Origin: Novosphingobium pentaromativorans US6-1
Lineage (GTDB): Bacteria > Pseudomonadota > Alphaproteobacteria > Sphingomonadales > Sphingomonadaceae
Assembly (NCBI RefSeq): GCF_000767465.1
Contig: NZ_CP009294.1
Location: forward strand, 124,001 to 188,000
Direction: 5' to 3'
Length of the DNA: 64,000 nucleotides
In this document: in pieces, positions 1 through 64,000 of the stretch
Numbering within the stretch: position 1 is the first letter of the stretch
Layout: every line of letters begins with the position of its first letter
The notes under the pieces: model-generated
The model's database searches: none
The model's input: only the letters and a program-made list of their open reading frames with translations
Told to the model about the DNA's origin: nothing
Position numbers and translations under genes: made by a program

Positions 1-235
1 CCTAGCCGCAGCCTCGGTTGCGGCCCACCTGCAAATGACGGACCCCTTGCCGGAGCAAGTCAGTCGGCGCGTGGCCCGGTGCATCGCACGGGCGCGGGAC
101 GGCGACGGAGCCGGAGGCAAGAGTGCCGGCGGCCCAAAGCGAAAAGCACCGCACCCGCAGGAGCGCGGCTGCAGGTCGCGCGGGACCGAGTGCGTCCAAC
201 TTGACCGGGCCGCTCAACCTTGTCGAAGCAGGGCC
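1..235. other. No gene recognised at the left edge
   Basis: Open frames cross this stretch on both strands, but their translations are arginine- and proline-rich shadow sequences with no family resemblance. It probably holds the leader of the gene starting at 236, plus sequence from a neighbour outside the window. Confidence 0.4.
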
Positions 236-517
236 ATGGAATTCGACGACCAGATGCGGCGCTTTTTCGGAACCGATGATCTCGGTGCGGTTTCGCCCGA
301 AGGGCTTGCCAGCGGGATCGAGCGCATGCGGGTCGAGTTTGGGCTTGAGACCGACAAGGGACGCAGGTTCGCCATGTGGTCGCTGCTCTACATGCTGGGT
401 TCGGCGCCGAATCTCGATGTGGCGTTCAAGGACCCGCAAGACGGCGACGCGGCGCGCACGTTTATGGACCTGCTCGATCAGGCAAATGCCGGCGAGGCAG
501 ATGATCGCACGCCGTAA
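236..517 (+). CDS. Small acidic hypothetical protein (93 aa)
   Basis: The protein starts MEFDDQMRRFFG and ends with an acidic tail. It has no signal peptide, membrane segment or catalytic motif that I can see. The ATG at 236 was chosen because the frame upstream of it codes for low-complexity Arg/Gly/Pro sequence, while composition becomes normal from this Met. The centre (GRRFAMWSLLYMLGSAP) looks like an amphipathic helix. The gene is isolated: the next gene, hipA, is about 380 bp away on the other strand. I do not recognise a family. Confidence 0.55.
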   Translation: MEFDDQMRRFFGTDDLGAVSPEGLASGIERMRVEFGLETDKGRRFAMWSLLYMLGSAPNLDVAFKDPQDGDAARTFMDLLDQANAGEADDRTP

Positions 518-898
518 AGATTAGGATTGAGGCCGCTTTACCCTGCAGTTGATTGGTTCTCGCGTTTTGCAGGGTAACGGAACACTGGATTCGGCGCGGC
601 GCGGTACGAGCAGGTTCGCCACCTTTCCGCAGATTCTTATGTTACAAAACCTATATCTATGAACGATCTAGTGATGGTTTTGAAGCAGTCGGAGGACCGT
701 TTCCGTTAGGAATAAGGGGTGATATTTCTAACAAGAGTGCGCGGTCCTGAAGGACCGGAAAACGTCCGGCAGCTTCAGCGCGGACGGGCAGGTTAAATCG
801 CGAAAACTCGGATGAAACGGCTATTAGATCTCGTTTTCTCGGTAAATCGGCCCCTTAAAGCACAATTTCTCGGAGCGGGCTTCCGAGTCGCGCCAATA
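518..898. other. Intergenic region with two hairpins
   Basis: No convincing gene lies here. It holds a 10-bp perfect inverted repeat (538-577, listed separately) and a short GC hairpin at 742-757 (CGGTCC, TGAA loop, GGACCG). The hairpin is not followed by a T-run, so it is not a standard terminator. A 65-codon frame at 553-750 has no family resemblance and was not called. The region lies downstream of both flanking genes. Confidence 0.45.
538..577. repeat. Inverted repeat TTACCCTGCA / TGCAGGGTAA
   Basis: Perfect 10-bp arms at 538-547 and 568-577 enclose a 20-bp centre. It begins 20 bp after the stop of the 93-aa gene. It resembles in layout the repeat at 2501-2540 (11-bp arms, 18-bp centre). 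Function unknown; it could be an RNA hairpin or a protein-binding dyad. Confidence 0.6.
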
Positions 899-2140
899 TC
901 ACAACTTCCCACCGAGCAGCCCGGCGCGCTCACGGACAAGCGCGATGACAGGGACGAATCCATCTGCCGCCCAAGTAGGGCCAGTAAATTCGTTGTCCAG
1001 GCCGGCAATGACAGCCTCACACAATTGCCTGATCCGGGTCCGCACGAACGGGGCGCCAAGCCCGCAATCGACAGCGAACTTGTCCCAATGACGCGGCTCG
1101 AGTTCGTTGAGGAGGTGCTTCCCGCCAATCTTCATCGCGAGCTTCGGCGAGAGTTCCGGGTAAAGCGTGGTCGAAAGCAGATCGTAGAGCGGTGCAAGCT
1201 CGATCGCGCCGTCCTTGTGCAGGAGGCTAAAATTCTTGGCGTGGGCATCAGCATTGCCGATGATCAGGTTGAAGATTGCCGCATCGAGCAGCCGCAGGAT
1301 GTCGCGTGGCGGACGGGTTGCTGCCCGGCGCAGCAGCGCGAAGCAATCAGGAAAATTCGGCCCGCCTTCGCTCGCATATTTGCGGTGTGACGGCACGCCA
1401 AGCGCCTGCGCGAAGTCTTCCTGATGCAGGCGGACCAGTTCGCCTGACGGACCGATGGTCCGATCATAGCGACTGATCAGCAGAAATGAACGATCGCCAA
1501 CCGTACGCATTTCGACCGGTGCAACGTCAAGGCCGATGGCGCGGGCGAGCGACATGCAGAAGTATTCGTTCTCGGTCGTCCAGGGGAAACGCGTGATCGG
1601 TGGTTTGAGGATATGACTGGTCGGCTGCCCGGGTGCTGGCAGGGCAACCTGCCTGTCGATCAGAAGCACCGGAAGTTTCGATTGTGCCCCGGCCAATGAC
1701 AGCCGCAACCCATCCTCGCCCGCCAGCATTGGACGCATCGGCAAATGATCGAGCAACTGGATCAGACGATCATCATCGAGAGGTTTGGGCGCTGCGGCGC
1801 TATGGGGAGTGGGGGCTTCGCCTTCAGGAAGGAGCGTCAAAGCGCCTGCCACTTCACCGCCGAGATGCTCGAGCAGCCGGAATTCATTGTCGGCGGAGAC
1901 ACCAAGTGCGCGGGCGATGGCAGTACGCTGGCTTTCCTCGGGCAGAATGCCGCCAAAGAAAGGCTGGCATTCCCGACGATGGAATGGCTCGACCTGCTTG
2001 GGTAGCGAGAATGAAAGCGCAGGAGCGCGAAGCTCTGTCAGCCAGCCTGGATCATAGGCAAACTGGGTTTCGCCGAAGGGGTCGAGATAGAGGGCGCCGA
2101 CCACACGGCCGTCCCACCAGACGGTGAGCCTGCTGCTCAT
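899..2140 (-). CDS. hipA: HipA-family serine/threonine kinase toxin
   Basis: A 413-aa protein with the HipA layout. The N-terminal subdomain (about 1-110) contains GGILPEESQR. It is followed by the glycine-rich LSLAGAQSKLP segment, the catalytic-loop-like GNADAHAKNFSLL and the metal-binding LAPLYDLLST. HipA kinases phosphorylate cytoplasmic targets such as glutamyl-tRNA synthetase and cause growth arrest or persistence; HipB neutralises them and represses the operon. The start overlaps the hipB stop by four bases (ATGA, 2137-2140), which indicates translational coupling. Length is normal for the family and the kinase motifs are present, so the toxin looks intact. The exact cellular target here is not predictable. 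Confidence 0.93.
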   Translation of the reverse strand: MSSRLTVWWDGRVVGALYLDPFGETQFAYDPGWLTELRAPALSFSLPKQVEPFHRRECQPFFGGILPEESQRTAIARALGVSADNEFRLLEHLGGEVAGALTLLPEGEAPTPHSAAAPKPLDDDRLIQLLDHLPMRPMLAGEDGLRLSLAGAQSKLPVLLIDRQVALPAPGQPTSHILKPPITRFPWTTENEYFCMSLARAIGLDVAPVEMRTVGDRSFLLISRYDRTIGPSGELVRLHQEDFAQALGVPSHRKYASEGGPNFPDCFALLRRAATRPPRDILRLLDAAIFNLIIGNADAHAKNFSLLHKDGAIELAPLYDLLSTTLYPELSPKLAMKIGGKHLLNELEPRHWDKFAVDCGLGAPFVRTRIRQLCEAVIAGLDNEFTGPTWAADGFVPVIALVRERAGLLGGKL

Positions 2141-2349
2141 GACCGGCTCGCAGGCGGGGCGATCTGGACTTCGCAGCCGAGCGTCGTGATGACCTGAAGC
2201 ACCTTGCCGAGTTGCAGCGTCGGCTTGCCAGCTTCGAGATCGACAATAAACCGCACGCCAACGCCGCTCACTGCCGCAAGCTCTGCCTGCTTCAGGTTCT
2301 GTGCCTTGCGTTCGCGGCGCACAAGGAGGCCAAGTGAATTGCTGTCCAT
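2137..2349 (-). CDS. hipB: HipB-like XRE antitoxin/repressor
   Basis: About 70 aa with a Cro/C1-type helix-turn-helix (LGLLVRRERKAQNLKQAELAAVSGVGVRFIVDLEAGK) and the C-terminal strand KVLQVITTLGCEVQI typical of HipB. The ATG at 2349 is preferred over an in-frame TTG at 2391, because the longer form would be coded across one of the operator palindromes (2350-2365). HipB pairs with HipA and represses its own promoter. Three near-identical palindromes just upstream support autoregulation. It is the first gene of a two-gene operon with hipA. Confidence 0.88.
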   Translation of the reverse strand: MDSNSLGLLVRRERKAQNLKQAELAAVSGVGVRFIVDLEAGKPTLQLGKVLQVITTLGCEVQIAPPASRS

Positions 2350-2464
2350 ATTACCGAACGGGAAGTTATGCTCGATTGTGGCCGATTTCAAGGCATCTAT
2401 TCCCGCTCGGGAATAACATCGTGGTGCCTGGCGTCAGCTCATGCACAAATTCCCGAACGGGAAT
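2350..2464 (-). promoter_or_regulatory. Three hipBA operator palindromes spaced 49-50 bp
   Basis: Three copies of a 16-bp dyad lie upstream of hipB: ATTACCGAACGGGAAG at 2350-2365, ATTCCCGCTCGGGAAT at 2399-2414 and ATTCCCGAACGGGAAT at 2449-2464. Start-to-start spacing is 49 and 50 bp, close to five helical turns, so dimers bound to all three would sit on one face of the DNA. They are the obvious HipB operators. The copy next to the start codon is the weakest match. Confidence 0.82.
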
Positions 2465-2500
2465 GTCAAAGCGGTGCGATATGAGGCGGTGCGCCGCAAG

Positions 2501-2540
2501 TTATCCCATAATCTGACCGTGCCCCGGATTTATGGGATAA
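2501..2540. repeat. Inverted repeat TTATCCCATAA / TTATGGGATAA
   Basis: Perfect 11-bp arms (2501-2511, 2530-2540) with an 18-bp centre, between the hipBA operators and the 3' end of the MucR-like gene. It could be a terminator-like hairpin for the gene to its right, or a further regulatory dyad. There is no T-run. Confidence 0.6.
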
Positions 2541-2646
2541 GTGGGTCGTTGTAGCTCCGGGTGACATCTCTAAATTGCAGAGATCGCTCGGGATGATAAT
2601 GTGAATTATGTTAAATGAAATCAAATATTTACCGGAAATCAGCGGT

Positions 2647-3162
2647 TCAGCTGACGTCTGCCGAGCCGAAGGCAACGCCGAGCTTCTTGCGTTTCGCCGG
2701 GGTCGCGGCGGCCTTGGGCTGCACCTTTGGTGCAGCTTCGGGCGCTGCAGTGGCCTCAGCCTTCGGGCTCTGGCCGGGCTTGCGGCCAAGGCCGATCCTG
2801 ACTGCCAGTTCCTTGCGCTTGGCGGCACAGTCGGGCGCGACCATCGGGTAGTCGGTGGGCAAGCTCCAGCGCGTGCGGTACTCGGTGGGTGTCAGACCGT
2901 GCTCGGTGCCGAGATGGCGCTTGAGCATCTTCATCTTCTCGCCGCATTCAAGGCAGGTGACGGCATCGGGCTTGACCGAGGCGCGCACCGAGACGGCAGG
3001 CTTCAGCTCTGCCACCGCCGGTTCCGGTGCCTGTCCAAGCGCGGCAAGCGAAGCGTAGACCGCCTGGATCAGGCCCGGCAGGTCCGCGGTCGCGACCGCA
3101 TTGTTGCTGACATGGGCAGAAACGATATCGGCGACATGATCCAGCAGTGGTTCGTTTTCCAT
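2647..3162 (-). CDS. MucR/Ros-family C2H2 zinc-finger regulator
   Basis: A 171-aa protein. Its N-terminal half resembles MucR (IVSAHVSNNAVATADLPGLIQAVYASL). A Ros-type zinc finger follows: CLECG, nine residues, H, four residues, H, in CLECGEKMKMLKRHLGTEH. Then comes the conserved LTPTEYRTRWSLPTDYPMVAP. The C-terminus is an Ala/Lys/Pro-rich tail longer than usual. MucR/Ros proteins bind AT-rich DNA and silence virulence, exopolysaccharide and horizontally acquired genes in alphaproteobacteria. The start MENEPLL at 3162 fits family alignment; the longer frame upstream is Arg-rich noise. On a mobile replicon it may act as a silencer. Confidence 0.9.
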   Translation of the reverse strand: MENEPLLDHVADIVSAHVSNNAVATADLPGLIQAVYASLAALGQAPEPAVAELKPAVSVRASVKPDAVTCLECGEKMKMLKRHLGTEHGLTPTEYRTRWSLPTDYPMVAPDCAAKRKELAVRIGLGRKPGQSPKAEATAAPEAAPKVQPKAAATPAKRKKLGVAFGSADVS

Positions 3163-3280
3163 GCGGGCGAGACCCTTTTCAATCCTCGGTCGGGGGTGTC
3201 CTAGGCGATCGGTCGCCAAGACACCATAGGAGCATCGCCGCAGCGCGGCAGGCGCAGCTTGATGCTTGAAGTCCAGGGGT

Positions 3281-3838
3281 TCAGGCCGCGAAGAGTTCGC
3301 CCTGGGGATTGGCAGCGCCCGGGCCCTGACGCCGCAGCGGCGCAGGTTTGCGCAGCAGGGCAAGGACGCCCGGCTTGACCACATAGACCGCGTGACGCCC
3401 GCCGCCGCGGTTCTTGTGGTTGGTGGCGTAGCCCGCATAGTGCCGGCTCATCAGCCCGGCGCGGACCAGATCGGAAATCGCGCGGCTGACATTGGCGCGG
3501 CCCACTGCCTGGACCTGCTCCTCGACCGCGACCTCGATCCGCGCCGCGTCAAACTCCGGCTTCCCAGTCAGCTCGGCCTTCAACCCCACGGCAACGCGTG
3601 CGCGCAGCGCCGCGCGGCGGGCGGGCTGCGCGCTCATCGGCAGAAGCTGGGAGCAGAGCCATTCGCGCAGAAGCACGGGCACGCCACTCTGGGCGACGAA
3701 GGGCCCGGCCTGCCCGCGCCCATCGGCAATTTCGGCGACCAGTTGGAGGACGAGAAACGCGTAGCGCGGGCGGTTCGAGGCTTCGACCAGGACCGCGTAG
3801 ATCCCACCGACGCCAGTGATTTCTTGGGCTCGTTCCAT
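3281..3838 (-). CDS. Winged-helix DNA-binding protein, function unknown (185 aa)
   Basis: A 185-aa protein starting MERAQEITGVGG at 3838. The middle is helical (LREWLCSQLLPMSAQPARRAALRARVAVGL). The C-terminal half looks like a winged helix: VGRANVSRAISDLVRAGLMSRHYAGY, then the wing GGGRHAVYVVKPGVLALL. This fits a DNA-binding role, possibly in plasmid regulation or replication control, but I cannot name a family. Repeated TGACAC motifs lie upstream (3909-4069) and could be its binding sites. The longer upstream frame was not used because its sequence lacks protein-like composition. Confidence 0.65.
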   Translation of the reverse strand: MERAQEITGVGGIYAVLVEASNRPRYAFLVLQLVAEIADGRGQAGPFVAQSGVPVLLREWLCSQLLPMSAQPARRAALRARVAVGLKAELTGKPEFDAARIEVAVEEQVQAVGRANVSRAISDLVRAGLMSRHYAGYATNHKNRGGGRHAVYVVKPGVLALLRKPAPLRRQGPGAANPQGELFAA

Positions 3839-4338
3839 CGAACAGTATTGAGCACAAAAGGTGAATCCTGTGAATCCCCTTTGTACCTTGCGCTGTCGTT
3901 TGTCGCCCGTGACACTTCGCCCGGAGGCGCCAAGTGGTTGCGCGGCCACGTGCGCTGCCCTTTCTCCGCGACCGTTTTCGAGATTGTGCAGGCATGATCG
4001 ATGACCTGCCCTTCCGGTCATGTCACGCGCGCAGCGCAACATGACACTCTGCCCGAGGGCAAAGTGTCACAGATGCCATGCCCGAAGGGGCGCAAGCCGC
4101 CGATCTGGCAGGCAAAAAATAGGGCCAGCGTGAGCCAGCCCCTTGGAAAGTTTTGGGAGAGGATGCCTGAAAGGCACTGCTGATATGGGTGCAAGACCCT
4201 GATGCTGCAAGTGCGAAATAAACGCCGCGCGTTGGCTTTTTCGCAACCGGTGTTTCACTCGCCGCAGCGTCTACATGAGTGATGGGGGGCTGGTCTTGGC
4301 CCAATGGGAGGCGGCGCTGCCGCCTCCCGGGCTCGGGT
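3839..4338. other. Intergenic region with TGACAC/GTGTCA repeats
   Basis: About 500 bp with no gene. Its left half carries the TGACAC dyads listed at 3909-4069. The rest (4070-4338) shows no feature I can support. Confidence 0.5.
3909..4069. promoter_or_regulatory. Cluster of TGACACT/AGTGTCA dyads
   Basis: TGACACT at 4042-4048 is mirrored by AGTGTCA at 4063-4069 around a GCCC-GA-GGGC centre. A diverged copy of the whole block starts at 3910 (TGACACTTCGCCCGGAGGCG). A further TGTCA lies at 4021-4025 with TGACA at 4042-4046. They lie upstream of the winged-helix gene that starts at 3838 and read like operators or short iterons. No binding protein is proven. Confidence 0.45.
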
Positions 4339-4674
4339 TTAGAGGAAGAGGACTTCCTCGGCGACGATCTCGACCGCGTAGCGCTCGATGCCCTCCTTGT
4401 CGGTCCACTTTGAGTAGTGGAGGCGGCCCTGCACTTCGATGAGGTCGCCCTTCTTCTTGTGCTAGGCGACCGAGGTGCCGAGGCCGTTGAAGGCGGTGAC
4501 GCGGTGGAATTCGGCGAGGGTCTCGGTGTAGCCGGCCTCGTTCTTGACCGTCTTGCCGTCGACCAGCTTGGGGCGATCGGTGACGAGGGTGAACGAAGTG
4601 ATCGCGGTCTCGCCGGCGTGGCGGGTTTCAGGAGCGGCGGCGATGCGGCCGATCAGGATGACGAGGTTCTTCAT
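4339..4674 (-). pseudogene. ssb: Single-stranded DNA-binding protein with an internal amber codon
   Basis: From ATG at 4674 the frame gives an OB-fold SSB start (MKNLVILIGRIAAAPETR, then TSFTLVTDRP and TETLAEFHRVTAFNGLG). Codon 71 is TAG (plus 4462-4464). The same frame then continues for 40 more SSB-like codons (HKKKGDLIEVQGRLHYSKW, then ERYAVEIVAEE) to a TAA at 4339-4341. The full frame would be 111 aa, short but usual for accessory SSBs. A CAG-to-TAG change explains the break. The 70-aa product would lack the last strands of the OB fold, so it is probably inactive unless the amber is suppressed or is a sequencing error. Confidence 0.85.
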
Positions 4675-5097
4675 GGGGTATCTCCGTGCCTTGAACTCGG
4701 CGGAACCGCCCGCCGATGAACACCACAGGCAGGGCCAAAGGCCCGGGCCCGCACCGAACTCATGTGAGGGAAACCCAAAAGCGAGGAGTGGTGCGGCAAG
4801 CCCGAAGGGCTTCACGGTCCGCTGCTTTTGGGTTGCGGCTTGGGACTGGCGCTGCAGGGTTCATCGGCAAACGAAGGGCGGTTTCGTCAGGTCAGGCCCA
4901 GCGGATCCCCGCAAAGGTCAGACCCGTCAGCCTCGGCCTTTTCGCCAGGACTTCTCTCACCCGCCAGCGCCCGCGACAGCGGGCATTGCCTTCCTCGGCC
5001 CCGCCCCATGCCAGTCAGAGGCGTGTGGGGTCACACGAGGCCACGCCCAGCCCCTCCTCGTCCTGCGCCATGCGCTACGGCAGGGGTCTTCGTTAGA
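4675..5097. other. Intergenic region, nothing supported
   Basis: Open frames here on both strands look like shadow sequence. I see no repeat, promoter or RNA gene that I can support. Confidence 0.4.
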
Positions 5098-5498
5098 TAC
5101 GAAAGCTGGCGCCCGCAGGCGGGCAAGGCTCGGCCCCCTCGAAATGGACGCCCAGCGCCAGGGCCGCGCGAGGCCTTGCGCAACCAGATAGTTGCCGGCG
5201 TCCACCCCGTTCACCGAGACCGTGGCAAGCGTCCGCCCATAGGGGTCGGTGCCGAGCCGCGTGATCATGACCCGCCCGCGCGACAGTAGCCGCGCAAGGG
5301 CAACCCGCGAGGCTTCGCCCGCGGCAAAGTCGCTACCCAAGCGTAGGACCGCCTCCGGTCCTGGCACTTGGGACTATTGGGCAGTTCGGGCGCATCGATG
5401 TTGGCGATGCGGACCCGCTCACGGCCGCAGCGGATCGTGTCGCCGTCGTGAACCGAAGGCGACATGCAAAGGGCGGCGGCAGCAAGGAGGATCGGCAT
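5098..5498 (-). pseudogene. Frameshifted secreted thermonuclease (SNase-like)
   Basis: From ATG at 5498 the frame reads MPILLAAAALCMSPS (signal-peptide-like), then VHDGDTIRCGRERVRIANIDAPELPNS, the start of a staphylococcal-nuclease domain. The continuation (ASRVALARLLSRGRV, then TRLGTDPYGRTLATVSVNG and GNYLVAQGLARPW) is in another frame of the same strand. The switch lies roughly between 5300 and 5367. One indel therefore breaks the gene. The 3' end is also unclear: after GLARPW the sequence no longer looks like the family. Such nucleases cut DNA/RNA in the periplasm or outside the cell; this copy is probably dead. Confidence 0.72.
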
Positions 5499-5811
5499 GA
5501 GGCGGAACCTAGCGCCCTCGCCCGCCCGCGCCAACCAGCCTCACCGCTTCCTCCACTGGCCCCGATCGTGACCCGAGAGGGCCGGCATTCATGCCGGCGA
5601 GTTTGGGTGGGCGGCGGTGCGACAGCGCCGACGCGCGCCCTAGCGAGTAGAGCGGGTCGCCGCGGGGCCCGCGTGGGGCGCGGGCGCCGGGGTGCCCATT
5701 CCCCTCTTCACCTCGCCACATCCCGGCAAAACCGGTATGAATGCGCTTCAATGCGACCTGCCCGGCCCCGCTGCCGCAGGCAGAGCTGCCGAAGGGAAAG
5801 GATCCCGGCCC
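5499..5811. other. Intergenic region, nothing supported
   Basis: A 313-bp GC-rich gap between the broken nuclease and a 62-aa gene. It presumably holds the promoter of the latter, but I see no clear -35/-10 pair. Confidence 0.35.
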
Positions 5812-6000
5812 ATGGCTGAACCACAGCAAATGCCAAACGCTCTGCAGGTGGCGCGCGCCATGACGCAAGTCCTGCGCGCGAAGCTTGCCGTATTCGGTGC
5901 TGAAGAGATCATGCTCACGCGCGAGGAAGCCGCGCTGTGCCTCGGCCTTGCCGAAGGCGTGGCCGAAGGCCTGGAACAGGACACGCAGCAGGACCAGTAG
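5812..6000 (+). CDS. Small helical hypothetical protein (62 aa)
   Basis: It starts MAEPQQMPNALQVARAM and is predicted helical and acidic at the end (GLAEGVAEGLEQDTQQDQ). The ATG at 5812 has a purine-rich ribosome-binding stretch (GGGAAAGGA) about 10 bp upstream, which decides the start over a longer frame from 5692. It converges with the pentapeptide gene 17 bp downstream. No family is recognised. Confidence 0.5.
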   Translation: MAEPQQMPNALQVARAMTQVLRAKLAVFGAEEIMLTREEAALCLGLAEGVAEGLEQDTQQDQ

Positions 6001-6017
6001 GGTTCTCGGGCTGCGAC

Positions 6018-6707
6018 CTACCGGACGTTGAGCCCCAGTTCGCCGAGCAGCTGCCCAGCCTGCTCGCGCGAGATCGTCGCTCCGCGAAACAGCCCGGCAT
6101 CGACAAGGCGCAGGCCGCCGAGGTCAGCGCCGCGCAGGTCAGAGCCCTCGAAGCGCGATCCGGCGACCATTGCCTCGCGCAAGGAACAGTCCTCGAAGAC
6201 AGTTATGCGGAAGTCGCCCTTGCGCAGATCGGCACCGGACAGATCGACCCGGCGCAGGGTTTCCTTGCGGAATGAGAAGCCGGGCAGCTTTGCCGAGACC
6301 AGCAGCACTTCCTCGAAGTGGATGTGCATGGCGCGCGCCTCGGTGAAATCGGCGCCGGTGAGCTTGGAGCCGGTGAACCGGGTCGAGGTCAGGGTGGCCC
6401 GGCGCATCGCGCAATTGTTCCAGTCGCCGCCGATGAATTCGGCTTCGCTGAGGTTCGCGCCCGAGAAATTGGCGAACGGTCCCCGGCAGCTCTGCCAGAC
6501 CGTACCTTCAAGCTTTGCCCCCGCAAGATCGCTGCGCCGCAGGTTGCAGCGTTCAAAGCGCCAGCGGGTGAGGTCGAGCCCGGAGAGGTCGGCCTCCTCG
6601 AGGTCGCAGTCGACCAGTGTGCGCGGCGTCCTGCCGATCAGGCGCTCGATGTCGCTGCGCGCCAGAGTGGCGCCCGCGATGGGCTGCGAAGCGAAAAGGT
6701 CGTCCAT
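6018..6707 (-). CDS. Pentapeptide-repeat protein, Qnr/McbG-like
   Basis: 229 aa built mostly of A(D/N)LXX repeats (ADLSGLDLTRWRF, GANLSEAEF, GADLRKGDF, SDLRGADLGGL), which fold as a right-handed quadrilateral beta-helix. The length and the C-terminal helix ISREQAGQLLGELGLNV resemble the end of Qnr/McbG proteins, which mimic DNA and protect gyrase/topoisomerase IV from quinolones or microcin B17. The start MDDLFASQP at 6707 excludes an upstream frame without repeats. Whether it gives quinolone protection is inference; many chromosomal relatives have no known phenotype. Confidence 0.82.
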   Translation of the reverse strand: MDDLFASQPIAGATLARSDIERLIGRTPRTLVDCDLEEADLSGLDLTRWRFERCNLRRSDLAGAKLEGTVWQSCRGPFANFSGANLSEAEFIGGDWNNCAMRRATLTSTRFTGSKLTGADFTEARAMHIHFEEVLLVSAKLPGFSFRKETLRRVDLSGADLRKGDFRITVFEDCSLREAMVAGSRFEGSDLRGADLGGLRLVDAGLFRGATISREQAGQLLGELGLNVR

Positions 6708-6932
6708 CACAGGACCGGTAGCGCGGCAAATGCCGCCACGCCAGCAAACCGCGGGGCGGGCTCCACGGTTGCACCGCGCTAGGTTCGAAGCGCCCGCGCG
6801 GCGGGCTTGCCGCGCCCGCAAGGCCAGCATAGACTGACCCCAGCGCGCTCATCCGGGGCCGCGTCAAACCAAAGGAGATGCGCGAGAGGTCGAACGGGCA
6901 GCGTCGATCGCGAGAAATTGGAGCAGACCCCA

Positions 6933-8165
6933 ATGATCCAGCGATACCGTGTGCTCGGCCGCAGCGTGGCCGAAGGCGATGAACTTCAGCCCGTCTTGCG
7001 CGAAGCCTACGAGCGCAAAAGCCCGGTCCATTGCGAATGCCGCAAGGGAACCGAGCTCCCCCTCTACATCTCGCACCGGCAGAATGGCTATGTACTCGCG
7101 CGCTGGCCGGGCTCGGGCGCGCGCCACGCGACCGCCTGCGATCACTACGAGGCGCCGGACTATCTGACCGGCATGGGCCAGGTGCGCGGGAGCGCGGTGC
7201 TTGACGATGAGACAAGCGGCGAGACCAGCTTGAAGCTCGGCTTCCCGCTCTCGCGCGGGGCCGCCCGGCTCGCGCCCGCGGCGCTGACCAATGACAAGCC
7301 GACGGTGAAGTCGTCGGGTCAGAAGCTCTCGATACGCGGGCTACTCCATGTCCTCTGGGACCGGGCCGAGCTCACCCACTGGCATCCCAAGATGGCGGGC
7401 AAGCGGACATGGTTCGTGGTGCGCCGCGCGCTGCTCGAGGCAGCGGCAAGCTGCCGGGCCAAGCAGGAAGCCCTGCCCCACGTGCTGTTCGTGCCCGAGA
7501 GCTTCAAGGTCGAAGAGAAAGAAGAAATCCGGGCCCGCCGCCGCGCGGCGCTTGCCCGGGTCTATGCCTCGCAGGGCGACATGATGGTGGTCGTGGGCGA
7601 GATCAAGGAGATCGTTCCCGCGCACGGCGCCGAGAAGATCGTCCTGCGTCATGTCGGCGACATGCCGTTCGTGATGGACCAGGACATGGCGCGGCGCTTC
7701 CACAAGCGGTTCGCCGGCGAACTCGCGCTATGGCAGGCGCAGGATGGTCCGAACGGCAAGAGCGGCCACCTGGTTCTCGCCGGCTCGTTCGCGCGGCGGC
7801 GCGAGGGTACTTTCGACCTCATCGAGGTGGCGCTGATGCCGGTCACGCCCGAGTGGCTGCCTTATGAGAGCAGCGACGAGCGCTACCTCGTCGGCAAGGC
7901 GGTCGCGGAGAAGCGGCGGTTCGTGAAGGGCCTGCGCGTCAATCTCGACACCGAGACGCCGATCGCCAGCCTGGTGCTCAAGGACACCGGCGAGGAAGCC
8001 AGCGCCATCCACATCCACGACCGCGACGACGAGGTGGCAGAGCCGCTGGAAGCGCTGCTCGCCGGGCAAGGCGTCGCTCACCTGCTGTGGAAGGAAGGCG
8101 AGCCGCTCCCGGCCCGCGTCAGCCGGCCGCCGCGGCGCAGCTGGGACGCGCAGCAGGCCGCCTGA
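6933..8165 (+). CDS. DUF1173 family protein (410 aa)
   Basis: 410 aa starting MIQRYRVLGRSVAEGDELQPVL at 6933; longer frames upstream lack this family start. It has Cys/His-containing segments near the N-terminus (VHCECRKGTELPLYISHRQNG) and the pattern RHATACDHYEAPD. This resembles DUF1173 proteins common on alphaproteobacterial plasmids, whose function is unknown. A basic central part (SFKVEEKEEIRARRRAALARVYA) could bind nucleic acid. It converges with the 167-aa gene, with only 6 bp between the stops. Confidence 0.7.
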   Translation: MIQRYRVLGRSVAEGDELQPVLREAYERKSPVHCECRKGTELPLYISHRQNGYVLARWPGSGARHATACDHYEAPDYLTGMGQVRGSAVLDDETSGETSLKLGFPLSRGAARLAPAALTNDKPTVKSSGQKLSIRGLLHVLWDRAELTHWHPKMAGKRTWFVVRRALLEAAASCRAKQEALPHVLFVPESFKVEEKEEIRARRRAALARVYASQGDMMVVVGEIKEIVPAHGAEKIVLRHVGDMPFVMDQDMARRFHKRFAGELALWQAQDGPNGKSGHLVLAGSFARRREGTFDLIEVALMPVTPEWLPYESSDERYLVGKAVAEKRRFVKGLRVNLDTETPIASLVLKDTGEEASAIHIHDRDDEVAEPLEALLAGQGVAHLLWKEGEPLPARVSRPPRRSWDAQQAA

Positions 8166-8171
8166 GCAGGC

Positions 8172-8675
8172 TCAGTCGTCCGACCGGGGCAGCGGTTTGG
8201 TCGGCAGCAGGTCGAGACGCCGGGGCGTGTCCCCAACTGCCCGCAAGGCTTCGAGCCGCGCCGCAACCTCGCCCTCGTGCTGGGTGATCTCGATGCGGTT
8301 TAGGCCAACGATGGTCCATACCGCAAGGTCAGGCTGCTCGGTCACGTGTACCGAGTAAGCGATGGGCAGCTTGGCGGGATAGAGCCAGAGCAGCAGTACC
8401 GGCAGCGCGGCGAGATTGGGTTTGCCGCCCGTCGCCGCGAGCGTCATCACGCCGCCCTCGCGGTCATACCGGCAGGTGATCCCGAGCGGCTGCGGGTGCC
8501 CGGCAAGGCCGAGGATCGTCTCACGTGGCCGAGCGCCGAACATCGCGTCGAGTTCGGCCGGGGGTTCAGCTTCTGTATTCTCAGCCATTTCGGCGAGGAA
8601 CAGTTCGACCGCGGCGAAGCGCGCGGCTTCCTCATGGGTGCAGGCAAGTTCGAGGGTGAGCGTGATCGAGGACAT
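8172..8675 (-). CDS. Hypothetical protein (167 aa)
   Basis: It begins MSSITLTLELACTHEEAARFAAVELFLAEMAENTEAEPP. The centre has a hydrophobic stretch (LAALPVLLLWLYPAKLPIAYS) that could be a buried strand-helix or a membrane segment. It is the last gene of a run on the minus strand (11275 to 8172) of six closely spaced genes headed by an SRAP peptidase. I do not recognise a family. The start at 8675 was chosen because the upstream frame is Arg/Ser-rich. Confidence 0.6.
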   Translation of the reverse strand: MSSITLTLELACTHEEAARFAAVELFLAEMAENTEAEPPAELDAMFGARPRETILGLAGHPQPLGITCRYDREGGVMTLAATGGKPNLAALPVLLLWLYPAKLPIAYSVHVTEQPDLAVWTIVGLNRIEITQHEGEVAARLEALRAVGDTPRRLDLLPTKPLPRSDD

Positions 8676-8763
8676 GGCTGGGGCTTTCGTGTTGCCGCGC
8701 GCGCGCCGCGTCCCGTTGCCAGGGCAGGGGGTAGAACGGCGGATACGCGCGGAATTGAACGGG

Positions 8764-9276
8764 TCAGAGGACGAGGTGGTGCTCGACGTGCGAACGCTCG
8801 CGCGGCCTCTGGAGGTTGAAGACGGGGACGGCGTGGCTCGCCGCAATGCGCAGCGCCTGGCCGGTGCCGCCCGAAGCCTCGCCGTCGGCGGTCCAGCACA
8901 GCACGAATTCCGCCGGGCTATCGAGGCTGGGACCCAGAACCTGGAACACGTTCCTGGTGTGGAGCGCCTGGACGAAGCCCGAGAGCCCAGCAAAGGCCGG
9001 ATGATGCGCCGCGGCGATCGTGCAGGCCCTGTCCCAGAGCTCGGCGCCGAGCGTTTCGGGATGCATGGTGCTTGTCGATCCGCGCCAGCCCGCCGCCGGC
9101 AGGAAGATCTGCGCATCGCGGCCGGCGCCGCGTTCGAACGCGCTGTCGGCGCCGATCGCGTGGCCCGAGCGCAGGACATAGCCGCGCTTGGTGAGCGCGA
9201 AGGCGGCGCGGGTCATCAGGCTGAGGATCTCGGGCGGCGTCGCGCGCGCACCGATCCCGGCATAGAAGCGAGGCAT
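8764..9276 (-). CDS. SLOG/DprA-like Rossmann-fold protein
   Basis: 170 aa. The start MPRFYAGIGARATPPEILSLMTRAAFALTKRGYVLRSGHAIGADSAFERGA matches the nucleotide-binding SLOG/DprA pattern: the GIGARATP loop, then the GYVLRSGHAIGAD turn. A later segment, EFVLCWTADGEASGGTGQALRIA, matches the second phosphate loop. DprA loads RecA on single-stranded DNA; stand-alone SLOG proteins bind nucleotides or free DNA ends. Phages and plasmids often carry this short form. It is too short to be full DprA. Its neighbours are an SOS peptidase and unknown genes. Confidence 0.75.
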   Translation of the reverse strand: MPRFYAGIGARATPPEILSLMTRAAFALTKRGYVLRSGHAIGADSAFERGAGRDAQIFLPAAGWRGSTSTMHPETLGAELWDRACTIAAAHHPAFAGLSGFVQALHTRNVFQVLGPSLDSPAEFVLCWTADGEASGGTGQALRIAASHAVPVFNLQRPRERSHVEHHLVL

Positions 9277-9321
9277 GGACTTGGACTCCCTCTAGGAACG
9301 TCCAGTTCCAGCCCCCTCCCC

Positions 9322-9813
9322 TTACCCGGTGTCCGCGGCAGCGACCGTGGCAGGACCGTAGGCGGCGAGCAGGTTGCGGTGGAGCACCGCGTTCTGCGCG
9401 GGGAAAAAGCTGCCGTCGGCGTTCGCCCGGGTGATCTGGAGCGCGGCGGTGATTACCTCGCGGAATGGGCGCATGACGGCGCGCGAGCCGTCGTAAGTTA
9501 CCGGCTGCGGAAATCCCGCCGCGATCCAGGTGGCCGGTTCGACAAGGTCGTCGAGCCAGGCCTGCCCGTCTTCGGGCAACGTCTGTTCCGATGAGACCAG
9601 CCAGAGCGTCCGGTATATCCCGAAATCATGGGCATTGGCGACAAGAGCAAAGCCGAGCGGCAGCGGCGGCTCGCCGTTAAGGGCAATGATCGCGGCTTTA
9701 TAGGCGAGCAGTTCGAGGGTGTTGGCGGCGGCAAAGTCCGCGCATTGCCCCAGCTGCGCACAGGGTTCATCGGCGGGACCTGCGCCGAGTTCGAGGATCC
9801 GGTGCCGACTCAT
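9322..9813 (-). CDS. Hypothetical protein (163 aa)
   Basis: It starts MSRHRILELGAGPADEPCAQLGQC and is mixed alpha/beta, with no motif I can assign. Its ATG overlaps the stop of the upstream gene by four bases (9810-9813), so the two are probably co-translated. A C-rich block (9310-9324) touches its stop codon and precedes the SLOG gene. Confidence 0.6.
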   Translation of the reverse strand: MSRHRILELGAGPADEPCAQLGQCADFAAANTLELLAYKAAIIALNGEPPLPLGFALVANAHDFGIYRTLWLVSSEQTLPEDGQAWLDDLVEPATWIAAGFPQPVTYDGSRAVMRPFREVITAALQITRANADGSFFPAQNAVLHRNLLAAYGPATVAAADTG

Positions 9814-10151
9814 CGCGCGGCCTCCTCGCAGGCGTCGGGGTACCAGGCGAGTTCCACCGCGTCGGGATGGGCGGTATCGAACTCGGCGATGCGCGCATGG
9901 GTAATGAGGCCCGCGCGATCCCTGAGCCCAACATAGCCGCCGTAGAAGCGGCCCCCCGCAGCAACGAACTGTGCGTGGATGTCTTCGCTCACCGCCTCGG
10001 TGACGAAAAAGCCCGGCACTCCGGTGATGTGGGCTGGCGGCAGGACGCCGAGCATGTCGTCGAAGAAGGCTTCGGTCACCCGCGAGAGCGAAAAGCTGGC
10101 GAGCACTACCTCACGCGAGGGGGCCAAAAGGGCGGCATCAGTCGCAGTCAT
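9810..10151 (-). CDS. Hypothetical protein (113 aa)
   Basis: It starts MTATDAALLAPSREVVLASFSLSRVTEAFFDDML and has the central segment GVPGFFVTEAVSEDIHAQFVAAGGRFYGGYVGLRD. No known family is recognised. It overlaps the preceding gene by 14 bp and the following gene by 4 bp, which marks it as a middle gene of the minus-strand operon. Confidence 0.6.
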   Translation of the reverse strand: MTATDAALLAPSREVVLASFSLSRVTEAFFDDMLGVLPPAHITGVPGFFVTEAVSEDIHAQFVAAGGRFYGGYVGLRDRAGLITHARIAEFDTAHPDAVELAWYPDACEEAAR

Positions 10152-10602
10152 CGCTTGGCCCTCCAGTGATCTCGAAGGCCGGGATGGTCACTTCGGCACG
10201 GGCAATTTCACGCTTGAGATCGCGCAGCCGGGTGAAGTTGCTGATCCACGACGGCGGGAAGAGGACGTACTCGTCCTCGCTCGCCGTGTAGTCGCGCATC
10301 GGGCCTTGCCCATCGAACAGGATGATTTCGGGGAGATAGGCGCCGAGGGAGCCGCCCGACCAGCAGCGGAACGGCAGTCCGTGCTCGGCGCAGAAGGCGT
10401 CGATCTCGGGAATCTGCCCGCCGTTGAGTTCGGTCCCGTAAAGCTCGAGCGGCTCGCCGAGGGGGAGCACTGCCGGATCGAAGGGTTCGCCGTCCCACTC
10501 GGTGCGCAGGTCATAGTCGGCCGCATGTGCGGCAAAGGCTTCGAGATGTTCGCGCGGCAGTGCGCCGCCGATGGTGATGTGGACGGGGGCTCGGTCGCCC
10601 AT
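10138..10602 (-). CDS. Hypothetical acidic protein (154 aa)
   Basis: It starts MGDRAPVHITIGGALPREHLEAFAAHAADYDLRTEWDG and ends with an acidic tail (GGPSDDCD). Central text GGQIPEIDAFCAEHGLPFRCWSGGS suggests an alpha/beta fold. There is no catalytic signature. The start lies about 40 bp downstream of the 16-bp C-rich block (10642-10657) that follows the SRAP stop codon. Confidence 0.6.
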   Translation of the reverse strand: MGDRAPVHITIGGALPREHLEAFAAHAADYDLRTEWDGEPFDPAVLPLGEPLELYGTELNGGQIPEIDAFCAEHGLPFRCWSGGSLGAYLPEIILFDGQGPMRDYTASEDEYVLFPPSWISNFTRLRDLKREIARAEVTIPAFEITGGPSDDCD

Positions 10603-10641
10603 GGCTTAGGTCCTTTCGCTTGGGTCTGATCCGACCGGCGA

Positions 10642-10657
10642 AGCCCCCCTCCCCTCA
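10642..10657 (-). promoter_or_regulatory. 16-bp C-rich block AGCCCCCCTCCCCTCA
   Basis: Identical to 48526-48541 and 63047-63062. Read on the minus strand it starts with the SRAP stop codon TGA and continues GGGGAGGGGGGCT, lying 40 bp before the next start codon. See the finding on this repeated block. Confidence 0.6.
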
Positions 10658-11275
10658 GCCTGACGTCGCCGCGGACCTCCCTGCCCCCCAGCGTTCGGCT
10701 GTGCGATCGACAGCGAGTTCATCGGGACAGGTATGACACAGCGCGAAGGCTTCGGCGGGCGTGCCCGTGAGCCATTGGTCCCAGCTTTCTCGGGCGAGGA
10801 CGACGGGCATGCGGTCGTGTACCTCGGCCATCTGCGGGCAGCCATCGACCATGACCATCGAATAGGCCGCGCCCCACTCCTCAGTCGGGCGCCACAGTCC
10901 GGCAACGGCAAAGACCTCTTCGCCCGCCAATGAGTACCAGGTCCGGGTCATCTGGCCCTTGATGCCCTCAGCCTCGGCCCAGGCGGTCACCGGGATCAGG
11001 CAGCGGCGCCGCTCGAAGCTCGGCCTCCAAAATGCAGTGCCGACCTTGTCCTCGCGCGCGTTGTTGACGGCCTTGGGCTTTAGCGGCTGACCGTGCTTGC
11101 CTTTGAGCGCGAGCGGAAAGCCCCAGCTCATCACCCGCGCTTCGCCCTCGGCGACAACCAGGCCGGGATAGCCCGGGTAAACCTCGGCGGCGAAGTTCGC
11201 GCCCGCGCTGTTGTGCGCACCGAACAGCCGCGCGATTTCCGCAGGGGCCTTGGTCATGCGGTACAAATTGCACAT
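10655..11275 (-). CDS. SRAP-domain SOS response-associated peptidase (YedK/HMCES-like)
   Basis: 206 aa beginning MCNLYRMTKAP. Cys2, exposed after Met removal, is the residue that forms a thiazolidine cross-link with abasic sites in single-stranded DNA. Other family motifs are visible: PKAVNNAREDK, RRCLIPVTAWAEAEG, and the active-site histidine in MAEVHDRMPV. The protein shields abasic sites at forks. The start at 11275 is fixed by MCN; a longer frame would bury the catalytic Cys. A canonical alphaproteobacterial SOS box lies 73-87 bp upstream, which fits the damage-response role. It heads a run of six minus-strand genes. Confidence 0.93.
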   Translation of the reverse strand: MCNLYRMTKAPAEIARLFGAHNSAGANFAAEVYPGYPGLVVAEGEARVMSWGFPLALKGKHGQPLKPKAVNNAREDKVGTAFWRPSFERRRCLIPVTAWAEAEGIKGQMTRTWYSLAGEEVFAVAGLWRPTEEWGAAYSMVMVDGCPQMAEVHDRMPVVLARESWDQWLTGTPAEAFALCHTCPDELAVDRTAERWGAGRSAATSG

Positions 11276-11347
11276 GCGCTGATGCTCTGCGGACCGCCCT
11301 CCCCTGTCAATCGGGACGCGCGGCGGCACCAACCACCTTGCAAATAT

Positions 11348-11362
11348 GTTCCCTCTATGTTC
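11348..11362. promoter_or_regulatory. SOS (LexA) box GTTCCCTCTATGTTC
   Basis: An exact GTTC-N7-GTTC match to the alphaproteobacterial LexA consensus, in the divergent promoter region between the SRAP gene (minus) and the DUF6771-like gene (plus, ATG at 11373). Like the box at 26169-26183 it is followed by TTTTG. Confidence 0.78.
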
Positions 11363-11372
11363 TTTTGATGGC

Positions 11373-11564
11373 ATGGAACGAATCGATACGTCTGCTGTCG
11401 CTCATGCGATCCTTGACGCCCCGGGCTGGGCGCGGGTCGGCATCACGGCCCCAAGCTCCTGCCTGCGCGAGGATGCCGCGCTCGAACTCGCGCGCGTGAT
11501 CGCTGATGCGGTCGACGCGCCTGTCAGTACGTCGTCACCTGAGCAGTCGACCCTGCCGCTCTGA
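11373..11564 (+). CDS. DUF6771-like small protein (63 aa)
   Basis: It starts MERIDTSAVAHAILDAPGWARVGITAPSSCLREDAALELARVIADAV. The pattern MERIDTS...APGWARVGLT...LRE.AA.ELA is what I associate with DUF6771 small proteins of sphingomonads; the function is unknown. The ATG at 11373 is chosen because an earlier start at 11346 would place the SOS box inside the gene. It is probably damage-inducible, given the box 10 bp upstream. Confidence 0.65.
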   Translation: MERIDTSAVAHAILDAPGWARVGITAPSSCLREDAALELARVIADAVDAPVSTSSPEQSTLPL

Positions 11565-11575
11565 AGCGCGCCGGC

Positions 11576-11932
11576 TCAGCCCGCCGGGCGAGCCAGCAGC
11601 GCCTCGATCTGCGGGTCGAGCGGAAATCCGAAACGCCGGGCGATCTCGGCGGCGTGTTCGAAGTCGGCCGCGCTGACGTGGAGCGAGCGGGCGAGATCCG
11701 CGAGTGCCTCACCCTCGCGCGGCGCGGACAGGGCATGGAGATGCCCGTGCGCCTGCGTCACCGCAAACGGCCAGGTCATGGCGACCCCGACCACCTCCTC
11801 GGCAAACACGATGAGCGTGTCTCCGGTGCGGATGGCCTCGTCGCACTGGACCGCGTCATAGGCATTGCCCGTGCTGGCAAAGGCGTGATGGCGCCGGGTG
11901 GTGAAGGCGAAGCGTTCACTGTCGGTCAGCAT
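11576..11932 (-). CDS. Hypothetical protein (118 aa)
   Basis: It starts MLTDSERFAFTTRRHHAFASTGNAYDAVQCDEAIRTGDTLIVFAEEVVGVAMTWPFAV and has a helical C-terminus ending FGFPLDPQIEALLARPAG. I see no catalytic or binding motif. The start at 11932 is chosen because the frame upstream is Pro/Arg-rich. It converges with the DUF6771-like gene (12-bp gap) and lies downstream of DUF736. Confidence 0.55.
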   Translation of the reverse strand: MLTDSERFAFTTRRHHAFASTGNAYDAVQCDEAIRTGDTLIVFAEEVVGVAMTWPFAVTQAHGHLHALSAPREGEALADLARSLHVSAADFEHAAEIARRFGFPLDPQIEALLARPAG

Positions 11933-12095
11933 TGTGGTTCTCCGGATATCCCCATGCAAATGAAGAGGCGGAACGCCGGGCGGGGGGCAGTGCCGGCGTT
12001 CCGCCTCAGGCCGCGCGGGGGGGCTCATCCGCGGCCTTTGCACAGAGACGGGGACCCGCTTGGGGTCCCCGCCGGTTGGAGTTGGGACAAGCCGA

Positions 12096-12629
12096 TCAGG
12101 CGTCGACGAGCGGCGGCAGCGCGCCATCGTGTTCGGCGCCGTCCTTGGCACCCGCCCGGCCGCGCTTGGCGGGCGGGGTCGCGGTGCTGTCGCCCAGGCC
12201 ATCGTCGTTGCGCCCGGCGCCAGCCTGTTCCTCGCTGCGATCGCCGCCGGCGTCGTCGGCCGGGAACATATCGCTCTCGCCGTATTCGGCCGAACCGAGC
12301 TGGGTGCTCCGACGGCGCGGACGCTGCCAGGCGATCGCCATCGTGCCGTCTTCGCGCGGGAAAGCGGCGATGTAGAGCGGCTGCGCCATCGACGGATCGT
12401 CGATCTTGCCCTGGTAGAAGCTCTCGCCAGTCGAGTTCGAGGAGAGCTCGAAGAGCGCGCCGACGATCACCCAGCGGCGCTGGTCGTTGAGCGCGACGAT
12501 CTCGTAGCGAGGGGCGCGCGGGTTGCTGGAGGTCACCGGTCGCAGGCCGATGGTGCGGGTGATGGTGAGCGTTTCGACAGAACCGATCAGCTGGCCGTTG
12601 GCGTTCTTGCGGATTTCACCGATGTTCAT
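12096..12629 (-). CDS. DUF736 family protein
   Basis: 177 aa. The first 110 residues follow DUF736 (MNIGEIRKNANGQLIGSVETLTITRTIGL, then WVIVGALFELSSNSTGESFYQGKIDDPSMAQPLYIAAFP). This small beta domain is abundant on alphaproteobacterial plasmids and conjugative elements; its function is unknown. The remainder is a disordered acidic/basic tail (AGAGRNDDGLGDS, PPAKRGRAGAK). DUF736 is a good marker of mobile backbone. The start at 12629 is the family start. Confidence 0.85.
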   Translation of the reverse strand: MNIGEIRKNANGQLIGSVETLTITRTIGLRPVTSSNPRAPRYEIVALNDQRRWVIVGALFELSSNSTGESFYQGKIDDPSMAQPLYIAAFPREDGTMAIAWQRPRRRSTQLGSAEYGESDMFPADDAGGDRSEEQAGAGRNDDGLGDSTATPPAKRGRAGAKDGAEHDGALPPLVDA

Positions 12630-13049
12630 GGACGTTCTCCTAGGTGGATCGATTGCGACCGAACCCCTTGTTCGATCACTCTCTTCCCACCCCCCTTCCC
12701 TCCCGGCCGTCAGGCCGAAGCTGCGGGCACTGCCCGCAGGTAGAAATCCGATTGAATTCCCGGAGAATGCTCGGCGAAAGTTTTATCCTAATTTGCTCTC
12801 TGGGAGCTGCGCCGGTAGCGCTCCAACCTGTGCAGGCTCGCCTCGCGCAAAACCGCTGGTGGTTGCCTCACTCAGCCCGGTAAAATGGGGCGGCTTCGAC
12901 GGGCGATCGCAATGTCGCAGCTGCGGTCTGAGCCAGCCCGGATGATCGTATGCCCTTGGGGTAACAATGGCGCTTCAAATTTCAGGAAGCATGACGTATC
13001 GCTGGCGGCGCAACAGGTCTCCGACGCGAGGGGATGGAAAGTAGAATAG
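12630..13049. other. Intergenic boundary of the defence island
   Basis: 420 bp without a gene. It holds a C-rich block (about 12680-12705, near DUF736) and a perfect GC hairpin CTGCGGGCA-C-TGCCCGCAG at 12721-12739. The right part presumably contains the promoter for ietA, whose ATG is preceded by a GGAAAG ribosome-binding stretch. No attachment site was recognised. Confidence 0.45.
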
Positions 13050-14045
13050 ATGTCAAACGCCAAGCAAATACTGGCGATGTTACGCAGTCGCGCCGAAGGC
13101 GACGACGCCCAGTTCTATTCTATTGCCTTGCAAGTTGCCGCTTCGGAAGCCCGTCAAGGGCACCGTGACACTGCGAATGAACTCCGTTCCGCAGTCGATG
13201 CGGCCCGCGGCGCGGGCGGGGTCAAGGCATCTATTCCCGTATCTTTTGCTGCCCCGCGCGGCGATCTCGAAGGACTGCTCGACTACCGCGATCCTGTGGT
13301 TGATCTTCAGGACGTGATCCTGAGTGCGTCCGTGTGCGAACGGCTCAATGGCATGCTGCTGCAGCAACGCAAGCGTGATTGGCTGCGCGAACATGGCAAG
13401 GTTCCTTCACGCAGCCTGCTGTTCGTTGGCCCTCCGGGATCGGGCAAAACCATGACGGCCGAGGCGATCGCCGGTGAGCTGAAGCTTCCGCTCTTCATCA
13501 TTCGGCTCGAAACACTGATCACCCGCTATATGGGCGAGACCGCCGCAAAGCTGCGTCTGGTTTTCGATGAAACCCGTCGTCGGCGCGGGGTCTACCTATT
13601 CGATGAGTTCGACGCTGTCGGCGGTCATCGCACCGCGACCAACGACGTCGCTGAAATGCGCCGGGTGCTCAACAGTTTCCTCCAGTTCATGGAGGAAAAG
13701 ACCTCGACGGACAGCCCAATCATCGCTGCCACCAACCATCCGGAGCTTCTTGACCGAGCGCTTCTACGCCGGTTCGATGACGTGCTAGAATTTGAGATGC
13801 CGACCGCCGCGCAGATTCGCGCGGTGATCAAGGCCAACCTCAAACCCCTCAAGTTCCAGCGCGCTGGATGGGCTGCGATCGAGCAGGCGGCGCACGGGCT
13901 GAGCCAGGCCGAAGTCGCCCGCGCTGCGGATGAAGTCGTCAAGACCGCGATCCTCGAGCAGAGGAAGCAGACGACAACCCAGGAGGTCGTCGCCAAGCTC
14001 ACTGAGCGCCAGGCCATGCGAACGGCGTTTGCGGTGAAGCGCTGA
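13050..14045 (+). CDS. ietA: IetA-like AAA+ ATPase
   Basis: 331 aa. AAA+ core: Walker A GPPGSGKT at about residues 127-134, Walker B VYLFDEFDAV at 181-190, sensor-1-like PIIAATNHPELLDRALLRRFDD. It is followed 5 bp later by a subtilisin-like protease. This AAA-ATPase/serine-protease pair matches IetA/IetS, first described as a stability/incompatibility toxin-antitoxin pair on Agrobacterium pTiC58 (IetA antitoxin, IetS toxin) and later listed among anti-phage systems. The role here (plasmid addiction, phage defence or both) is inferred from that pairing. Confidence 0.85.
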   Translation: MSNAKQILAMLRSRAEGDDAQFYSIALQVAASEARQGHRDTANELRSAVDAARGAGGVKASIPVSFAAPRGDLEGLLDYRDPVVDLQDVILSASVCERLNGMLLQQRKRDWLREHGKVPSRSLLFVGPPGSGKTMTAEAIAGELKLPLFIIRLETLITRYMGETAAKLRLVFDETRRRRGVYLFDEFDAVGGHRTATNDVAEMRRVLNSFLQFMEEKTSTDSPIIAATNHPELLDRALLRRFDDVLEFEMPTAAQIRAVIKANLKPLKFQRAGWAAIEQAAHGLSQAEVARAADEVVKTAILEQRKQTTTQEVVAKLTERQAMRTAFAVKR

Positions 14046-14050
14046 GCCCT

Positions 14051-16552
14051 GTGAGCGAACACGACCGACCGCACATCGATATCACCGCGCTTGCCCAGCG
14101 ACGTACTTTCAAATCGCCAGGCAGTAACGCGCGCCAGCGCGCGCTGAACAGGGTTCGCGGGGATCACGGTCTCCGCCTCATCGCGGAAATTGGCAATGCC
14201 TTTGCAGAGGCTGAGGCCGGACAGCGCGGTCTGCCTGAACAGCCAGCAGACCTCGAGCCTGCTGGCGGCGTCTTCATTGAGGTCGAACTCAATCGGAGCG
14301 CAGGCGCCACCAACCTTGAACGGCAAAGGGAGGGCACACGGCAAGCGGCCGAAATCGTCGACGAAAACGGCGTACGCCGCATTGCCCTGTTTGTCCCGGA
14401 TGACATGCGCGATGCCTTTTCCCAAGTCTTTGAGGACTACACAAACGGGAAACTGAGCGAAAAGGGATCGCCGCCCAAGAAGACCCGGGTCGAACCGATC
14501 GAGCACATTCGCGCGGCTCGCCTGCAAAGTTTCTGGCGCGATGCTCCCGAGGCATTGCCGGAAGATCCCCAGGCGCAGATGTGGTGGGCGCTCTGGTGCT
14601 TCAACGATCGCATCGACAGAGTTCTGGGCAGCGCCGCGGTGTTGGGGCTGCATATCGGCAACCCCGACACCTTTCTGCGTTTTCCGGAGACGACGGTGAT
14701 CCCGGCATACGGACGGCGCGCATCAATCGAGATGTTGCTGTTCGCAACCGCAGGCATTTCGGAGCTGCGTCGCGCGAGCGACAGCCCGCTGGTGTTTACC
14801 CGAGACCTGAAGGACGACGTTCCGGCATTTATCGATGATCTCGCAGAGCGTGTAACCTGGCCCGGCAATGACGCGCCGGCGGTCTGCCTGCTCGACACTG
14901 GGGTCAATCGGGCGCATCCCCTGATAGAACCCGCTCTGTCGCCAGAAGATCTGATGGCGATCGACACGGCCTGGGGCGGGGACGATCACGAACACGGCGC
15001 TGGCCATGGGACCGGCATGGCCGGTCTTGCCTTGCATGGGGATCTTGTCGGTCCGCTCGCGAGCAATCTGCCAATTGAGCTCATCCACCGTCTGGAATCG
15101 GTCAAGATTCTGCCCCCTCCCGGCGTGCCGGACAACGATCCCCATTCCTACGGACCGATCACCCAGAGCGCCATTCTGCTCGCGGAGATCAACAATCCGG
15201 ATCGTGACCGTGTTTTCTGCATGGCGGTAACCAACGAGGGGCGCAGCGGATCAGATGCGACGGCGTGGAGCGCGGCCATCGACCAGGCGGCGGTCGGAGC
15301 GGAATCGGACGGTGCTGAAAATCCGTCGCCTCGGCGGCTGATACTGCTCTCTGCTGGCAATATTCCCGACAATTCCATTGCCGCCGAAATCGCAGATGCT
15401 GATGCTTTCCCGGCAGAAGACCCTTCCCAGGCGTGGAATGCCCTCACGATCGGCGGATATACGGACAAGACAGGGATCGGCGAGGCAGGCTACGACGGTT
15501 GGACCACGGTGGCACCGGTTGGTGCCGCCAGTCCTTACAGCCGGACATCCTTCCTCTGGGACACCAGCCAATCTCCGTTCAAACCCGAACTCGTCTTCGA
15601 GGCTGGGAACAGGGCGCTCAGCCCGTGCGGTGCAGAAGCGGTAGCGGGACTCGATTCCCTTTCCCTCCTTACGGCCTCCCGCCTCGTCGCCCAGAAGCCG
15701 CTGGACGCATTCTGGGCGACAAGTGCCGCAACCGCTCAGGCGGCTCGGATGGCGGCTCAGCTGACTGCTGCCTACCCGCATTACTGGCCGGAAACGATCC
15801 GCGCGCTGATGGTGCATAGTGCCCGTTGGACCGGGCACATGGATCAACTCGTCGCGCAGTGCGCGACAAAGCGAGAAAAGGCCGACTGCCTGAGGCGGTT
15901 CGGTTACGGTATCCCCGATCTGGGCCGTGCGATGGCGTCGGCCATCGATGATCTCGCCCTGGTTGCACAAAACACGATACGTCCGTTCCGGATGGAAGGC
16001 GGGAGCGTGCGATTCAACGAGTCGCATATCTATCAGCTTCCCTGGCCCCAGGACGTGCTTGAGGCGCTCGACAACACTCGGGTGAGATTGAAAGTTGCCC
16101 TCTCCTATTTCGTGGAACCCAACCCCAGCTTTGCCACCAATCTGGACCCGGCACGCTACCAGTCGTTCGGCCTGCGTTTCGATCTCAAGCGCTCACGTGA
16201 GACGATTGGGAACTTCAATCGCCGCAACAATGCCGAAGGATACGACAAAGACGCTCCGCGCGCGGTCAATGAAACGAACGACGGCTGGCTATTTGGCGAA
16301 AAGCAGATATCGTCGGGTTCGCTGCATGTCGACATCTGGGAGGGGCCTGCCGTCGAACTTGCCGCCCGCAATGCTCTATATGTCCATCCGATCTCGGGAT
16401 GGTGGCGCGAGCGCAAATCGCTCGGAAGATATGGCCAAGAGGCGCGCTACGCGTTGGTGATCAGCCTTGAGACGCCGGGCGTTGAAGTCGACCTTCACAC
16501 GCCAATTTCCGCATTGGTCCCCGTACTGGTCGAGGTCCCCATCGAGATTTGA
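14051..16552 (+). CDS. ietS: IetS-like subtilisin-family serine protease
   Basis: 833 aa with no signal peptide, so cytoplasmic. The S8 catalytic triad is visible: Asp in VCLLDTGVNRAHP (about D282), His in GAGHGTGMAGLA (about H319), Ser in FWATSAATAQAARMAAQL (about S558), with an oxyanion Asn in LLSAGN (about N437). The first 250 residues are an uncharacterised N-terminal region and the last 240 a beta-rich C-terminal domain. It starts at GTG 5 bp after the ietA stop, so the two are co-translated. In IetAS the protease is the toxic partner. Confidence 0.87.
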   Translation: MSEHDRPHIDITALAQRRTFKSPGSNARQRALNRVRGDHGLRLIAEIGNAFAEAEAGQRGLPEQPADLEPAGGVFIEVELNRSAGATNLERQREGTRQAAEIVDENGVRRIALFVPDDMRDAFSQVFEDYTNGKLSEKGSPPKKTRVEPIEHIRAARLQSFWRDAPEALPEDPQAQMWWALWCFNDRIDRVLGSAAVLGLHIGNPDTFLRFPETTVIPAYGRRASIEMLLFATAGISELRRASDSPLVFTRDLKDDVPAFIDDLAERVTWPGNDAPAVCLLDTGVNRAHPLIEPALSPEDLMAIDTAWGGDDHEHGAGHGTGMAGLALHGDLVGPLASNLPIELIHRLESVKILPPPGVPDNDPHSYGPITQSAILLAEINNPDRDRVFCMAVTNEGRSGSDATAWSAAIDQAAVGAESDGAENPSPRRLILLSAGNIPDNSIAAEIADADAFPAEDPSQAWNALTIGGYTDKTGIGEAGYDGWTTVAPVGAASPYSRTSFLWDTSQSPFKPELVFEAGNRALSPCGAEAVAGLDSLSLLTASRLVAQKPLDAFWATSAATAQAARMAAQLTAAYPHYWPETIRALMVHSARWTGHMDQLVAQCATKREKADCLRRFGYGIPDLGRAMASAIDDLALVAQNTIRPFRMEGGSVRFNESHIYQLPWPQDVLEALDNTRVRLKVALSYFVEPNPSFATNLDPARYQSFGLRFDLKRSRETIGNFNRRNNAEGYDKDAPRAVNETNDGWLFGEKQISSGSLHVDIWEGPAVELAARNALYVHPISGWWRERKSLGRYGQEARYALVISLETPGVEVDLHTPISALVPVLVEVPIEI

Positions 16553-16568
16553 ATAGCGAGCAAGGCCA

Positions 16569-17357
16569 ATGCCGAAGCCTTCGATCCGGGCCATTCAACG
16601 CCTCTACGCCATGTCCGGCAATCGCTGTGCGTTTTCCGGCTGTACTGCGCCCATCATCGAAGACAGCCCAGGGATGGCGGGCATCAACATGGGCGAAATC
16701 TGCCATATACGCGCCAGCAAGCCAGGCGGTGAACGCTATGATCCCGAACAAAGCGACGCTGAACGCCACGATTACGAGAATCTCATCCTGCTATGTCGTC
16801 GGCATCACAAGCTGATCGACTCCGACACGATTGAATTCTCCGTGGCCAAGCTCCTCGCGATGAAGCAGGAGCACGAGCAGTTGGCTGGCCGTGCAGAGAA
16901 CACAGCGGACAGGTTTTCAGCAAAGCGCCTTCTTGATGCGATGGACCGCATCACAATCCCCGACAACAAGGGCACCGTGGTCATTGCCAGCGCTGGCTCC
17001 AATGTCAGCATCCGTCAGCCGCGATCCCGTGTCACGATGGCACCTCTTGCGGGAACCATCGGTGCTGATCGCGATATGGTGCGGTACACGAAGTATCTCG
17101 CGAAGCAGTATAATGAATTCGCCTCGTGGGCTCCGCATCGTACCGAAAAATTCCGGCCCGCGGTGATATATGCAAACATCATGAAAGAGTTTGGCTCGAA
17201 GCTCGAACTCATCCCGGATGATCGTTTCAGCAGCGTCTGCGCCTACCTTCAGCAAAGAATTACGCGCACCCGGCTGGGCCGGATGCGGAATGCGGAGGGA
17301 CATCGCTGCTACGCGTCATTCGATGAGTTCTTGGACAAAGGTAAACAGCATCACTGA
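16569..17357 (+). CDS. HNH-type nuclease-like protein linked to ietAS
   Basis: 262 aa. The N-terminal HNH zinc-finger nuclease pattern is GNRCAFSGCTAPI, then CHIRA, then YENLILLCRRHHKLID. The C-terminal 150 residues are unrecognised; they include an Ile/Val-rich linker (GTVVIASAGSNVSI) and a helical end. It starts 16 bp after ietS on the same strand and so may be a third member of the operon. HNH proteins usually cut DNA. I do not know a described three-gene IetAS-HNH version. Confidence 0.78.
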   Translation: MPKPSIRAIQRLYAMSGNRCAFSGCTAPIIEDSPGMAGINMGEICHIRASKPGGERYDPEQSDAERHDYENLILLCRRHHKLIDSDTIEFSVAKLLAMKQEHEQLAGRAENTADRFSAKRLLDAMDRITIPDNKGTVVIASAGSNVSIRQPRSRVTMAPLAGTIGADRDMVRYTKYLAKQYNEFASWAPHRTEKFRPAVIYANIMKEFGSKLELIPDDRFSSVCAYLQQRITRTRLGRMRNAEGHRCYASFDEFLDKGKQHH

Positions 17358-17397
17358 GGTTCAGGCGTGCCTGATGACCGGCCCACCGCCATGGCGA

Positions 17398-17805
17398 CTA
17401 CAGGTCCAGCTCAACGCCGGTGTGCTGCTCAATCTTCTTCTTGATCAGCCCTTTGGCGAGCGCCTTCAGGAGGTCGATGCTGAAACCGCCAGCCTGTTTG
17501 GCCCGGGCCTTTGTCTCGCGCCAAATGGCGGGATCGCGAATGGTGTCGAGGAAGTCGTGGCCGGCCCATGTAATCTGACCGATCTGCCAGACTGCACCGG
17601 ACAGCTTCGCCTGGATCGTGATGAGCCCTGCGTCATCAAGCAAAGCCAGATGGTTTTCGATCAGCTCAGCCTGCTCGCGAGGCATTTTTCCTGCATCACC
17701 TTCGCCCAATATTTCGGCAATCTCGGGGGTCAGAAGATCAAAAGAGCGCTGCCCACCTTCAATCTTCAGGAGCAAATCCCGTATCAGGTCCATGTCGCGT
17801 TTCAT
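17398..17805 (-). CDS. DUF2513 family protein
   Basis: 135 aa starting MKRDMDLIRDLLLKIEGG, the typical DUF2513 opening, followed by ENHLALLDDAGLITI and ITWAGHDFLDTIRDPAIW. The fold looks like a winged helix (helix, LLxDAGLI, wing, WxGHDFLD), seen in many phage- and defence-linked orphan genes. The function is unknown. The ATG at 17805 is chosen over one at 17817 because MKRDMD is the family start. It converges with the HNH gene. Confidence 0.78.
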   Translation of the reverse strand: MKRDMDLIRDLLLKIEGGQRSFDLLTPEIAEILGEGDAGKMPREQAELIENHLALLDDAGLITIQAKLSGAVWQIGQITWAGHDFLDTIRDPAIWRETKARAKQAGGFSIDLLKALAKGLIKKKIEQHTGVELDL

Positions 17806-18140
17806 GGTGCAGACCATATTACAGGTTCCATAGAAGGAAAGCGATCAATTCGCGTTGGACGAAGCGGGCCATCGGCAATGCGCTCCAATATTGGTCCCCT
17901 GGCCCCCAGCCACCCCGCACCAAAGCGGTCATTCATTGATGTCGTGACTTATTGCGCGTGTGCCGCTGTCGACTGCGAGCCGGACGAGCGTTAGCATCTG
18001 TCCTCGGACGCCGAGGGCTTTCGTGAGGACGCCCGATCGCGCCATATTTGGATCAACCAGCTCGTTCGAGAAACGAAACGACATTATAGTCTCGAGCCAA
18101 TCGCTCTATCTGGACACTGTACTTGCCCCTGCTCGGTTCA
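17806..18140. other. Intergenic region before the PIN gene
   Basis: 335 bp between the DUF2513 gene (minus) and the PIN-like gene (plus). A longer open frame entering it from the right has no family resemblance. It presumably holds promoters for both divergent genes; I cannot point to them. Confidence 0.35.
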
Positions 18141-19247
18141 ATGATCATCGCCCCGGACAGCTCGCATTGGGCCAAATGGCTCGATGCGATGTCAACAGAC
18201 GATTCCGATCGCCGCCGACGGGCGCTGTCGTTGCACGAGCGCCTGCTGAAGCAAGGCCGCATCCCCCTCTTGTGCTGGCATCATCTCGAAGAATTGCTCG
18301 GCGGTGACGACGACCATAAGGCGCGCAAGCGCATCTCATTCGTGATGTCACTTCCCCACATCGTGTGGATACGATTGCCGAAGGACGAGGCTGGGCTGGG
18401 ATCCGCTGCGCAAGTGCGCGCAGCTGAGGTGATCGCCGCAAGCGAGGGACTGACGGACTTGATCGCAATCCGCGATCGGGCTCGCGAGCTGCTTTTGAAG
18501 TCGGGCACGGGCAGTCAGGCCATTGGTGAGGAGGCGTGGGTCTGGGATGCGGTGCCGCCGATGCTGCGCTCCAGAAGGAGCGGGGCCGATGTGGTTGCGG
18601 CTCTGGGACCGCTGCGCACTTTCGACGAGAGCCGCACGATTGGCGAACTTTCGAAGGGGGAAATCAATTCGCCGCAGGCGATGCGGGCGCAGCTCGGAGT
18701 CATTCACGCCAGGGCGCTTCAGGAAGCGACGCAGAGTACGGGCGGAGATACGGTTCGGGCTCGGGCGATGGCAGACGAGTTTCTCGAACGAGTGCTCGCG
18801 ATGCTACCGCCGCCCGGCACGACGATCCGCGACCTACTGGTCTCGTCGCTGGTCGATCAGGGGTTGGATGAAGCCGAAGTGCGCGACGAATGCATCCTTG
18901 CCGACCTTAGCCGGCTCGGGGTGTTCCGAAGCCAGCTGCGCGTGATCGCGTCGGAGACCGGCAGCTCCTTCGAGGCCCTCAAGCGCGTGCCGATGGACAT
19001 ACTTCCGAGCTGGGTCATCGCCGAGGCCCTTCGACAACATGGTCAGGTCCGGGCGCTACGCCCAGGCAGCGACCTTCACGATAGCCATCTCGCTGTGCTC
19101 GCAGCCTATTGCGACGTCCTCTATGTCGACAAAAGGACGTCCGAGGACTTCCGCCAAGCCGTGAAAAAGGAACCGCGCCTGGATGGGCTGATCGGGGAGA
19201 TCGCCAAGGCGGGAGACTTTGACGGTCTCGCGGACGCGTCATGCTAG
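18141..19247 (+). CDS. PIN-like nuclease-domain protein (368 aa)
   Basis: It starts MIIAPDSSHWAKWLDAM, giving the first PIN aspartate. A glutamate follows in CWHHLEELLGG, and the last acidic pair sits near the C-terminus in RPGSDLHDSHLAVLAAYCDVLYVDKRT. The middle 200 residues form a helical insertion, so the PIN core is split. PIN domains are metal-dependent RNases used by VapC toxins and in defence. The ATG at 18141 was chosen because residues upstream do not fit the PIN start. Its stop overlaps the next gene by 7 bp, starting a run of five linked genes. Confidence 0.72.
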   Translation: MIIAPDSSHWAKWLDAMSTDDSDRRRRALSLHERLLKQGRIPLLCWHHLEELLGGDDDHKARKRISFVMSLPHIVWIRLPKDEAGLGSAAQVRAAEVIAASEGLTDLIAIRDRARELLLKSGTGSQAIGEEAWVWDAVPPMLRSRRSGADVVAALGPLRTFDESRTIGELSKGEINSPQAMRAQLGVIHARALQEATQSTGGDTVRARAMADEFLERVLAMLPPPGTTIRDLLVSSLVDQGLDEAEVRDECILADLSRLGVFRSQLRVIASETGSSFEALKRVPMDILPSWVIAEALRQHGQVRALRPGSDLHDSHLAVLAAYCDVLYVDKRTSEDFRQAVKKEPRLDGLIGEIAKAGDFDGLADASC

Positions 19248-20212
19248 TCGCCGTCCACGGTGCCGACGACAAGCGGGTCGAGGCCGGTCATGCGGCCAAG
19301 GGGCCGGCTTACAGCTGCCCCGGCTGCAAGGCGCCGGTGACACTTGCCAAAGGGCGTATTCGCCGACCCTATTTCGGGCATCGGCCCGGCGCGGCATGCT
19401 CCTATGCCGCCTTGGAGACGTGGGAACACCAACAGGCGAAAGAGGATTTCGCGACCGCCTATCGCGCGCGCGGGCTCATGTGCGATGTCGAGATCGAGGT
19501 GCTGTCGATTGACGGTGACCGACGTGCCGACGTGCTGCTGCACGCACCCGACGATGCCTATCGCGTCGCGCTCGAGGTTCAGAACAGCCCGCTCGACTAT
19601 ACGGCGCTGGAAGTGCGGACGACCGCCTATCTCAACGCGCGCGTCCCTGTGATCTGGGTGCCGATCCTCATCCGCAAACGGCTCGGCGACGTTCAGCGGA
19701 TTGCGGGCACCAACATTTATTACATCAGTCATTTCTCGGCGGCGCCCTGGCAATTGTGGATCCACGACCTTCAAGGTGGACTCTGGTATTATGACCCGGT
19801 CGCCCGCGGCGTCTGGCGCGGCGTGCTCGACGACTGCATGCTCTATCGCAATCCGACCACTTGGTTTGCGGATGGCGACGAGCATAGCGCCGGGGGCCAT
19901 TGGTATTCGTCGGAACGCTGGTCGAGCCTGTTTCTGGAAGGTCCGTTCGACCTCTCGCAGCTCCGGGTGAAGCGGGTGAAGCGCGCGTTGCGCAAGCGGC
20001 GAGCCTACCATCTTCCTGCCGGCATCGGCGCCGACTTCATCCTCGCCGACGAACCGCGCGACTATGCGATGCCGGCGCGGATCGGCAGGACGAAGGCCGA
20101 CGGTCCGGGCGACTTCCACTATTATCGCGCGGAGCACCGCGTCGACAATCAATGGGTTAGCGCGTCGTTGGAGGCGTCTGTCTTGCCCGACACTATCCGG
20201 ACTTTCGAGTAG
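19241..20212 (+). CDS. CoiA-like zinc-finger/PD-(D/E)XK nuclease
   Basis: 323 aa. A zinc-ribbon-like N-terminus (YSCPGCKAPVTLAKGRIRRPYFGHRPGAACSY) is followed by ETWEHQQAKEDFA and the nuclease core DGDRRADVLLHAPDDAYRVALEVQNSPL. That core gives the D...ExQ catalytic pattern of CoiA/PD-(D/E)XK enzymes. CoiA acts in transformation in Firmicutes; relatives elsewhere are found in defence islands. The remaining 170 residues are rich in Trp/Tyr and unassigned. It overlaps the PIN gene by 7 bp and lies 11 bp before the next gene. Confidence 0.75.
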   Translation: MLVAVHGADDKRVEAGHAAKGPAYSCPGCKAPVTLAKGRIRRPYFGHRPGAACSYAALETWEHQQAKEDFATAYRARGLMCDVEIEVLSIDGDRRADVLLHAPDDAYRVALEVQNSPLDYTALEVRTTAYLNARVPVIWVPILIRKRLGDVQRIAGTNIYYISHFSAAPWQLWIHDLQGGLWYYDPVARGVWRGVLDDCMLYRNPTTWFADGDEHSAGGHWYSSERWSSLFLEGPFDLSQLRVKRVKRALRKRRAYHLPAGIGADFILADEPRDYAMPARIGRTKADGPGDFHYYRAEHRVDNQWVSASLEASVLPDTIRTFE

Positions 20213-20223
20213 GATCTCGGGCG

Positions 20224-20805
20224 ATGCGCAACACCGATCATATCATCCTTGAAGATCGTGCGGTTCCGTTGCTGCTGCCGTGGCCGCTACCGGGCGATCC
20301 GGGGGGATTCATCGAAGTCGCGAAAGCCGATGATTGGCGCGCGTTGGTTGGCAGTCTCGGCATCGACCCGCGCATTCCCGATATCGTTCGCGCCAAATTT
20401 CATCGCGCCCATACCTTGTATCTGGTCGGGTGGCTTGACCTCGGTTTGGTCAAGGCGGCCGAACTCGCCGCACTGATCGCGCTCGAACTGGCGGTGATGG
20501 ATCGCTACGGCGGCAAGGTTTCGAAGAGCAAGCGCAGCTTTGCCGCGCTGCTCAAATATATGGTCGACAGCGACGGCCTGACCGACGCGCAGATTCCGAT
20601 GATCGTTCGCTGTGGCGGAAAGGCGATCGGGCAATTGACTGGTGACACCCGACCGACCCTCGCCGAGCGGCGCAACAAGCTGGCGCATGGTGACCCGTTC
20701 GACGGACTCCCGACCGGTGGGCTGCTGGAGCTGGTCCGCGATCTCATCAACTTTGCGTATCGCGATTACATTGCCGCGGCGGCGAGCCTGGAGGTTCAGT
20801 CATGA
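20224..20805 (+). CDS. HEPN-like protein (193 aa)
   Basis: A helical protein with an R-x4-H motif in LAERRNKLAHGDPF (R150, H155), the catalytic signature of HEPN RNases. The helices before it (LIALELAVMDRYGGKVSKSKRSFAALLKYM) fit a HEPN four-helix bundle. HEPN RNases act as toxins or effectors in many defence systems. The family assignment rests on this motif and the helix pattern only. It shares four bases (ATGA, 20802-20805) with the next gene. Confidence 0.62.
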   Translation: MRNTDHIILEDRAVPLLLPWPLPGDPGGFIEVAKADDWRALVGSLGIDPRIPDIVRAKFHRAHTLYLVGWLDLGLVKAAELAALIALELAVMDRYGGKVSKSKRSFAALLKYMVDSDGLTDAQIPMIVRCGGKAIGQLTGDTRPTLAERRNKLAHGDPFDGLPTGGLLELVRDLINFAYRDYIAAAASLEVQS

Positions 20806-21530
20806 AGCCGTTCCGATGGAAGAACTGCTTTGCAGACGTCCAAGCCAGCAAGCACGATATGACGATCGAATCCTATTTTCAGGATGTGATCGTGCCGGCG
20901 CTCGCCACGCTCGATACCAAGATTGAGGAGCTGGAGAACAGTGACTGGCCGGGCGCGGTCTTCGCGAAGGCGGACATGGAGGAAGTTCGCCTCGAAACGG
21001 CGCGCGCCTTTGGCCTGTCCATCCAGTCCATCTGGGAGCGTCAGCTGCGCAGCTATCTCCTGGGCTGCGCGAAGGACTTGAGACCCGGTGAACCCTTCGC
21101 CACAAAGATCGAGAAGGCGAACTGGAAAGAGCTCCAGAAACTGTTTCGCAGCCTGCGCGGCATTGGTCTCGACGCCTTCCCTAGCTTCGCGGTGCTCGAT
21201 GCTCTCCAGCATCTGGGTAACGCCTGCCGGCACGGCGACGGCGATTCCGCGGAGGAACTGGCGCGGCGCTATCCGGACTTCTGGCCGGTCATCCCGCCGA
21301 TGCCGCCCGGCTTCGGGGCACTGCCACCGAGCCCGCCCCGTGTGGCGCAGATGCGAATCCCGCAGGAAAGGCTTCAGGAGTTCGTCGCCGCGATCGCACG
21401 ATTCTGGCGCGACGCCGAATTTCTCTACAATGAGAGCATTGAGCGGAAGGATCCGGGGCTTGAGGCCCGTCTCGTGCGCGAGCGCACCGCGCGCGATTGG
21501 CTACCGCTGGCGCCAACGGACGGCAACTGA
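20802..21530 (+). CDS. Helical protein with HEPN-like RHG motif (242 aa)
   Basis: It starts MKPFRWKNCFADVQASKHDMTIESYFQDVIVPAL. A conserved-looking helix pair ends in VLDALQHLGNACRHGDGDSAEEL (N140, R143, H144), reminiscent of HEPN-like N..RHG ends, although the standard R-x4-6-H spacing is missing. The C-terminus is helical and charged. Its TGA overlaps the ATG of the following gene by one base, so the operon is continuous. Function unknown; it may be a partner of the adjacent HEPN proteins. Confidence 0.55.
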   Translation: MKPFRWKNCFADVQASKHDMTIESYFQDVIVPALATLDTKIEELENSDWPGAVFAKADMEEVRLETARAFGLSIQSIWERQLRSYLLGCAKDLRPGEPFATKIEKANWKELQKLFRSLRGIGLDAFPSFAVLDALQHLGNACRHGDGDSAEELARRYPDFWPVIPPMPPGFGALPPSPPRVAQMRIPQERLQEFVAAIARFWRDAEFLYNESIERKDPGLEARLVRERTARDWLPLAPTDGN

Positions 21531-22843
21531 TGGGCGCGAGCCCAGCCTTGATCGACGCGGTCGAAGTGCTGTGGCGCGTACCGCACCCCGGACCGAACAA
21601 CCTCCTGGCAGCGTCCGCCTTCACTGCGGTGAGTAATGTTTGCCGCGCCGACTATGGCGGCGACATGCCGGTCTTTGCGCTGAGCACGGCCATTCGTTCG
21701 CTCGGCGTTCCCTGTTGGCTGCCCGCCGGCCACGGCAGCTTGTCGGTCGATCCGCAGAGCGCCGCCAATGCGATCGACCATGCGTTCACGCGACAGACGG
21801 TTACACGGCGGCATCTGTGCCCGCTCGATCTCGCAGACGATCTTCCGCCGCTTGCATTTGGCCAGGCCCGGCTTGCCCAATTCGGCGCGGACGAACTGGC
21901 GCAGATGTTCGACGCGCCCCGCCTAGCGCGCAATTTCCCGACCCAGCCGATCGACTCGAAGCGCCTCGCACAATTCCAATGGCTGGTGATCGAAGAGACC
22001 CTCGCGGTGAACGGCGGGGTCGAAGCCCGGGCGGCACCCTTCATGTACATGGCGATGAACCGCGACTTCGGCGAAATCGATCCGCATCTGGGCCGCTTTC
22101 CGCCGCCGGTTGAGGCGGCGCTGTTCTTCCTCCTGCTCGCTCCCTGGGAGCGTTGGTCGACGATGCAGGAGGTCGACTGGCGCGGCTTTCGCGTTCCATG
22201 GATCTATACGCTGAGCGACGACCTGTTCGTCCGGCCGTCGTCGCCGCCCAGCCCCGACAGCCTCACCCTCGAGCCTTGGATCGTCGAGGATCATTGGGGC
22301 GAGGAGGTCGAACTCGAGCGACCGACGCAGCTGCCGCTCGATGACGATGCGAAGGCGGGGCTCGCGCTGTTTACCCACGCCGCGTGGCGGGAGCTTGAGG
22401 CTGCGCGGTCGACGAGCCTTTTCGAAACGCCGATCGCCCATTTTCTCGTTCGCGCCTTTCTGGCCGACGGCATGGACGAAGTGATGGCCCATATGACCGC
22501 GATTGAAGCGGCAATGGGTCTCGAGATGGATCACAAGAAATGGATGCGGCCGAAGCCCCACAAGCATAAGGGCCGCTCCGCCACGGATCGGGTGGCGGCA
22601 CGGATCGCCGCACTCTTGAACGATCCGAACTGCGTGCGCGACTATCGGCACCTGTTCGAGCTGCGCAGCACCTTCGTCCATGGGCGCGCCGGCATTCAAA
22701 AGGTGTCCACCGCCGAGCGGGTGATGGCGCGCGGTCTTGCACGCGGTGTCGCGCGCGGGCTAGTCGACGCCGCCGCGCCACCTGCGCGCTCTCGCGAAGA
22801 CGTCCTGGCCGACCTGCTCGATCAGGGCGTGCAACATCTTTGA
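21530..22843 (+). CDS. Large protein with C-terminal HEPN-like motif (437 aa)
   Basis: It starts MGASPALIDAVEVLWRVPHPGPNNLLAASAF. Most of the chain is unassigned alpha/beta sequence. The C-terminal part carries VRDYRHLFELRSTFVHGRAG, an R-x4-H motif (R379, H384) of the HEPN type after helices containing a zinc-like HKKWMRPKPHKHKG stretch. The ATG at 21530 overlaps the upstream TGA; a longer frame from 21497 is not supported. Together with the two upstream genes it makes three HEPN-like products in a row. Confidence 0.58.
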   Translation: MGASPALIDAVEVLWRVPHPGPNNLLAASAFTAVSNVCRADYGGDMPVFALSTAIRSLGVPCWLPAGHGSLSVDPQSAANAIDHAFTRQTVTRRHLCPLDLADDLPPLAFGQARLAQFGADELAQMFDAPRLARNFPTQPIDSKRLAQFQWLVIEETLAVNGGVEARAAPFMYMAMNRDFGEIDPHLGRFPPPVEAALFFLLLAPWERWSTMQEVDWRGFRVPWIYTLSDDLFVRPSSPPSPDSLTLEPWIVEDHWGEEVELERPTQLPLDDDAKAGLALFTHAAWRELEAARSTSLFETPIAHFLVRAFLADGMDEVMAHMTAIEAAMGLEMDHKKWMRPKPHKHKGRSATDRVAARIAALLNDPNCVRDYRHLFELRSTFVHGRAGIQKVSTAERVMARGLARGVARGLVDAAAPPARSREDVLADLLDQGVQHL

Positions 22844-22917
22844 GGCGACGGCAAAGTCGTCGAACTGACGTGCGAAACGCCCTCTAAATTGCGAGGCGCT
22901 TCGATCATATTGAGGAC

Positions 22918-23664
22918 ATGGATACGGTCGAACCCCTCGAAACCTTCGTACTCGATGAAGTCGCCATCGCGAACTTCGTGAAGCTTCAGCGAACCTTCAA
23001 CGGCTGGAAGCAGGACATGCTCGCCGCCGAGGCCGGCGTGTCGCTAGCGACGGTCTCGCGGGTCGAGCGTGGTCAGAAAGTGCGGCCAGCGCAGCTGCGG
23101 AAGCTCGCGCGGGCGCTGGGGAAGCCCGAAGAAGAGTTCGCGCGCGAGCGCATCCGTCCCACCCCAGAGGAAGCTGCCGCCAACTTCGTCGAAATATTCG
23201 CCTGGACCGAGGGGCGCGTACCTGTCGCGGTCGCCCCGTTCAGGACCGAGCTTCAGCTGCGCGCGACGCTCGCTACCTTCAGCCTGCTGCTCGTCTCCGA
23301 TCTCGATGACGACGCTGCCGACGATGTCGCCGAGCTGCGCGAATGGCTCGATCTAGCGAGCTTCGTCCAGGCCGAGCGCGACGGCGTGATCGGGCCAAAG
23401 CCCGATCGTGATTTCCGGGTGCGCCGGCTGTGGCGCGACGTACTCGATTGCGTCGAACGGCTCGAGCGCGCCCACGCCGCCGTTGTGCTCACCGGCACTT
23501 ACGATGCCGAGCCCCTGACGGGCGGCGAGCCGATCAAGATCGCCGTCGTCGCGATCCGGTCTCGTCGCCGCAATCCGGCGGCGAGCACGATCACGTCGCT
23601 GTGGGCGGATGCCAAGGTCGACGAACAGCAGATGCTCGCCGACTATTTCGAGAGGCTCGATTGA
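22918..23664 (+). CDS. XRE-family regulator with C-terminal sensor-like region
   Basis: 248 aa. Residues 15-70 form a Cro/C1 helix-turn-helix (FNGWKQDMLAAEAGVSLATVSRVERGQKVRPAQLRKLARALG). The remaining 170 residues are acidic and unassigned. It lies 74 bp after the HEPN-like genes on the same strand and overlaps the next small gene by three bases. It is likely the transcriptional regulator of the island, acting on upstream promoters that I cannot identify. Confidence 0.78.
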   Translation: MDTVEPLETFVLDEVAIANFVKLQRTFNGWKQDMLAAEAGVSLATVSRVERGQKVRPAQLRKLARALGKPEEEFARERIRPTPEEAAANFVEIFAWTEGRVPVAVAPFRTELQLRATLATFSLLLVSDLDDDAADDVAELREWLDLASFVQAERDGVIGPKPDRDFRVRRLWRDVLDCVERLERAHAAVVLTGTYDAEPLTGGEPIKIAVVAIRSRRRNPAASTITSLWADAKVDEQQMLADYFERLD

Positions 23665-23795
23665 TGACCGCGACGAGCAAACTCCTCGAACGCTTCACCG
23701 GAGCGCTCTTGGAGGAGTTGGGGCGCTGGTCGGCCCGGCTGGTGATCGCGGCGGTGATCGGGCTCGCGAGCGGCTTCATCGTGCTCCCGAACTGA
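23664..23795 (+). CDS. 43-aa single-pass membrane peptide
   Basis: The sequence starts MTATSKLLERFTGALLEELG and then has one hydrophobic helix, ARLVIAAVIGLASGFIVL, ending PN. The ATG overlaps the XRE stop (TTGATGACC), so translation is probably coupled. Small membrane peptides occur as effectors in abortive-infection and type I toxin systems, but this role is only a guess. It converges directly with the DUF3800 gene, whose stop begins at the next base. Confidence 0.5.
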   Translation: MTATSKLLERFTGALLEELGRWSARLVIAAVIGLASGFIVLPN

Positions 23796-24968
23796 TCAGG
23801 TCTGGTCGCCTTCGATCTGCCGGGCGGCTTTCTCGATCCGATAGGCTTCGACCCGCTCCTTCGTTCCGGCATCGATCATCGCCAATTGCTCGCGCGCGGC
23901 GTCGAGGCGCGCCTCCTCCATCGGCTCGGTCATGAGGCCGGCGTATCGCGCGTCGAGCGCGCCGAGTACGCCATCGAAGGAGAAGTCGTTCTGCATCGCG
24001 CGGCGGAACACCCATTGCATCAAACGCCAGGAATCCGCGCCGATCTCCTTCTCACGGTGGAGCCGGTTGAACAGCCACATGATGACGTCGGTGACCTGGA
24101 TGCCCGGACTGGCTTCCGCGGCCGATATCTCGAAGGTGCTGCCGCCGGCGCGCTGCGCCTTGAACATTTCGCCCATCATCAGCGGCACGCGTTCCGGCGA
24201 CGCGTTGGCGTAAAGCTCGTGCCAAAAGCGTAGCGCCGCCTCGAACTCGCTCTGTCGATCATGCCGAATGCGCCGCACCGGTCGATGCCATGCCTGCGAC
24301 TGCACCTCCACCCCGTCCATCAGATTGCCGAACCCGACGAGGTTGGGCAGATGGCCCTGCCGCGCGATGCGGCCGTCTGAATGGAAGTAGATCGCTTCCG
24401 GGTTCTCCCGCGCCCACTCGATGGCGGGACGGATGCGCTCGACAAAGCCTTTGTCCTCGACCCCGGGCAGAAGTGCCAGCACGTCATCGCAGAATTGGAT
24501 CATGCCGCCCCGCGCGCGATCGGCATTCGTCTCCATCATCGACGCCCAGAAAGCGCGCGCCATGTCCTCGGTCACGATGCCGGCGAACTTTACTGCGAAC
24601 GTAATCCTGAGCGGGCGCAGCATGTAGATATGCGGTGATGCGGCGCGGTTCTCGCCGGGATCGAACAGCAGATCGAACATCTTCGTGGCGACGATGTAGC
24701 GCTTCTCGACCCGCGAGACGAAGAAGCGCGGTTCGGCGCGCTGCAGAAGCTTGTGGAGCGGCCGGGCAATCTCCTCGATCCGCCCCACGCCGAGCTTGGC
24801 GGCGTGCAGCTGGGTATCACCAACCTCACGCGCGAGGGCAGCGATCGACTTGGCGTTGATGGCGTCGAAGTCGCTGCGCGTCATGAGCGCGACAGTCAGA
24901 AAGATCGGTTGCGCCTCGTCAAAGAGATGGGCGCCCGTATTTCCAGATTCGTCAACAAACACGTACAT
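23796..24968 (-). CDS. DUF3800 domain protein
   Basis: 390 aa starting MYVFVDESGNTGAHLFDEAQPIFLTVALM. The (Y)xFxDESG(N) opening is the DUF3800 hallmark, an RNase H-like fold with an acidic metal site (D6, E7). A later acidic pair appears in SPGIQVTDVIMWLFNR. DUF3800 proteins are common in defence islands; their activity is not established. The gene faces the PIN/HEPN operon and touches the membrane-peptide gene without a gap. Confidence 0.85.
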   Translation of the reverse strand: MYVFVDESGNTGAHLFDEAQPIFLTVALMTRSDFDAINAKSIAALAREVGDTQLHAAKLGVGRIEEIARPLHKLLQRAEPRFFVSRVEKRYIVATKMFDLLFDPGENRAASPHIYMLRPLRITFAVKFAGIVTEDMARAFWASMMETNADRARGGMIQFCDDVLALLPGVEDKGFVERIRPAIEWARENPEAIYFHSDGRIARQGHLPNLVGFGNLMDGVEVQSQAWHRPVRRIRHDRQSEFEAALRFWHELYANASPERVPLMMGEMFKAQRAGGSTFEISAAEASPGIQVTDVIMWLFNRLHREKEIGADSWRLMQWVFRRAMQNDFSFDGVLGALDARYAGLMTEPMEEARLDAAREQLAMIDAGTKERVEAYRIEKAARQIEGDQT

Positions 24969-25120
24969 CCCGATTTTATATCCGTTTCTCCGGCGGCGAA
25001 CCAGTCAGGGCGGACTGGTGAGACTTCGATCGCAGGGAACGATATCACCGGCCCCACCTGCATCGAGACGGCGAAGCGTCGTCCGCATCTCTGATGCTGC
25101 AGGCCGGACTCTCATCTTTT

Positions 25121-25369
25121 TCAGCTCGTCTCGGCGACGAGTTGCGCGCGAAACAAGGGGATTATCACCATTTGTTTGGCAGTTGCCCAGGCGGCGAGGC
25201 CGGGCTCAGCGGAGTTACGCAGTGAAGCTAGGGCGTTGTGGAAGCGGGCGGTGAGCGCAAAAGAACTTGCGTCGACCATCTTCTCGAAGAACGGGCCCAG
25301 TGTCTCCCATTCCCGTGCAATTAGGGAATGGATCGCGGTTGTCAGCGGTTCGGCTACCCGTCGTTTCAC
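25121..25369 (-). CDS. Hypothetical protein, GTG start (82 aa)
   Basis: It starts at GTG 25369, one base after the TGA of the upstream 103-aa gene, so translational coupling supports it. The sequence MKRRVAEPLTTAIHSLIAREWETLGPFFEKMVDASSF is helical. No family is recognised. It is the last gene of the DUF3768 cluster and borders the defence island. Confidence 0.45.
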   Translation of the reverse strand: MKRRVAEPLTTAIHSLIAREWETLGPFFEKMVDASSFALTARFHNALASLRNSAEPGLAAWATAKQMVIIPLFRAQLVAETS

Positions 25370-25370
25370 G

Positions 25371-25682
25371 TCAGAGCAGCCTCGAAATGAGCCGGCTCAA
25401 TCTCCGTGAAGGGCCAGCGTCACCGTCGCGCTGATCGATACTCAGGCGCTTCGCCAGTTCCATCGGCAGCTCGGCGTACGGCGAAACCGCAGCCTGAAGT
25501 TCCTCGATCGTAACAATCTGCCGGGGCTGGCCACCTAGCCAGTGCCGCACATCGGGATCGTGACCGGCATCGGCGGCGCCGAACACCATCACAAAAAACG
25601 TGCCCAGCCCCGAGTCCCAGCCAACCGCAACCTCGAAGAGGTCCGAGTGCTCAGGCAGCGGCTTCAACGAATACCGGCTCAT
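25371..25682 (-). CDS. Hypothetical protein (103 aa)
   Basis: It starts MSRYSLKPLPEHSDLFEVAVGWDSGLGTFFVMVFGAADAGHDPDVRHWLGGQPRQIVTIEELQ. This opening is familiar from small proteins of sphingomonad plasmids, but I know no function. It lies 4 bp downstream of the DUF3768 gene, in an operon. Confidence 0.6.
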   Translation of the reverse strand: MSRYSLKPLPEHSDLFEVAVGWDSGLGTFFVMVFGAADAGHDPDVRHWLGGQPRQIVTIEELQAAVSPYAELPMELAKRLSIDQRDGDAGPSRRLSRLISRLL

Positions 25683-25686
25683 CGGC

Positions 25687-26094
25687 TCACCAGTCGCTTG
25701 CCAGCATGATCGTCACCACGCGGAAGCTCTGCCGCGCGTCCCACGGCATCTCCGACCCCCACGAAAACGTCCCGTCATTGGCGTAGACGTCGATCTTCCA
25801 GAAGATCTTGTGCCCCTGAAACTCGACCGCGCCAAAGTCGCGCTCGCCGTGAGGGTCGTTCCCTAGCTCGATCGGTGTTTCATTGATGAGCCTGCGCAGC
25901 GCGGCCTGCCCCAGCATCAGACTGGCCTGGCGGGCACCGGGGTCTTCGGCGTCGCCCGCAAGGATATCGGCCAGCGCCCGCGTGAAAACGGTGCGTGAGG
26001 TTGCCAGCGAACCAGCGCGGGCCGCGTCGTTGAGCCGGGCGATCTCGGCAGTGTGGTCAGCAGCGACCGGCGTGAATTGAGCAAGCTGGGTCAT
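25687..26094 (-). CDS. DUF3768 family protein
   Basis: 135 aa. The C-terminal half matches DUF3768: ELGNDPHGERDFGAVEFQGHKIFWKIDVYANDGTFSWGSEMPWDARQSFRVVTIMLASDW, with the NDPHGE.DFG and FWKIDYY signatures. The N-terminal ~60 residues are helical. Its function is unknown; it is frequent on alphaproteobacterial plasmids. It is divergent from the 162-aa gene at 26203, with an SOS box in between, so it may also respond to damage. Confidence 0.83.
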   Translation of the reverse strand: MTQLAQFTPVAADHTAEIARLNDAARAGSLATSRTVFTRALADILAGDAEDPGARQASLMLGQAALRRLINETPIELGNDPHGERDFGAVEFQGHKIFWKIDVYANDGTFSWGSEMPWDARQSFRVVTIMLASDW

Positions 26095-26152
26095 GGGTTC
26101 TTCCTTTCAAGATTGATCCCCCGCCGAGCGCCCCCTCCCCTCCGCTGTCCGG

Positions 26153-26183
26153 TTGACGGGGTCTGATCGTTCACGCTACGTTC
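26153..26183 (+). promoter_or_regulatory. Promoter with overlapping SOS box
   Basis: TTGACG at 26153-26158 followed 17 bp later by CTACGT (26176-26181) resembles a sigma-70 promoter. GTTCACGCTACGTTC at 26169-26183 is an exact GTTC-N7-GTTC LexA site covering the -10. A ribosome-binding stretch GGAAAGGA precedes the ATG at 26203. Confidence 0.75.
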
Positions 26184-26202
26184 TTTTGGAAAGGATCACG
26201 CC

Positions 26203-26691
26203 ATGCCCGCTCCCAGCCACCTCGACCATTTCGATCTCGACATCGGCCTGCGCGATGCGTCGTGCGACGAGAACCTGCCGCCGGTGCGCCGGGCAATTGC
26301 GGCGCTGTGCATCGGGGTCGGCGTGGACGACGCCTACCTGTCGGTACGAGAACTGCGCGAGGCAGTGTCCCTCGTTCATGAAAACGCCCCCGGCGGACGG
26401 GCGAAACTCGCCGGCATCCTCAGCACGCAGTGCGACGATTTCCAGCGGGCGATCTACTACTGCCTCGCCGGACGCGGGGTGGTCGAGATGGCCGAAGCAA
26501 TGGATTGGCTGCTGACGATCCTCAAGGCGCGCGGCCGCACTGCCGCCTGGCTCAGCCGGTCGCGGGTTCGCCGCAAGGATCTCGTTTCGCCCTATGTCAG
26601 CGAAGCGCCCGACGGGCCGGTGGTCTCGACCAGCCCGGATTTCGAGCTGGGGCAATCATGGTACGTCGAGCGCGGTCCGGGCCCCTACTGA
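26203..26691 (+). CDS. Predicted SOS-regulated hypothetical protein (162 aa)
   Basis: It starts MPAPSHLDHFDLDIGLRDASCDENLPPVRRAIAALCIGVGVDD. The middle is helical (LREAVSLVHENAPGGRAKLAGILSTQ), and the later RGRTAAWLSRSRVRRKDLVSPYV is basic. No family is recognised. A good GGAAAGGA ribosome-binding site and a promoter with an overlapping LexA box lie immediately upstream, so expression is probably DNA-damage inducible. It overlaps the 3' end of a convergent gene by 7 bp. Confidence 0.65.
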   Translation: MPAPSHLDHFDLDIGLRDASCDENLPPVRRAIAALCIGVGVDDAYLSVRELREAVSLVHENAPGGRAKLAGILSTQCDDFQRAIYYCLAGRGVVEMAEAMDWLLTILKARGRTAAWLSRSRVRRKDLVSPYVSEAPDGPVVSTSPDFELGQSWYVERGPGPY

Positions 26692-26918
26692 TCGTCCGGT
26701 TCGTCATCGTTGCAGGTGACGACCCGTGAGACGGTGCGCCCAGGCGCCGCCTTGCTCGCCAGGACCACGCGGAAGGGCTGCAGCGGGTTGCCAGTCTTGA
26801 CCACGGCGGTGTCGCCCTGGACGTGCTCGGCAACCCTGGTCGCGATCCGGTTGGCGTTCTCGATGCTGCACAGGCGCGCCCGCCTGGACGAGCGCTGAGG
26901 TGGGGCGGGGTCGGTCAT
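26685..26918 (-). CDS. Hypothetical protein (77 aa)
   Basis: It starts MTDPAPPQRSSRRARLCSIENANRIATRVAEHVQGDTAVVKTGNPLQPFRVV and ends with the acidic tail NDDEPDDQ. A small beta-rich protein with no known family. It follows the DUF6927-like gene by 23 bp on the same strand. Confidence 0.55.
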   Translation of the reverse strand: MTDPAPPQRSSRRARLCSIENANRIATRVAEHVQGDTAVVKTGNPLQPFRVVLASKAAPGRTVSRVVTCNDDEPDDQ

Positions 26919-26941
26919 GGCGCTACTCGCTCGGTGCCGGG

Positions 26942-27279
26942 TCACGAGGCTGACGGGGCCGCAGGCGGCGGCACGATCGTCCAGGCCCGGCTCATCAGCT
27001 TGCCGATCTTCACGCCGACCCCGTCGCTGACCCGGCGCAGCATTGTCTTGCGGCCTGACTGGACGACGCGGAAGCTACGCTCGCTCTGCCCGTCGGTGAA
27101 AGTCAGCGGCTCTGCCAGCACCAGCATATCGCCCGGCGCCGGCTTACGGCGTGTAGTCAGCGCTAAACGCTGTCGGCAGTGCTCGCGCCACTGGGCGGCA
27201 TATTCGTTGCCGGGTGGCCCGAGCAGATTGAGGATCGAGGCCGGGCAGTCGTAGCTGTAGGGACCCATCGTCTCGCTCA
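26942..27279 (-). CDS. DUF6927-like protein, exon 2
   Basis: The 3' part of a gene interrupted by a group II intron. Exon 2 begins TG AGC GAG ACG ATG, completing an ATG codon whose A is the last base of exon 1, and reads SETMGPYSYDCPASILNLLGPPGNEYAAQWREHC to a stop at 26942. Exon 1 (268 nt) plus exon 2 (338 nt) gives 606 nt, 202 codons, with no frame break. Without splicing this part would not be made from the gene's own start. Function unknown. Confidence 0.78.
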
Positions 27280-29828
27280 GTTGGGTAGGAGTGGCGCTGC
27301 TCAGAGAGTCAGCCCTGCTCCCCCCACCGAACCGCACGTGCAGCTTTCGCTGCATGCGGCTCTCCATTGCAATAATACCATTCATGTTCTCTGCTCCGGC
27401 TTTGGGCCACCGTGGATCGCCTTGTGACAAGGGACGCACAGAACCTTCGTCCTGCGTGCCCTGGCTATGGCTTTCTTCGTGGCGTGGTTTCTATGCGCAA
27501 CATCAGCCATTCCCCGGACATGGTGGACATGACAGGGCAGGTCGGACCGGCCGCACGCTTCGCATTGCTTGGCGTTTTTCCGATCGACCCAATCTGTCCG
27601 CGATTCCGAGTAGATTTGTGTCCAAGGTTGGATATCCACCTTGGCCGGGTCTATCCGGTCGCGGGTCAGATCGGTCATTTTCCAGACTTTGACTGATCGA
27701 GGCTGGCCACCGGCTTCGTAGCCGGCATAGTATTCCAACCCCTGCCTCATGCGGGCGGCGACAATGCGCACACTTGATTTGTGCTTGCTCGCCAAGGTTT
27801 TGAACATGCTCCAGCGCTGAAGATATTCAAGCCGGTTGAGCTTGAATTTCACATCACGCGCGAGAGCGTAGTAGCTCGCGAACCCTCGCAGTTCGGCGTT
27901 GTAGGCAAGGACAATCTCGACATCGCTACAGCTCAGAAGATGGTTGCGGTGTCTGGCCTTCAATTGTGACCAGTCCCCGTATCCCTTCCTTGCGGCAAAC
28001 GCTGTGACCCTGTCCCACGGGACATTGAGTTGCATGACTTCCGACGGTGGGCGTCGCTTGAAGTGCTGCGAACCATTCTGGCTCCGCACCGTCCATTGGC
28101 GTCCCGTGTAAGTCCGCGCTTCATATCCGAGGAACGTGGCCCCATCGCTTGCCTTGCGGATTCCGCTCTTCTGTTCCGACACCGTGAGGGCCAATGCCTC
28201 CGACAGGAATGTCCTGACGTCGGCGAAGACCCCTCGCGCATCGTCCTTGCTGCCAATCACGCCGATCAGAAAATCGTCGGCGTAACGACAGTAGCGAAGT
28301 CGGCGGAATCCGGCGTCCATGGCGTCTCCCGACGGCATGGAACGCATCTGTTTCGACAAGGTGTCGATCTCGGCCAAGAGAGCCTTCCCGATCACCTGAT
28401 CAGCGTTGTCGTTGGCTTGTACGTCTTCAAGCCGCCGTCTCAGTTTGAAGATCTGGCGGGACAGCTTTTCATATTTGGGATTGCTGGCGCGGGTCGCACC
28501 CTTTTCGAAGGCCGCGATCCGGCCCGCCATGAACTCATCAAGTTCGTGCAGGTAGATGTTGGCCAGAATCGGTGAAACGATCCCGCCTTGCGGAGTGCCG
28601 CTATAGGTCTGGGTATGAACCCGTCCCTCCATGACGCCCGCTTTCAGCATATCGCGGATCAGGCTGATGAACTTTTCGTCATCGATCCTCTTCCGGAGCA
28701 GCATCAGCAGAATGTCATGGTCGATGTTCTCGAAGAACCCGGCGACATCCACGTCGACAAGCCATTTGACGCCCGTCCACACGGCCTTCACATGTTCGAG
28801 GGCCGTATGACACGATTTTCCGGGACGAAATCCATGTGAGGCCTTCGAGAAGACCGGCTCATAGATACGTTCCAGAAGTTGCCGTGCCACTTCCTGGACG
28901 AGACGGTCGTCGCGCGTGGGAATCCCCAGCGGACGCCGCTTTCCTTTGCCTTTCGGGATAAACACCCGACGCACAGGTTTTGGTTTGTAGGCTCCGGTCA
29001 CCACGCTGGCGATCACCGGAACGAGACTGTCGGGACCGAAATCCTCGAATGTCTTGCCGTCAATGCCCGGCGTCATCGCCCCCCGATTGGAGGCGATCTT
29101 CCGAAGTCCCTGCTCCCACAGGAGCGGGGAACCCATCAAGCGATGAAGCCCATTTACCCTTTTGCCCGACGCAGAGATCGTCGGAATGGCCTCCAACCGG
29201 GCCATCACAGTATCTGGTAGCATCAGCACACCCCATGATTTGCGGTTGAAGTATCGCAACTGCCGCCCTTCTCCCGGCGGTCCCCGGTTTCGGCCCGGTC
29301 GCCCGGTCCTTATACGGTTGCACCGTCTCCCTTCCGGGAGCTGTCCCGGGCATTACCCCGGGCATTTGAATACTATGGCGGCTCCGTACCCGTGCAGGTC
29401 GGCTTGCAGCCGCCTGTTTAGGGCATCCCGTAGTTACGCTGAACGGAGATGCGACGCGTTTAGGTGTCCCTTTCGTCTACATAACCCCTCGACAAGGGGC
29501 GCACCGGACGGGTTGAGAACAAGCGGCCAAGACATCAGACCGTTGGCAGCGTCCGGAACTGGCGTGTCAGTCGCTTTCGCCAGCTTCGCATACATAAAAT
29601 GCTGCAGACTAGGATTTAAGCAGTTTAGCCTTCACCATGCGCGTCTTGCCCTGACCGGCATCACCCCTTTGCGACTGGGATGCATTCGGCCTTGCTCCAA
29701 GCATGCTATGGTCCCCCGTTCCTTTCGGAATTTCAGACCTTGCAGGTCCGAGGTAAGCTTGGCGGGCAGAGGTATCTCAACTCACCTCATCATCACTGAT
29801 ACTCCGTTTCAGCGCCACAACGGCGCAC
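27280..29828 (-). mobile_element. Group II intron (2549 nt) with maturase
   Basis: The 5' end has the group II GTGCG signature (minus strand, 29828-29824). The 34-nt domain V hairpin is present at 27362-27329: on the minus strand it starts GAGCCGCATGCAGCG, has a GAAA tetraloop and ends CGTGCGGTTC. Domain VI and a 3' end ...CCAAC follow, and a maturase is encoded within. The boundaries are supported because removal restores the DUF6927-like frame exactly. The intron is in the same orientation as the host gene, as splicing requires. About 560 nt of 5' ribozyme domains precede the maturase. Confidence 0.9.
27382..29223 (-). CDS. Group II intron maturase/reverse transcriptase with HNH domain
   Basis: About 613 aa from ATG 29223. 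Reverse-transcriptase blocks: RRVFIPKGKGKRRPLGIPTRDDRLVQ, then GFRPGKSCHTALEHV, the palm FENIDHD, TPQGGIVSPILANIYL, and the catalytic RYADDFLIG. A maturase domain follows. The C-terminal HNH endonuclease with zinc-binding pairs is CEACGRSDLPCHVHHVRGM and CVPCHKAIHGG. This set is complete, so the intron should be able to splice and retrohome. A TTG start at 29259 is possible, but the ATG is preferred. Confidence 0.95.
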   Translation of the reverse strand: MLPDTVMARLEAIPTISASGKRVNGLHRLMGSPLLWEQGLRKIASNRGAMTPGIDGKTFEDFGPDSLVPVIASVVTGAYKPKPVRRVFIPKGKGKRRPLGIPTRDDRLVQEVARQLLERIYEPVFSKASHGFRPGKSCHTALEHVKAVWTGVKWLVDVDVAGFFENIDHDILLMLLRKRIDDEKFISLIRDMLKAGVMEGRVHTQTYSGTPQGGIVSPILANIYLHELDEFMAGRIAAFEKGATRASNPKYEKLSRQIFKLRRRLEDVQANDNADQVIGKALLAEIDTLSKQMRSMPSGDAMDAGFRRLRYCRYADDFLIGVIGSKDDARGVFADVRTFLSEALALTVSEQKSGIRKASDGATFLGYEARTYTGRQWTVRSQNGSQHFKRRPPSEVMQLNVPWDRVTAFAARKGYGDWSQLKARHRNHLLSCSDVEIVLAYNAELRGFASYYALARDVKFKLNRLEYLQRWSMFKTLASKHKSSVRIVAARMRQGLEYYAGYEAGGQPRSVKVWKMTDLTRDRIDPAKVDIQPWTQIYSESRTDWVDRKNAKQCEACGRSDLPCHVHHVRGMADVAHRNHATKKAIARARRTKVLCVPCHKAIHGGPKPEQRT

Positions 29829-30096
29829 TGTCCTTGTAGCCAAACTCCTCGCCGCTGCGCGCGCCGGGGTTCCATTTGACAAGGCAGATGATCGCGAAGG
29901 TCTCGCGCGGGCCTTCAGGGTCGTAGCTTTGGCAGGCGGCGTAGTAGGCGCCCGAACGCACGGTCGATTTGAGAACGCGCAGGCCCGTCGTCCGGCCCTT
30001 GTCGGGGTCGGGCGGATAGGTGCACTGGTTGTCGAGATAGACCTTCGGCGTGGCGAACGGGGCCATGCCGCCGCGGGACATGAACAGCCAACCCAT
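29829..30096 (-). CDS. DUF6927-like protein, exon 1
   Basis: The 5' part of the interrupted gene. It starts MGWLFMSRGGMAPFATPKVYLDNQCTY, the opening I associate with DUF6927 proteins of alphaproteobacteria, and runs to EEFGYKD plus one base (A). The intron begins with GTGCG directly after. If unspliced, the frame would end a few codons into the intron (SAPLWR, stop). Spliced, it continues as GYKD-M-SETMGPY. The gene starts 10 bp after the upstream 218-aa gene, so it is probably second in an operon. Confidence 0.8.
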
Positions 30097-30106
30097 GGCG
30101 GTTCTC

Positions 30107-30763
30107 CTAGACGAGCGCCTGCTGGCGCGGATTGATGGAAAGGCCGGTCTCGCGAACGACGAGCGCGCGGAAACTCTGCGGCGCGGCGAGGACGGCGATG
30201 TCGCAGAAGTGATTACGGTCGCCTAAGTAGTCCTGGCGGCCTTTGCACCGGCGGAACATGACCTCGCGGCCCGGACGGATGCAGGGTATCGACACCTGAA
30301 CGTAGATCTCGTCGCCGTGGAGCGTGATCTCACCCGAGACCGCTGGCCCCGCGAAGTTGCTGCGCAGATCGTACTGGTCGGGCTCGAGACCGAGATAGCG
30401 GGCCGCGACACGCAGCGCCGAACGGGCCTCGCGGTGGAAGGCGCGCTTGGCTTCCGGGTCGTAGCCGATGCCGCGGCGGGCGAGCGCGACGAGAGCGGGC
30501 TTGGATTTCAACTCGTCGATCTTGGCGAGGCATTGCCGGCGCAGCGGCAGGTCTTCCGCGAAGGTTTCATCGGGCGCGTGGCCGAGCGCGATGCGGCCGA
30601 CATGGCGGGCGAGCAGGATGGTCGCCGGATCGCGGGCCGGGTCGATCCCGGCGTTGCGCGCATCCTGCATCGCATCGACGACGGCCTGGGTGGCGGTGGC
30701 AATGGTCGCGAGCGCGTCGGGCTGCAGGGCACGGCGATAGCGGAAGTCGAGATCGTAGTTCAT
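30107..30763 (-). CDS. Hypothetical backbone protein (218 aa)
   Basis: It starts MNYDLDFRYRRALQPDALATIATATQAVVDAMQDARNAGID. The N-terminal half is helical. The C-terminal half is beta-rich and Cys-containing (SGEITLHGDEIYVQVSIPCIRPGREVMFRRCKGRQDYLGDRNHFCD). It is not a recognised family. It lies between ardC and DUF6927 in the minus-strand backbone and has a C-rich block (30805-30819) about 45 bp upstream of its start. Confidence 0.6.
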   Translation of the reverse strand: MNYDLDFRYRRALQPDALATIATATQAVVDAMQDARNAGIDPARDPATILLARHVGRIALGHAPDETFAEDLPLRRQCLAKIDELKSKPALVALARRGIGYDPEAKRAFHREARSALRVAARYLGLEPDQYDLRSNFAGPAVSGEITLHGDEIYVQVSIPCIRPGREVMFRRCKGRQDYLGDRNHFCDIAVLAAPQSFRALVVRETGLSINPRQQALV

Positions 30764-30866
30764 CGGTGAAGTCTCCCTTTGCGCCCCCTGGCGCATCGGG
30801 CTCCCACCCCCTCCCCTTCCCACTCGCCCTGCGAGCGGCCCCAGTGCCTCCGCTTTCCGGACGCCG

Positions 30867-31088
30867 TCAGGCCGCCTCCTTGATCTCATCCGGCAGGGGC
30901 GAACCGAGCGCAGGGTCGAATTGACGCAGCCACTTCACTGCCTGCTCGGCCTTGGCCGCCGCGTGGAGAATCGCGGTCTTGTCGCCGCGAAGGATCTTCA
31001 TCCAGTGGTGGATGTAGGAGGCGTGGCTGTCGTGAAGTTCATTCGGGAGGCCGTATTCGGCGCAGAGGGTGGCTTGGCACAGCGAGGC
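30867..31088 (-). pseudogene. ardC: Backbone ardC, 3' fragment (codons 231-303)
   Basis: Reads ASLCQATLCAEYGLPNELHDSHASYIHHWMKILRGDKTAILHAAAKAEQAVKWLRQ, the normal end of an ArdC protein. It lies directly outside the left end of the 6.6-kb recombinase element. A short frame that starts at 31151 inside the element (MKPVRK) enters it by chance. Joined to 37778-37689 and 44681-44082 it restores a 303-aa ArdC frame with no base missing. Confidence 0.85.
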
Positions 31089-31147
31089 GCAATATCCTGA
31101 CAGTCCAGCCCCAAATTGAATTGCGGCGTCATTTTTCCGAACCGGTT

Positions 31148-32050
31148 TCATGCCGCCAACTCCTCGGTTTGAGGTTGCTGGGCATGCATCCAGTCGGCGG
31201 CGACCTGGGCTTTGCTGGCGGCAGTGAAGACCGCGCGGGGATCATCCTTCAGTACGCGCAACCACGACGCCACGTAGGCGGCGTGGTCGGCACGCGGGTG
31301 ATGCGCGATACCAAGATCCGCGAGGACGAAAGATGCGGTCAGTTCAGCGCAAATCTCCTCGATCGCGAGGCTGTCGCGTTTGAACCGCTCGGCGAAATTG
31401 CGGTCGAGTCGGTGCTTCGCTCCCGTGGCGTGACCGCATTCATGGAGCAAAGTGCCGAGGTGCGCCGAAGCGTCGCGGAACGTAGCGAAAGTCGGCATGA
31501 AAATGTGATCGAGATCGATCCGGTAATGGGCCTCGTAGGCGCCTTCTGTAACCGGAATGTTCAATGCCGCGACGAAAGCCTCACCCTGCGCAATCCGCTC
31601 GCTCTCGGGCAGCATGGTAATCGGATCGGGTTCATAACCATCGATCTGCGCGAGATTGAACACGGTGAATGCGCGGGCGAACATGCGTCCAGGTCTTGCC
31701 TCGCCATCGTCGCGATCATCGTCGGCCGACGACGCGGATTGCTTCCAGAACACGACCGTGGTGCCGTGTTCGCCCTTGCGGACCTGCGCGCCCAGTGCGG
31801 CCCACTGGCGGTAGGTGCCCCAAAGGCCACTGGAATAGCCGCTGGCTTCGGCGGCGATCCACAGCGCGAGCACGTTGACGCCTCGATAGCGTTTGCGGGA
31901 AGTGACGTTCTGCGGCCGGGTGGTGGCCGCGCCGTCATGGTGCCAGGGCATGCGCCAGTCCCCAGCGCCGGTCTCAATAGCGGCAACAATCTCGGAGGTG
32001 ATACGCGAATAGACATCGGCCCGCGCCGATGCGGGGTGGGATCGGGTCAT
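31148..32050 (-). CDS. ardC: ArdC-type antirestriction protein carried by element A
   Basis: 300 aa, complete. The N-terminal ssDNA-binding domain reads ADVYSRITSEIVAAIETGAGDWRMPWHHDG, then KRYRGVNVLALWIAA and VRKGEHGTTVVFWK. The zinc metallopeptidase domain has the motif LLHECGHATGAKHRLDR with a downstream glutamate in EEICAELTASFVLADLGI. ArdC proteins protect incoming plasmid DNA from restriction during conjugation. The HE codons here are CAT GAA, not CAC GAG as in the disrupted backbone copy. It lies 44 bp downstream of the third recombinase on the same strand. Confidence 0.92.
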   Translation of the reverse strand: MTRSHPASARADVYSRITSEIVAAIETGAGDWRMPWHHDGAATTRPQNVTSRKRYRGVNVLALWIAAEASGYSSGLWGTYRQWAALGAQVRKGEHGTTVVFWKQSASSADDDRDDGEARPGRMFARAFTVFNLAQIDGYEPDPITMLPESERIAQGEAFVAALNIPVTEGAYEAHYRIDLDHIFMPTFATFRDASAHLGTLLHECGHATGAKHRLDRNFAERFKRDSLAIEEICAELTASFVLADLGIAHHPRADHAAYVASWLRVLKDDPRAVFTAASKAQVAADWMHAQQPQTEELAA

Positions 32051-32094
32051 GGCAGGTCTCCAGCGCGGACGGAGGGGAACTCTCTCCCGCTCCT

Positions 32095-34320
32095 TCAATC
32101 CGTCACCTTCAAACCGGCCTCCTCTTCCTCTCCCGCCACACCGGCATGCGGTGTGGCGGGACCCGGCGCGATCTGGGCGAGGACAGCCTCGATCCTCGCG
32201 ACTTCGGCTTGCAACGTGACCCGCTGCGGCTCGGGCAATCGCTTCTCGCGAAGGAGCGATCGCGCTTCGTCCGCCCCGCGCTGCCAGGCGGGGCGATGCC
32301 GTTCGGTGATGCAGGCGTTGGGACAGCGCCCCGGCTCGCACATGGAAATCATCGGTGCTGGCGGACCCGGCTGTGTGATCCGGTTGAGGCACAGGGCGGT
32401 TGCGGGTTCAAAGAAGCAGTCGGCCAGCGGGCCGACATGCAAAGTCCGCGCAAGGCTTGCGAGCATGGTGCGCAGGCGAGCCCGGTCGGCGATCATGGCA
32501 GGCAACGGCGCAAGCTCGCTTGCTGCGGTATCAAGCACTGTGCCGACACGGTTCGCAGCGGGGCCACCGAGACGGGCGCCGCCATGCCGTTCGTCGAAAT
32601 AGACGAGAATGTCGTCGATCTGGCCGAGCGCCCGCTGGGCTTCTATCTCGCCGCGAAATCCCGACCGGCTGCTTCCGGCATAGCCTTCGAAGGCGGCGAC
32701 ACTGGCGTGCTTGTACTGGATCATGCCTGCGATCGTTCCGAAAGGCCGGTTGGCGATATGCCAGGCGATGGTGCGACGAAACTGCCGGGTGGTGAGACGC
32801 CAGGGCGCGCCATCGGGTCCTGGCGGAATGACCGGCGCGTCGGGCGATCCGAACTGCTCGTTCAAATGATCGCGAAACCGGTTGAGCTGGCGGACGATCT
32901 CGGCGGAGACATGGGTCTTGGTGTTGGCCCGAAGCGCAAGCACCGGCCACAGCGTGGTCGTACCCCGCGCCCGTCCGGCCCGAGCGGAAAGCTGTTCGAG
33001 CACGGCGACCGCATCGGCAACCGGTGCGATCGTCACCCATTCGGCCTGCTGCCCGCCGCCACGCTTGCCCTTGTAGGCGGTGGATCTGATACGGTGGCGC
33101 AATATCGCGCCGTCTTCGCCCCGGATCACGGAAAGACAACTGCGCTTCATCGCCTGGATCTCGCTGTCGCGCATGCCCGAAAGATAGGCGCAAACGACAT
33201 AGGACGCCGCCTGAAGCATGGTCTCTTCCAGCGCCAATGCCTTGGCGTCGAAACGACTGCGCCAAGGCTGACCACTATCCGGGTCGATGGAAACAGGTGT
33301 ATCGATCCCGCCGGCTTCGGTGCCGAGTTCCGCGACCGCAGCGGCGATCAGGTCCGGTGCGCCGGTACTCAAACTGAGATGCATGGCAGGCTCGGCCTGC
33401 GCATCGACCCCGGCGTGGAGGTGGATGAGGTGATAGTTGATCGGTGGGAGCTGCGCACCGGTCAGCGGATCGCTGCGAACCGCTGCATTGTATATCCCGG
33501 TCCAGACGGGAACGCCTCGACCTTGCTTCCGCAGGGCCGCAAGGTAGGCGCTGAGCCGGCGGCGTTGCCGCATCCGGCGTTGGGCCGGATCGAGCCCGGC
33601 CTCATGTGCGAACAGCCGATTACGCCTTGCTTCGAGACGCTCAAGCTCATGTCGCGCGGCGAAAATGTCGGCAGAAAAGTGGGTCACATAGCGCAGCGAC
33701 CATGCCAGCAGCGGCGTCATGACCTCCTCTGGGATGCGCGGCGTGCGGTTCTCATTGGGAACATGCCTGGCGCCCGCGACCGAAAACGGGCTGCGTCCGG
33801 GCCACGGCTCGAAACGAAGATGAGCTGTTGGCAGGTGGCGGCGCAACTCGTGGAGGTCGAATATGATCCGCAGCAAAGCCGCAACCGCGACGGGACGGAG
33901 CCCGGCACGGCGCAGCGAGCGGGCGAAACGATCCAGCAGCGGCTGATCGACCCGCGCCAGATCGAAGCGCCCAAGCTCGACCTGGACGAAGTTGAAAAAG
34001 CGCAAGGCCCGGTTGGCCTCCCCACGCACCCCCGCGGGTTCGAGCCGGGGGCGATGGCCAGGGATATCGACGTTAAGCCGCGCATGGAGAAACTGCCGCA
34101 GGGCATCGGCGATGGCTGGGGCTTCGATGCCCCCGAAATGCACAGTAACGTGGCAGCGTCGGGCATTGTCCCGAAAAACGCCGGGCGACAGGTCCCAGAT
34201 GGGATCTCCATATCGCGACAGGTCCGCGCGATCAAAACCGGGACGCAACGGAGCGGAGATCAGAACGGGGAGCCCATCGCGCTTGTCGCCGTCACAGGCC
34301 GGTAACGGTATGGCGGTCAT
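32095..34320 (-). CDS. Large tyrosine recombinase (third gene of element A)
   Basis: 741 aa. The catalytic region lies about residues 380-600: AYLSGMRDSEIQAMK (first Arg), TTRQFRRTIAWHI (box II with Arg in place of the usual His), YKHASVAAFEGYAG (His and nucleophile Tyr). The C-terminus has a Cys pattern, ISMCEPGRCPNACI, that may bind zinc. The ATG at 34320 overlaps the previous stop (34317-34320). The altered box II may mean that it works with the other two recombinases. Confidence 0.85.
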   Translation of the reverse strand: MTAIPLPACDGDKRDGLPVLISAPLRPGFDRADLSRYGDPIWDLSPGVFRDNARRCHVTVHFGGIEAPAIADALRQFLHARLNVDIPGHRPRLEPAGVRGEANRALRFFNFVQVELGRFDLARVDQPLLDRFARSLRRAGLRPVAVAALLRIIFDLHELRRHLPTAHLRFEPWPGRSPFSVAGARHVPNENRTPRIPEEVMTPLLAWSLRYVTHFSADIFAARHELERLEARRNRLFAHEAGLDPAQRRMRQRRRLSAYLAALRKQGRGVPVWTGIYNAAVRSDPLTGAQLPPINYHLIHLHAGVDAQAEPAMHLSLSTGAPDLIAAAVAELGTEAGGIDTPVSIDPDSGQPWRSRFDAKALALEETMLQAASYVVCAYLSGMRDSEIQAMKRSCLSVIRGEDGAILRHRIRSTAYKGKRGGGQQAEWVTIAPVADAVAVLEQLSARAGRARGTTTLWPVLALRANTKTHVSAEIVRQLNRFRDHLNEQFGSPDAPVIPPGPDGAPWRLTTRQFRRTIAWHIANRPFGTIAGMIQYKHASVAAFEGYAGSSRSGFRGEIEAQRALGQIDDILVYFDERHGGARLGGPAANRVGTVLDTAASELAPLPAMIADRARLRTMLASLARTLHVGPLADCFFEPATALCLNRITQPGPPAPMISMCEPGRCPNACITERHRPAWQRGADEARSLLREKRLPEPQRVTLQAEVARIEAVLAQIAPGPATPHAGVAGEEEEAGLKVTD

Positions 34321-36104
34321 GCCCGGGCCTCGGGCGGCAGATAGATGACGGGCGGTTCTGCTGCGAGCCGGGCGCGGGCCTGCGCAACCACCTCTTCGCC
34401 GAAGGCCGGGAGAATCTGACGGATTATGCGTTCGCGGGCGTGGCCGAACTTTGTGGTCCACTCAGTCTGGCTCATGCCGGATCGCTGTTCGTCGACGAAG
34501 GCGAGAAACGCGAGGATAGCCGGCAACTTACGCGCGGTGATCACCGCGTTGCCGCAATCGAGGCAGCCCCAGAAAGGCATTGGGCAAGGCGTTCCGGCGG
34601 TTCCAAATGGGCTGGAATAGAAGCCGCCGCAGCTCGCGAGCCAAACGTCCTGTTCACCGTCGAGCAAGCAAGCCGCTGGATCATCGCGGTCCTGATCCGC
34701 GAACTGGGTTGGGCTGCGTAGCTGCTCCTCCTCGCCAGGAGGGATAATCCTTGGTCCGGTAACCGCCTCTTCAAGGGCGTCGGCGACGGCCTGCTCGTGC
34801 AGGGGGCGCAATGATGGAACATCGGCATAATGCCGCGCCGCGATCTCGACCGTGTGGCCGACAGCGAAGCGGGTCATGTGCCCTTCGGTCTTGAGATACC
34901 ACAGCGCCTTGTGCGTCTTGCGCAGGCGGGAGAGATGCAGGTAGAGCGGCTCGCCCGCATCGTCGACGATGCCATGCCGGGCGGTCCATGCATCGATGGT
35001 CGCGCGTGGATGGCGGATGCCATCGGTAATCTCGCCGGGCTGATAATAGATCCACAGGCAATCGCTGTCGTTATGGACCCGGGCCTTGGCGGTAAGCGCC
35101 AGGATGCGCCGGATCAGCCCGCCCGGCGTCGTGGAAGCGCCGTCCCGCACCCGGATGGTCTTGTGTTCGGCACCATGCGCGCGAAGCTTGGTGTAGGCGA
35201 TCTCCACCGTCCCGCCCGTAGCGTTACGCAGGCAATCAATGGTGAGCGACTTGCAGCACTCGAGCTCAAGTCCGGTCTCCAGCGAAAGCAGGACGAGCAG
35301 CGGCACGATATCGACGGATGTGAGGTAGTGGGCACCGTGCAGTGCCATCGCCAGATCCGGGCTGGCGATGCTCCGGTTCCAGCGCATGTGATAAAGCGAC
35401 ATCCACTCGGCATCGCGATGCTTCAGGACACCTCGCGCCTCAATCGCCCGGTGGACCTTGGCGGCAACTGCTTCAAGGTCCGGCACCTCGTCAAAGAGTG
35501 GGCCAACCCGCAAGCGCGCCTCGATGGCAACAAGATCGGCGCGTGCCGCGTCGCGTAGTTGGCGCGCTACGAACGGGCTGTATGCATCGCGGGGTTGAGA
35601 CCGGACATAGGGATGCGAACTGACGTAGCGTAGCCGATCGCGCAAACCCGGATCGATGCAGCCGGGTTGATCGGTAGCCATACGGCGAAGGACGGAAACG
35701 ACCTTGGCGACAATGGTCGCCGCGTGCCCTCGCGACTTGTCCCGATCTTCGAGCCAGGCTTCAAATCCATCGATTTGGCGGGCGCGCAGGTCAGCCGGGC
35801 CATCGATACGATCGCCGGTAGAAGCAAGATAGGTAAAGAAGAGTGGCAACTGGTTGGCGTATGTCTTTATGGACGAACGGACCGTGACGGGACCACGCGG
35901 AGCGATAACCATGAGCAGCCCCCGCGCGAAGGCAAGCGCGAGTCCTCGTGGACGCAGTGTAGTAAAATCGATGAGAACCGCGCCTCCGTGCGGCGGATCG
36001 ATCGCAAAGCATAGCGTGCTCACCAGCGACCATGGATCGGCCTCAGGCGTGGATGCCTCACGCTCAAAACTGACCTTGCGCCCCTCGCGCGGGACGGCGG
36101 TCAT
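34317..36104 (-). CDS. Divergent tyrosine recombinase (second gene of element A)
   Basis: 595 aa. Its N-terminus has a SAM-like binding region (KTYANQLPLFFTYLASTGDRI). In the catalytic part box I lacks the Arg (SLETGLELECCKSL) and box II is degenerate (LSRLRKTHKALWYL), while GHTVEIAARHYAD keeps His and Tyr. A zinc-like motif (FWGCLDCGNAVI) sits near the C-terminus. This resembles TnpB-type partners that need a second recombinase. Overlaps of four bases at both ends mark a translationally coupled trio. Confidence 0.83.
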   Translation of the reverse strand: MTAVPREGRKVSFEREASTPEADPWSLVSTLCFAIDPPHGGAVLIDFTTLRPRGLALAFARGLLMVIAPRGPVTVRSSIKTYANQLPLFFTYLASTGDRIDGPADLRARQIDGFEAWLEDRDKSRGHAATIVAKVVSVLRRMATDQPGCIDPGLRDRLRYVSSHPYVRSQPRDAYSPFVARQLRDAARADLVAIEARLRVGPLFDEVPDLEAVAAKVHRAIEARGVLKHRDAEWMSLYHMRWNRSIASPDLAMALHGAHYLTSVDIVPLLVLLSLETGLELECCKSLTIDCLRNATGGTVEIAYTKLRAHGAEHKTIRVRDGASTTPGGLIRRILALTAKARVHNDSDCLWIYYQPGEITDGIRHPRATIDAWTARHGIVDDAGEPLYLHLSRLRKTHKALWYLKTEGHMTRFAVGHTVEIAARHYADVPSLRPLHEQAVADALEEAVTGPRIIPPGEEEQLRSPTQFADQDRDDPAACLLDGEQDVWLASCGGFYSSPFGTAGTPCPMPFWGCLDCGNAVITARKLPAILAFLAFVDEQRSGMSQTEWTTKFGHARERIIRQILPAFGEEVVAQARARLAAEPPVIYLPPEARA

Positions 36105-37492
36105 GACCGGAGATAATCCGGCACGCGTGCAAGCAAATCCTCGATTGCCGCATCGACAGTATCGGCGCGGGTAGCGATGTGATCGAGGTAGACCGAAGTA
36201 GTGGCAAGGCTGGAATGGCCAAGCAAGCGCTGGACCTGCTGGAGCGGGTCGCCGAGCAACTGGCGGTAGCCTTCCATGGCGCCTGCCGATGCGACCGCTT
36301 CGTTGATACGCCGCTGGATCAGCATCGCCAGCATATGCACGGCGAAGGAATGCCGGAGTTGATGAGGGCTGACGCGGACGGTAATACCGGCATCGGTGCA
36401 ACGCCGGCTCGCCCTGGCGAAGATCGCTTCCCACGAGTTGGGCAGTACCGGATGCCCGACCTCGGTAAGCCAGAGGACAGCGGCCTCGCAAGGCGCACCA
36501 TCGTCGGCGCAGATCACCAGCCTTGCCCGTTCTTCGGGAGTAACAAGCTCCATGTCCATCGTGCCGCCACCAGCGAGCTGCAGTGCGGTGGGTTCAGGCG
36601 GTGGGCGATGGATAAAGATCGGGCGGTCGATCGCCTCCCACCCTCGTCGCGATGCGAACTTGGTCACCGCCGATGCACGCTCAACCGCGATGTATGCATC
36701 GAACGCCGGCAACAGGCGGCGCGGAAGCAGCATGGTGCGGCCCCGGTCCCCCTTGGTCAGCGCCGATGGCAGTTCGACCCGGCGCTGGCGTTCCGAACGT
36801 GCATCAAGGGTGGGAATCTCGGCGGCGAGAAGGAATGAGGCTTCTTCGAGACGCAGACCGGTGGTGACCAGCAGATCGGCGAAGAGCGCGTTACGCGCAC
36901 CATTGCGGTCGCGAGCACCGGGGCGTTCTACGCCCTCGACCGTCAGGCCGCGCAGGCCGACGTCACGGAATGCATGGTAGTCGGCAAGATCGATGAAGCG
37001 CACATCGGATCGGCGCGCCGCGCGCTCATAGGCCTCATTGCGCCCGGCAATGGCGGCGCGGCGACCACCGTACGATCTTCGCCAGACCTGTCGATGGGTG
37101 AAGGGTGTGCGCTCGACAAGCCCCTCACGCTCTGCCCAGCGATAGAGCTTGTCCAGCGAGGCGACCGCGCGGTTCCATGACGACGCCGATATCCGGAAAT
37201 CCGCATCGCTGCGACGGCGGGCACGATGATAGGCGGCGACATCGTCGCCATCGGCCTGCCACACGGTCTTGCTGCGTGCTTCGGCGAGGAAGCGAACCCA
37301 GACCAGGACATCATAGCCGTGCGCCCGAAGCGAATGGCGCGACCGCGCGCCGTTCAGCGGCAGATCGAGGAAATAGCGGTCAAGGTTGGCATCATAGATC
37401 GCCTCGCCCTGCATTATCACCGGAATGTAGGTGTCCAGACCATCGGCGTTGCGGTGTTCCTGGATGACGATCGGTACTTCTGAAATATCCAC
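36101..37492 (-). CDS. Canonical tyrosine recombinase (first gene of element A)
   Basis: 463 aa starting MDISEVPIVIQEHRNADGLDTYIPVIM. All catalytic boxes are present: VTTGLRLEEASFLL, SPHQLRHSFAVHML and RLLGHSSLATTSVYLDHI with the nucleophile Tyr. It is the first gene of the trio and should supply full catalytic activity. A 13-bp inverted repeat lies upstream (37566-37626). Confidence 0.92.
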   Translation of the reverse strand: MDISEVPIVIQEHRNADGLDTYIPVIMQGEAIYDANLDRYFLDLPLNGARSRHSLRAHGYDVLVWVRFLAEARSKTVWQADGDDVAAYHRARRRSDADFRISASSWNRAVASLDKLYRWAEREGLVERTPFTHRQVWRRSYGGRRAAIAGRNEAYERAARRSDVRFIDLADYHAFRDVGLRGLTVEGVERPGARDRNGARNALFADLLVTTGLRLEEASFLLAAEIPTLDARSERQRRVELPSALTKGDRGRTMLLPRRLLPAFDAYIAVERASAVTKFASRRGWEAIDRPIFIHRPPPEPTALQLAGGGTMDMELVTPEERARLVICADDGAPCEAAVLWLTEVGHPVLPNSWEAIFARASRRCTDAGITVRVSPHQLRHSFAVHMLAMLIQRRINEAVASAGAMEGYRQLLGDPLQQVQRLLGHSSLATTSVYLDHIATRADTVDAAIEDLLARVPDYLRS

Positions 37493-37565
37493 AGCTTGCC
37501 AGTCCCTCCCCCGGACCCCCTCCCGAATCCAGGACGCGCCCGTTGCGCGCCTGCGGGACGGTGGC

Positions 37566-37626
37566 CATCAGGCCGGACTTCGCCAGCTTATGGGTAGCGC
37601 TACGTCCGGCCTGATGCCCCCCTGCG
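37566..37626. repeat. Inverted repeat upstream of the element A recombinases
   Basis: CATCAGGCCGGAC at 37566-37578 and GTCCGGCCTGATG at 37614-37626, perfect 13-bp arms with a 35-bp centre. It lies between the element end and the first recombinase start, the same position as the dyad at 37866-37901 in element B. Confidence 0.65.
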
Positions 37627-37688
37627 TCGTACCCGGATCATACCGTTCAATGGAGCGTCAGACACGGTGCAGACTGTCCAGATAATGC

Positions 37689-37778
37689 GACGATTTCCTC
37701 GAACGCGTAGGCATCGTCCCCGAAGCGTTTGCCGAACTGGCGATTGAGCCGCTTGGGAGCCCCCGTGGCGTGACCGAG
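37689..37778 (-). pseudogene. ardC: Backbone ardC, 30-codon middle fragment
   Basis: Exactly 30 codons reading LGHATGAPKRLNRQFGKR, then FGDDAYAFEEIV. It lies between the right end of element A and the left end of element B. The first residues complete the HExGH zinc site begun by CACGAG (HE) at the element B border. It shows that the two elements entered one gene 90 bp apart. Confidence 0.85.
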
Positions 37779-37865
37779 CTCGTGGTAGGTCCCATCCATA
37801 ACGTGTCCTTTCTGTCCTCTTCTGCCAATCAAGCAGGACACATGATCCGAGCCCCCTCTTCTCTG

Positions 37866-37901
37866 CCGGACAGGGAGGGCCCGAGGGCCCTCCCTGTCCG
37901 G
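37866..37901. repeat. 36-bp near-perfect palindrome upstream of element B recombinases
   Basis: CCGGACAGGGAGGGCCC (37866-37882), GA, then its exact reverse complement (37885-37901): 17-bp arms with a 2-bp centre. It lies 19 bp before the first recombinase ATG. No T-run follows. It could be an operator, or a hairpin that limits read-through into the recombinase operon. Confidence 0.8.
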
Positions 37902-37920
37902 TCGCAATCGTGGAGTGGGT

Positions 37921-39054
37921 ATGGCGCAGCTGCTGTTCTCGACGTCGGCGTTCCGGCCTGACGGGTCATCGGTGGAGGATGTCCCCATCCTCCTCGACGA
38001 ACGGATGCGGCTCATCGAACCAGTCTGCGCATGGCTGATGCACATCGCACTGGTGCGCGGCAGGACGCGCAGCTCCCAAACCTGGCGAACCTATGGCGAA
38101 GCCCTCTACGACTGGTGGCAGACGCTCGAGGCCAATGGCTGGGCGTGGAACGAAATCGGCCCGGGCGAGCTTGCCGCCTATCGCGACGAGATGCTCCGGC
38201 CTCGCGGCGACAGTGGCAGGCCTCTCGCGCGCAGCACAATCAACGGGCGCCTCAGGACCATAGGCCGGTTCTACCGGTGGAGCGTTGCCAATGGGCTGAT
38301 GTCGCAGGTCCCGTTCGCGGGCCAGGAAATCTCACTGTCGCGCAGCCGTCCGCTGGGCTTCCTTGCCCACGTCGATGCTAACGGCGGCCGAGCTCAGGCC
38401 AACGAGCTGACCATGCGGCACGTGCCCATGTTGCCACGTCCGCTGGTGCCGGAAGCGATCCGGCGCATCATGGCCGGAATGTCGGCACGCGACCGGCTGA
38501 TCGTCGAGTGGGCAGTGACAACGGGTATCCGCCGGATGGAAGTCGCGGGTCTGACCGTGCGTCACCTGAAGAGATCGGGGAGCGAACCGATGATCCCGGT
38601 GCAGATCGACGAAACCAAGGGCGGGCGCTCGCGGATGATTTATCCCCCGGCCCCACTGATCGACCGCACCCGAGCCTATGTCCGAGAGGAGCGGGCCATC
38701 GTGGTCCGACGCACTGCGGTGAATCGAGCTGATCGTGACCCCGAAGCTCTGTTCCTGACCTGTCGGGGGCAACCGATGAAACCTCGCAGGATCGGCGCGA
38801 TGTTCACGGCGGCTGCCGAAGCGGCAGGCGTGACGGCGACGTTCCACGCGCTGCGGCATACCTTCGCCGCAGCCATGCTGCGGTTCCTGCAGCGCGAAGC
38901 CCAAACCAATCCCGAACTCAACCCTCTGCTCACGCTGCAGGTGTTGCTCGGCCATGCCGACCTGGCGACCACAGCGGTCTACTTGCGCGTCGTCGAAACC
39001 GATCTGTCGGTGATCGAGGCCTCAGTCGATGATCTCTATGCGGCGCTGCTGTAA
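37921..39054 (+). CDS. Canonical tyrosine recombinase (first gene of element B)
   Basis: 377 aa from ATG 37921 (a GTG two codons earlier is possible). It has an N-terminal core-binding domain and a complete catalytic domain: VTTGIRRMEVAGLTV, TFHALRHTFAAAML and LLGHADLATTAVYLRVVE with the nucleophile Tyr. This is similar in size and order to TnpA of Tn554-like elements. Its stop overlaps the next ATG (TAATG at 39052-39056). Confidence 0.92.
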   Translation: MAQLLFSTSAFRPDGSSVEDVPILLDERMRLIEPVCAWLMHIALVRGRTRSSQTWRTYGEALYDWWQTLEANGWAWNEIGPGELAAYRDEMLRPRGDSGRPLARSTINGRLRTIGRFYRWSVANGLMSQVPFAGQEISLSRSRPLGFLAHVDANGGRAQANELTMRHVPMLPRPLVPEAIRRIMAGMSARDRLIVEWAVTTGIRRMEVAGLTVRHLKRSGSEPMIPVQIDETKGGRSRMIYPPAPLIDRTRAYVREERAIVVRRTAVNRADRDPEALFLTCRGQPMKPRRIGAMFTAAAEAAGVTATFHALRHTFAAAMLRFLQREAQTNPELNPLLTLQVLLGHADLATTAVYLRVVETDLSVIEASVDDLYAALL

Positions 39055-40829
39055 TGCCGCGCGGGAAAAAGGACTACCGGGTCGCGCCGTCACCCGAGCC
39101 GCTCATCGGCAATCCAGGAGCGCTGCTCGTCAATGTCGTCGATGCCGACGGCAAGCTCGAGTGTTCGTTCGACTTCTCGATCTTCGCCGAGCGGCCCGCA
39201 ATGGCCGCCGAGTGGGCGCTCGCCTTCCGCCACCACTATGCCGTCAGGCAACCGGCAAACAGGGTGAGCGTCTATCGGAACCTGAAACTGTGGTTCGCCT
39301 TTCTGGGCGAGCATTACACCAGCATCGCGGCGACGCGCGATGTCGATACGGGCGTGCTCAATGCGTTCATCGTCTGGCTCGGCACCAGACCCTGGAGCAA
39401 GGGCACGCGTTACACCGTCTGGTCGATCATCAAGCAACACATGGCTTGGCTCAAACGCAACCGGCCCGACCTGGTCCATCCCGATCTCGAGATCCCGTTC
39501 AACCCGTTCCCCCGTAAAAATGCCGAAGCGCGCCAGCGCGAGGCGTTGAGCCGCCATGAAATGGAACGCGTACTCGCCGCCGCCCGAAAGGACATCGAGG
39601 CAGGCTGGTCGTTGTTCGAGGAGGGGCGCTGCGCGCTTGCTCGCGTCGACCGGGCGGTGATCGCCGCCGAGCCGGACCTTGCGAAACTCGATCTCGGCGA
39701 CATCGGCGTGATGCTCGCAGTGATCGACGTTCGGTTCGGCGGCGTACCGCCCAAGGTCCAAGACATGTTGCGCAAGGGTGCCGAGCTCTGGCGGCTCCAC
39801 TTTGCGACGATCCGTCATGGCGGCATGGGCGGGGTTGCGGGCCGTCTGTTCGCGCTGCCCGACACGATCGTCGCTTACATGATCGCTATCGGTGCGCAGA
39901 CCTACGCCAACACCGAGGCGCTCAGGCTGATGCGGCGCGACTGCATGGGCGAACATCTGCTGCTCGAAGGGCGGGTCATGGTCAGCTGGCATAAGGGGCG
40001 GGCGGGCCGCGAACAACGGCGCAGCTTCCTGCGCGACAAGAAGTTCTCGGTACCTGTGCTGATCGAGCAGGTGCTGGCGATGACCGAAAGGCTGGTGCCC
40101 CATGCGCCGATGCCCGACCGTGATCGCCTGTTCCTCACCGGCATCATACGTGCGTCGCGCAGCACGGGCGTGATCCCCGATTACCTGGCTTCGAAACTGA
40201 CCCGGCGGTTCGTGAATCGTCACGACTTGCTCGACGATAGCGGCAAGCCGCTCAAGCTGACACTGGCGGCGCTGCGCGCATCGGGGCTGACGCTCGCGCA
40301 CGAACGGCTTGGGCACGATATCCTGAAAACCCAGGCGCTGGCCAACCATGCCACTCCCGATACGACGCAGCGCTATGTGGATCGCCCCAGGGTCCGAAAG
40401 GCGCAGGCTATGGCGATCGGCAAGTTGCAAGCGCGGTTCGTCGAGGTGGTGCGCGGCGATGCCGAAACCCCGCCCGAAACGGAGGCGCTCCCCGATCTGA
40501 GCAATGCGACCGCAGCAGGCTTCATCTGCCGCGATCCCGTGGCTGGCGTCGCCGAAGGCCAGCGCAAGGGCGAGCTGTGCACAGCCTGGCTCGGGTGCTT
40601 CACCTGCCCCAATGCCGTGATCCCGCTCGAGGAGGACGTACTGACCCGTCTCCTTGCGACGCGGGTTGCGCTCACCGACGGTCGGGCCGGTATGGCGCCA
40701 GAGCGCTGGCGGCGGCTCTACGCGCCCAAGTTGGAAATCCTCGAGCGCGATATCTTGTCCCGGTTCCCCGATGCGATGCTTGAAGCAGCAGCAAGGGCGC
40801 CGCTGCCGCAACTGCCACCGATCGAATGA
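39054..40829 (+). CDS. Divergent tyrosine recombinase (second gene of element B)
   Basis: 591 aa. The catalytic boxes are degenerate: GAQTYANTEALRLMRRD lacks the first Arg, while LANHATPDTTQRYVDRP keeps the terminal Tyr. A Cys motif, CTAWLGCFTCPNAVI, near the C-terminus matches that of the second recombinase in element A. It resembles TnpB-type partners in Tn554-like elements. It overlaps both neighbours by 1-4 bases. Confidence 0.82.
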   Translation: MPRGKKDYRVAPSPEPLIGNPGALLVNVVDADGKLECSFDFSIFAERPAMAAEWALAFRHHYAVRQPANRVSVYRNLKLWFAFLGEHYTSIAATRDVDTGVLNAFIVWLGTRPWSKGTRYTVWSIIKQHMAWLKRNRPDLVHPDLEIPFNPFPRKNAEARQREALSRHEMERVLAAARKDIEAGWSLFEEGRCALARVDRAVIAAEPDLAKLDLGDIGVMLAVIDVRFGGVPPKVQDMLRKGAELWRLHFATIRHGGMGGVAGRLFALPDTIVAYMIAIGAQTYANTEALRLMRRDCMGEHLLLEGRVMVSWHKGRAGREQRRSFLRDKKFSVPVLIEQVLAMTERLVPHAPMPDRDRLFLTGIIRASRSTGVIPDYLASKLTRRFVNRHDLLDDSGKPLKLTLAALRASGLTLAHERLGHDILKTQALANHATPDTTQRYVDRPRVRKAQAMAIGKLQARFVEVVRGDAETPPETEALPDLSNATAAGFICRDPVAGVAEGQRKGELCTAWLGCFTCPNAVIPLEEDVLTRLLATRVALTDGRAGMAPERWRRLYAPKLEILERDILSRFPDAMLEAAARAPLPQLPPIE

Positions 40830-42655
40830 CCGCGCACCCCCGCCCGCTCGCAATGTCGTCGTCATGGGAGGATGCGCCGATCTCCCCCTGGAGCCGGTTC
40901 GGCGACGGTGAATGGCTGCTCGATATCCGCACCGCAGGCCGCCGCGCGGATCAAAACCGGTTCAGTTGGGCCGCTCCCATGCCGGAGTGCTCCAGGATCA
41001 GCGGGCACGATCATTCCCACCTGATCCGCGCGGCGAAGCACTTCCTGTGGTCGATGCACTTCGATCCACCGCGTGGACGCAAACGGTCCTCAGCGACATC
41101 GCTCCAGCAGAAGGCGATGCTGCTGCGTCCGATTATCGGGTGGATGGCGGGCGAAGGGCTCAGCCGTTTTGCCGAGATCGACCCTGCTGCGGTCGAGCGG
41201 TTCTGCACATGGTTGCGCAGGCGACCATCGCGCGCCGGCCATGACTCGATCAGGCCCGCCACCGTCACGAACTATCTGCTCGCAATCAAGGATCTCTACC
41301 GGCAGCGTTCAAAGCTGGCCGATGCACCGCTGATCGACCCGTTGCCGCTGGAAACCACCTATGAGGCCGCAGGCCACACCCGCGCCAGCAAGGGCTCCAT
41401 ACCGTTCATCCCGGATCGGCAAGCAATCGCGATCCTGAACGAAGCCTTGCGGTGGATCGAGAAGCACGGCGAGACGATCGTGATGGCCGAAGCGATCCGC
41501 CTCGAAGCGCGGGAGCGCGGGCTTGCGACCGGCGTCTTCCGGCAAGCCTCTTATCACGTGCGCAGGGCGCTGCGCGCCGCGAGGCTGAGCGATCCATCGG
41601 GCGAACGCCTCGACGGGGCCTATGCGGCGCGGCAAGCGGCGGTCCACCTCGTCGAAGCCTGCTATATCGTGATCGCCGGGTTCGTTGGCATGCGCGTCAG
41701 CGAGATCCTGTCGATGAAGGTCGGGGCAATCGAGTATCGCCCGATCGGCGAGACCGGGGTGGATCAGGCCTATGTGGTGGCACGGTTGTTCAAGACGGTC
41801 GATGATCCCGATGGGCGGGTCGAACGCTGGACGGCACCCGCACCGGTGGCCCGCGCGGTCGATCTGCTCGAGCGCCTGAGCGCACCCCTGCGCGCTGCCT
41901 CGGGGCGTGAGGAGCTGTTCCTGGTGAAGAACACGCAATACGGCGAGATCGTGCCGGTGACCCACATGCACATCGCCTGGCGCATCAACGACTTTGCACG
42001 CCACGTCGGCGTCCCCGACCATGACGGGAAGCCCTGGCAGTTCAGCACGCACCAGTTCCGCAAGACCTTCGCCCGGTTCGTGGCTCGTCGCGACCGCACG
42101 CAGCTCCTGGGCCTCGCCGATCACTTCAAGCATGCCTCGGTGGCAATGACCGCGCGCGGTTACGTCGGCAGCGACTTCGACCTGCACAGCCTCATCAATC
42201 ACGAAGCGCGTGCCGAAACCGCTGCAGCGCTGGACCGCCTACTTGCCGCAAGGCAGCTCGGCGGCAAGATGGGTGAACGCATCGTCGCCCGCAACGCGCG
42301 GTTCCGCGGCCGCGCAGGCGAGCAGGTGCGGCGGGACTACGTGGCGTTCATCCTCGAAGAGACGGACCTGCGCATCCATGCCTGCGACTATGGCTGGTGC
42401 GTGTTCCAGCAGGAAACTTCCCGCTGCGGCGGCGAACTCGAACCCGACGAAGCCGGACGCGCGCCAGCGGTCTGTCTCTCGTGCGCAAACATGGTGATCG
42501 AGGCGAAGCACGGTTCCTATTGGCGGGATCGCAGGGAGCGCAATGCTGCGCTTCTGCCATGTGCCAATCCCATGACCGCAGCCGTGCTGAATGAAGCAAT
42601 CGGACAATGCGAGCGGGTGCTCGCGCAAATCGGAGATGACCATGGGCAAGAGTGA
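40826..42655 (+). CDS. Large tyrosine recombinase (third gene of element B)
   Basis: 609 aa with complete boxes: GFVGMRVSEILSMK, FSTHQFRKTFARFV and HFKHASVAMTARGYVGSD. The C-terminus is Cys-rich (CDYGWCVFQQETSRCGG, then CLSCANMVIEAK), probably a zinc finger. The start overlaps the preceding stop by four bases, and its 3' end overlaps the TnpC-like gene by 14 bp. Confidence 0.88.
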   Translation: MTAHPRPLAMSSSWEDAPISPWSRFGDGEWLLDIRTAGRRADQNRFSWAAPMPECSRISGHDHSHLIRAAKHFLWSMHFDPPRGRKRSSATSLQQKAMLLRPIIGWMAGEGLSRFAEIDPAAVERFCTWLRRRPSRAGHDSIRPATVTNYLLAIKDLYRQRSKLADAPLIDPLPLETTYEAAGHTRASKGSIPFIPDRQAIAILNEALRWIEKHGETIVMAEAIRLEARERGLATGVFRQASYHVRRALRAARLSDPSGERLDGAYAARQAAVHLVEACYIVIAGFVGMRVSEILSMKVGAIEYRPIGETGVDQAYVVARLFKTVDDPDGRVERWTAPAPVARAVDLLERLSAPLRAASGREELFLVKNTQYGEIVPVTHMHIAWRINDFARHVGVPDHDGKPWQFSTHQFRKTFARFVARRDRTQLLGLADHFKHASVAMTARGYVGSDFDLHSLINHEARAETAAALDRLLAARQLGGKMGERIVARNARFRGRAGEQVRRDYVAFILEETDLRIHACDYGWCVFQQETSRCGGELEPDEAGRAPAVCLSCANMVIEAKHGSYWRDRRERNAALLPCANPMTAAVLNEAIGQCERVLAQIGDDHGQE

Positions 42656-43085
42656 AGTGGACCCACGCGGACAATCGGCAGCGAGGAGCTACCGGGCGGC
42701 TCTGGCGAGGCTGGTTCGCGGCGAGGGTCGGCATCCCGACCACGCCGGGCGGGTGGTGCGGATCACGCCGGCCTCGGTGGCCCGCGAGGCCGGACGCAGC
42801 CGCAATCCACTTTATACGACACATCGCGACATCCTCGATGAAATCGAAGTGGCTGCTGAAGGACCGACGCCTATGCGGGACCTTGCGGCCCGGATCGCAG
42901 AACTCGAGGCCGCACTTGCGCATCTGCGCTCCGATGCGCGCCGACATGGTGAGGAACGTCGCGAACTCGCCAGCGAGAACATGACACTGCTGCACCGGGC
43001 GAGGAGCGCTGAGGATCGGCTCACGGCGATCCTGCGGCGAATGCCTGAAGCCCCCGCCACAGGCGCCATCACGCGGCCGCGCTAA
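42642..43085 (+). CDS. DUF6262/TnpC-like accessory protein of element B
   Basis: 147 aa. A small helix-turn-helix-like part (VVRITPASVAREAGRSRNPLYTTHRDILDEIE) is followed by a coiled coil (DLAARIAELEAALAHLRSDARRHGEERREL). This is the layout of TnpC/DUF6262 accessory proteins, which help orient recombination in Tn554-like elements. The ATG at 42642 is preferred because GGAG lies 6 bp upstream; ATG 42636 is possible. It converges with ardC and overlaps it by 17 bp. Confidence 0.72.
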   Translation: MGKSEVDPRGQSAARSYRAALARLVRGEGRHPDHAGRVVRITPASVAREAGRSRNPLYTTHRDILDEIEVAAEGPTPMRDLAARIAELEAALAHLRSDARRHGEERRELASENMTLLHRARSAEDRLTAILRRMPEAPATGAITRPR

Positions 43086-43968
43086 TCTGCTCCGGTTGCC
43101 GGGCATGCATCCAGTCAGCCGCCGCCTGGGCTTTGCTGGCCAGCGTGAAGATCGCGCGAGCGTCGGCCTTGAGCACGCGTAGCCATGACGCAATATAGGC
43201 CGCATGGTCCGGTCGCGGATGATGCGCGATACCAAGATCGGCCATGACGAGTGCGGCTCCGAGATCTGCGATCGCCTCCTCCGCTGCGTATCTGTCCGAC
43301 CCGAACCTGCCGGACAGATCCCGGTCGCAGCGGTGGGCTGCTCCTGTGGCGTGCAGGCCTTCATGGAAAAGCGTGCCATAATAAGCGGCAGGCTCCCTGA
43401 ACTGAGCGAAGGGTGGCATCTGCACGCGATCTTCCGAAGGAATATAATACGCCTCGTTGCCGCCATGCCGACACTCAATGCCAAGGTTGGCCCAGAAGGA
43501 ATCGGCGTTCTGTAGCCGCGCATTGTCGGACAGGAGATCGATGGCTGGCGGCGCATAGCCATCGACCTGGGCCTCATTGAAAACGCTGTAGCCACGGGCA
43601 AACATGCGAGCGCGACCACGCCCCTCCTGCTCGTCGTCCCCATCTTCGGCATCCTCGCCGCGCTGGTTGATCTTCCAGAAGACGATGGTCGTCGCCTGCT
43701 CGCCCTTGCGGACCTGGGCGCCAAGCGCCTGCCACTGGCGATAGCTCGCCCAGCGCCCGGAGCAGTAGCCCGCGGCCTGCGCCGCGATCCACAGACTGAG
43801 GATGTTGGATCCCCGGTAGCGCTTGCAGGTGCCAGCGTTGACTGGCCGCGACGTCGCTGAGCCGTCATGGTGCCACGGCATGGTCCAGGAACCTGCCCCT
43901 GCCTCGATGGCTGCGACGATCTCGTTGGTGACGCGTGTGTAGATATCCGTGCGTTCGGTGCTGCGCAT
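43069..43968 (-). CDS. ardC: ArdC-type antirestriction protein carried by element B
   Basis: 299 aa, complete, starting MRSTERTDIYTRVTNEIVAAIEAGAGSWTMPWHHDG. The ssDNA-binding domain is followed by the zinc motif LFHEGLHATGAAHRCDRDLSGRFG, with a Glu in AAEEAIADLGAALVMADLG. The HE codons are CAT GAA, as in element A and unlike the disrupted backbone copy. It closely resembles the element A ArdC (DHAAYIASWLRVLK is shared). It is the last gene before the right end of element B. Confidence 0.92.
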   Translation of the reverse strand: MRSTERTDIYTRVTNEIVAAIEAGAGSWTMPWHHDGSATSRPVNAGTCKRYRGSNILSLWIAAQAAGYCSGRWASYRQWQALGAQVRKGEQATTIVFWKINQRGEDAEDGDDEQEGRGRARMFARGYSVFNEAQVDGYAPPAIDLLSDNARLQNADSFWANLGIECRHGGNEAYYIPSEDRVQMPPFAQFREPAAYYGTLFHEGLHATGAAHRCDRDLSGRFGSDRYAAEEAIADLGAALVMADLGIAHHPRPDHAAYIASWLRVLKADARAIFTLASKAQAAADWMHARQPEQISAAA

Positions 43969-44081
43969 GATCAGGACTCCCGTCCTGAAATCGCAAGGCT
44001 GGCCCTGCGATTTTGCGGCAACAGCAGGGCGCAAAGGCCATCGACGGCCCTCGAAACGAGGACACTTGCGATGTTACATAC

Positions 44082-44681
44082 CTCGTGACAGCGGGTCGAG
44101 AAGTACGCCTCGATCGAATGGAACACGTTTGGCGACGGCAAGGTGACGGTGTCGGTGCCCGGCGAGTAGTGCGCGCTGTCGCCGCCGTGAACGACACGGA
44201 TCGGGATCGCGTCGAGGAAGGCCTGCACCCCGGCCGAGAGCTCGCCGATCACCTTAGGATCGGGCGGCTCGGGGTAGTAGTGCGGCGGCAGCCCCTCGAT
44301 CTGCGAGGCGTTGAACACGTGGTTCCACTTCATGAACCGGATCGTCTTCTCCGTCGTTTCACCGGTCTCGCGATCGGTGTCGGTCTTGCGCGCCGAGGAG
44401 TAGAACACACTGAACGAGCCGCTCTCGCCCTTGCGGACATGCGCGCCGAGTTCGAGCGCCTGGCGGAAAGTCATCCAGTAGGGGCTGGCATAGCCCCGGC
44501 TTTCGGCGACCGCCCAGAGGAAGAATGTGTTGATCCCAGAATAGGGGACCCCGTTGTGGCGCAGCGGCCGCGTGCTGGTCGAGGTCCAGGGCTTAAGCCA
44601 CGGGGCGGTGCCGGCGGCGATCTTTTCGAGGATCAGGTCGGTGATGACCTGCGCGACGTCGGGTTTGGGGTGACGGGTCAT
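44082..44681 (-). pseudogene. ardC: Backbone ardC, 5' fragment (200 codons)
   Basis: It starts MTRHPKPDVAQVITDLILEKIAAGTAPWLKPWTS and keeps the whole ssDNA-binding domain (NGVPYSGINTFFLWAVAESRGYASPYWMTF, then HVRKGESGSFSVFY). It reaches NVFHSIEAYFSTRCHE, where element B begins. An unspliced product would run on into element B (VCNIASVLVSR) without the metallopeptidase half. The ATG overlaps the GHKL stop by four bases, so the gene belonged to that operon. Confidence 0.87.
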
Positions 44682-46342
44682 TGGGCCAGGCCCTCCTGGG
44701 CAGGCTCGAGCGAGAGGTCGGCAGCCGCGCTCGACCAGGAGAGGCGCAGCGTGCGCCCATGCGGAATGCGCCAGGCGACCCGGTCGGCGAAGGCCATGCG
44801 GAGGCCGGCAAGGATCGCCGCGTCCTCGCCTTCGAGGATGGCGTGGGCACGTACCGCCGCATCGTGGCGGAAGCGGGTCTCCTGCGTGTCGTAGCTGTCC
44901 GCATCGGAATCGTCCGAGCGCGAGAACACCGCATCGACGATGAGGTCGGTGAGATCGTCGGGCCCGAGTGCGGCGGTCCGGGTCAGCGCAACGCGCGCGC
45001 AGTCGGGATCGCCCCAAGAGTCGGCATCTTCCAGAATCGCAAAGTCGGTCTCGAGATCGAGCCGCCGGTCGTGCTGATCGGTGAGTTCGATCGTGATCGC
45101 GTCGGGGCGGAGGGTGACGGCCTCGGCTTCGTCCGCGGGCATGCCGTCATCGAAGGTGAAGCGCTCGCCGGTGCGAATGAAGGCCGGAAGCGCATCGTAC
45201 CAGGGATAGCCGATGAAATTGGTGATCGGGTCGTAGAAGGCGCGCGGTTCGGGGCCGCCAAGGCGATGCATCTCGCCGCCGTTAGAGCGCCGCAAGGCGC
45301 GGCCGAAGGTGACCGCGTCGAAGGAGTCGGTGTCGTCATAGATCGCTGCACCCGGCTCGAGGTCGGCAAACCGCGGCACCTCGCGGTAGCTGTCGCGGGC
45401 AAGCGTCGGGTACCACAGCGGCAATTGCCGCGCCGCCTGCGGGAAGTCGTCGTGATACAAGCTCGCTTCGATCCAGTTCTCGAAGCTCAGGCGGTGGAAC
45501 GGTTCCTCGCGGATGACCGAAAAGATCGCCTCGCGGCAGAGTGCCACGAGACGGTCGAGCGCGGCGTTGCGGTAGATTTCCTTGCGGGCGGGCAGCACCA
45601 GGACGAGATCAGGCGCGTCGATGACGTCGACCTGCACGGACCACTGGGTGTGATGGACTTCCTTCACGACCGGAAAGGCGTGTTTGAGGGTAAGCCCATG
45701 GAAGTTGAGCGTCGCGATGTGCGGCGAGTGTCGGTCGCGGAATACGCCGATGCGGAAGCCCTCGCGCTCGATGACCTTGTGCGCATCGGCGAGGAAGTCG
45801 GCGCGGGCGAAGGCCTTGCCGTTGTAGCTGACCGGGACGGCCAAGAACCGCGCCGCCGCCTCGACGCAGCGTTCGAGCTTGCCATCGGGCTGCGGATCGA
45901 AGCGGAAAGCGATTGTCGTGCCGCGCGGCCCATCGAAGGGCAGCACATCGATGTCGGCCTCGCCCGTCCAGGCATCGCCCGTAATCGCCAGCGAGAACGC
46001 GCCGCCCGCGCTCCGCGAACTGACCACGGTGTCGAGGCCGGCCAGGCTGAAGAAGCCCATGCCCGCCGGGTCTTCGCGGGCGCGGCACTCGTCGGGCCAA
46101 TCGGATGCCCCGAGGGAGAGGAGGTCAACCGGGTCGGCGATCCCGGCGCCGTCATCGCTCACCGTGATGAGGCAGGCGTCCGCCGCGTGATCGGCGGTGA
46201 CGGTGATGCGGCCCGCGCCCGCGCGGCGGGCGTTCTGGAAAAGCTCGTTGAAAATGTCATCGAGGGTCCCGTTGAAGATCCGGGTGACCTTTGAGATCGC
46301 CTCGGGGGAAACCCGGGCGCGCAGCTTGGTGATCATGGTCAT
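44678..46342 (-). CDS. GHKL (HSP90-like) ATPase
   Basis: 554 aa starting MTMITKLRARVSPEAISKVTRIFNGTLDDIFNELFQNARRAG. Bergerat-fold motifs are present: N-box (NELFQNARRAGAGRITV), G1 (VSDDGAGIADP), G2 (DPAGMGFFSLAGLDTVV) and a later GTTIAFRF. The C-terminal half is unassigned. Such plasmid-borne GHKL proteins resemble MutL/HSP90-type ATPases; the role here is unknown. It lies between ParB-like (76 bp upstream) and ardC (overlapping) in the backbone operon. Confidence 0.85.
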   Translation of the reverse strand: MTMITKLRARVSPEAISKVTRIFNGTLDDIFNELFQNARRAGAGRITVTADHAADACLITVSDDGAGIADPVDLLSLGASDWPDECRAREDPAGMGFFSLAGLDTVVSSRSAGGAFSLAITGDAWTGEADIDVLPFDGPRGTTIAFRFDPQPDGKLERCVEAAARFLAVPVSYNGKAFARADFLADAHKVIEREGFRIGVFRDRHSPHIATLNFHGLTLKHAFPVVKEVHHTQWSVQVDVIDAPDLVLVLPARKEIYRNAALDRLVALCREAIFSVIREEPFHRLSFENWIEASLYHDDFPQAARQLPLWYPTLARDSYREVPRFADLEPGAAIYDDTDSFDAVTFGRALRRSNGGEMHRLGGPEPRAFYDPITNFIGYPWYDALPAFIRTGERFTFDDGMPADEAEAVTLRPDAITIELTDQHDRRLDLETDFAILEDADSWGDPDCARVALTRTAALGPDDLTDLIVDAVFSRSDDSDADSYDTQETRFRHDAAVRAHAILEGEDAAILAGLRMAFADRVAWRIPHGRTLRLSWSSAAADLSLEPAQEGLAQ

Positions 46343-46418
46343 GCGGTGGTTCCTGGATGGACCGGCACGCTGCCGCTGGGCGCGTGAGATACGCGGGCAG
46401 CGTGCCGGCAAGGCTGGT

Positions 46419-48473
46419 TCAGGCGTCGATGGTCTCGCCGGCGTGGGCGTCCTGCTCTTCGGCAGGTTCGACTTCGCCGGCATCGCTCTCGGGTTCGTGC
46501 TCGACCGGCGCTTCATCATCGGGCTCGCTCGCGGCGAGCACCCGGAAGCGCATGGCCTCGGGCACCCATGCAAGCGCGGCTTCCTTGACCTCGGGGGCGA
46601 CGATGGTCTCACCGGCGAACAGCTTCTCGCAGGAGGCCGAGAGGTCGCCCTTCTTGGAACCCATGAAGCTTGCCGCCATGGTTGGGCCGCCGACTTCGCT
46701 GACATGGGCGAGCAGCGCCTGCTTGCTCACGCGGTCGAAGTAGTTGGCCGAGGTCGGCCGCCAGTGGCTGGCGACGTTGATCCCCATCAGGGCGGCGAGA
46801 TGATCGTGGAGGTCGATCGGCTCGGGTCCGGACTGCCCTGCCTTCTTGTCGATCCCCATGCTCGCCTCGAGCGTCTTCGCCATGCACCAGGCGAGCCAGC
46901 TTGCCTTGGCATCGTCGTCGAGCGCGCTGAACGCCGAGAACCGGTCGACCGTGCGGCGATGTTCGGTCCACGACAGGTCGAGCGTCTCACGCATGTCGGC
47001 CATCAGCGTATGCGCCGGGCTCTCGGGATAATTGGCGAGGTAGAGCGAGGGCGACGGGGCGCGGAGCGTCGTTCCGAGAGCCTGCGCACTGTAGAGCGCA
47101 CGGGAGTCGGCGATGGCGAAGATCAGATAGTCGAGTGCGATCGCCGGGTTGGAGGCGAGGTTGATCGCGAGGATGTCGCGGCGCTGTACAGCAAGTTCCT
47201 CGACCAGCTTCTGCGAGAGCGGTTTGGGTGCGGACGAGGCGTTGCCGCCCTCCCCTGCAGTCCCACTGGCGCCCTCGCCCGCGTCGCCCCCGCGCGCCTT
47301 GCGCCGTTCGAGCGGCTTGTCGCTATAGAGGCCGCTCGCGACCGCAGGCTGGCCGTCGGCGCCGATGATCACGAAGCAGCCGACATTCGCCTTCATCTCC
47401 TCGGGGATCACCGGGGGCTTGTCGTGGAGTGCATCATAGGCGCTGCTTGCGGCATCCCAGCGCTCCTGAAACTCGGCGGCGGCAGCCTCGTCGTCCTCGT
47501 CGAGCGTCTCGCCTTCGGCTTCCAGCGCCGAGATCGTCTCGAGCAGCTTGTCAGCCTCAACCTGTTCCTCATCGGAGAGCGGCGCCGGTTCGAGATGGAC
47601 CTGGTGCAGATCTTCGGTCGCGTTGTAGGTGACGCGCGTCTCGAGGATCGGGCGCACCCAGGCATAGCCGGAAGTTTGGGCGACCTCGGCCGCAAAGGCC
47701 TGGAGCTTCTCGCCGGCAATGCGCTGGGCGATCTCGGCATCGAGCCAGGTTTCGCCGCCGTCCTCTGTAAAGAGGTCGCGTTCGATCTTGCCTCCAGCGG
47801 CAAGGTATTCCGCTTCGCTGGCGAGCTTCGCCATCGGCGAAAACGAGCGGATCGCACTGTGCGTTACCATACGGCGGATGGAATCAGGGTTGTTGCCCTG
47901 CCAGCTATTCGACAGCTCGTTCCAGACCATCATCTGGCGGTCGTGGTTGGGCGTCGTCGCATAGGCCTTGGCGACGTCGAGGGTGATCTTGCCTTCTTCG
48001 AGCGCGGCGAAGATCGGATCGGCGAGGTCAGCGAGCCGCAGGCGGCCTTCGATGAACCGGCGGGTGCGACCGAACCGCTTGGCGATCGCGTCGAGGTCGC
48101 TGCCCTCGTTTACGAAGTGCTTGTACGCACGGATTTCATCGGTCGGCGTCATGTCGAGCCGGATGACATTCTCGATCAGCGAGAGTTCGGACTGCTCGGC
48201 GGCATCGATGTCGAGCACTCGGCAGGCGACGGGGTGGTCCTTGGGGAGCTTGCCGGCGGTCAGAAGAAAGTTGAGGGCGCGCAGGCGGCGGCCGCCTGCG
48301 GTCACGTCGAACATGCCCCGCTTCTTGGCGGGCACGACGATCAGGTTCTGGAGGAGGCCCTTGGCCTCGATATTGGCGGCGAGTTCCTCGATGAAGAGGT
48401 TGCTGTCGTTTTTGCGGACGTTGGCTTCGGACAGGCGTAGCTTGCCGAGCGGGATCAATTCGATGTCGTTCAT
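46419..48473 (-). CDS. Large ParB/Spo0J-like protein
   Basis: 684 aa. The N-terminal ParB nuclease-like/CTPase domain reads LIPLGKLRLSEANVRKND, then DVTAGGRRLRAL and LSLIENVIRLDMTPTDEIRAY. A helix-turn-helix follows (DLDAIAKRFGRTRRFIEGRLRLADL). The long C-terminal part has acidic low-complexity stretches (ALEAEGETLDEDDEAAAAEF). Proteins of this size on sphingomonad plasmids are chromosome-partition-like DNA binders of unproven role; no ParA is adjacent. A 16-bp C-rich block and a 41-bp palindrome lie upstream. Confidence 0.87.
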   Translation of the reverse strand: MNDIELIPLGKLRLSEANVRKNDSNLFIEELAANIEAKGLLQNLIVVPAKKRGMFDVTAGGRRLRALNFLLTAGKLPKDHPVACRVLDIDAAEQSELSLIENVIRLDMTPTDEIRAYKHFVNEGSDLDAIAKRFGRTRRFIEGRLRLADLADPIFAALEEGKITLDVAKAYATTPNHDRQMMVWNELSNSWQGNNPDSIRRMVTHSAIRSFSPMAKLASEAEYLAAGGKIERDLFTEDGGETWLDAEIAQRIAGEKLQAFAAEVAQTSGYAWVRPILETRVTYNATEDLHQVHLEPAPLSDEEQVEADKLLETISALEAEGETLDEDDEAAAAEFQERWDAASSAYDALHDKPPVIPEEMKANVGCFVIIGADGQPAVASGLYSDKPLERRKARGGDAGEGASGTAGEGGNASSAPKPLSQKLVEELAVQRRDILAINLASNPAIALDYLIFAIADSRALYSAQALGTTLRAPSPSLYLANYPESPAHTLMADMRETLDLSWTEHRRTVDRFSAFSALDDDAKASWLAWCMAKTLEASMGIDKKAGQSGPEPIDLHDHLAALMGINVASHWRPTSANYFDRVSKQALLAHVSEVGGPTMAASFMGSKKGDLSASCEKLFAGETIVAPEVKEAALAWVPEAMRFRVLAASEPDDEAPVEHEPESDAGEVEPAEEQDAHAGETIDA

Positions 48474-48525
48474 TGGGGTGCTCCTGAAAGCCGGATTTGG
48501 CCGAGCCCTTCGGCTCACCCCTTCC

Positions 48526-48541
48526 AGCCCCCCTCCCCTCA
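48526..48541 (-). promoter_or_regulatory. 16-bp C-rich block AGCCCCCCTCCCCTCA
   Basis: Identical to 10642-10657 and 63047-63062, located 53 bp upstream of the ParB-like start codon. Here no gene stops in front of it, unlike the other two copies. Confidence 0.6.
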
Positions 48542-48600
48542 CGGCTTCAGGATTCCCCGAACTCTCAGGCGCGATGGTGCGTCTCCAGGCGGTTCGATTG

Positions 48601-48641
48601 GGTCCATGAGGCATAAATCGATCATTTATGCCTCATGGACC
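48601..48641. repeat. 41-bp perfect palindrome between parB-like and the PIN pair
   Basis: GGTCCATGAGGCATAAAT (48601-48618), CGATC, then its exact reverse complement (48624-48641): 18-bp perfect arms with a 5-bp spacer. It lies in the divergent intergenic region between the ParB-like gene and the antitoxin/PIN genes. It could be a partition site, an operator, or a recombination site. Confidence 0.9.
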
Positions 48642-48729
48642 GGACCTGCGCCGGAACCTGAGGCGCACAACTTGGTTGCGTTTATTGCGAATATGCGCTA
48701 GGGAATATCGCCATCAGCGGAGAGAAACG

Positions 48730-49188
48730 ATGACACTGCCAGCCAATGCCTTGCCCTTTGGCAACAGGCTGCCCTCTGCCGATGATCGGCAGATCGCCAA
48801 CCAGCTTCGGCGCATCCTTGCCTCGCAGAAGGCCGGTGAGGCCAAGCTGCACATACCCGATCCCAAGACCAGGAAGCCGGTAGAAATCTCGCTGACACCG
48901 GCGATGTCGGACCTGTTCCTCGAGTTGCTGCGTCACATCGGGAGCGGGGATGCTGTCACGCTCGTGCCAATCCAGCAGATGTTGACGACCCAGCAAGCAG
49001 CAGATCTGCTCAACATTTCGCGCCCTTACCTGATCAGGTTGATCGAGAAGGGTGACATCCCGCACAGCATGGTAGGACGGCATCGGCGGCTCAAGGCCGA
49101 GGACGTGTTCGCGTACAAGGCGGAGCGCGACAAGATCCGTTCGAAGGCGATGGATGAACTGATTGCGGACGACGCGGACCTGTATTGA
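48730..49188 (+). CDS. Excisionase-type HTH antitoxin of a PIN pair
   Basis: 152 aa. The C-terminal helix-turn-helix reads LTTQQAADLLNISRPYLIRLIEKGDIPHSMVGRHRRLKAEDVFAYK, a MerR/excisionase-type DNA-binding domain. The N-terminal half (LHIPDPKTRKPVEISLTPAMSDLFLELLRHI) is likely for dimerisation. This gene order, excisionase-like protein then PIN protein, is a common type II toxin-antitoxin layout. The ATG at 48730 has AGAGAAACG upstream. Twelve bases separate it from the toxin gene. Confidence 0.82.
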   Translation: MTLPANALPFGNRLPSADDRQIANQLRRILASQKAGEAKLHIPDPKTRKPVEISLTPAMSDLFLELLRHIGSGDAVTLVPIQQMLTTQQAADLLNISRPYLIRLIEKGDIPHSMVGRHRRLKAEDVFAYKAERDKIRSKAMDELIADDADLY

Positions 49189-49200
49189 TCTGACCCTGCC

Positions 49201-49791
49201 ATGTTCGCCAATCGCTACACCGCACTCGTCGATGCCTGCACATTGGTCAGCGCACCGCGTCGTGATCTGCTGCTCACTCTCGCCGAGGCGGAATTCTTCC
49301 GTGTGCGCTGGTCGCAGCGCATCCTTGATGAGACTCGCGCGGCATTGGACAAGATCTTTGCCGAGCGTGGGTTCGAGGACGCGTCCGCAAGGGCGGCCCG
49401 ATCGGTCGAGGCGATGCACCAGGCCTTCCCCGAAGCCCTCGTTGATGCGCACGCTTCGGTCGCGGCCCTGAAATTCGGACTTCCCGACGCCATTGACGAG
49501 CATGTGCTGGCCGCTGCAGTCCAGACGCAGGCCCAGGCTGTCGTGACCGAAAACATCAGCGATTTCCCGGCCGCAATTCTCGCGCCGCTCAACATCGAAG
49601 CGCGAACCGCCGACGAGTTCATCACAGACACCATCGCGCTCGATGAGGGCAAGGCGGTTGCCGCCATCCGGACGTTGCGCATTCGGCTGAAGCGGCCGGA
49701 AATGTCTGCTGAGGACTACCTGCGCTCTCTGGAGGCACATGGACTGTTCGTCACCGCTTCGATCCTGAGTGGCCACGCTGAATCCATCTGA
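49201..49791 (+). CDS. PIN-domain toxin
   Basis: 196 aa starting MFANRYTALVDACTLVSAPRRDLLLTLAEAEFFRVRWSQRILDE. The first PIN Asp (VDACTLV) and Glu (LDETRAAL) are followed by the last Asp pair in GLPDAIDEHVLAAAVQTQAQAVVTENISDFP. PIN toxins are Mg-dependent RNases. Paired with the HTH protein upstream it forms a toxin-antitoxin module placed between parB-like and the helicase, consistent with plasmid maintenance. Confidence 0.87.
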   Translation: MFANRYTALVDACTLVSAPRRDLLLTLAEAEFFRVRWSQRILDETRAALDKIFAERGFEDASARAARSVEAMHQAFPEALVDAHASVAALKFGLPDAIDEHVLAAAVQTQAQAVVTENISDFPAAILAPLNIEARTADEFITDTIALDEGKAVAAIRTLRIRLKRPEMSAEDYLRSLEAHGLFVTASILSGHAESI

Positions 49792-49814
49792 CCTGCAATG
49801 ACGCGAGCCGACGG

Positions 49815-51572
49815 TTAGGCGATGACCCGCCGAAGTATCTCGCTTGCTCCGTCTACCGGGACGAACACGCGCGTCTTGTAGGCAATGATTTCCGTGAAGC
49901 AGCCCTTTGCCTTGAGCTCGGGAATGCGCGCGGCTTCAGCGTCGACGATCTCGATCCTTCGGGAGCCGTTCACCCGGGACGTCCGGATCGTAAAATTGAG
50001 CGGATGCGGCGCCTTCCACGTGCCCCCGCCGAGAATGGCGGCGGCAATCTTGGCCGGATCGGTCTGCGCCTTGCGGGCAACACCGAGCTTCTCGAGGGTC
50101 GCATCGACGTAGAGGTCGTGGACATGGCGGCCAAGCCAGGAGGCGCCCGACTTGTCGACGATGCGGTTGACCGTGAGGTCCTCCTTGGGAAGCGCGCCCC
50201 AGATTGGCAGGAGCAGCCCCGTCGCGAGATAAACCGTCTCGGTGACGAGCTGGCTCTCGTCGGCGGCGTATTCTTCCTCCCACAGCGCGCTGAACCGGGA
50301 CTTGGTGACGGGCTCCCAGGCGGACTCGTCGAGCCGGTCGGCGCGGAGGTACTCGCTCCGCAATGGCCGCACGAGTTCGTAGCGCCGGATCATGTGGCCC
50401 TCCTCGTCCATGTGCGAGGGTGCCGGAACCGCGAGCGCGACCTTGCCCGACTTGTCATTGCGCAGGAACAGCGGCTGCTCCTCATAGGATGCCATTTTCA
50501 GCACGCGCTCGAGCGAGAGGACCTTACGCCGCTGGGTCAGCGACAGCTCAAGCAGGTGCGAGGTCGCGCCGGTCACGGGGTCGGTCCGGATCACCGTGTC
50601 GGACAGCACCTCGCAGGCCTCGACCGCCACCGTCTCGACCCCGATGTCGAAAGTCCCGGCTTCCTTTGCAGCGGAGACGCGGGTTTCAACAAGGGTCAGG
50701 AACTCGTCAAAGATCGCGTTCTGCACCGCGATCTTCATGGCGAGGATGCGGTTGAGCCAGCGCTGGATCGGCGGCAGGTCCTCGCGCAGGACCCCGTCCT
50801 GGTCGGTGAGCTCAAGCCCGCTCATCCGCTGAAACTCGGACAGGGTCGTGCTCTTGAGCTTGGCCATAGCGAGAAGGCCGTACCAGTCGTGCAGCGCGTG
50901 CTTGGCATAGATGCTCTCGAGATTGTCGGACGCATCGAACATCCCCTGCCCGCCGGTCTGGCGCTGGCCGCGGGTCAGCGCTCCCAGTGCGTCGAGCCGC
51001 CGCGCGATCGTGCTGGTGAACCGCGCCTCACCCTTGCAGTCGGTGGTGACTGGGCGGAACAGCGGCGAACAGGCCTGGTGCGTACGGTGGGTGCGCCCCA
51101 GGCCCTGGATCGCACGGTCGGCGCGCCATCCGGGCTCGAGCAGGAAATGGACCCGGCGCTGCTGGTTCCTGGCATCAAGGCTGGCGTGATAGCTGCGCCC
51201 CGTACCTCCCGCATCCGAGAACACGAGAATGCGCTTGGCCCCGGTCATGAACGCAGTGGTCTCGGCAAGGTTGGTCCGGGGCGAACGGCTCTCGAGGCGC
51301 TGCTGGCCCGAACCATCACGAACCAGGCGTTTGCTGCGCCCAGTAACCTCCGCAACCGCAGTCACGCCGTAGTGCTCCAGCAGGGCATCGAGCGCGGTCG
51401 GGATCGGCGGCATCGCGCAGATATGCTCGATCAGGTCTGCGCGCGCAGCCTCGGCCTGCGGGTTGTGGACCGGATTGCCTGCCTCATCCCACATCGGCCG
51501 CGAGCGCACGTCGCCGAGCTCGTCCGTGTATTCCTCCATCTGCCGGGTCGGGAAGGCCCGGGTGAGGTAGTC
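49815..51572 (-). pseudogene. Strawberry-notch helicase, 3' fragment (585 aa)
   Basis: The C-terminal part of a strawberry-notch (SNO) type SF2 helicase: DYLTRAFPTRQMEEYTDELG, then AKRILVFSDAGGTGRSYHASLDARN and motif VI ADRAIQGLGRTHRTHQA, ending at a normal stop. The fragment borders the left end of RIT element C at a shared GTG (plus CAC 51573-51575). It has no start of its own. It joins in frame to 57035-56718 and 63001-60869, giving a 1402-aa protein. Confidence 0.87.
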
Positions 51573-51575
51573 CAC

Positions 51576-51666
51576 GATTGCTTCTTTGCAGTCGCAGTTT
51601 ATGTCGAGCGTGGTGGCGGGAGGCGCAGGTTTCCTTCGGTTTTCCATGATTTCACTCCAGATAATT
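51576..51666. repeat. Left terminal inverted repeat of RIT element C (91 bp)
   Basis: Begins GATTGCTTCTTTGCAGTC and ends CCAGATAATT. It matches the right copy (56607-56697, reverse complement) at 89 of 91 positions. Confidence 0.92.
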
Positions 51667-51668
51667 AC

Positions 51669-51700
51669 GGTTCCCTCGACCTCAACAAGTCGAAGGAACC
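51669..51700 (+). promoter_or_regulatory. Hairpin that masks the ribosome-binding site of the trio
   Basis: GGTTCC-c-TCGAC, an 8-nt loop, then GTCGA-a-GGAACC. The 3' arm contains the AAGGA ribosome-binding stretch for the ATG at 51704. The stem has 11 pairs and one mismatch. It could hold recombinase expression low. Confidence 0.65.
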
Positions 51701-51703
51701 AAC

Positions 51704-53251
51704 ATGCGATCAAGATCATCATTGCCGTTTCGAGCGGCCCCGCTCCGGGTCGAAGACCCGCCCAGTCACGGCGCCCTTCTCACCGCATTCCTCTCCTCTC
51801 TGTCGCTCGACGAGAAGTCAGGCTGTGCGGTTCTGTATGGCGCGGCGGTCCGCCATTTCCTGCATTGGCTGGGCCTGCATAAGATCGCGATCCGCACGAT
51901 TGACGATCGGGCTGTCCGGCGGTTCGAGAAGCATGGGTGCCGGTGCCACCGGTATTCGGCGCAGCAAGCGCACTACAAGGCTGACCAAGCAGCAAGGGTC
52001 AGGCGCTTCGTCCGGTTCCTGGAAGATCAAGGCTACGTCGAAGTCGACGACGGGATCGACGATCTGCCACGGCACCTCGCCGACTATTCCGATGCGATCG
52101 ATCGCCTGCAACTTGCCGAGGGACCGGCACAGGCCTATCGGTCCGAGGCCGAGCATTTCGTGGCCTGGCTTCGCATGGCGCGGCGCCAATGGATCGAGAT
52201 CGATGACGCGATCATCGACCACTATGCAGCGCATGATTGCCGATGCCCGGTCTGGCGCAAGCGGGGCAAGCTGGTCGCAACGGGCACCAAGCGGCGGCGG
52301 CGATGCGCACGGCACTTCGTCGAGTTCCTGCGAGGCCGGGGCGCCATCCCATTGGTTGAACCGGTGGCGGACGATGACCCGCACATGTCGGCTTACTTGG
52401 CATGGCTCAAGCAACACCGCGGCGCCACGGACGAGACGATCCGGCGCTACCGGACTGATATCAGACGGCTCATGCCAATGCTGGGCGAGCCTACGCAATG
52501 GGATGCCGCCGGACTCAGGAGCGCATTCCAACGACGAAGCAAGGAGACGCCGGGCTCGGCATCGCTGCTCGTCACGATAATGAGGAGCTACATCCGGTTT
52601 CTGGTCGTGCGTGGCGAGTGCCGGCCGGCTTTATTGCATGCAGTTCCATCAGTGCAGCGCTACCGCCTTTCGACGCTGCCGCGCCATGTCGACCCGGCAA
52701 CGATCGAGAGGATCATTGCGGCCTGTCCGACAGATCGTCCGGTGGAAGTCCGGGACAAGGCCATCATTCTCCTGCTCGCCAGGCTCGGCCTGCGGGCTGC
52801 CGATATTCAGGACATGCGTCTCGACGACATCGACTGGCGATCCGGCCACCTGACGGTCAAGGGCAAGACGCGTCGACCGGACCGCCTGCCATTGCCGCAG
52901 GATGTTGGCGACGCGATCCTGGCATATCTTGCGGCAGCCCGCCCGAAGACCGCCGAAAAGCATCTGTTCCTGCGTGCACAAGCACCGTTTCGGCCATTCC
53001 GCTCGTCCGCTGAGATCGCGGGCATCGTCGCTCGTACGCGCGACCGCGGTGGGATCGAAGGAGTGCCGACCGGGTCACACATATTCCGGCATTCGCTTGC
53101 CACCAACCTGCTGCGCGCAGGCGCAGGCCTGGAGTCCGTCGGGACCATCCTGCGTCACAGCTCGCCCGAGACCACTGCCATCTACGCCAAGGTCGATCTG
53201 CCGATGCTCATGAAGATCGCGCAGCCCTGGCCGGGAGAACAGTCATGCTGA
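51704..53251 (+). CDS. ritA: RIT C recombinase 1 (515 aa)
   Basis: 515 aa. An extended N-terminal half carries a Cys/His segment (RRFEKHGCRCHRYSAQQAHYK) and a second copy-like stretch (DHYAAHDCRCPVWRKRG). The catalytic domain is complete: ARLGLRAADIQDMRLDDID, GSHIFRHSLATNLL and ILRHSSPETTAIYAKVD. It is the first gene of the trio, with the hairpin described at 51669-51700 upstream. It overlaps the second gene by 7 bp. Confidence 0.88.
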   Translation: MRSRSSLPFRAAPLRVEDPPSHGALLTAFLSSLSLDEKSGCAVLYGAAVRHFLHWLGLHKIAIRTIDDRAVRRFEKHGCRCHRYSAQQAHYKADQAARVRRFVRFLEDQGYVEVDDGIDDLPRHLADYSDAIDRLQLAEGPAQAYRSEAEHFVAWLRMARRQWIEIDDAIIDHYAAHDCRCPVWRKRGKLVATGTKRRRRCARHFVEFLRGRGAIPLVEPVADDDPHMSAYLAWLKQHRGATDETIRRYRTDIRRLMPMLGEPTQWDAAGLRSAFQRRSKETPGSASLLVTIMRSYIRFLVVRGECRPALLHAVPSVQRYRLSTLPRHVDPATIERIIAACPTDRPVEVRDKAIILLLARLGLRAADIQDMRLDDIDWRSGHLTVKGKTRRPDRLPLPQDVGDAILAYLAAARPKTAEKHLFLRAQAPFRPFRSSAEIAGIVARTRDRGGIEGVPTGSHIFRHSLATNLLRAGAGLESVGTILRHSSPETTAIYAKVDLPMLMKIAQPWPGEQSC

Positions 53252-54159
53252 ACATCCACATTTCCAGATACGTGGCGCTGCATCGCAGCCTCGGGCGGAA
53301 GTTCTCTGAACAGGAACGCATGCTGCGCCTGTACGCCGCCTACGCCGAAGGATTCGGCGACCGGCACATCCAAGTCCAGCGGATCTACGACTGGTGCCAC
53401 ACGGCGAGTTCGCAAAATGTGGCCCGCCGGAGGTTCGATACCGTTCGCAACTTCAGCCGCTTTATCCAAGCCGATGATCCAGTTTACGAGGTTCCGCCTG
53501 TCGGTGTCTTCGGTCGGGGCAAGCGGCCACGCCCGACCCCGACCATCATCGAACCGGAACAGGTCCGGGCGATCATGACCGCGGCGTTGGACGTTGCGTC
53601 CCAAGACACGATCAGCCCATACACGTACCATTATTTGTTCGGCTTGCTGGCGGCGACAGGTCTCCGGATTTCCGAGGCCCTCGCTCTTCAATGCAACGAT
53701 CTGGTCGAGGATGGCCTGATCGTCCGCAACGGCAAGTTCGGCAAGCAGCGGCTGATTACCTTGCAGCCATCGACCCGTCAGGCGCTCGAAGCATATCTCG
53801 CCACCCGAGCAAGGCTTGGCGCCACGGGCAATGACCTGTTCGTGACCATTCGGGGGAGAGCACCACACAAGGTGCGCGCCCACGTGGTGTTCGTCAGGCT
53901 GGCCCGGCAGCTCGGATACCGCGGACCGACCGGAACGGCCGGGATGCGGTTACACGACCTGCGGCACACTTTCGCCGTGCGTTCCCTTGAGTCCTGTCCG
54001 CGCGACAGGGAAGCCATCGCACACCACATGGCCGGACTCAGCGTATATCTGGGGCATGCGTCGGTCGCCAACACCTATTGGTATCTCGAGGCCACTCCGG
54101 TGCTGCTGCGCGATATCGCTGTCGCCAGCGAGCAACTTTACCGGGGAGAAGCGGCATGA
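53245..54159 (+). CDS. ritB: RIT C recombinase 2 (304 aa)
   Basis: 304 aa, compact integrase with N-terminal MLNIHISRYVALHRSLGRKFSEQERMLRLYAAYA and full catalytic boxes ATGLRISEALALQ, RLHDLRHTFAVRSL and LGHASVANTYWYLEATP. It overlaps both neighbours (7 and 4 bp), so all three recombinases are made from one transcript. Confidence 0.9.
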   Translation: MLNIHISRYVALHRSLGRKFSEQERMLRLYAAYAEGFGDRHIQVQRIYDWCHTASSQNVARRRFDTVRNFSRFIQADDPVYEVPPVGVFGRGKRPRPTPTIIEPEQVRAIMTAALDVASQDTISPYTYHYLFGLLAATGLRISEALALQCNDLVEDGLIVRNGKFGKQRLITLQPSTRQALEAYLATRARLGATGNDLFVTIRGRAPHKVRAHVVFVRLARQLGYRGPTGTAGMRLHDLRHTFAVRSLESCPRDREAIAHHMAGLSVYLGHASVANTYWYLEATPVLLRDIAVASEQLYRGEAA

Positions 54160-55172
54160 CGGCACTCGCTCCGCATCTCTCGATCTACCTGCGTGAACAT
54201 CTACCGCGCGAACGTGCTGTCAGTCCGCACACGGTGAAGACCTATGCCAACTGCTTTGTCCTCCTGGTCCAGTTCGCTGCCGATCGGCTGAAGCGTCGGC
54301 CGACCGATCTCGAGATCGAGGATCTCGGCACCGACATGATCATGGCCTTCCTTGACCATGTCGAGAACGGTCGCGGCAGCTGTGTTCGGACCCGCAATGG
54401 CAGGCTCGCCGCGATCCGGTCCTTCTTCCGCTACATCGAGTATCGTATTCCGGCCTGCCTGGATCAGGCCCTTCGCGTCAGATCGATCCCTACCAAGAAG
54501 ACCGACAAGGCGCTGATCGACTACCTCGACCGGGCAGAGATCAAGGCTTTGCTCGACGCCCCGGATCCCCGGACACGCCTTGGCACCCGCGATCGCGCAA
54601 TGCTGCATCTGGCCTATGCTGGCGGGCTGAGGGTGTCGGAACTCGTAACGCTACAACTGCGCGATTTCCCGGACCGCTTCCTGTCCACCGTGCACATCAT
54701 GGGCAAGGGACGGCGTGAACGGGTCCTCCCGCTCTGGAAGGAGACTCAGTTCGCATTGCGCGCGTGGCTTGCGATCCGTCCCGATGCGCAAGCTGCCGAG
54801 ATATTCCTCAATGCCAGCGGGCAACCCATGACCCGCGACGGATTTGCGTTCCGTTTGGCGGAGCACGTCAAGCGCGCGGCAGAGAAGCAGCCGTCGATCC
54901 TTGGCAAGCGCGTAACACCGCACGTGCTGCGCCATTCCTGCGCAATGCACACGCTCGCGGCGACCGGGGACATTCGCAAGGTCGCATTATGGCTCGGGCA
55001 CGCCAGCATCCAGAGCACTGAGACCTATTTGCGCGCCGATCCCGAGGAAAAGCTGCAAATTCTCGCGGCGCACGGCGCCCCTGCCATCAGGCCCGGGCGC
55101 TTCAAGCCGCAAAGCGACGATCTACTATCAATGCTTCAGGAAATACGTGCAGGAGGTCATGTCAAAATTTGA
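54156..55172 (+). CDS. ritC: RIT C recombinase 3 (338 aa)
   Basis: 338 aa starting MTALAPHLSIYLREHLPRERAVSPHTVKTYANCF. Catalytic boxes are intact: AYAGGLRVSELVTLQ, TPHVLRHSCAMHTLA and WLGHASIQSTETYLRAD. The ATG at 54156 overlaps the stop of the second gene. The 3' end overlaps the convergent cargo gene by 11 bp. Confidence 0.9.
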   Translation: MTALAPHLSIYLREHLPRERAVSPHTVKTYANCFVLLVQFAADRLKRRPTDLEIEDLGTDMIMAFLDHVENGRGSCVRTRNGRLAAIRSFFRYIEYRIPACLDQALRVRSIPTKKTDKALIDYLDRAEIKALLDAPDPRTRLGTRDRAMLHLAYAGGLRVSELVTLQLRDFPDRFLSTVHIMGKGRRERVLPLWKETQFALRAWLAIRPDAQAAEIFLNASGQPMTRDGFAFRLAEHVKRAAEKQPSILGKRVTPHVLRHSCAMHTLAATGDIRKVALWLGHASIQSTETYLRADPEEKLQILAAHGAPAIRPGRFKPQSDDLLSMLQEIRAGGHVKI

Positions 55173-56466
55173 CACAGTTCCGCATCGCAGTCCGAAGCGC
55201 CAGTGGCGCTCCCGCCAACAAAGCTTCGCCTTCGAGGCGGCCGTTGATGCGCAGCATAACCGAACCGTTTTGACGGAGAAGCATCGGAATGAGTTGGGAA
55301 CCAGTGAGGTTGGCCTGCCAAAACGTGCTCTGAGCGTTAGCGCGGCCGGTCGGAATGTCAATTAATCGACCAGCAAAATTCCATGTAACCGTAACGCGCG
55401 GCACCGTCGCGGGCTTGTTAAGGAGCATGGCCATCATGGGGCGGTTGCCTTCACAAAACAGGCTAAACGACTTGATGTTTGGCGAAGCAGCTACATCGAC
55501 ATAGGCCATTGGGGCGCGACCTTGGACCGGCACGACCTCCCAAGCAGTCCCAGGCAGCGGCACTGCGTCCTCAGGTGGGCTGTCCATAAGCAGGCGAGCA
55601 ATGTCCTGGGGCACGGGCAAGCGGCCTCCTTGAGGCGCATAGACCGTCAACTTTCCCTTTTCCCAAAGGCCAATTTGAACAGCACGGCGATTTGCATCAA
55701 GCAAAACATAGGCTTGCTCTACACCGCCTTGATGCGGCGCATTTCCGGTAACCCAATAGAGAGACCCTTGTCGCTGGAGACCGGATATCGCCGAAAGATT
55801 GCTGGCCAGCAGGTCTGTTTTGCGGCCCAAACGCGAACGTATCGCGTCAGCTATCGGACCACTTGTCAAAAGATCTATTCCGTTGGGATCGGAATCACTT
55901 TGGAATTTCCCTACGGAACTGGCAAGATTGGTCCAGGTTAGCGGCGTCGGTTTTCCCAAGACTGGCCTTGCTTGCAGCGGTGCTTTTGAAGCAGCAGATG
56001 CCAGCCCAGACCCATTGCACAAGAGCAATGGGGATTGCGACACGAGCGCTGACTTGAACGGATCCAGGCGCTGTCCCGGCGCGACGTCTGCTTCAAGGCG
56101 GACTACGCCTCGCTTTTCGTCGTCATTGACCGTCAAGATCACGCGTCCGAAATCGTTGGCATTGACAGGAAAAGGAAAAAAGACCGCGCTAATGCCTTCA
56201 TAGGTCGGGCCAAGAAACGAAGCCGCGTACTCAAACCGGGTGCTTTTTACAGTCTGACCAGACGCTTTGAAAGTAAAACCGGTTTCGTTGATCTCAAGGC
56301 TCGCCCCTCGGGAGCAATCGCCACGCGGCGCATACGAGCCATAGCTTCCTTCGAGATCCATGCCTTTTAATGACGTCAATGTCACTGCACATGCGACGCC
56401 GGGCAAGCCCAGAAAAATCCCTGCGAGAAAAACGATAATGGGGCGCTTGGGCAGTTTGCTCGGCAT
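55162..56466 (-). CDS. Exported protein of unknown function, cargo of RIT C (434 aa)
   Basis: It starts MPSKLPKRPIIVFLAGIFLGLPGVACAV, a basic-hydrophobic signal peptide with a likely cleavage near ACA-V. The mature part is beta-rich (MDLEGSYGSYAPRGDCSRGASLEINETGFTFKASGQ, then VPRVTVTWNFAGRLIDIP). No family is recognised. The start at 56466 avoids upstream sequence translated from the terminal repeat. Its base composition is lower in GC than neighbouring genes, which suggests separate origin as a passenger gene. Confidence 0.75.
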   Translation of the reverse strand: MPSKLPKRPIIVFLAGIFLGLPGVACAVTLTSLKGMDLEGSYGSYAPRGDCSRGASLEINETGFTFKASGQTVKSTRFEYAASFLGPTYEGISAVFFPFPVNANDFGRVILTVNDDEKRGVVRLEADVAPGQRLDPFKSALVSQSPLLLCNGSGLASAASKAPLQARPVLGKPTPLTWTNLASSVGKFQSDSDPNGIDLLTSGPIADAIRSRLGRKTDLLASNLSAISGLQRQGSLYWVTGNAPHQGGVEQAYVLLDANRRAVQIGLWEKGKLTVYAPQGGRLPVPQDIARLLMDSPPEDAVPLPGTAWEVVPVQGRAPMAYVDVAASPNIKSFSLFCEGNRPMMAMLLNKPATVPRVTVTWNFAGRLIDIPTGRANAQSTFWQANLTGSQLIPMLLRQNGSVMLRINGRLEGEALLAGAPLALRTAMRNCVKF

Positions 56467-56606
56467 GGCAGATCTCCATGGCGGACAGCCTTGCATCGGG
56501 ACCTCGATTGAAAGCGACGAACGACTGCCTCGGGGATTTTCTACAACCTGCACCATTCCAGCGGTGCCGACAATCCTAACGGCCCTAGCATTCAACCTTG
56601 TCAGGC

Positions 56607-56697
56607 AATTATCTGGAGTGAAATCATGGAAAACCGAAGGAAACCTGCGCCTCCCGCCGCCACGCTCGACATAAACTGCGACTGCAAAGAAGCGATC
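56607..56697. repeat. Right terminal inverted repeat of RIT element C (91 bp)
   Basis: Reverse complement of 51576-51666 with two mismatches. Because of this repeat, open frames at both ends of the element share the same translated stretch, which is not a real protein domain. Confidence 0.92.
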
Positions 56698-56717
56698 TAA
56701 TGTTGAGCTCAACATTA
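56698..56717. repeat. 20-bp palindrome at the right border of RIT C
   Basis: TAATGTTGAGCTCAACATTA is its own reverse complement and fills exactly the gap between the right terminal repeat and the helicase codon GTG. No such sequence is present at the left border. A near-palindrome of 26 bp holds the same place in RIT D. Confidence 0.85.
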
Positions 56718-57035
56718 CACATATTCCCTGGGTGAAAGGTCCAGTTCCAGCGCCTCGCGCTCGTCAGGATCGAGCTCATTGAGACGCCGGTTGAGGATCG
56801 ATTCCGCGGTACTGACCAGCTGGACGACGACACTTTCGTCGTTCGCCAGATGCTCGTCGATCGCGGGATAGATCGATGGCAGCTTCAGCGAGAGGAGGAC
56901 CTGCGCAAAGAAGCGCTGCTTGGTCCCCTCGAACCGGCTGCGGGCCGCCGCCTTGGCGCCGCTGTTGAGCGTCCTGTTCTCAAGCCCATCGACGATCCCG
57001 GTGAGTTCGAGCGCGGCCTCAAGGTTCTGGTGAAT
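56718..57035 (-). pseudogene. Strawberry-notch helicase, 106-codon middle fragment
   Basis: Reads IHQNLEAALELTGIVDGLENRTLN, then RFEGTKQRFFAQVLLSLKLPSIYPAIDEHL and STAESILNRRLNELDPDEREALELDLSPREYV, all in one frame. It lies between RIT C (right end) and RIT D (left end) and links the other two helicase fragments without a missing base (711 + 106 + 586 codons). Confidence 0.87.
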
Positions 57036-57041
57036 GATCGT

Positions 57042-57081
57042 TTATCGCGAGGAAGCGATAATGCGCAGGAACGCGGCGTAG
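57042..57081. repeat. Left 40-bp terminal inverted repeat of RIT D
   Basis: Begins TTATCGCGAGGAAGCGATAA and ends GAACGCGGCGTAG; identical to the reverse complement of 60803-60842. It contains its own small dyad, TTATCGC / GCGATAA. Confidence 0.93.
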
Positions 57082-57171
57082 TCGCGGAATTTCCGTTATC
57101 TGGCGCAAATTTGCTGCGCATTATTTTGGTTGCGAACCTCGGCGGTCTCTGGACCAACCGAGGAGACAATC

Positions 57172-58404
57172 ATGTTGAAGTTGCACGATGAGCTGATCGC
57201 CAAGCTCACGAATTTCCTGACGGAGCGAAATTACAATCCCGTGGTGGTTGCGAACCATCGCCTCTATGCTCGTGCGTTTCTCGATTACCTGGCCGAATGC
57301 GATATCCGGGTGGAATCCGTGACGCCCGGGCAGGTCGATCAGTATTTCCACTATGCGATCGAGGATTTTCAGGCCCGGTATGGCCGGGATCCCAGCCCAC
57401 GCTGGCACAAGCTGCCGCGCACGGCGATTTCCAAGCTGCTTCGGCTTGCCCAGGGCAAATGGCCTCCCGAACCGGAACTGACCGGACCCGACGCGGCGTT
57501 CCGCCATGCGATCTGCTGCGAATACGAGGCATGGCTGCGCGACGAACGCGGTCTGGCGAGTGCGAGCATTGCGGCGGCGATGTGGGAGGCACGAAACTTC
57601 CTGCGCTGGCAGTTCGATCGCGGCGGCGGAGCTGGTCTCGCAACACTGAATGTCAGGGATGTCGATCTCTACATGGACATGCGCGGGCCTGGCCTGCGGC
57701 GCAAGTCACTGGCGGATGTTGCGGAGCGGCTCCGCTCGGTGGTCCGCTATCTGCACCGGACGGGTCGTATCCCGACCGATCTCACCCCGCACATCATCGG
57801 TCCCATGCTCTACGCCTATGAAGATGTGCCCTCGACGCTGGACACGGAGCAAATCGCGGCGGTGCTGGCAGCTGCGAAGACGGACCTGTCGCCGCGAGGG
57901 CTGCGCGATCATGCGATACTTCAGCTGCTTGCGACATATGGCCTGCGCGAAGGCGAAATCTGTCGCCTGCGCCTTGAGGACGTGAACTGGCGCGAAGAAT
58001 CCCTGCATATCCGCCACACCAAGACCAATGCGCATTCCGCCATGCCGCTCCTGGCGCCGGTTGGCGAGGCGCTGTTCGATTACCTTCGCCATGGGCGGCC
58101 CCGGACCGAAGCGCGGGAGGTCTTCGTCCGGTCCTGCGCGCCCTATATCGCGATGACGAACCTGTATGGCATGGTCAGGGGACGGTTGTCGGCCGCAGGC
58201 GTCGAACCGCCCGGGAAGCGGGGACCGCATGTGTTCCGTCACGCCCGTGCGGTTGAAATGCTGCGGGCGTCGGTCCCGCAAAAGATTATCGGCGACGTGC
58301 TCGGGCATCGATCCACCGAATCCACCAATACTTATCTCAAACTGGCAACAGATGATCTCCGAGCCGTGGCACTCGATGTGCCTGGAATGGAGGTGCTGTC
58401 ATGA
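57172..58404 (+). CDS. ritA: RIT D recombinase 1 (410 aa)
   Basis: 410 aa starting MLKLHDELIAKLTNFLTERNYNPVVVANHRLYARAFLDYL. It has a core-binding domain and complete catalytic boxes: LATYGLREGEICRLR, GPHVFRHARAVEML and VLGHRSTESTNTYLKLA. The ribosome-binding stretch GAGGAGA before the ATG can pair with CCTCGG at 57137-57142, as in RIT C. It overlaps the second gene by four bases. Confidence 0.9.
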   Translation: MLKLHDELIAKLTNFLTERNYNPVVVANHRLYARAFLDYLAECDIRVESVTPGQVDQYFHYAIEDFQARYGRDPSPRWHKLPRTAISKLLRLAQGKWPPEPELTGPDAAFRHAICCEYEAWLRDERGLASASIAAAMWEARNFLRWQFDRGGGAGLATLNVRDVDLYMDMRGPGLRRKSLADVAERLRSVVRYLHRTGRIPTDLTPHIIGPMLYAYEDVPSTLDTEQIAAVLAAAKTDLSPRGLRDHAILQLLATYGLREGEICRLRLEDVNWREESLHIRHTKTNAHSAMPLLAPVGEALFDYLRHGRPRTEAREVFVRSCAPYIAMTNLYGMVRGRLSAAGVEPPGKRGPHVFRHARAVEMLRASVPQKIIGDVLGHRSTESTNTYLKLATDDLRAVALDVPGMEVLS

Positions 58405-59756
58405 GCGCCTGGCACGATCCCGATCGCACCGTCGTCGACGCCTTCCTGGTAAAATCGCAGTTCCGGCCGGGAAGCGTACCGACCTATCGCTGGTTCCTTC
58501 GCACCTTCGAAGATGTTGCCCGCCGGCATCCGGCGGTGGACCGGCAGATGCTCGAGGCCTGGCTGAAGGAAATGGCAAGACGCTGGCGAATGTCGACATT
58601 GCTGAACCAGGTCTGCATCGTCGATCGCTTCCTTGACCACCTCGCCGAAATCGGACTGATCGCCGACAATCCCATTGTCGCGCTTCGCCGTCGGTACAAC
58701 GTCAAACACAGCAAGCCGATCTGGCGCGCGCTGGCGTCGTCCAATCCCGATGAGGAACTCGCCGCGTTGCGACAGCCTGCACCCTTCGGCAGCGTGCTGG
58801 GCGACTTCATGCGCGATCATGTCGCGCTGATGCACAGCCGGGGCTATCAGTATGAAACGCAGGGCCACTGGATATTGCGGTTCGACCGGTTCCTTCAGGC
58901 GAACCCCGAACTTGCCGGGTCATCGCTTGAAACCATGCTGGCGTGCTGGAAGGCGGCCAAACCAACTCGCAATCACGCGGCTGAATGCCAGAAGCTCGGG
59001 CGCCTCCTGACCAAGGCGCGGCATCGCCTCGATCCCGGCATCCCGCCGAAACGCTTTGACGCCCGGCCCGAACGGGAAGTGGCGCGAGAACATCGGCGGC
59101 CGCATATCTTCAGCCCGTCCGATGTCCGGAACATGCTCAATGTTGCCCGTTCCTACCCGTCGCCAAATGCACCGCTGCGACCGATGGTCCTCTACACCAT
59201 GGTGCTTCTGGCCTATTGTGCCGGTCTGCGCCGCAGCGAACTCGCCAGACTCGATCTGGGCGACGTGGACTTCCAGTCGGGCACGATCACGATCCGGCAA
59301 ACGAAGTTCTACAAGACCCGGATCCTGCCATTGACAGGCAGCGTCCTCGCCGAACTGCGCGCCTATATCGATGCAAGGCAGCGCGCAGGTGCGCCGCAAA
59401 ATCCGGAATCAGGTCTGTTCTGGCACGGGCACTTCAATGATCGCTACACGCCGCGGTCTGTCTCGACGATGATCACCGATGTCATGCGCCGCGCCGGGTT
59501 CAAGGCCCCGACCGGGCGAACGGGGCCGCGCGTTCACGATCTGCGCCATTCGATGGTCGTCAACCGGATACTCCAATGGTACCGGGCCGGCGTCAATCCG
59601 CAGGACAAGCTGCACTTCCTCTCCACCTACATGGGCCACCGGGATATCAACTCCACGCTGGTCTACATCACCGTCACGCAGGATCTGCTGCAGGAAGCAA
59701 GCGAACGCTTCCGTGCCGTCGGCGCCCGATGCCTCACCATGGAGGCGCGGCCATGA
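58401..59756 (+). CDS. ritB: RIT D recombinase 2 (451 aa)
   Basis: 451 aa starting MSAWHDPDRTVVDAFLVKSQFRPGSVPTYRWFLRTFEDV. Catalytic boxes: AYCAGLRRSELARLDL, RVHDLRHSMVVNRIL and YMGHRDINSTLVYITVTQ. Two core-binding-like segments precede the catalytic domain. It is coupled by four-base overlaps on both sides. Confidence 0.9.
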   Translation: MSAWHDPDRTVVDAFLVKSQFRPGSVPTYRWFLRTFEDVARRHPAVDRQMLEAWLKEMARRWRMSTLLNQVCIVDRFLDHLAEIGLIADNPIVALRRRYNVKHSKPIWRALASSNPDEELAALRQPAPFGSVLGDFMRDHVALMHSRGYQYETQGHWILRFDRFLQANPELAGSSLETMLACWKAAKPTRNHAAECQKLGRLLTKARHRLDPGIPPKRFDARPEREVAREHRRPHIFSPSDVRNMLNVARSYPSPNAPLRPMVLYTMVLLAYCAGLRRSELARLDLGDVDFQSGTITIRQTKFYKTRILPLTGSVLAELRAYIDARQRAGAPQNPESGLFWHGHFNDRYTPRSVSTMITDVMRRAGFKAPTGRTGPRVHDLRHSMVVNRILQWYRAGVNPQDKLHFLSTYMGHRDINSTLVYITVTQDLLQEASERFRAVGARCLTMEARP

Positions 59757-60757
59757 CGAGAAGCGACCCGTTCCCCTCTCTGTTGCGGGCGTTCTTCCAG
59801 GAATGGCTGGTCGAGCAACGCAGTGCTTCGGTCCATACGATCCGGTCCTATCGTGACACCTGGCGGCTGTTGCTGCGCTTTATCGCCGAGCGAAAAGGCG
59901 GCGGGGTCGCGCGAGTCGCACTGGCCGATATCTCTGCCGACGAGGTGCGCGCGTTCCTCCACCATACCGAACATGGGCGCGGGTCCACGATCGGCACGCG
60001 TAACTGCCGGCTCGCCGCGATCCGCAGCTTCTTCAGCTTCGTGGCGGACAGGAATCCGGAATATGTCGCGCAATGCGCAGAGGTTCTGACCGTACCGCTC
60101 AAGCGGGAACCGACATCCGCGCCGTGCTATCTCGAGCCGGCGGAAGTCGAGGCGATTCTCGCCCAACCCGATCGGAGCACTGTCGCGGGAATGCGCGACC
60201 ATGCGTTGCTCTCGTTCCTGTACAACAGCGGCGCGCGGATCCAGGAAGCGCTTGATCTGTGCCCCGACGCGATCCGGTTCGATGCACCCCACTGCGCTCG
60301 CCTCAATGGCAAGGGGCGCAAGGAACGGATCTGTCCGCTCTGGCCGGAAACCGTGACGTTGATCGAAAAGTTACTGGAACGCCAACCGCGTGCGCCAGAC
60401 GAGCGCATCTTCGTCAACCGATATGGCAAGCCGCTGGGCGCGTCGGGCGTGCGGTTCAAACTCGCCGCCTATGTTGACGAGGCAGCCAAGGCTGTGCCGT
60501 CGCTCCGGTCCAAGCATGTGACGCCGCACAGCTTCCGGCACGCAACCGCCGTCCACCTTGTAGCAGCCGGAGTGGACATTACCGTTATCCGCAGTTGGCT
60601 GGGGCATGTCAGCCTCGACACGACCAACCACTACGCACAGGCCAATCTCGAGACCAAGCGAAAGGCGCTGGAACAGGTGGGTGCGCCGGCGGCGAGCAAC
60701 GTACCCCCTTCGTGGAAACGGGATGCCAGCCTGATGGAGTGGCTCGACACCCTGTGA
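59753..60757 (+). CDS. ritC: RIT D recombinase 3 (334 aa)
   Basis: 334 aa starting MTRSDPFPSLLRAFFQEWLVEQRSASVHTIRSYRDTWRLL. Boxes: YNSGARIQEALDLCPD, TPHSFRHATAVHLV and WLGHVSLDTTNHYAQANLE. It is similar in plan to the third recombinase of RIT C but diverged. The ATG at 59753 overlaps the previous stop; the longer frame upstream is a shadow. Confidence 0.9.
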   Translation: MTRSDPFPSLLRAFFQEWLVEQRSASVHTIRSYRDTWRLLLRFIAERKGGGVARVALADISADEVRAFLHHTEHGRGSTIGTRNCRLAAIRSFFSFVADRNPEYVAQCAEVLTVPLKREPTSAPCYLEPAEVEAILAQPDRSTVAGMRDHALLSFLYNSGARIQEALDLCPDAIRFDAPHCARLNGKGRKERICPLWPETVTLIEKLLERQPRAPDERIFVNRYGKPLGASGVRFKLAAYVDEAAKAVPSLRSKHVTPHSFRHATAVHLVAAGVDITVIRSWLGHVSLDTTNHYAQANLETKRKALEQVGAPAASNVPPSWKRDASLMEWLDTL

Positions 60758-60802
60758 AATAATGCGCAGGAAATGCCGTAATGTTCCGCAGTCTGGCGGG
60801 GC

Positions 60803-60842
60803 CTACGCCGCGTTCCTGCGCATTATCGCTTCCTCGCGATAA
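60803..60842. repeat. Right 40-bp terminal inverted repeat of RIT D
   Basis: Exact reverse complement of 57042-57081. It is followed by GCG and a 26-bp near-palindrome with arms ATCTTATG / CATAAGAT (60846-60871). Confidence 0.93.
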
Positions 60843-60868
60843 GCGATCTTATGAGCAGCTGCGCATAA

Positions 60869-63001
60869 GATGCCCCAGGCCTCGCAATAGGTGTCGTAGA
60901 CCGCGATCTGCTCCGGGGTCAGATCGTGGCGGAGGATGTCGTACTCGATCCCAGCGAAGCTGAGTGCCCGGGCGAGGTAGAGCCCGGAGGCCTTGAGGTC
61001 GCGCGCCACCAGTTCCATCGCGGCAATGCCGCCGTCGCGGATCTCGCTGATGAACTGCTCGCGGTTTGCGAACGCGGTGCCCGGTCCCCAGAGACCGAGT
61101 CGGACCGCATAGGCAAGATTGTTGACGTCCGATGCGCCGGTGGCCGAAGCGTAGAGCACCCGGGCGCGCGGCAGTGTGTTCTGGAACAGCACCCCGGCAA
61201 TGCCCTGGAGCGAGCCCTGCTTCTGGCCAAGCGCCCCTTCCCCGCCTGCAACGCCGCCCATTTCGTGGGCCTCGTCGAAGACGATCACGCCTTCGAAGTC
61301 TTCGCCGGCCCAGCGGACGATCTGGTCGAGCCGGGTATCCTCGACGCGTGAACTGCGCAGCGTACCATAGGGAACGAACAGGATACCCTCGGGCGCCGTG
61401 ATCTCCTCGCCGATCTTCCAGCGGGCAAGGTCGAGAATATCGGACGGCAATCCGCCAATCGCGGTCCAGTCGCGCTGCGCGTCTTCGAGCAGCGGCGCAT
61501 TCTTCGAAATCCAGATGTGACGGCGATTGCCCTGCAGCCACTGGTCGAGAATGCAGGCGGCGGCCTGCCTTCCCTTCCCTGCCCCGGTGCCATCGCCGAG
61601 GAAGAAGCCGGTGCGGTAGAGCTGGCCGTCCGGGTTCTCCTTGAGCGCCAATTCGCTGGACGAATGGCTGAAACGGCCATGGAGATCGCGCGACCAGGCC
61701 TCGCCCGCATAGATCACGGTTTCGAGCTGGGCGGCGGATAGCAGTCTTGCCGTCACGGTCCGTTCGGGCAAACTGGGCACATAACTCGGTTTCGGCGCGG
61801 CGATCGAGGCCATGGCGGCGGATTCGACGAGGTGGGTCGGGTGTTCGCCAGCTTCCGCGATCACGACGCGCGAGGGCCGGTAGTCGGCATAGACCCCGCG
61901 CTGCTCGCCCATGGCGGCAGGTTCGTCGAGCACTTCGTAGGCGACGGGGCGGACCTCATTGGTCTGTGCCGCCCGAACGATCACGGGCCGGGCTGGACCG
62001 GTCTTCACCGAGCGGAACAGGCTGAGCTTGGGTCGGGGTGCGCCCGATTGAGCCGGGTCGCGCAAAGGCGCCCGGAGTGGCACCGTTGGCAGTGCAGCGA
62101 AGAGTTCGCCGACCGAGCCGCGATTGATCGTGGATACGCCGATCTCGCCTGGCACCTTGTCGATCACCAGCACGCGAACGGCGATACCGGTGCCGTGCTT
62201 GGCATAGCCCCCCTTGTCCAGACGGAGCGACAGGACGACCCGCGCGCCTTCGAGGGTGCGCCGGAAGGTTTCCTCATACCTCGCTGAGGGTGAGAACCAG
62301 TCCGGCATGATCGCGACGATCCGGCCTCCGGGCAGCAGATGGTCGAGCGCAGCACGCAAGTGCCTGGCGGCGGTGTTCTGATCTTGCCCACGTGATTGCG
62401 ACACCGAGAACGGCGGGTTCATCACAGCGACGCTTGGCCGTTCTGTCCCGGAGAGCAGCGCGCTGAGTTTCGCGCCGTCGTGGCGGTAGACCTTCGTGCC
62501 CGCAAACACAGCCTCGAGCAGGTCGGCGCGGGTTGGCTCGAGTTCGTTGAGGATCAGATCCTTGACCGCGCCCTTGGCGAGCGACGCGATAATCCCGGTG
62601 CCTGCGCTTGGTTCCAGAAGCACGTCATCGCAGGAAAGCCGCGCCAGATGAACGGCCAGACGGACCAGCTCCGGCGGCGTCGAGAACTGCTGGAACTGGA
62701 TCTGGTCCTCACTGCGCACCGTATGGGTTGGCAGTTCGCGCGAGAGCGCCTCAAGCGTGCTGATCGCCGCGCTGACGTCCATGCGGCCTACAAGGTCTGG
62801 AATGGCCAGAGAGAGAGCGACTTCCAGCGCTTCGAAACTGTCGCGCTGCTGCCAGGCACCTGCGGCGTCATTGCCGCCTGCACTCTCGGTCATGGCTTCG
62901 CTCAAAGCGGCGCGGCCGATCGGAACAGCGAGGAGCAGCTTGGCGGCAAGTGTGCGCGCAGCGCCGAGAATGGCGCTGGCACGCGGAATCGTTGTGGTCA
63001 T
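60869..63001 (-). pseudogene. Strawberry-notch helicase/methylase, 5' fragment (711 codons)
   Basis: It starts MTTTIPRASAILGAARTLAAKLL. A methyltransferase-like domain comes first (VLLEPSAGTGIIASLA, then VAVMNPPFSVSQSRG), followed by SF2 helicase motifs: Walker A-like FLGDGTGAGKGRQAAA and DEAH box GVIVFDEAHEMGG. The frame runs to YDTYCEAWGI, where RIT D begins; read-through ends shortly after inside the element. SNO-type proteins on alphaproteobacterial plasmids combine these domains; function unknown, possibly DNA protection or transfer. As it stands the product lacks the second helicase half. Confidence 0.88.
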
Positions 63002-63046
63002 GCGGAGGACTCCTGAGCTCGTGCCGGTCAGCGGCACGCCCGCTCC

Positions 63047-63062
63047 AGCCCCCCTCCCCTCA
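63047..63062 (-). promoter_or_regulatory. 16-bp C-rich block AGCCCCCCTCCCCTCA
   Basis: Identical to 10642-10657 and 48526-48541. On the minus strand it begins with the stop codon of the primase gene and lies 46 bp before the helicase start codon. Confidence 0.6.
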
Positions 63063-63902
63063 CCGCTTCAGGAGCTGCGCCCAGTCGTTCATGCGGCCCG
63101 GCGGCCACTCGGTCTCGATTGCAAGGCCGGGGCGTCGGTAGGATTCGGCTGCGCGATCGCGGGCCCGCCTGCCCTCGGCGTCGTTATCGGCCAGCAGGAT
63201 CACGGTTTCGACTGAGGCCGGGATGTTGACCTGGTGGAAGCGTTTGGCACCCATAGTCGCCCAGGCCTGGATACCCGTCAGTGATGTGTAGGCGGCTGCA
63301 GTCTCGAAGCCCTCGCAGATGCCAATGGCCTTTGCTGGAAAGCCATTGGTCCAGGCGGCGCCGATTGCCTGCCCCAGGACCAGCTTGTCAGTGTAGGTTG
63401 CCGTTGATGGATCGAGGAAGATCCTCTGGATCGCCTTGATTGCGCCATCCTTGCGCATGGCGACCAGCAGTGCCGGCTTGAAGCTGACGAGACTCCCCTG
63501 CCCTTGTGGGCACCGGGGATGAAAGCGGAGGTCATCGAGCGGCGCCCAGATGTTGCGTACTCTCCTGACATAGTGCTCTGCCAAGGTGCCCTCGATCTGC
63601 CCAGCCGCCCGCCAAATGGCGAGATAGGCTGATGGTTGCATTGCCTGCTGGCCTGATACCTCTGCGGGGGTAATGCGCGGCAGGTTTGCGATCCTGCGCA
63701 GATCCCGGAGGACATCGGTTGCATCACAACCGGCATGGCAGGTCACAAGGATACCGCGATCGCCTTGCCGGATCGAAAGTGAAGGGGTTCGGTCTGCATG
63801 GGAGGGGCAGAGACACATCGCGGTCCAGCCTGACCACTTCCCGCCGAGGCGAGCGACGAGAGCGCGGAGGTCCGAAGTAGGGCAATTGCTGACGATGGCC
63901 AT
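63060..63902 (-). CDS. Toprim-domain primase-like protein
   Basis: 280 aa from ATG 63902. The N-terminal zinc-binding motif of bacterial primases is CLCPSHADRTPSLSIRQGDRGILVTCHAGCDATDVL. A toprim domain follows: AIGICEGFETAAAYTSLTG (Glu) and VILLADNDAEGRRARD (Asp-x-Asp). Such proteins prime or process DNA on plasmids and phages. An in-frame ATG at 63998 would add 32 residues without family support, so the shorter start is used. It is the first gene of the backbone operon, 58 bp upstream of the helicase. Confidence 0.87.
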   Translation of the reverse strand: MAIVSNCPTSDLRALVARLGGKWSGWTAMCLCPSHADRTPSLSIRQGDRGILVTCHAGCDATDVLRDLRRIANLPRITPAEVSGQQAMQPSAYLAIWRAAGQIEGTLAEHYVRRVRNIWAPLDDLRFHPRCPQGQGSLVSFKPALLVAMRKDGAIKAIQRIFLDPSTATYTDKLVLGQAIGAAWTNGFPAKAIGICEGFETAAAYTSLTGIQAWATMGAKRFHQVNIPASVETVILLADNDAEGRRARDRAAESYRRPGLAIETEWPPGRMNDWAQLLKR

Positions 63903-64000
63903 AACCACCCAGTTCGGCCCTACTCCCCTCCCCAATAGCGGATAGCGTGTTTGGTGCTCTTCGAATGGGCTGGCCATTTCGATCACACGAATCGGCATCT

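Follow-up and report, generated by a model that had tools for sequence, protein, structure and literature searches.

In the 64,000-nt stretch of Novosphingobium pentaromativorans US6-1 DNA analysed here (contig NZ_CP009294.1, positions 124,001 to 188,000; hereafter the window), one ardC gene is cut into three by two separate elements, A and B, which lie 90 bp apart in that gene and each bring a complete ardC of their own (299 and 300 aa), as a first-pass annotation of the sequence had noticed. Taking this together with the plasmids compared below, A and B are probably two related recombinase-trio transposons that specialise in plasmid ardC genes and bring their own ardC, with termination-reinitiation keeping a complete ArdC, so that the insertion is tolerated. 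The features are listed in Table 1.

Table 1. Features of the broken ardC and of elements A and B, in window positions
Feature	Position	Strand	Basis or remark
Resident ardC, 5′ fragment	44082..44681	-	codons 1-200, the last being the His-Glu codons of HExxH
Resident ardC, middle fragment	37689..37778	-	30 codons; match to ERG5 gene
Resident ardC, 3′ fragment	30867..31088	-	74 codons with stop; match to ERG5 gene
Element A, body	37785..44081		6297 bp; empty site in L006
Element A, left core CACGAG (His-Glu)	44082..44087		core comparison
Element A, right core CACGAG	37779-37784	read 37784-37779	core comparison
Element A, coupling segment	43966..44081	-	host frame runs on into element (TGATCATG)
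Element A, own ardC, 299 aa, intact	43069..43968	-	ORF and domain matches
Element A, gene 4, small 164-aa protein	42591..43085	+	occupies the GinD/Srap position
Element A, protein 3, 609 aa	40826..42655	+	weak Phage_integrase match, under Pfam cut-off
Element A, protein 2, 591 aa	39054..40829	+	relatives named site-specific integrase
Element A, tyrosine recombinase 1, 379 aa	37915..39054	+	domain match
Element A, right end	37779..37799	-	AAAGGA, then ATG GAT GGG ACC TAC
Element B, body	31092..37685		6594 bp
Element B, left core GTCGCA (Val-Ala)	37686..37691		core comparison
Element B, right core TGCGCC (Cys-Ala)	31086..31091		core comparison
Element B, tyrosine recombinase 1, 463 aa	36101..37492	-	domain match
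Element B, protein 2, about 595 aa	34317..36104	-	homolog of A protein 2; start set by comparison with pNL1
Element B, protein 3, 741 aa	32095..34320	-	homolog of A protein 3; relatives named integrase
Element B, own ardC, 300 aa, intact	31148..32050	-	ORF and domain matches
94-aa ORF across right end of B	30867..31151	-	ATG overlaps cargo stop (ATGA)

The broken ardC and both elements are carried on a plasmid of a soil bacterium. The ATG of the resident gene shares bases with the stop codon of the upstream ORF (ATGA). Joined in reading order (44681-44082, 37778-37689 and 31088-30867), the fragments give 912 nt, stop-free and coding for 303 aa, without gain or loss as had been claimed, and an unbroken 303-aa ardC stands in their place on pCADAB1 (Sphingomonas sp. 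ERG5). The search for empty sites in related plasmids that had been proposed as a check also found unbroken joints in Croceicoccus p1 (L005), where the ardC copy has a frameshift, and in Novosphingobium ES2-1 p3 (L013), where, owing to an adjacent IS256 element, the similarity starts only at about codon 7. The window pieces are 91.8% (query 2-660), 89.9% (654-752) and 92.2% (750-1032) identical to the ERG5 gene, and in the tree the joined gene neighbours the ERG5 and ES2-1 genes; the fragments are therefore of one lineage. Foreign sequence at the joints and a mixture of ardC lineages, which the first-pass annotation had named as outcomes against its reading, were looked for and neither was found, and a chance join is likewise ruled out by the ERG5 matches and the tree. 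The identification as ArdC rests on the ArdcN and MPTase-PolyVal domains together with HExxH.

Element A is inserted at the His-Glu codons of HExxH in the resident gene; element B, further on, interrupts the second zinc-site motif at its codons for Val-Ala. At the left end of A, the host frame runs through the coupling segment and reaches its stop, TGA, two bases ahead of the start codon (ATG) of A's own ardC; at the right end, the ATG and the four codons after it are in frame with the right core and the 3′ part of the host gene. The ends of B are imperfect inverted repeats (TTATCTGGACAGTC / GACTGTCAGGATAT), and the 94-aa ORF runs across the right end of B and continues, without a change of frame, in the 3′ fragment of the host gene. 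The two elements had been described as different; if this is taken to mean unrelated, it does not hold, as their three large proteins are homologous pair by pair and stand in the same order. Profile comparison of A protein 1 with proteins 2 and 3 of A and of B gave no support for homology, so the assignment of proteins 2 and 3 as recombinases rests on weak Pfam matches, database names and published analogues.

Related elements were collected from plasmid records (13 of 21, 5 of 147 and 9 of 196 matches, picked for spread and without Agrobacterium plasmids), from genome searches of 396 genomes each (4 and 15 positive) and from a scan of genome contigs (17 loci). Loci with at least 60% identity in protein 2 were counted as A and those with about 51% identity or more as B, excluding L061-L067, L068-L071, L074, L079 and L080; L073 is part of L081, and a single A element, present on two plasmids of one strain, accounts for the A copies of both L081 and L103. 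Where the flank of an A locus could be read, the element sits at the same ardC site (15 of 15; 8 of 23 loci were unreadable), and 24 of the 27 readable B loci sit at B's ardC site (5 of 32 unreadable). The annotation had also proposed a search for other trio elements with ardC, and such elements proved common among these loci: a full-length ardC is carried at 14 of the 15 ardC-inserted A loci, the exception (L091) being cut by a contig end, and at 22 of the 24 ardC-inserted B loci (22 of the 27 readable ones). In both types the carried ardC is oriented as the gene it interrupts. Two ardC-inserted B elements, L101 and L102, have no ardC cargo, and in L092 and L093 (A) the cargo is reduced to its last 32 residues. 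L014 carries an ardC and is inserted outside ardC. A more distant element present in two genomes (L064/L065) carries its ardC in the opposite orientation, and no split ardC was seen there. The KA1 and L084 elements hold further DNA. L076 and L100, sister elements from rhizobia, strike a different small gene and carry a look-alike of that gene instead.

A within-locus paralog search for copies of a target gene in 15 distant or odd loci gave no clear split target. Paralogous ORFs were present in several of these loci, and in L079 short ORFs on both sides of the element resemble each other. The small-gene case L076, which this search missed, was recognised from its ends.

The junctions suggest how the replacement gene is expressed. 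At all 15 A-type junctions, of which L097 was read across a run of N, the frame of the broken gene enters the element and stops -4 to +2 nt from the cargo start. The fit spans at least five end sequences, and shuffled ends reach it at 4-8% each, figures to be read with the cases as non-independent because the element-end types are related. The position of this stop suggests that the replacement ardC of A is made to be translated from the very gene that the insertion breaks. In the Mesorhizobium-type A ends, a stop lies just ahead of the 3′ part and a start is present in 8 of 11, indicating that re-initiation of the 3′ part is not general. The ardC of B has no fit to the 5′ fragment comparable to that of A.

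The 6-bp cores appear to be a record of the elements' past homes. The A core codes for His-Glu of HExxH (CAYGAR), and the B core for Val-Ala of the second zinc-site motif, mostly as GTNGCN. The left cores of B code for [V/I/C]-Ala in 19 of 20 cases, L016 having one extra base, and the right cores for [V/I/C/A]-Ala in 17 of 17. Left and right cores are unlike in 14 of 17 B elements and in 3 of the 14 A loci with both ends. Since the two ends agree in the ardC residues that their cores encode, the earlier homes of both elements were probably ardC genes too.

In a tree built without L103 and L104, the 42 cargo ardCs fall in one group (100/99), together with 2 of the 25 residents and the L064/L065 ardC, and the other 23 residents fall outside it. 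HExxH is kept in 42 of 42 cargo genes, and dN/dS is 0.055-0.11 in 17 of the 25 computable pairs and 0.12-0.32 in the other 8; judged by these ratios, the cargo lineage is under purifying selection. GTNGCN is absent from the B core position in 40 of 40 scorable cargo genes (2 of 42 were unscorable), which may reflect protection from B or simple descent, TGCGCC cores being in use as well (right end in the window, left end of L077). Immunity of the cargo through loss of the A core was considered and rejected, since His-Glu has no codons other than CAYGAR and insertions into element-borne ardCs are seen in L081 and L099.

In Mesorhizobium MesoLjLa4, a nest runs from a resident R through a hybrid D and C′ to an intact C, with a fit between each and its successor. 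As read from this order, the nest shows the cycle of breaking and replacing repeating itself. Element-borne ardCs hit by other elements are C′ and D of L081 and that of L099, where A is inserted in a B-type ardC, and hybrid D indicates that element-borne ardCs recombine with each other. The double insertion recurs in Mesorhizobium MesoLjLa2.

The claim that no described class of element destroys a host ardC and supplies its own holds, as far as searched, only because it is confined to ardC. The Tn554-related staphylococcal transposons Tn553, Tn7702 and Tn552-II are tyrosine-recombinase transposons that insert, on chromosomes and plasmids, in yolD or a yolD-like gene, carry their own yolD homolog and import a 6-7-bp core from the donor, and both papers propose complementation or rescue by the yolD-like cargo (PMC10763498, PMC12486829). 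A and B share with them the habit of interrupting a gene of which they bring a homolog, and differ in target, hosts and gene set (tnpABC in the staphylococcal elements); translational coupling and nesting are features of the ardC elements absent from those descriptions as far as accessible (PMC10763498, PMC12486829). The break-and-replace principle is thus already published for yolD, and its ardC version is new as far as searched: literature searches gave no such ardC elements among the titles and openings of abstracts listed, an absence of little weight with subscription papers mostly outside reach.

Other known systems share parts of the anatomy. GInt islands (ginABCD) are described as site-specific, with three genes for integrase-like proteins, then a small fourth gene, then cargo, proposed 6-nt staggered cuts, and sites near gene ends (the 5′ end of an ABC transporter gene, the end of ssb with the product unaltered, and the end of a ribonucleotide reductase gene); a copy of the target gene goes unmentioned in the Results of that report (PMC5385486). 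Idola et al. did not find a ginC-ginD block among Alphaproteobacteria. Element A resembles GInt in gene layout, with four plus-strand genes with overlapping ends (37915-43085), of which gene 1 alone passes the Pfam cut-off for an integrase. GInt islands are flanked by direct imperfect repeats of 10-17 nt; around A, the 6-7-nt core is the one part that is clearly repeated. The likeness to strand-biased circularizing integrative elements (SEs) is in end structure. SEs, which are reported from Gammaproteobacteria only, have imperfect terminal inverted repeats, four core genes and a 6-bp footprint with the target core at one end and the donor core at the other (PMC10214605); B has terminal imperfect inverted repeats, and B and A have a 6-bp core that can differ between ends. 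RITs are described as three adjacent overlapping tyrosine recombinase genes of alpha- and betaproteobacteria, about 3.5 kb in size, one of them in radC of an ICE (PMC3414803). Element B has three overlapping genes, of which Pfam supports only the first as a tyrosine recombinase, its protein 3 being the homolog of an A protein that itself has a weak match; with its ardC, B measures 6594 bp, more than the RIT size.

On the reading we prefer, the recombinases would make a circular copy of the element, which would integrate at the core; the target core would then remain at one end, with the other end bearing the core imported from the element's last home, a pattern published for both Tn552-II and SEs. 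Transcription and translation of the resident gene would pass to the element ardC by termination-reinitiation, and the plasmid would thus keep a complete ArdC and tolerate the insertion. The new ardC would be a target again for other families, giving nests, and recombination between cargo genes would give hybrid ardCs. We infer that antirestriction is restored by the cargo ardC. The earlier proposal that the elements keep antirestriction working is favoured by the recurrence, the stop/start fit and the purifying selection; its premise that insertion abolishes the function is less certain, because R388 ArdC, which has the ArdcN and metallopeptidase domains in common with the genes studied here, is reported to act without its protease site (PMC7213743), and the broken gene still encodes ArdcN. 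Unlike R388 ArdC, the ardC genes here are both split target and element cargo.

It is conceivable, although unlikely, that ardC is carried because it is useful in its own right, helping both element and plasmid into restricting recipients, and that it also serves as target for no other reason than its constant presence on such plasmids. ArdC is reported to help R388 into P. putida (PMC7213743), L014 and L064/L065 keep an ardC away from any split ardC, and the KA1 and L084 elements hold further DNA; the fixed orientation and stop/start fit to the broken gene, the look-alike cargo of L076 and L100, which strike another small gene, and the yolD parallel all speak for replacement instead. The carried ardC as a landing pad or homology tract, that is, a new target or internal att with functional rescue as a by-product, seems improbable: element-borne ardCs are indeed struck and recombine, and Tn552-II is described as having att copies inside its target-like gene (PMC12486829), but a pad needs neither protein-level purifying selection nor fitted starts, and the missing GTNGCN argues against upkeep as a B target.

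A swap of antirestriction specificity rather than its restoration, the other option raised in the first-pass annotation, would fit the separate lineages of cargo and resident genes; nothing in the anatomy demands it, and we consider it very improbable. Least of all do we credit an artefact of capture, in which an element beside an ardC took up its surroundings and the pattern goes back to one clonal event. Element copies on closely related plasmids do share a common origin; the residents, however, are scattered over the tree with the cargos clustered, which contradicts clonal spread of one event, most sites have both resident fragments and a whole cargo, and the cores vary from site to site.

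Many site-specific elements keep the damage small by using tRNA genes or the ends of genes as insertion sites. A and B land in codons of catalytic residues, which are unchangeable without losing the residues (His-Glu can be written only as CAYGAR), and seem to pay for the insertion with a replacement wired into the translation of the host gene. We lean, with some reserve, towards seeing here a general strategy of plasmid trio-recombinase transposons, in which each clade has its own core in the least changeable codons of a conserved plasmid gene, a homolog of that gene and an end shaped for re-initiation at the replacement; ardC would be used in this way at three sites (codon 33 PW, HExxH and the glutamate helix) with serial replacement, and the rhizobial clade would do likewise with its small gene. 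The cost of insertion is directly testable through a small change between the stop and the start codon. Break and replace would also explain the ardC pieces and the several ardC genes side by side on the plasmids examined.

The three ardC pieces that the first-pass annotation had proposed to join form one frame of 912 nt (303 aa), and the empty site sought in related plasmids was found: pCADAB1 of Sphingomonas sp. ERG5 contains an unbroken 303-aa gene, with a ParB/ATP-binding gene pair on one side and small plasmid genes on the other. This is a natural empty site for the insertions in the window, whose nearest matches are large sphingomonad plasmids. The ERG5 gene aligns to the window pieces at query positions 2-660, 654-752 and 750-1032, indicating that the joints are exact except for a common core of a few bases. 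The joints are also unbroken in the ardC of Croceicoccus p1, which has a frameshift, and of Novosphingobium ES2-1 p3, which has an IS256 element at the gene start. The broken (resident) ardC of the window is ATGA-coupled to the ORF upstream. The 625-aa ORF listed in the table resembles, by eye, a group II intron reverse transcriptase.

Genes of elements A and B, and a neighbouring ORF, in the window
Feature	Coordinates	Strand	Basis or position
Element A, three large genes	37915-39054, 39054-40829, 40826-42655	+	sequence/Pfam
Element A, small fourth gene	42591-43085	+	after the three large genes
Element A, cargo ardC, 299 aa, intact	43069-43968	-	adjoins 5' half of broken gene
Element B, three genes	37492 to 32095	-	sequence/Pfam
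Element B, cargo ardC, 300 aa, intact	32050-31148	-	adjoins 3' piece of broken gene
625-aa ORF	27382-29259	-	shortly downstream of broken ardC

The insertions had been described as two different elements in one ardC. There are indeed two, A at 37785-44081 and B at 31092-37685, each with an intact ardC of its own (the cargo), but in profile comparison the three large proteins of A matched those of B in order (A1-B1, A2-B2, A3-B3) with probabilities of 99.7-100%, making A and B distant cousins. Pfam recognized a tyrosine recombinase in the first gene only of each trio, with a weak match for A protein 3, and the small fourth gene is present in A and absent from B. An ars operon lies between gene 4 and ardC in the A element of KA1 pCAR3 (L007, 8084-10789), and the A elements of L084, L090 and L094 have approximately 1.7-2.8 kb of extra DNA there; in A elements with extra DNA, ardC still lies at the element end. 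Next to the B elements of L016 (1-3355) and L075 (1-2683) lie compact trios with shorter integrases, resembling RITs in size. Further related trios, one of them B-like with an oppositely oriented ardC, occur on other contigs of the same genome (G000:C1:1708336-1725841 and C3:282988-284790).

Loci from other replicons and genomes (L numbers) were scanned with an ArdC profile built in this analysis and seven element proteins. With protein 2 identity of at least 60%, A was counted at 23 loci (window, L007, L009, L072, L081, L103 and L083-L099), eight of which (L085-L088, L090, L092, L093 and L098) stop at or near the element edge; in all 15 readable loci, where host flank is present, an ardC piece lies at the HExxH codons. 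B was counted at 32 loci with an identity of about 51% or more. Five of these are unreadable, L048, L050, L053 and L060 because they run out at a contig end and L059 because of N at the left edge. Of the 27 readable loci, 24 are at the B site of ardC (window, L008, L010, L011, L012, L016, L017, L046, L047, L049, L051, L052, L054-L058, L075, L077, L078 and L101-L104); the remaining three are L014, which is situated elsewhere and has an ardC, and L076 and L100, which are in a different gene. A full cargo ardC is present in 14 of the 15 readable A loci, the copy in L091 being truncated where the contig stops; of the unreadable loci, L085, L088 and L090 have it in full, L086, L087 and L098 have it incomplete, and L092 and L093 have just its last 32 residues. 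For B elements at ardC the figure is 22 of 24, including L049, whose cargo lies about 6 kb away from the usual place and was located in L082; L101 and L102 have no cargo ardC, and Pfam gave no family match for the two unknown genes of L102. The double hit of the window is repeated in Mesorhizobium MesoLjLa2 (L103), with A followed by B about 90 bp on.

The 6-bp core of A, CAYGAR, comprises the His-Glu codons of HExxH, and that of B, GTNGCN or near, the Val-Ala codons of a second motif (EExVA); for the ArdC protease family, HExxH and (E,H)xx(A,F,T,S,G) have been reported as a pair of motifs (PMC7213743). GTNGCN at the B core is present in most B-hit residents and absent from 40/40 scorable cargo ardCs, possibly as protection from B or through common descent. 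A reverse transcriptase gene also splits the resident ardC of pNL1 near codon 132 (L008, 9244-12526), as does an annotated group II intron reverse transcriptase near codon 90 in S. medicae pMl5 (L101, 3393-6413), pointing to a third kind of element that targets ardC.

In a maximum-likelihood tree of ardC (75 rows), whose deep order is unreliable given the program's warning of long branches meeting, one group (100/99) unites 26 B cargos, 16 A cargos, the ardC of a more distant element (L064/L065) and 2 of the 25 residents. The other 23 residents are spread over several groups outside it, and some have intact plasmid ardCs as neighbours. Inside the group, resident L094 has a long branch and resident L099 falls among the B cargos, showing that an A element has hit a B-type ardC. 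Fifteen of the 16 A cargos form one subgroup, indicating that cargo and recombinases mostly travelled together, with L097 grouping with some B cargos; the B cargos form three subgroups. Cargo dN/dS, computable for 25 of 28 pairs compared, was 0.055-0.11 in 17 and 0.12-0.32 in eight, four of which have dS ≤0.15, and HExxH is kept in 42/42 cargos.

The cores may record earlier homes. B left cores encode (V/I/C)-Ala in 19 of 20 ardC loci examined (L016 has one extra base) and right cores (V/I/C/A)-Ala in 17/17; the two are unequal in 14 of 17 loci, in 11 of them solely at wobble positions. At four further B loci the right cores fit in all four and the left in three, that of L103 being one base short. 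A has CAYGAR at both ends; of the 14 loci that include the two ends, 3 have unequal cores. In SEs and Tn552-II, a target core is reported at one end and a donor core at the other (PMC10214605, PMC12486829). If this rule applies here, cores coding for ardC residues at both ends would mean that the donors were also ardC genes, and thus that the elements' earlier homes were ardC. In L014, where a B element carrying ardC lies elsewhere, neither core is ardC-like.

Repeated insertion is seen in MesoLjLa4 (L081). Read along the genes, the order is resident R as far as HExxH, the left end of an A element, gene D as far as residue 33, the left end of a divergent A-type element (A'), C' as far as HExxH, another A left end, intact ardC C, the A genes, an A right end, the C' remainder, the A' genes, the D remainder, a B right end and the R remainder, itself split by an IS66 element. 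A' occupies a third site, with core CCCTGG, at the codons for Pro-Trp around residue 33. The only whole ardC among the four is C, and each broken frame stops two bases ahead of, or overlaps, the following start. Over 33 aa, the N-terminal part of D is 91% identical to the A cargos of Mesorhizobium; its C-terminal part shares about 77-82% identity with B cargos. D (14786-28301) is also bounded by the left end of an A and the right end of a B element, which is what recombination between the cargo ardCs of a window-like double hit would be expected to yield, with both recombinase sets lost.

At 15 junctions of A or A' elements that retain the 5' piece, we traced the reading frame of the broken gene past the element edge; at L097 it passes through a run of N, and at the R-to-D junction of L081 the start, missed by the scripted listing, was taken from the context TGACCATG. 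Beyond the profile match, the frame remains open for 12-33 codons, some 17-36 codons of element sequence, and its stop lies between -4 and +2 nt from the cargo start, as TGA-NN-ATG, TAA-TC-ATG or overlapping ATGA, preceded by a purine-rich stretch. Tails vary in length and sequence over at least five end types with constant stop/start spacing. When each of five ends was shuffled, a stop so placed arose at 4.4-8.0%, frequencies that are not simply multipliable because the end types are related. In B, an ATG or GTG overlapping the cargo stop is in frame through the right end into the 3' host piece at 13 of 18 right junctions (window, L008, L010-L012, L017, L046, L047, L052, L057, L058, L075 and L078); L054, L055 and L077 have an open frame but with starts about 240-330 bases beyond the cargo stop, and L016 and L051 have no read-through start. 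Of 11 A right ends, the eight of sphingomonad type provide AAAGGA and an ATG that shares the frame of the 3' piece, whereas the three of Mesorhizobium type carry a stop at that place.

Taken at the level of sequence, these comparisons demonstrate the site, orientation, cores, intact cargo under selection and stop/start fit. The element would be copied through a circle, translation would re-initiate at the cargo start, and the plasmid may gain a fitness benefit from the replacement ardC. R388 ArdC with an altered protease site reportedly keeps its conjugation effect (PMC7213743), so the cost of insertion could be lower than it appears; the selection seen on complete cargo genes speaks for a role of the entire ArdC protein in nature. 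The earlier statement, that no described element class destroys a host ardC and supplies its own, holds among the matches listed for ardC only, since Tn553/Tn7702 and Tn552-II are reported to be inserted in yolD and to carry their own yolD-like gene, with complementation proposed (PMC10763498, PMC12486829). GInts, SEs and RITs have machinery partly in common with A and B but, unlike these with ardC, are described in the accessible text of their reports without mention of a target-gene copy (PMC5385486, PMC10214605, PMC3414803). The literature on ardC contained no such elements in ardC among the matches listed, and we consider the ardC elements a variation on the known yolD theme.

The rhizobial B-like elements of L076 (6390-12434) and L100 (6389-15078) are inserted in another, small gene (MT...EELR|...) and carry an approximately 57-aa gene resembling it, with an alignment score matched by 0 and 2 of 2000 shuffles. 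These two loci suggest that the rule may concern the target gene, whichever that is. In Methylocella (L079), mutually similar short ORFs flank an A-like element (about 5000-6700 and 16000-16600), possibly another target copy.
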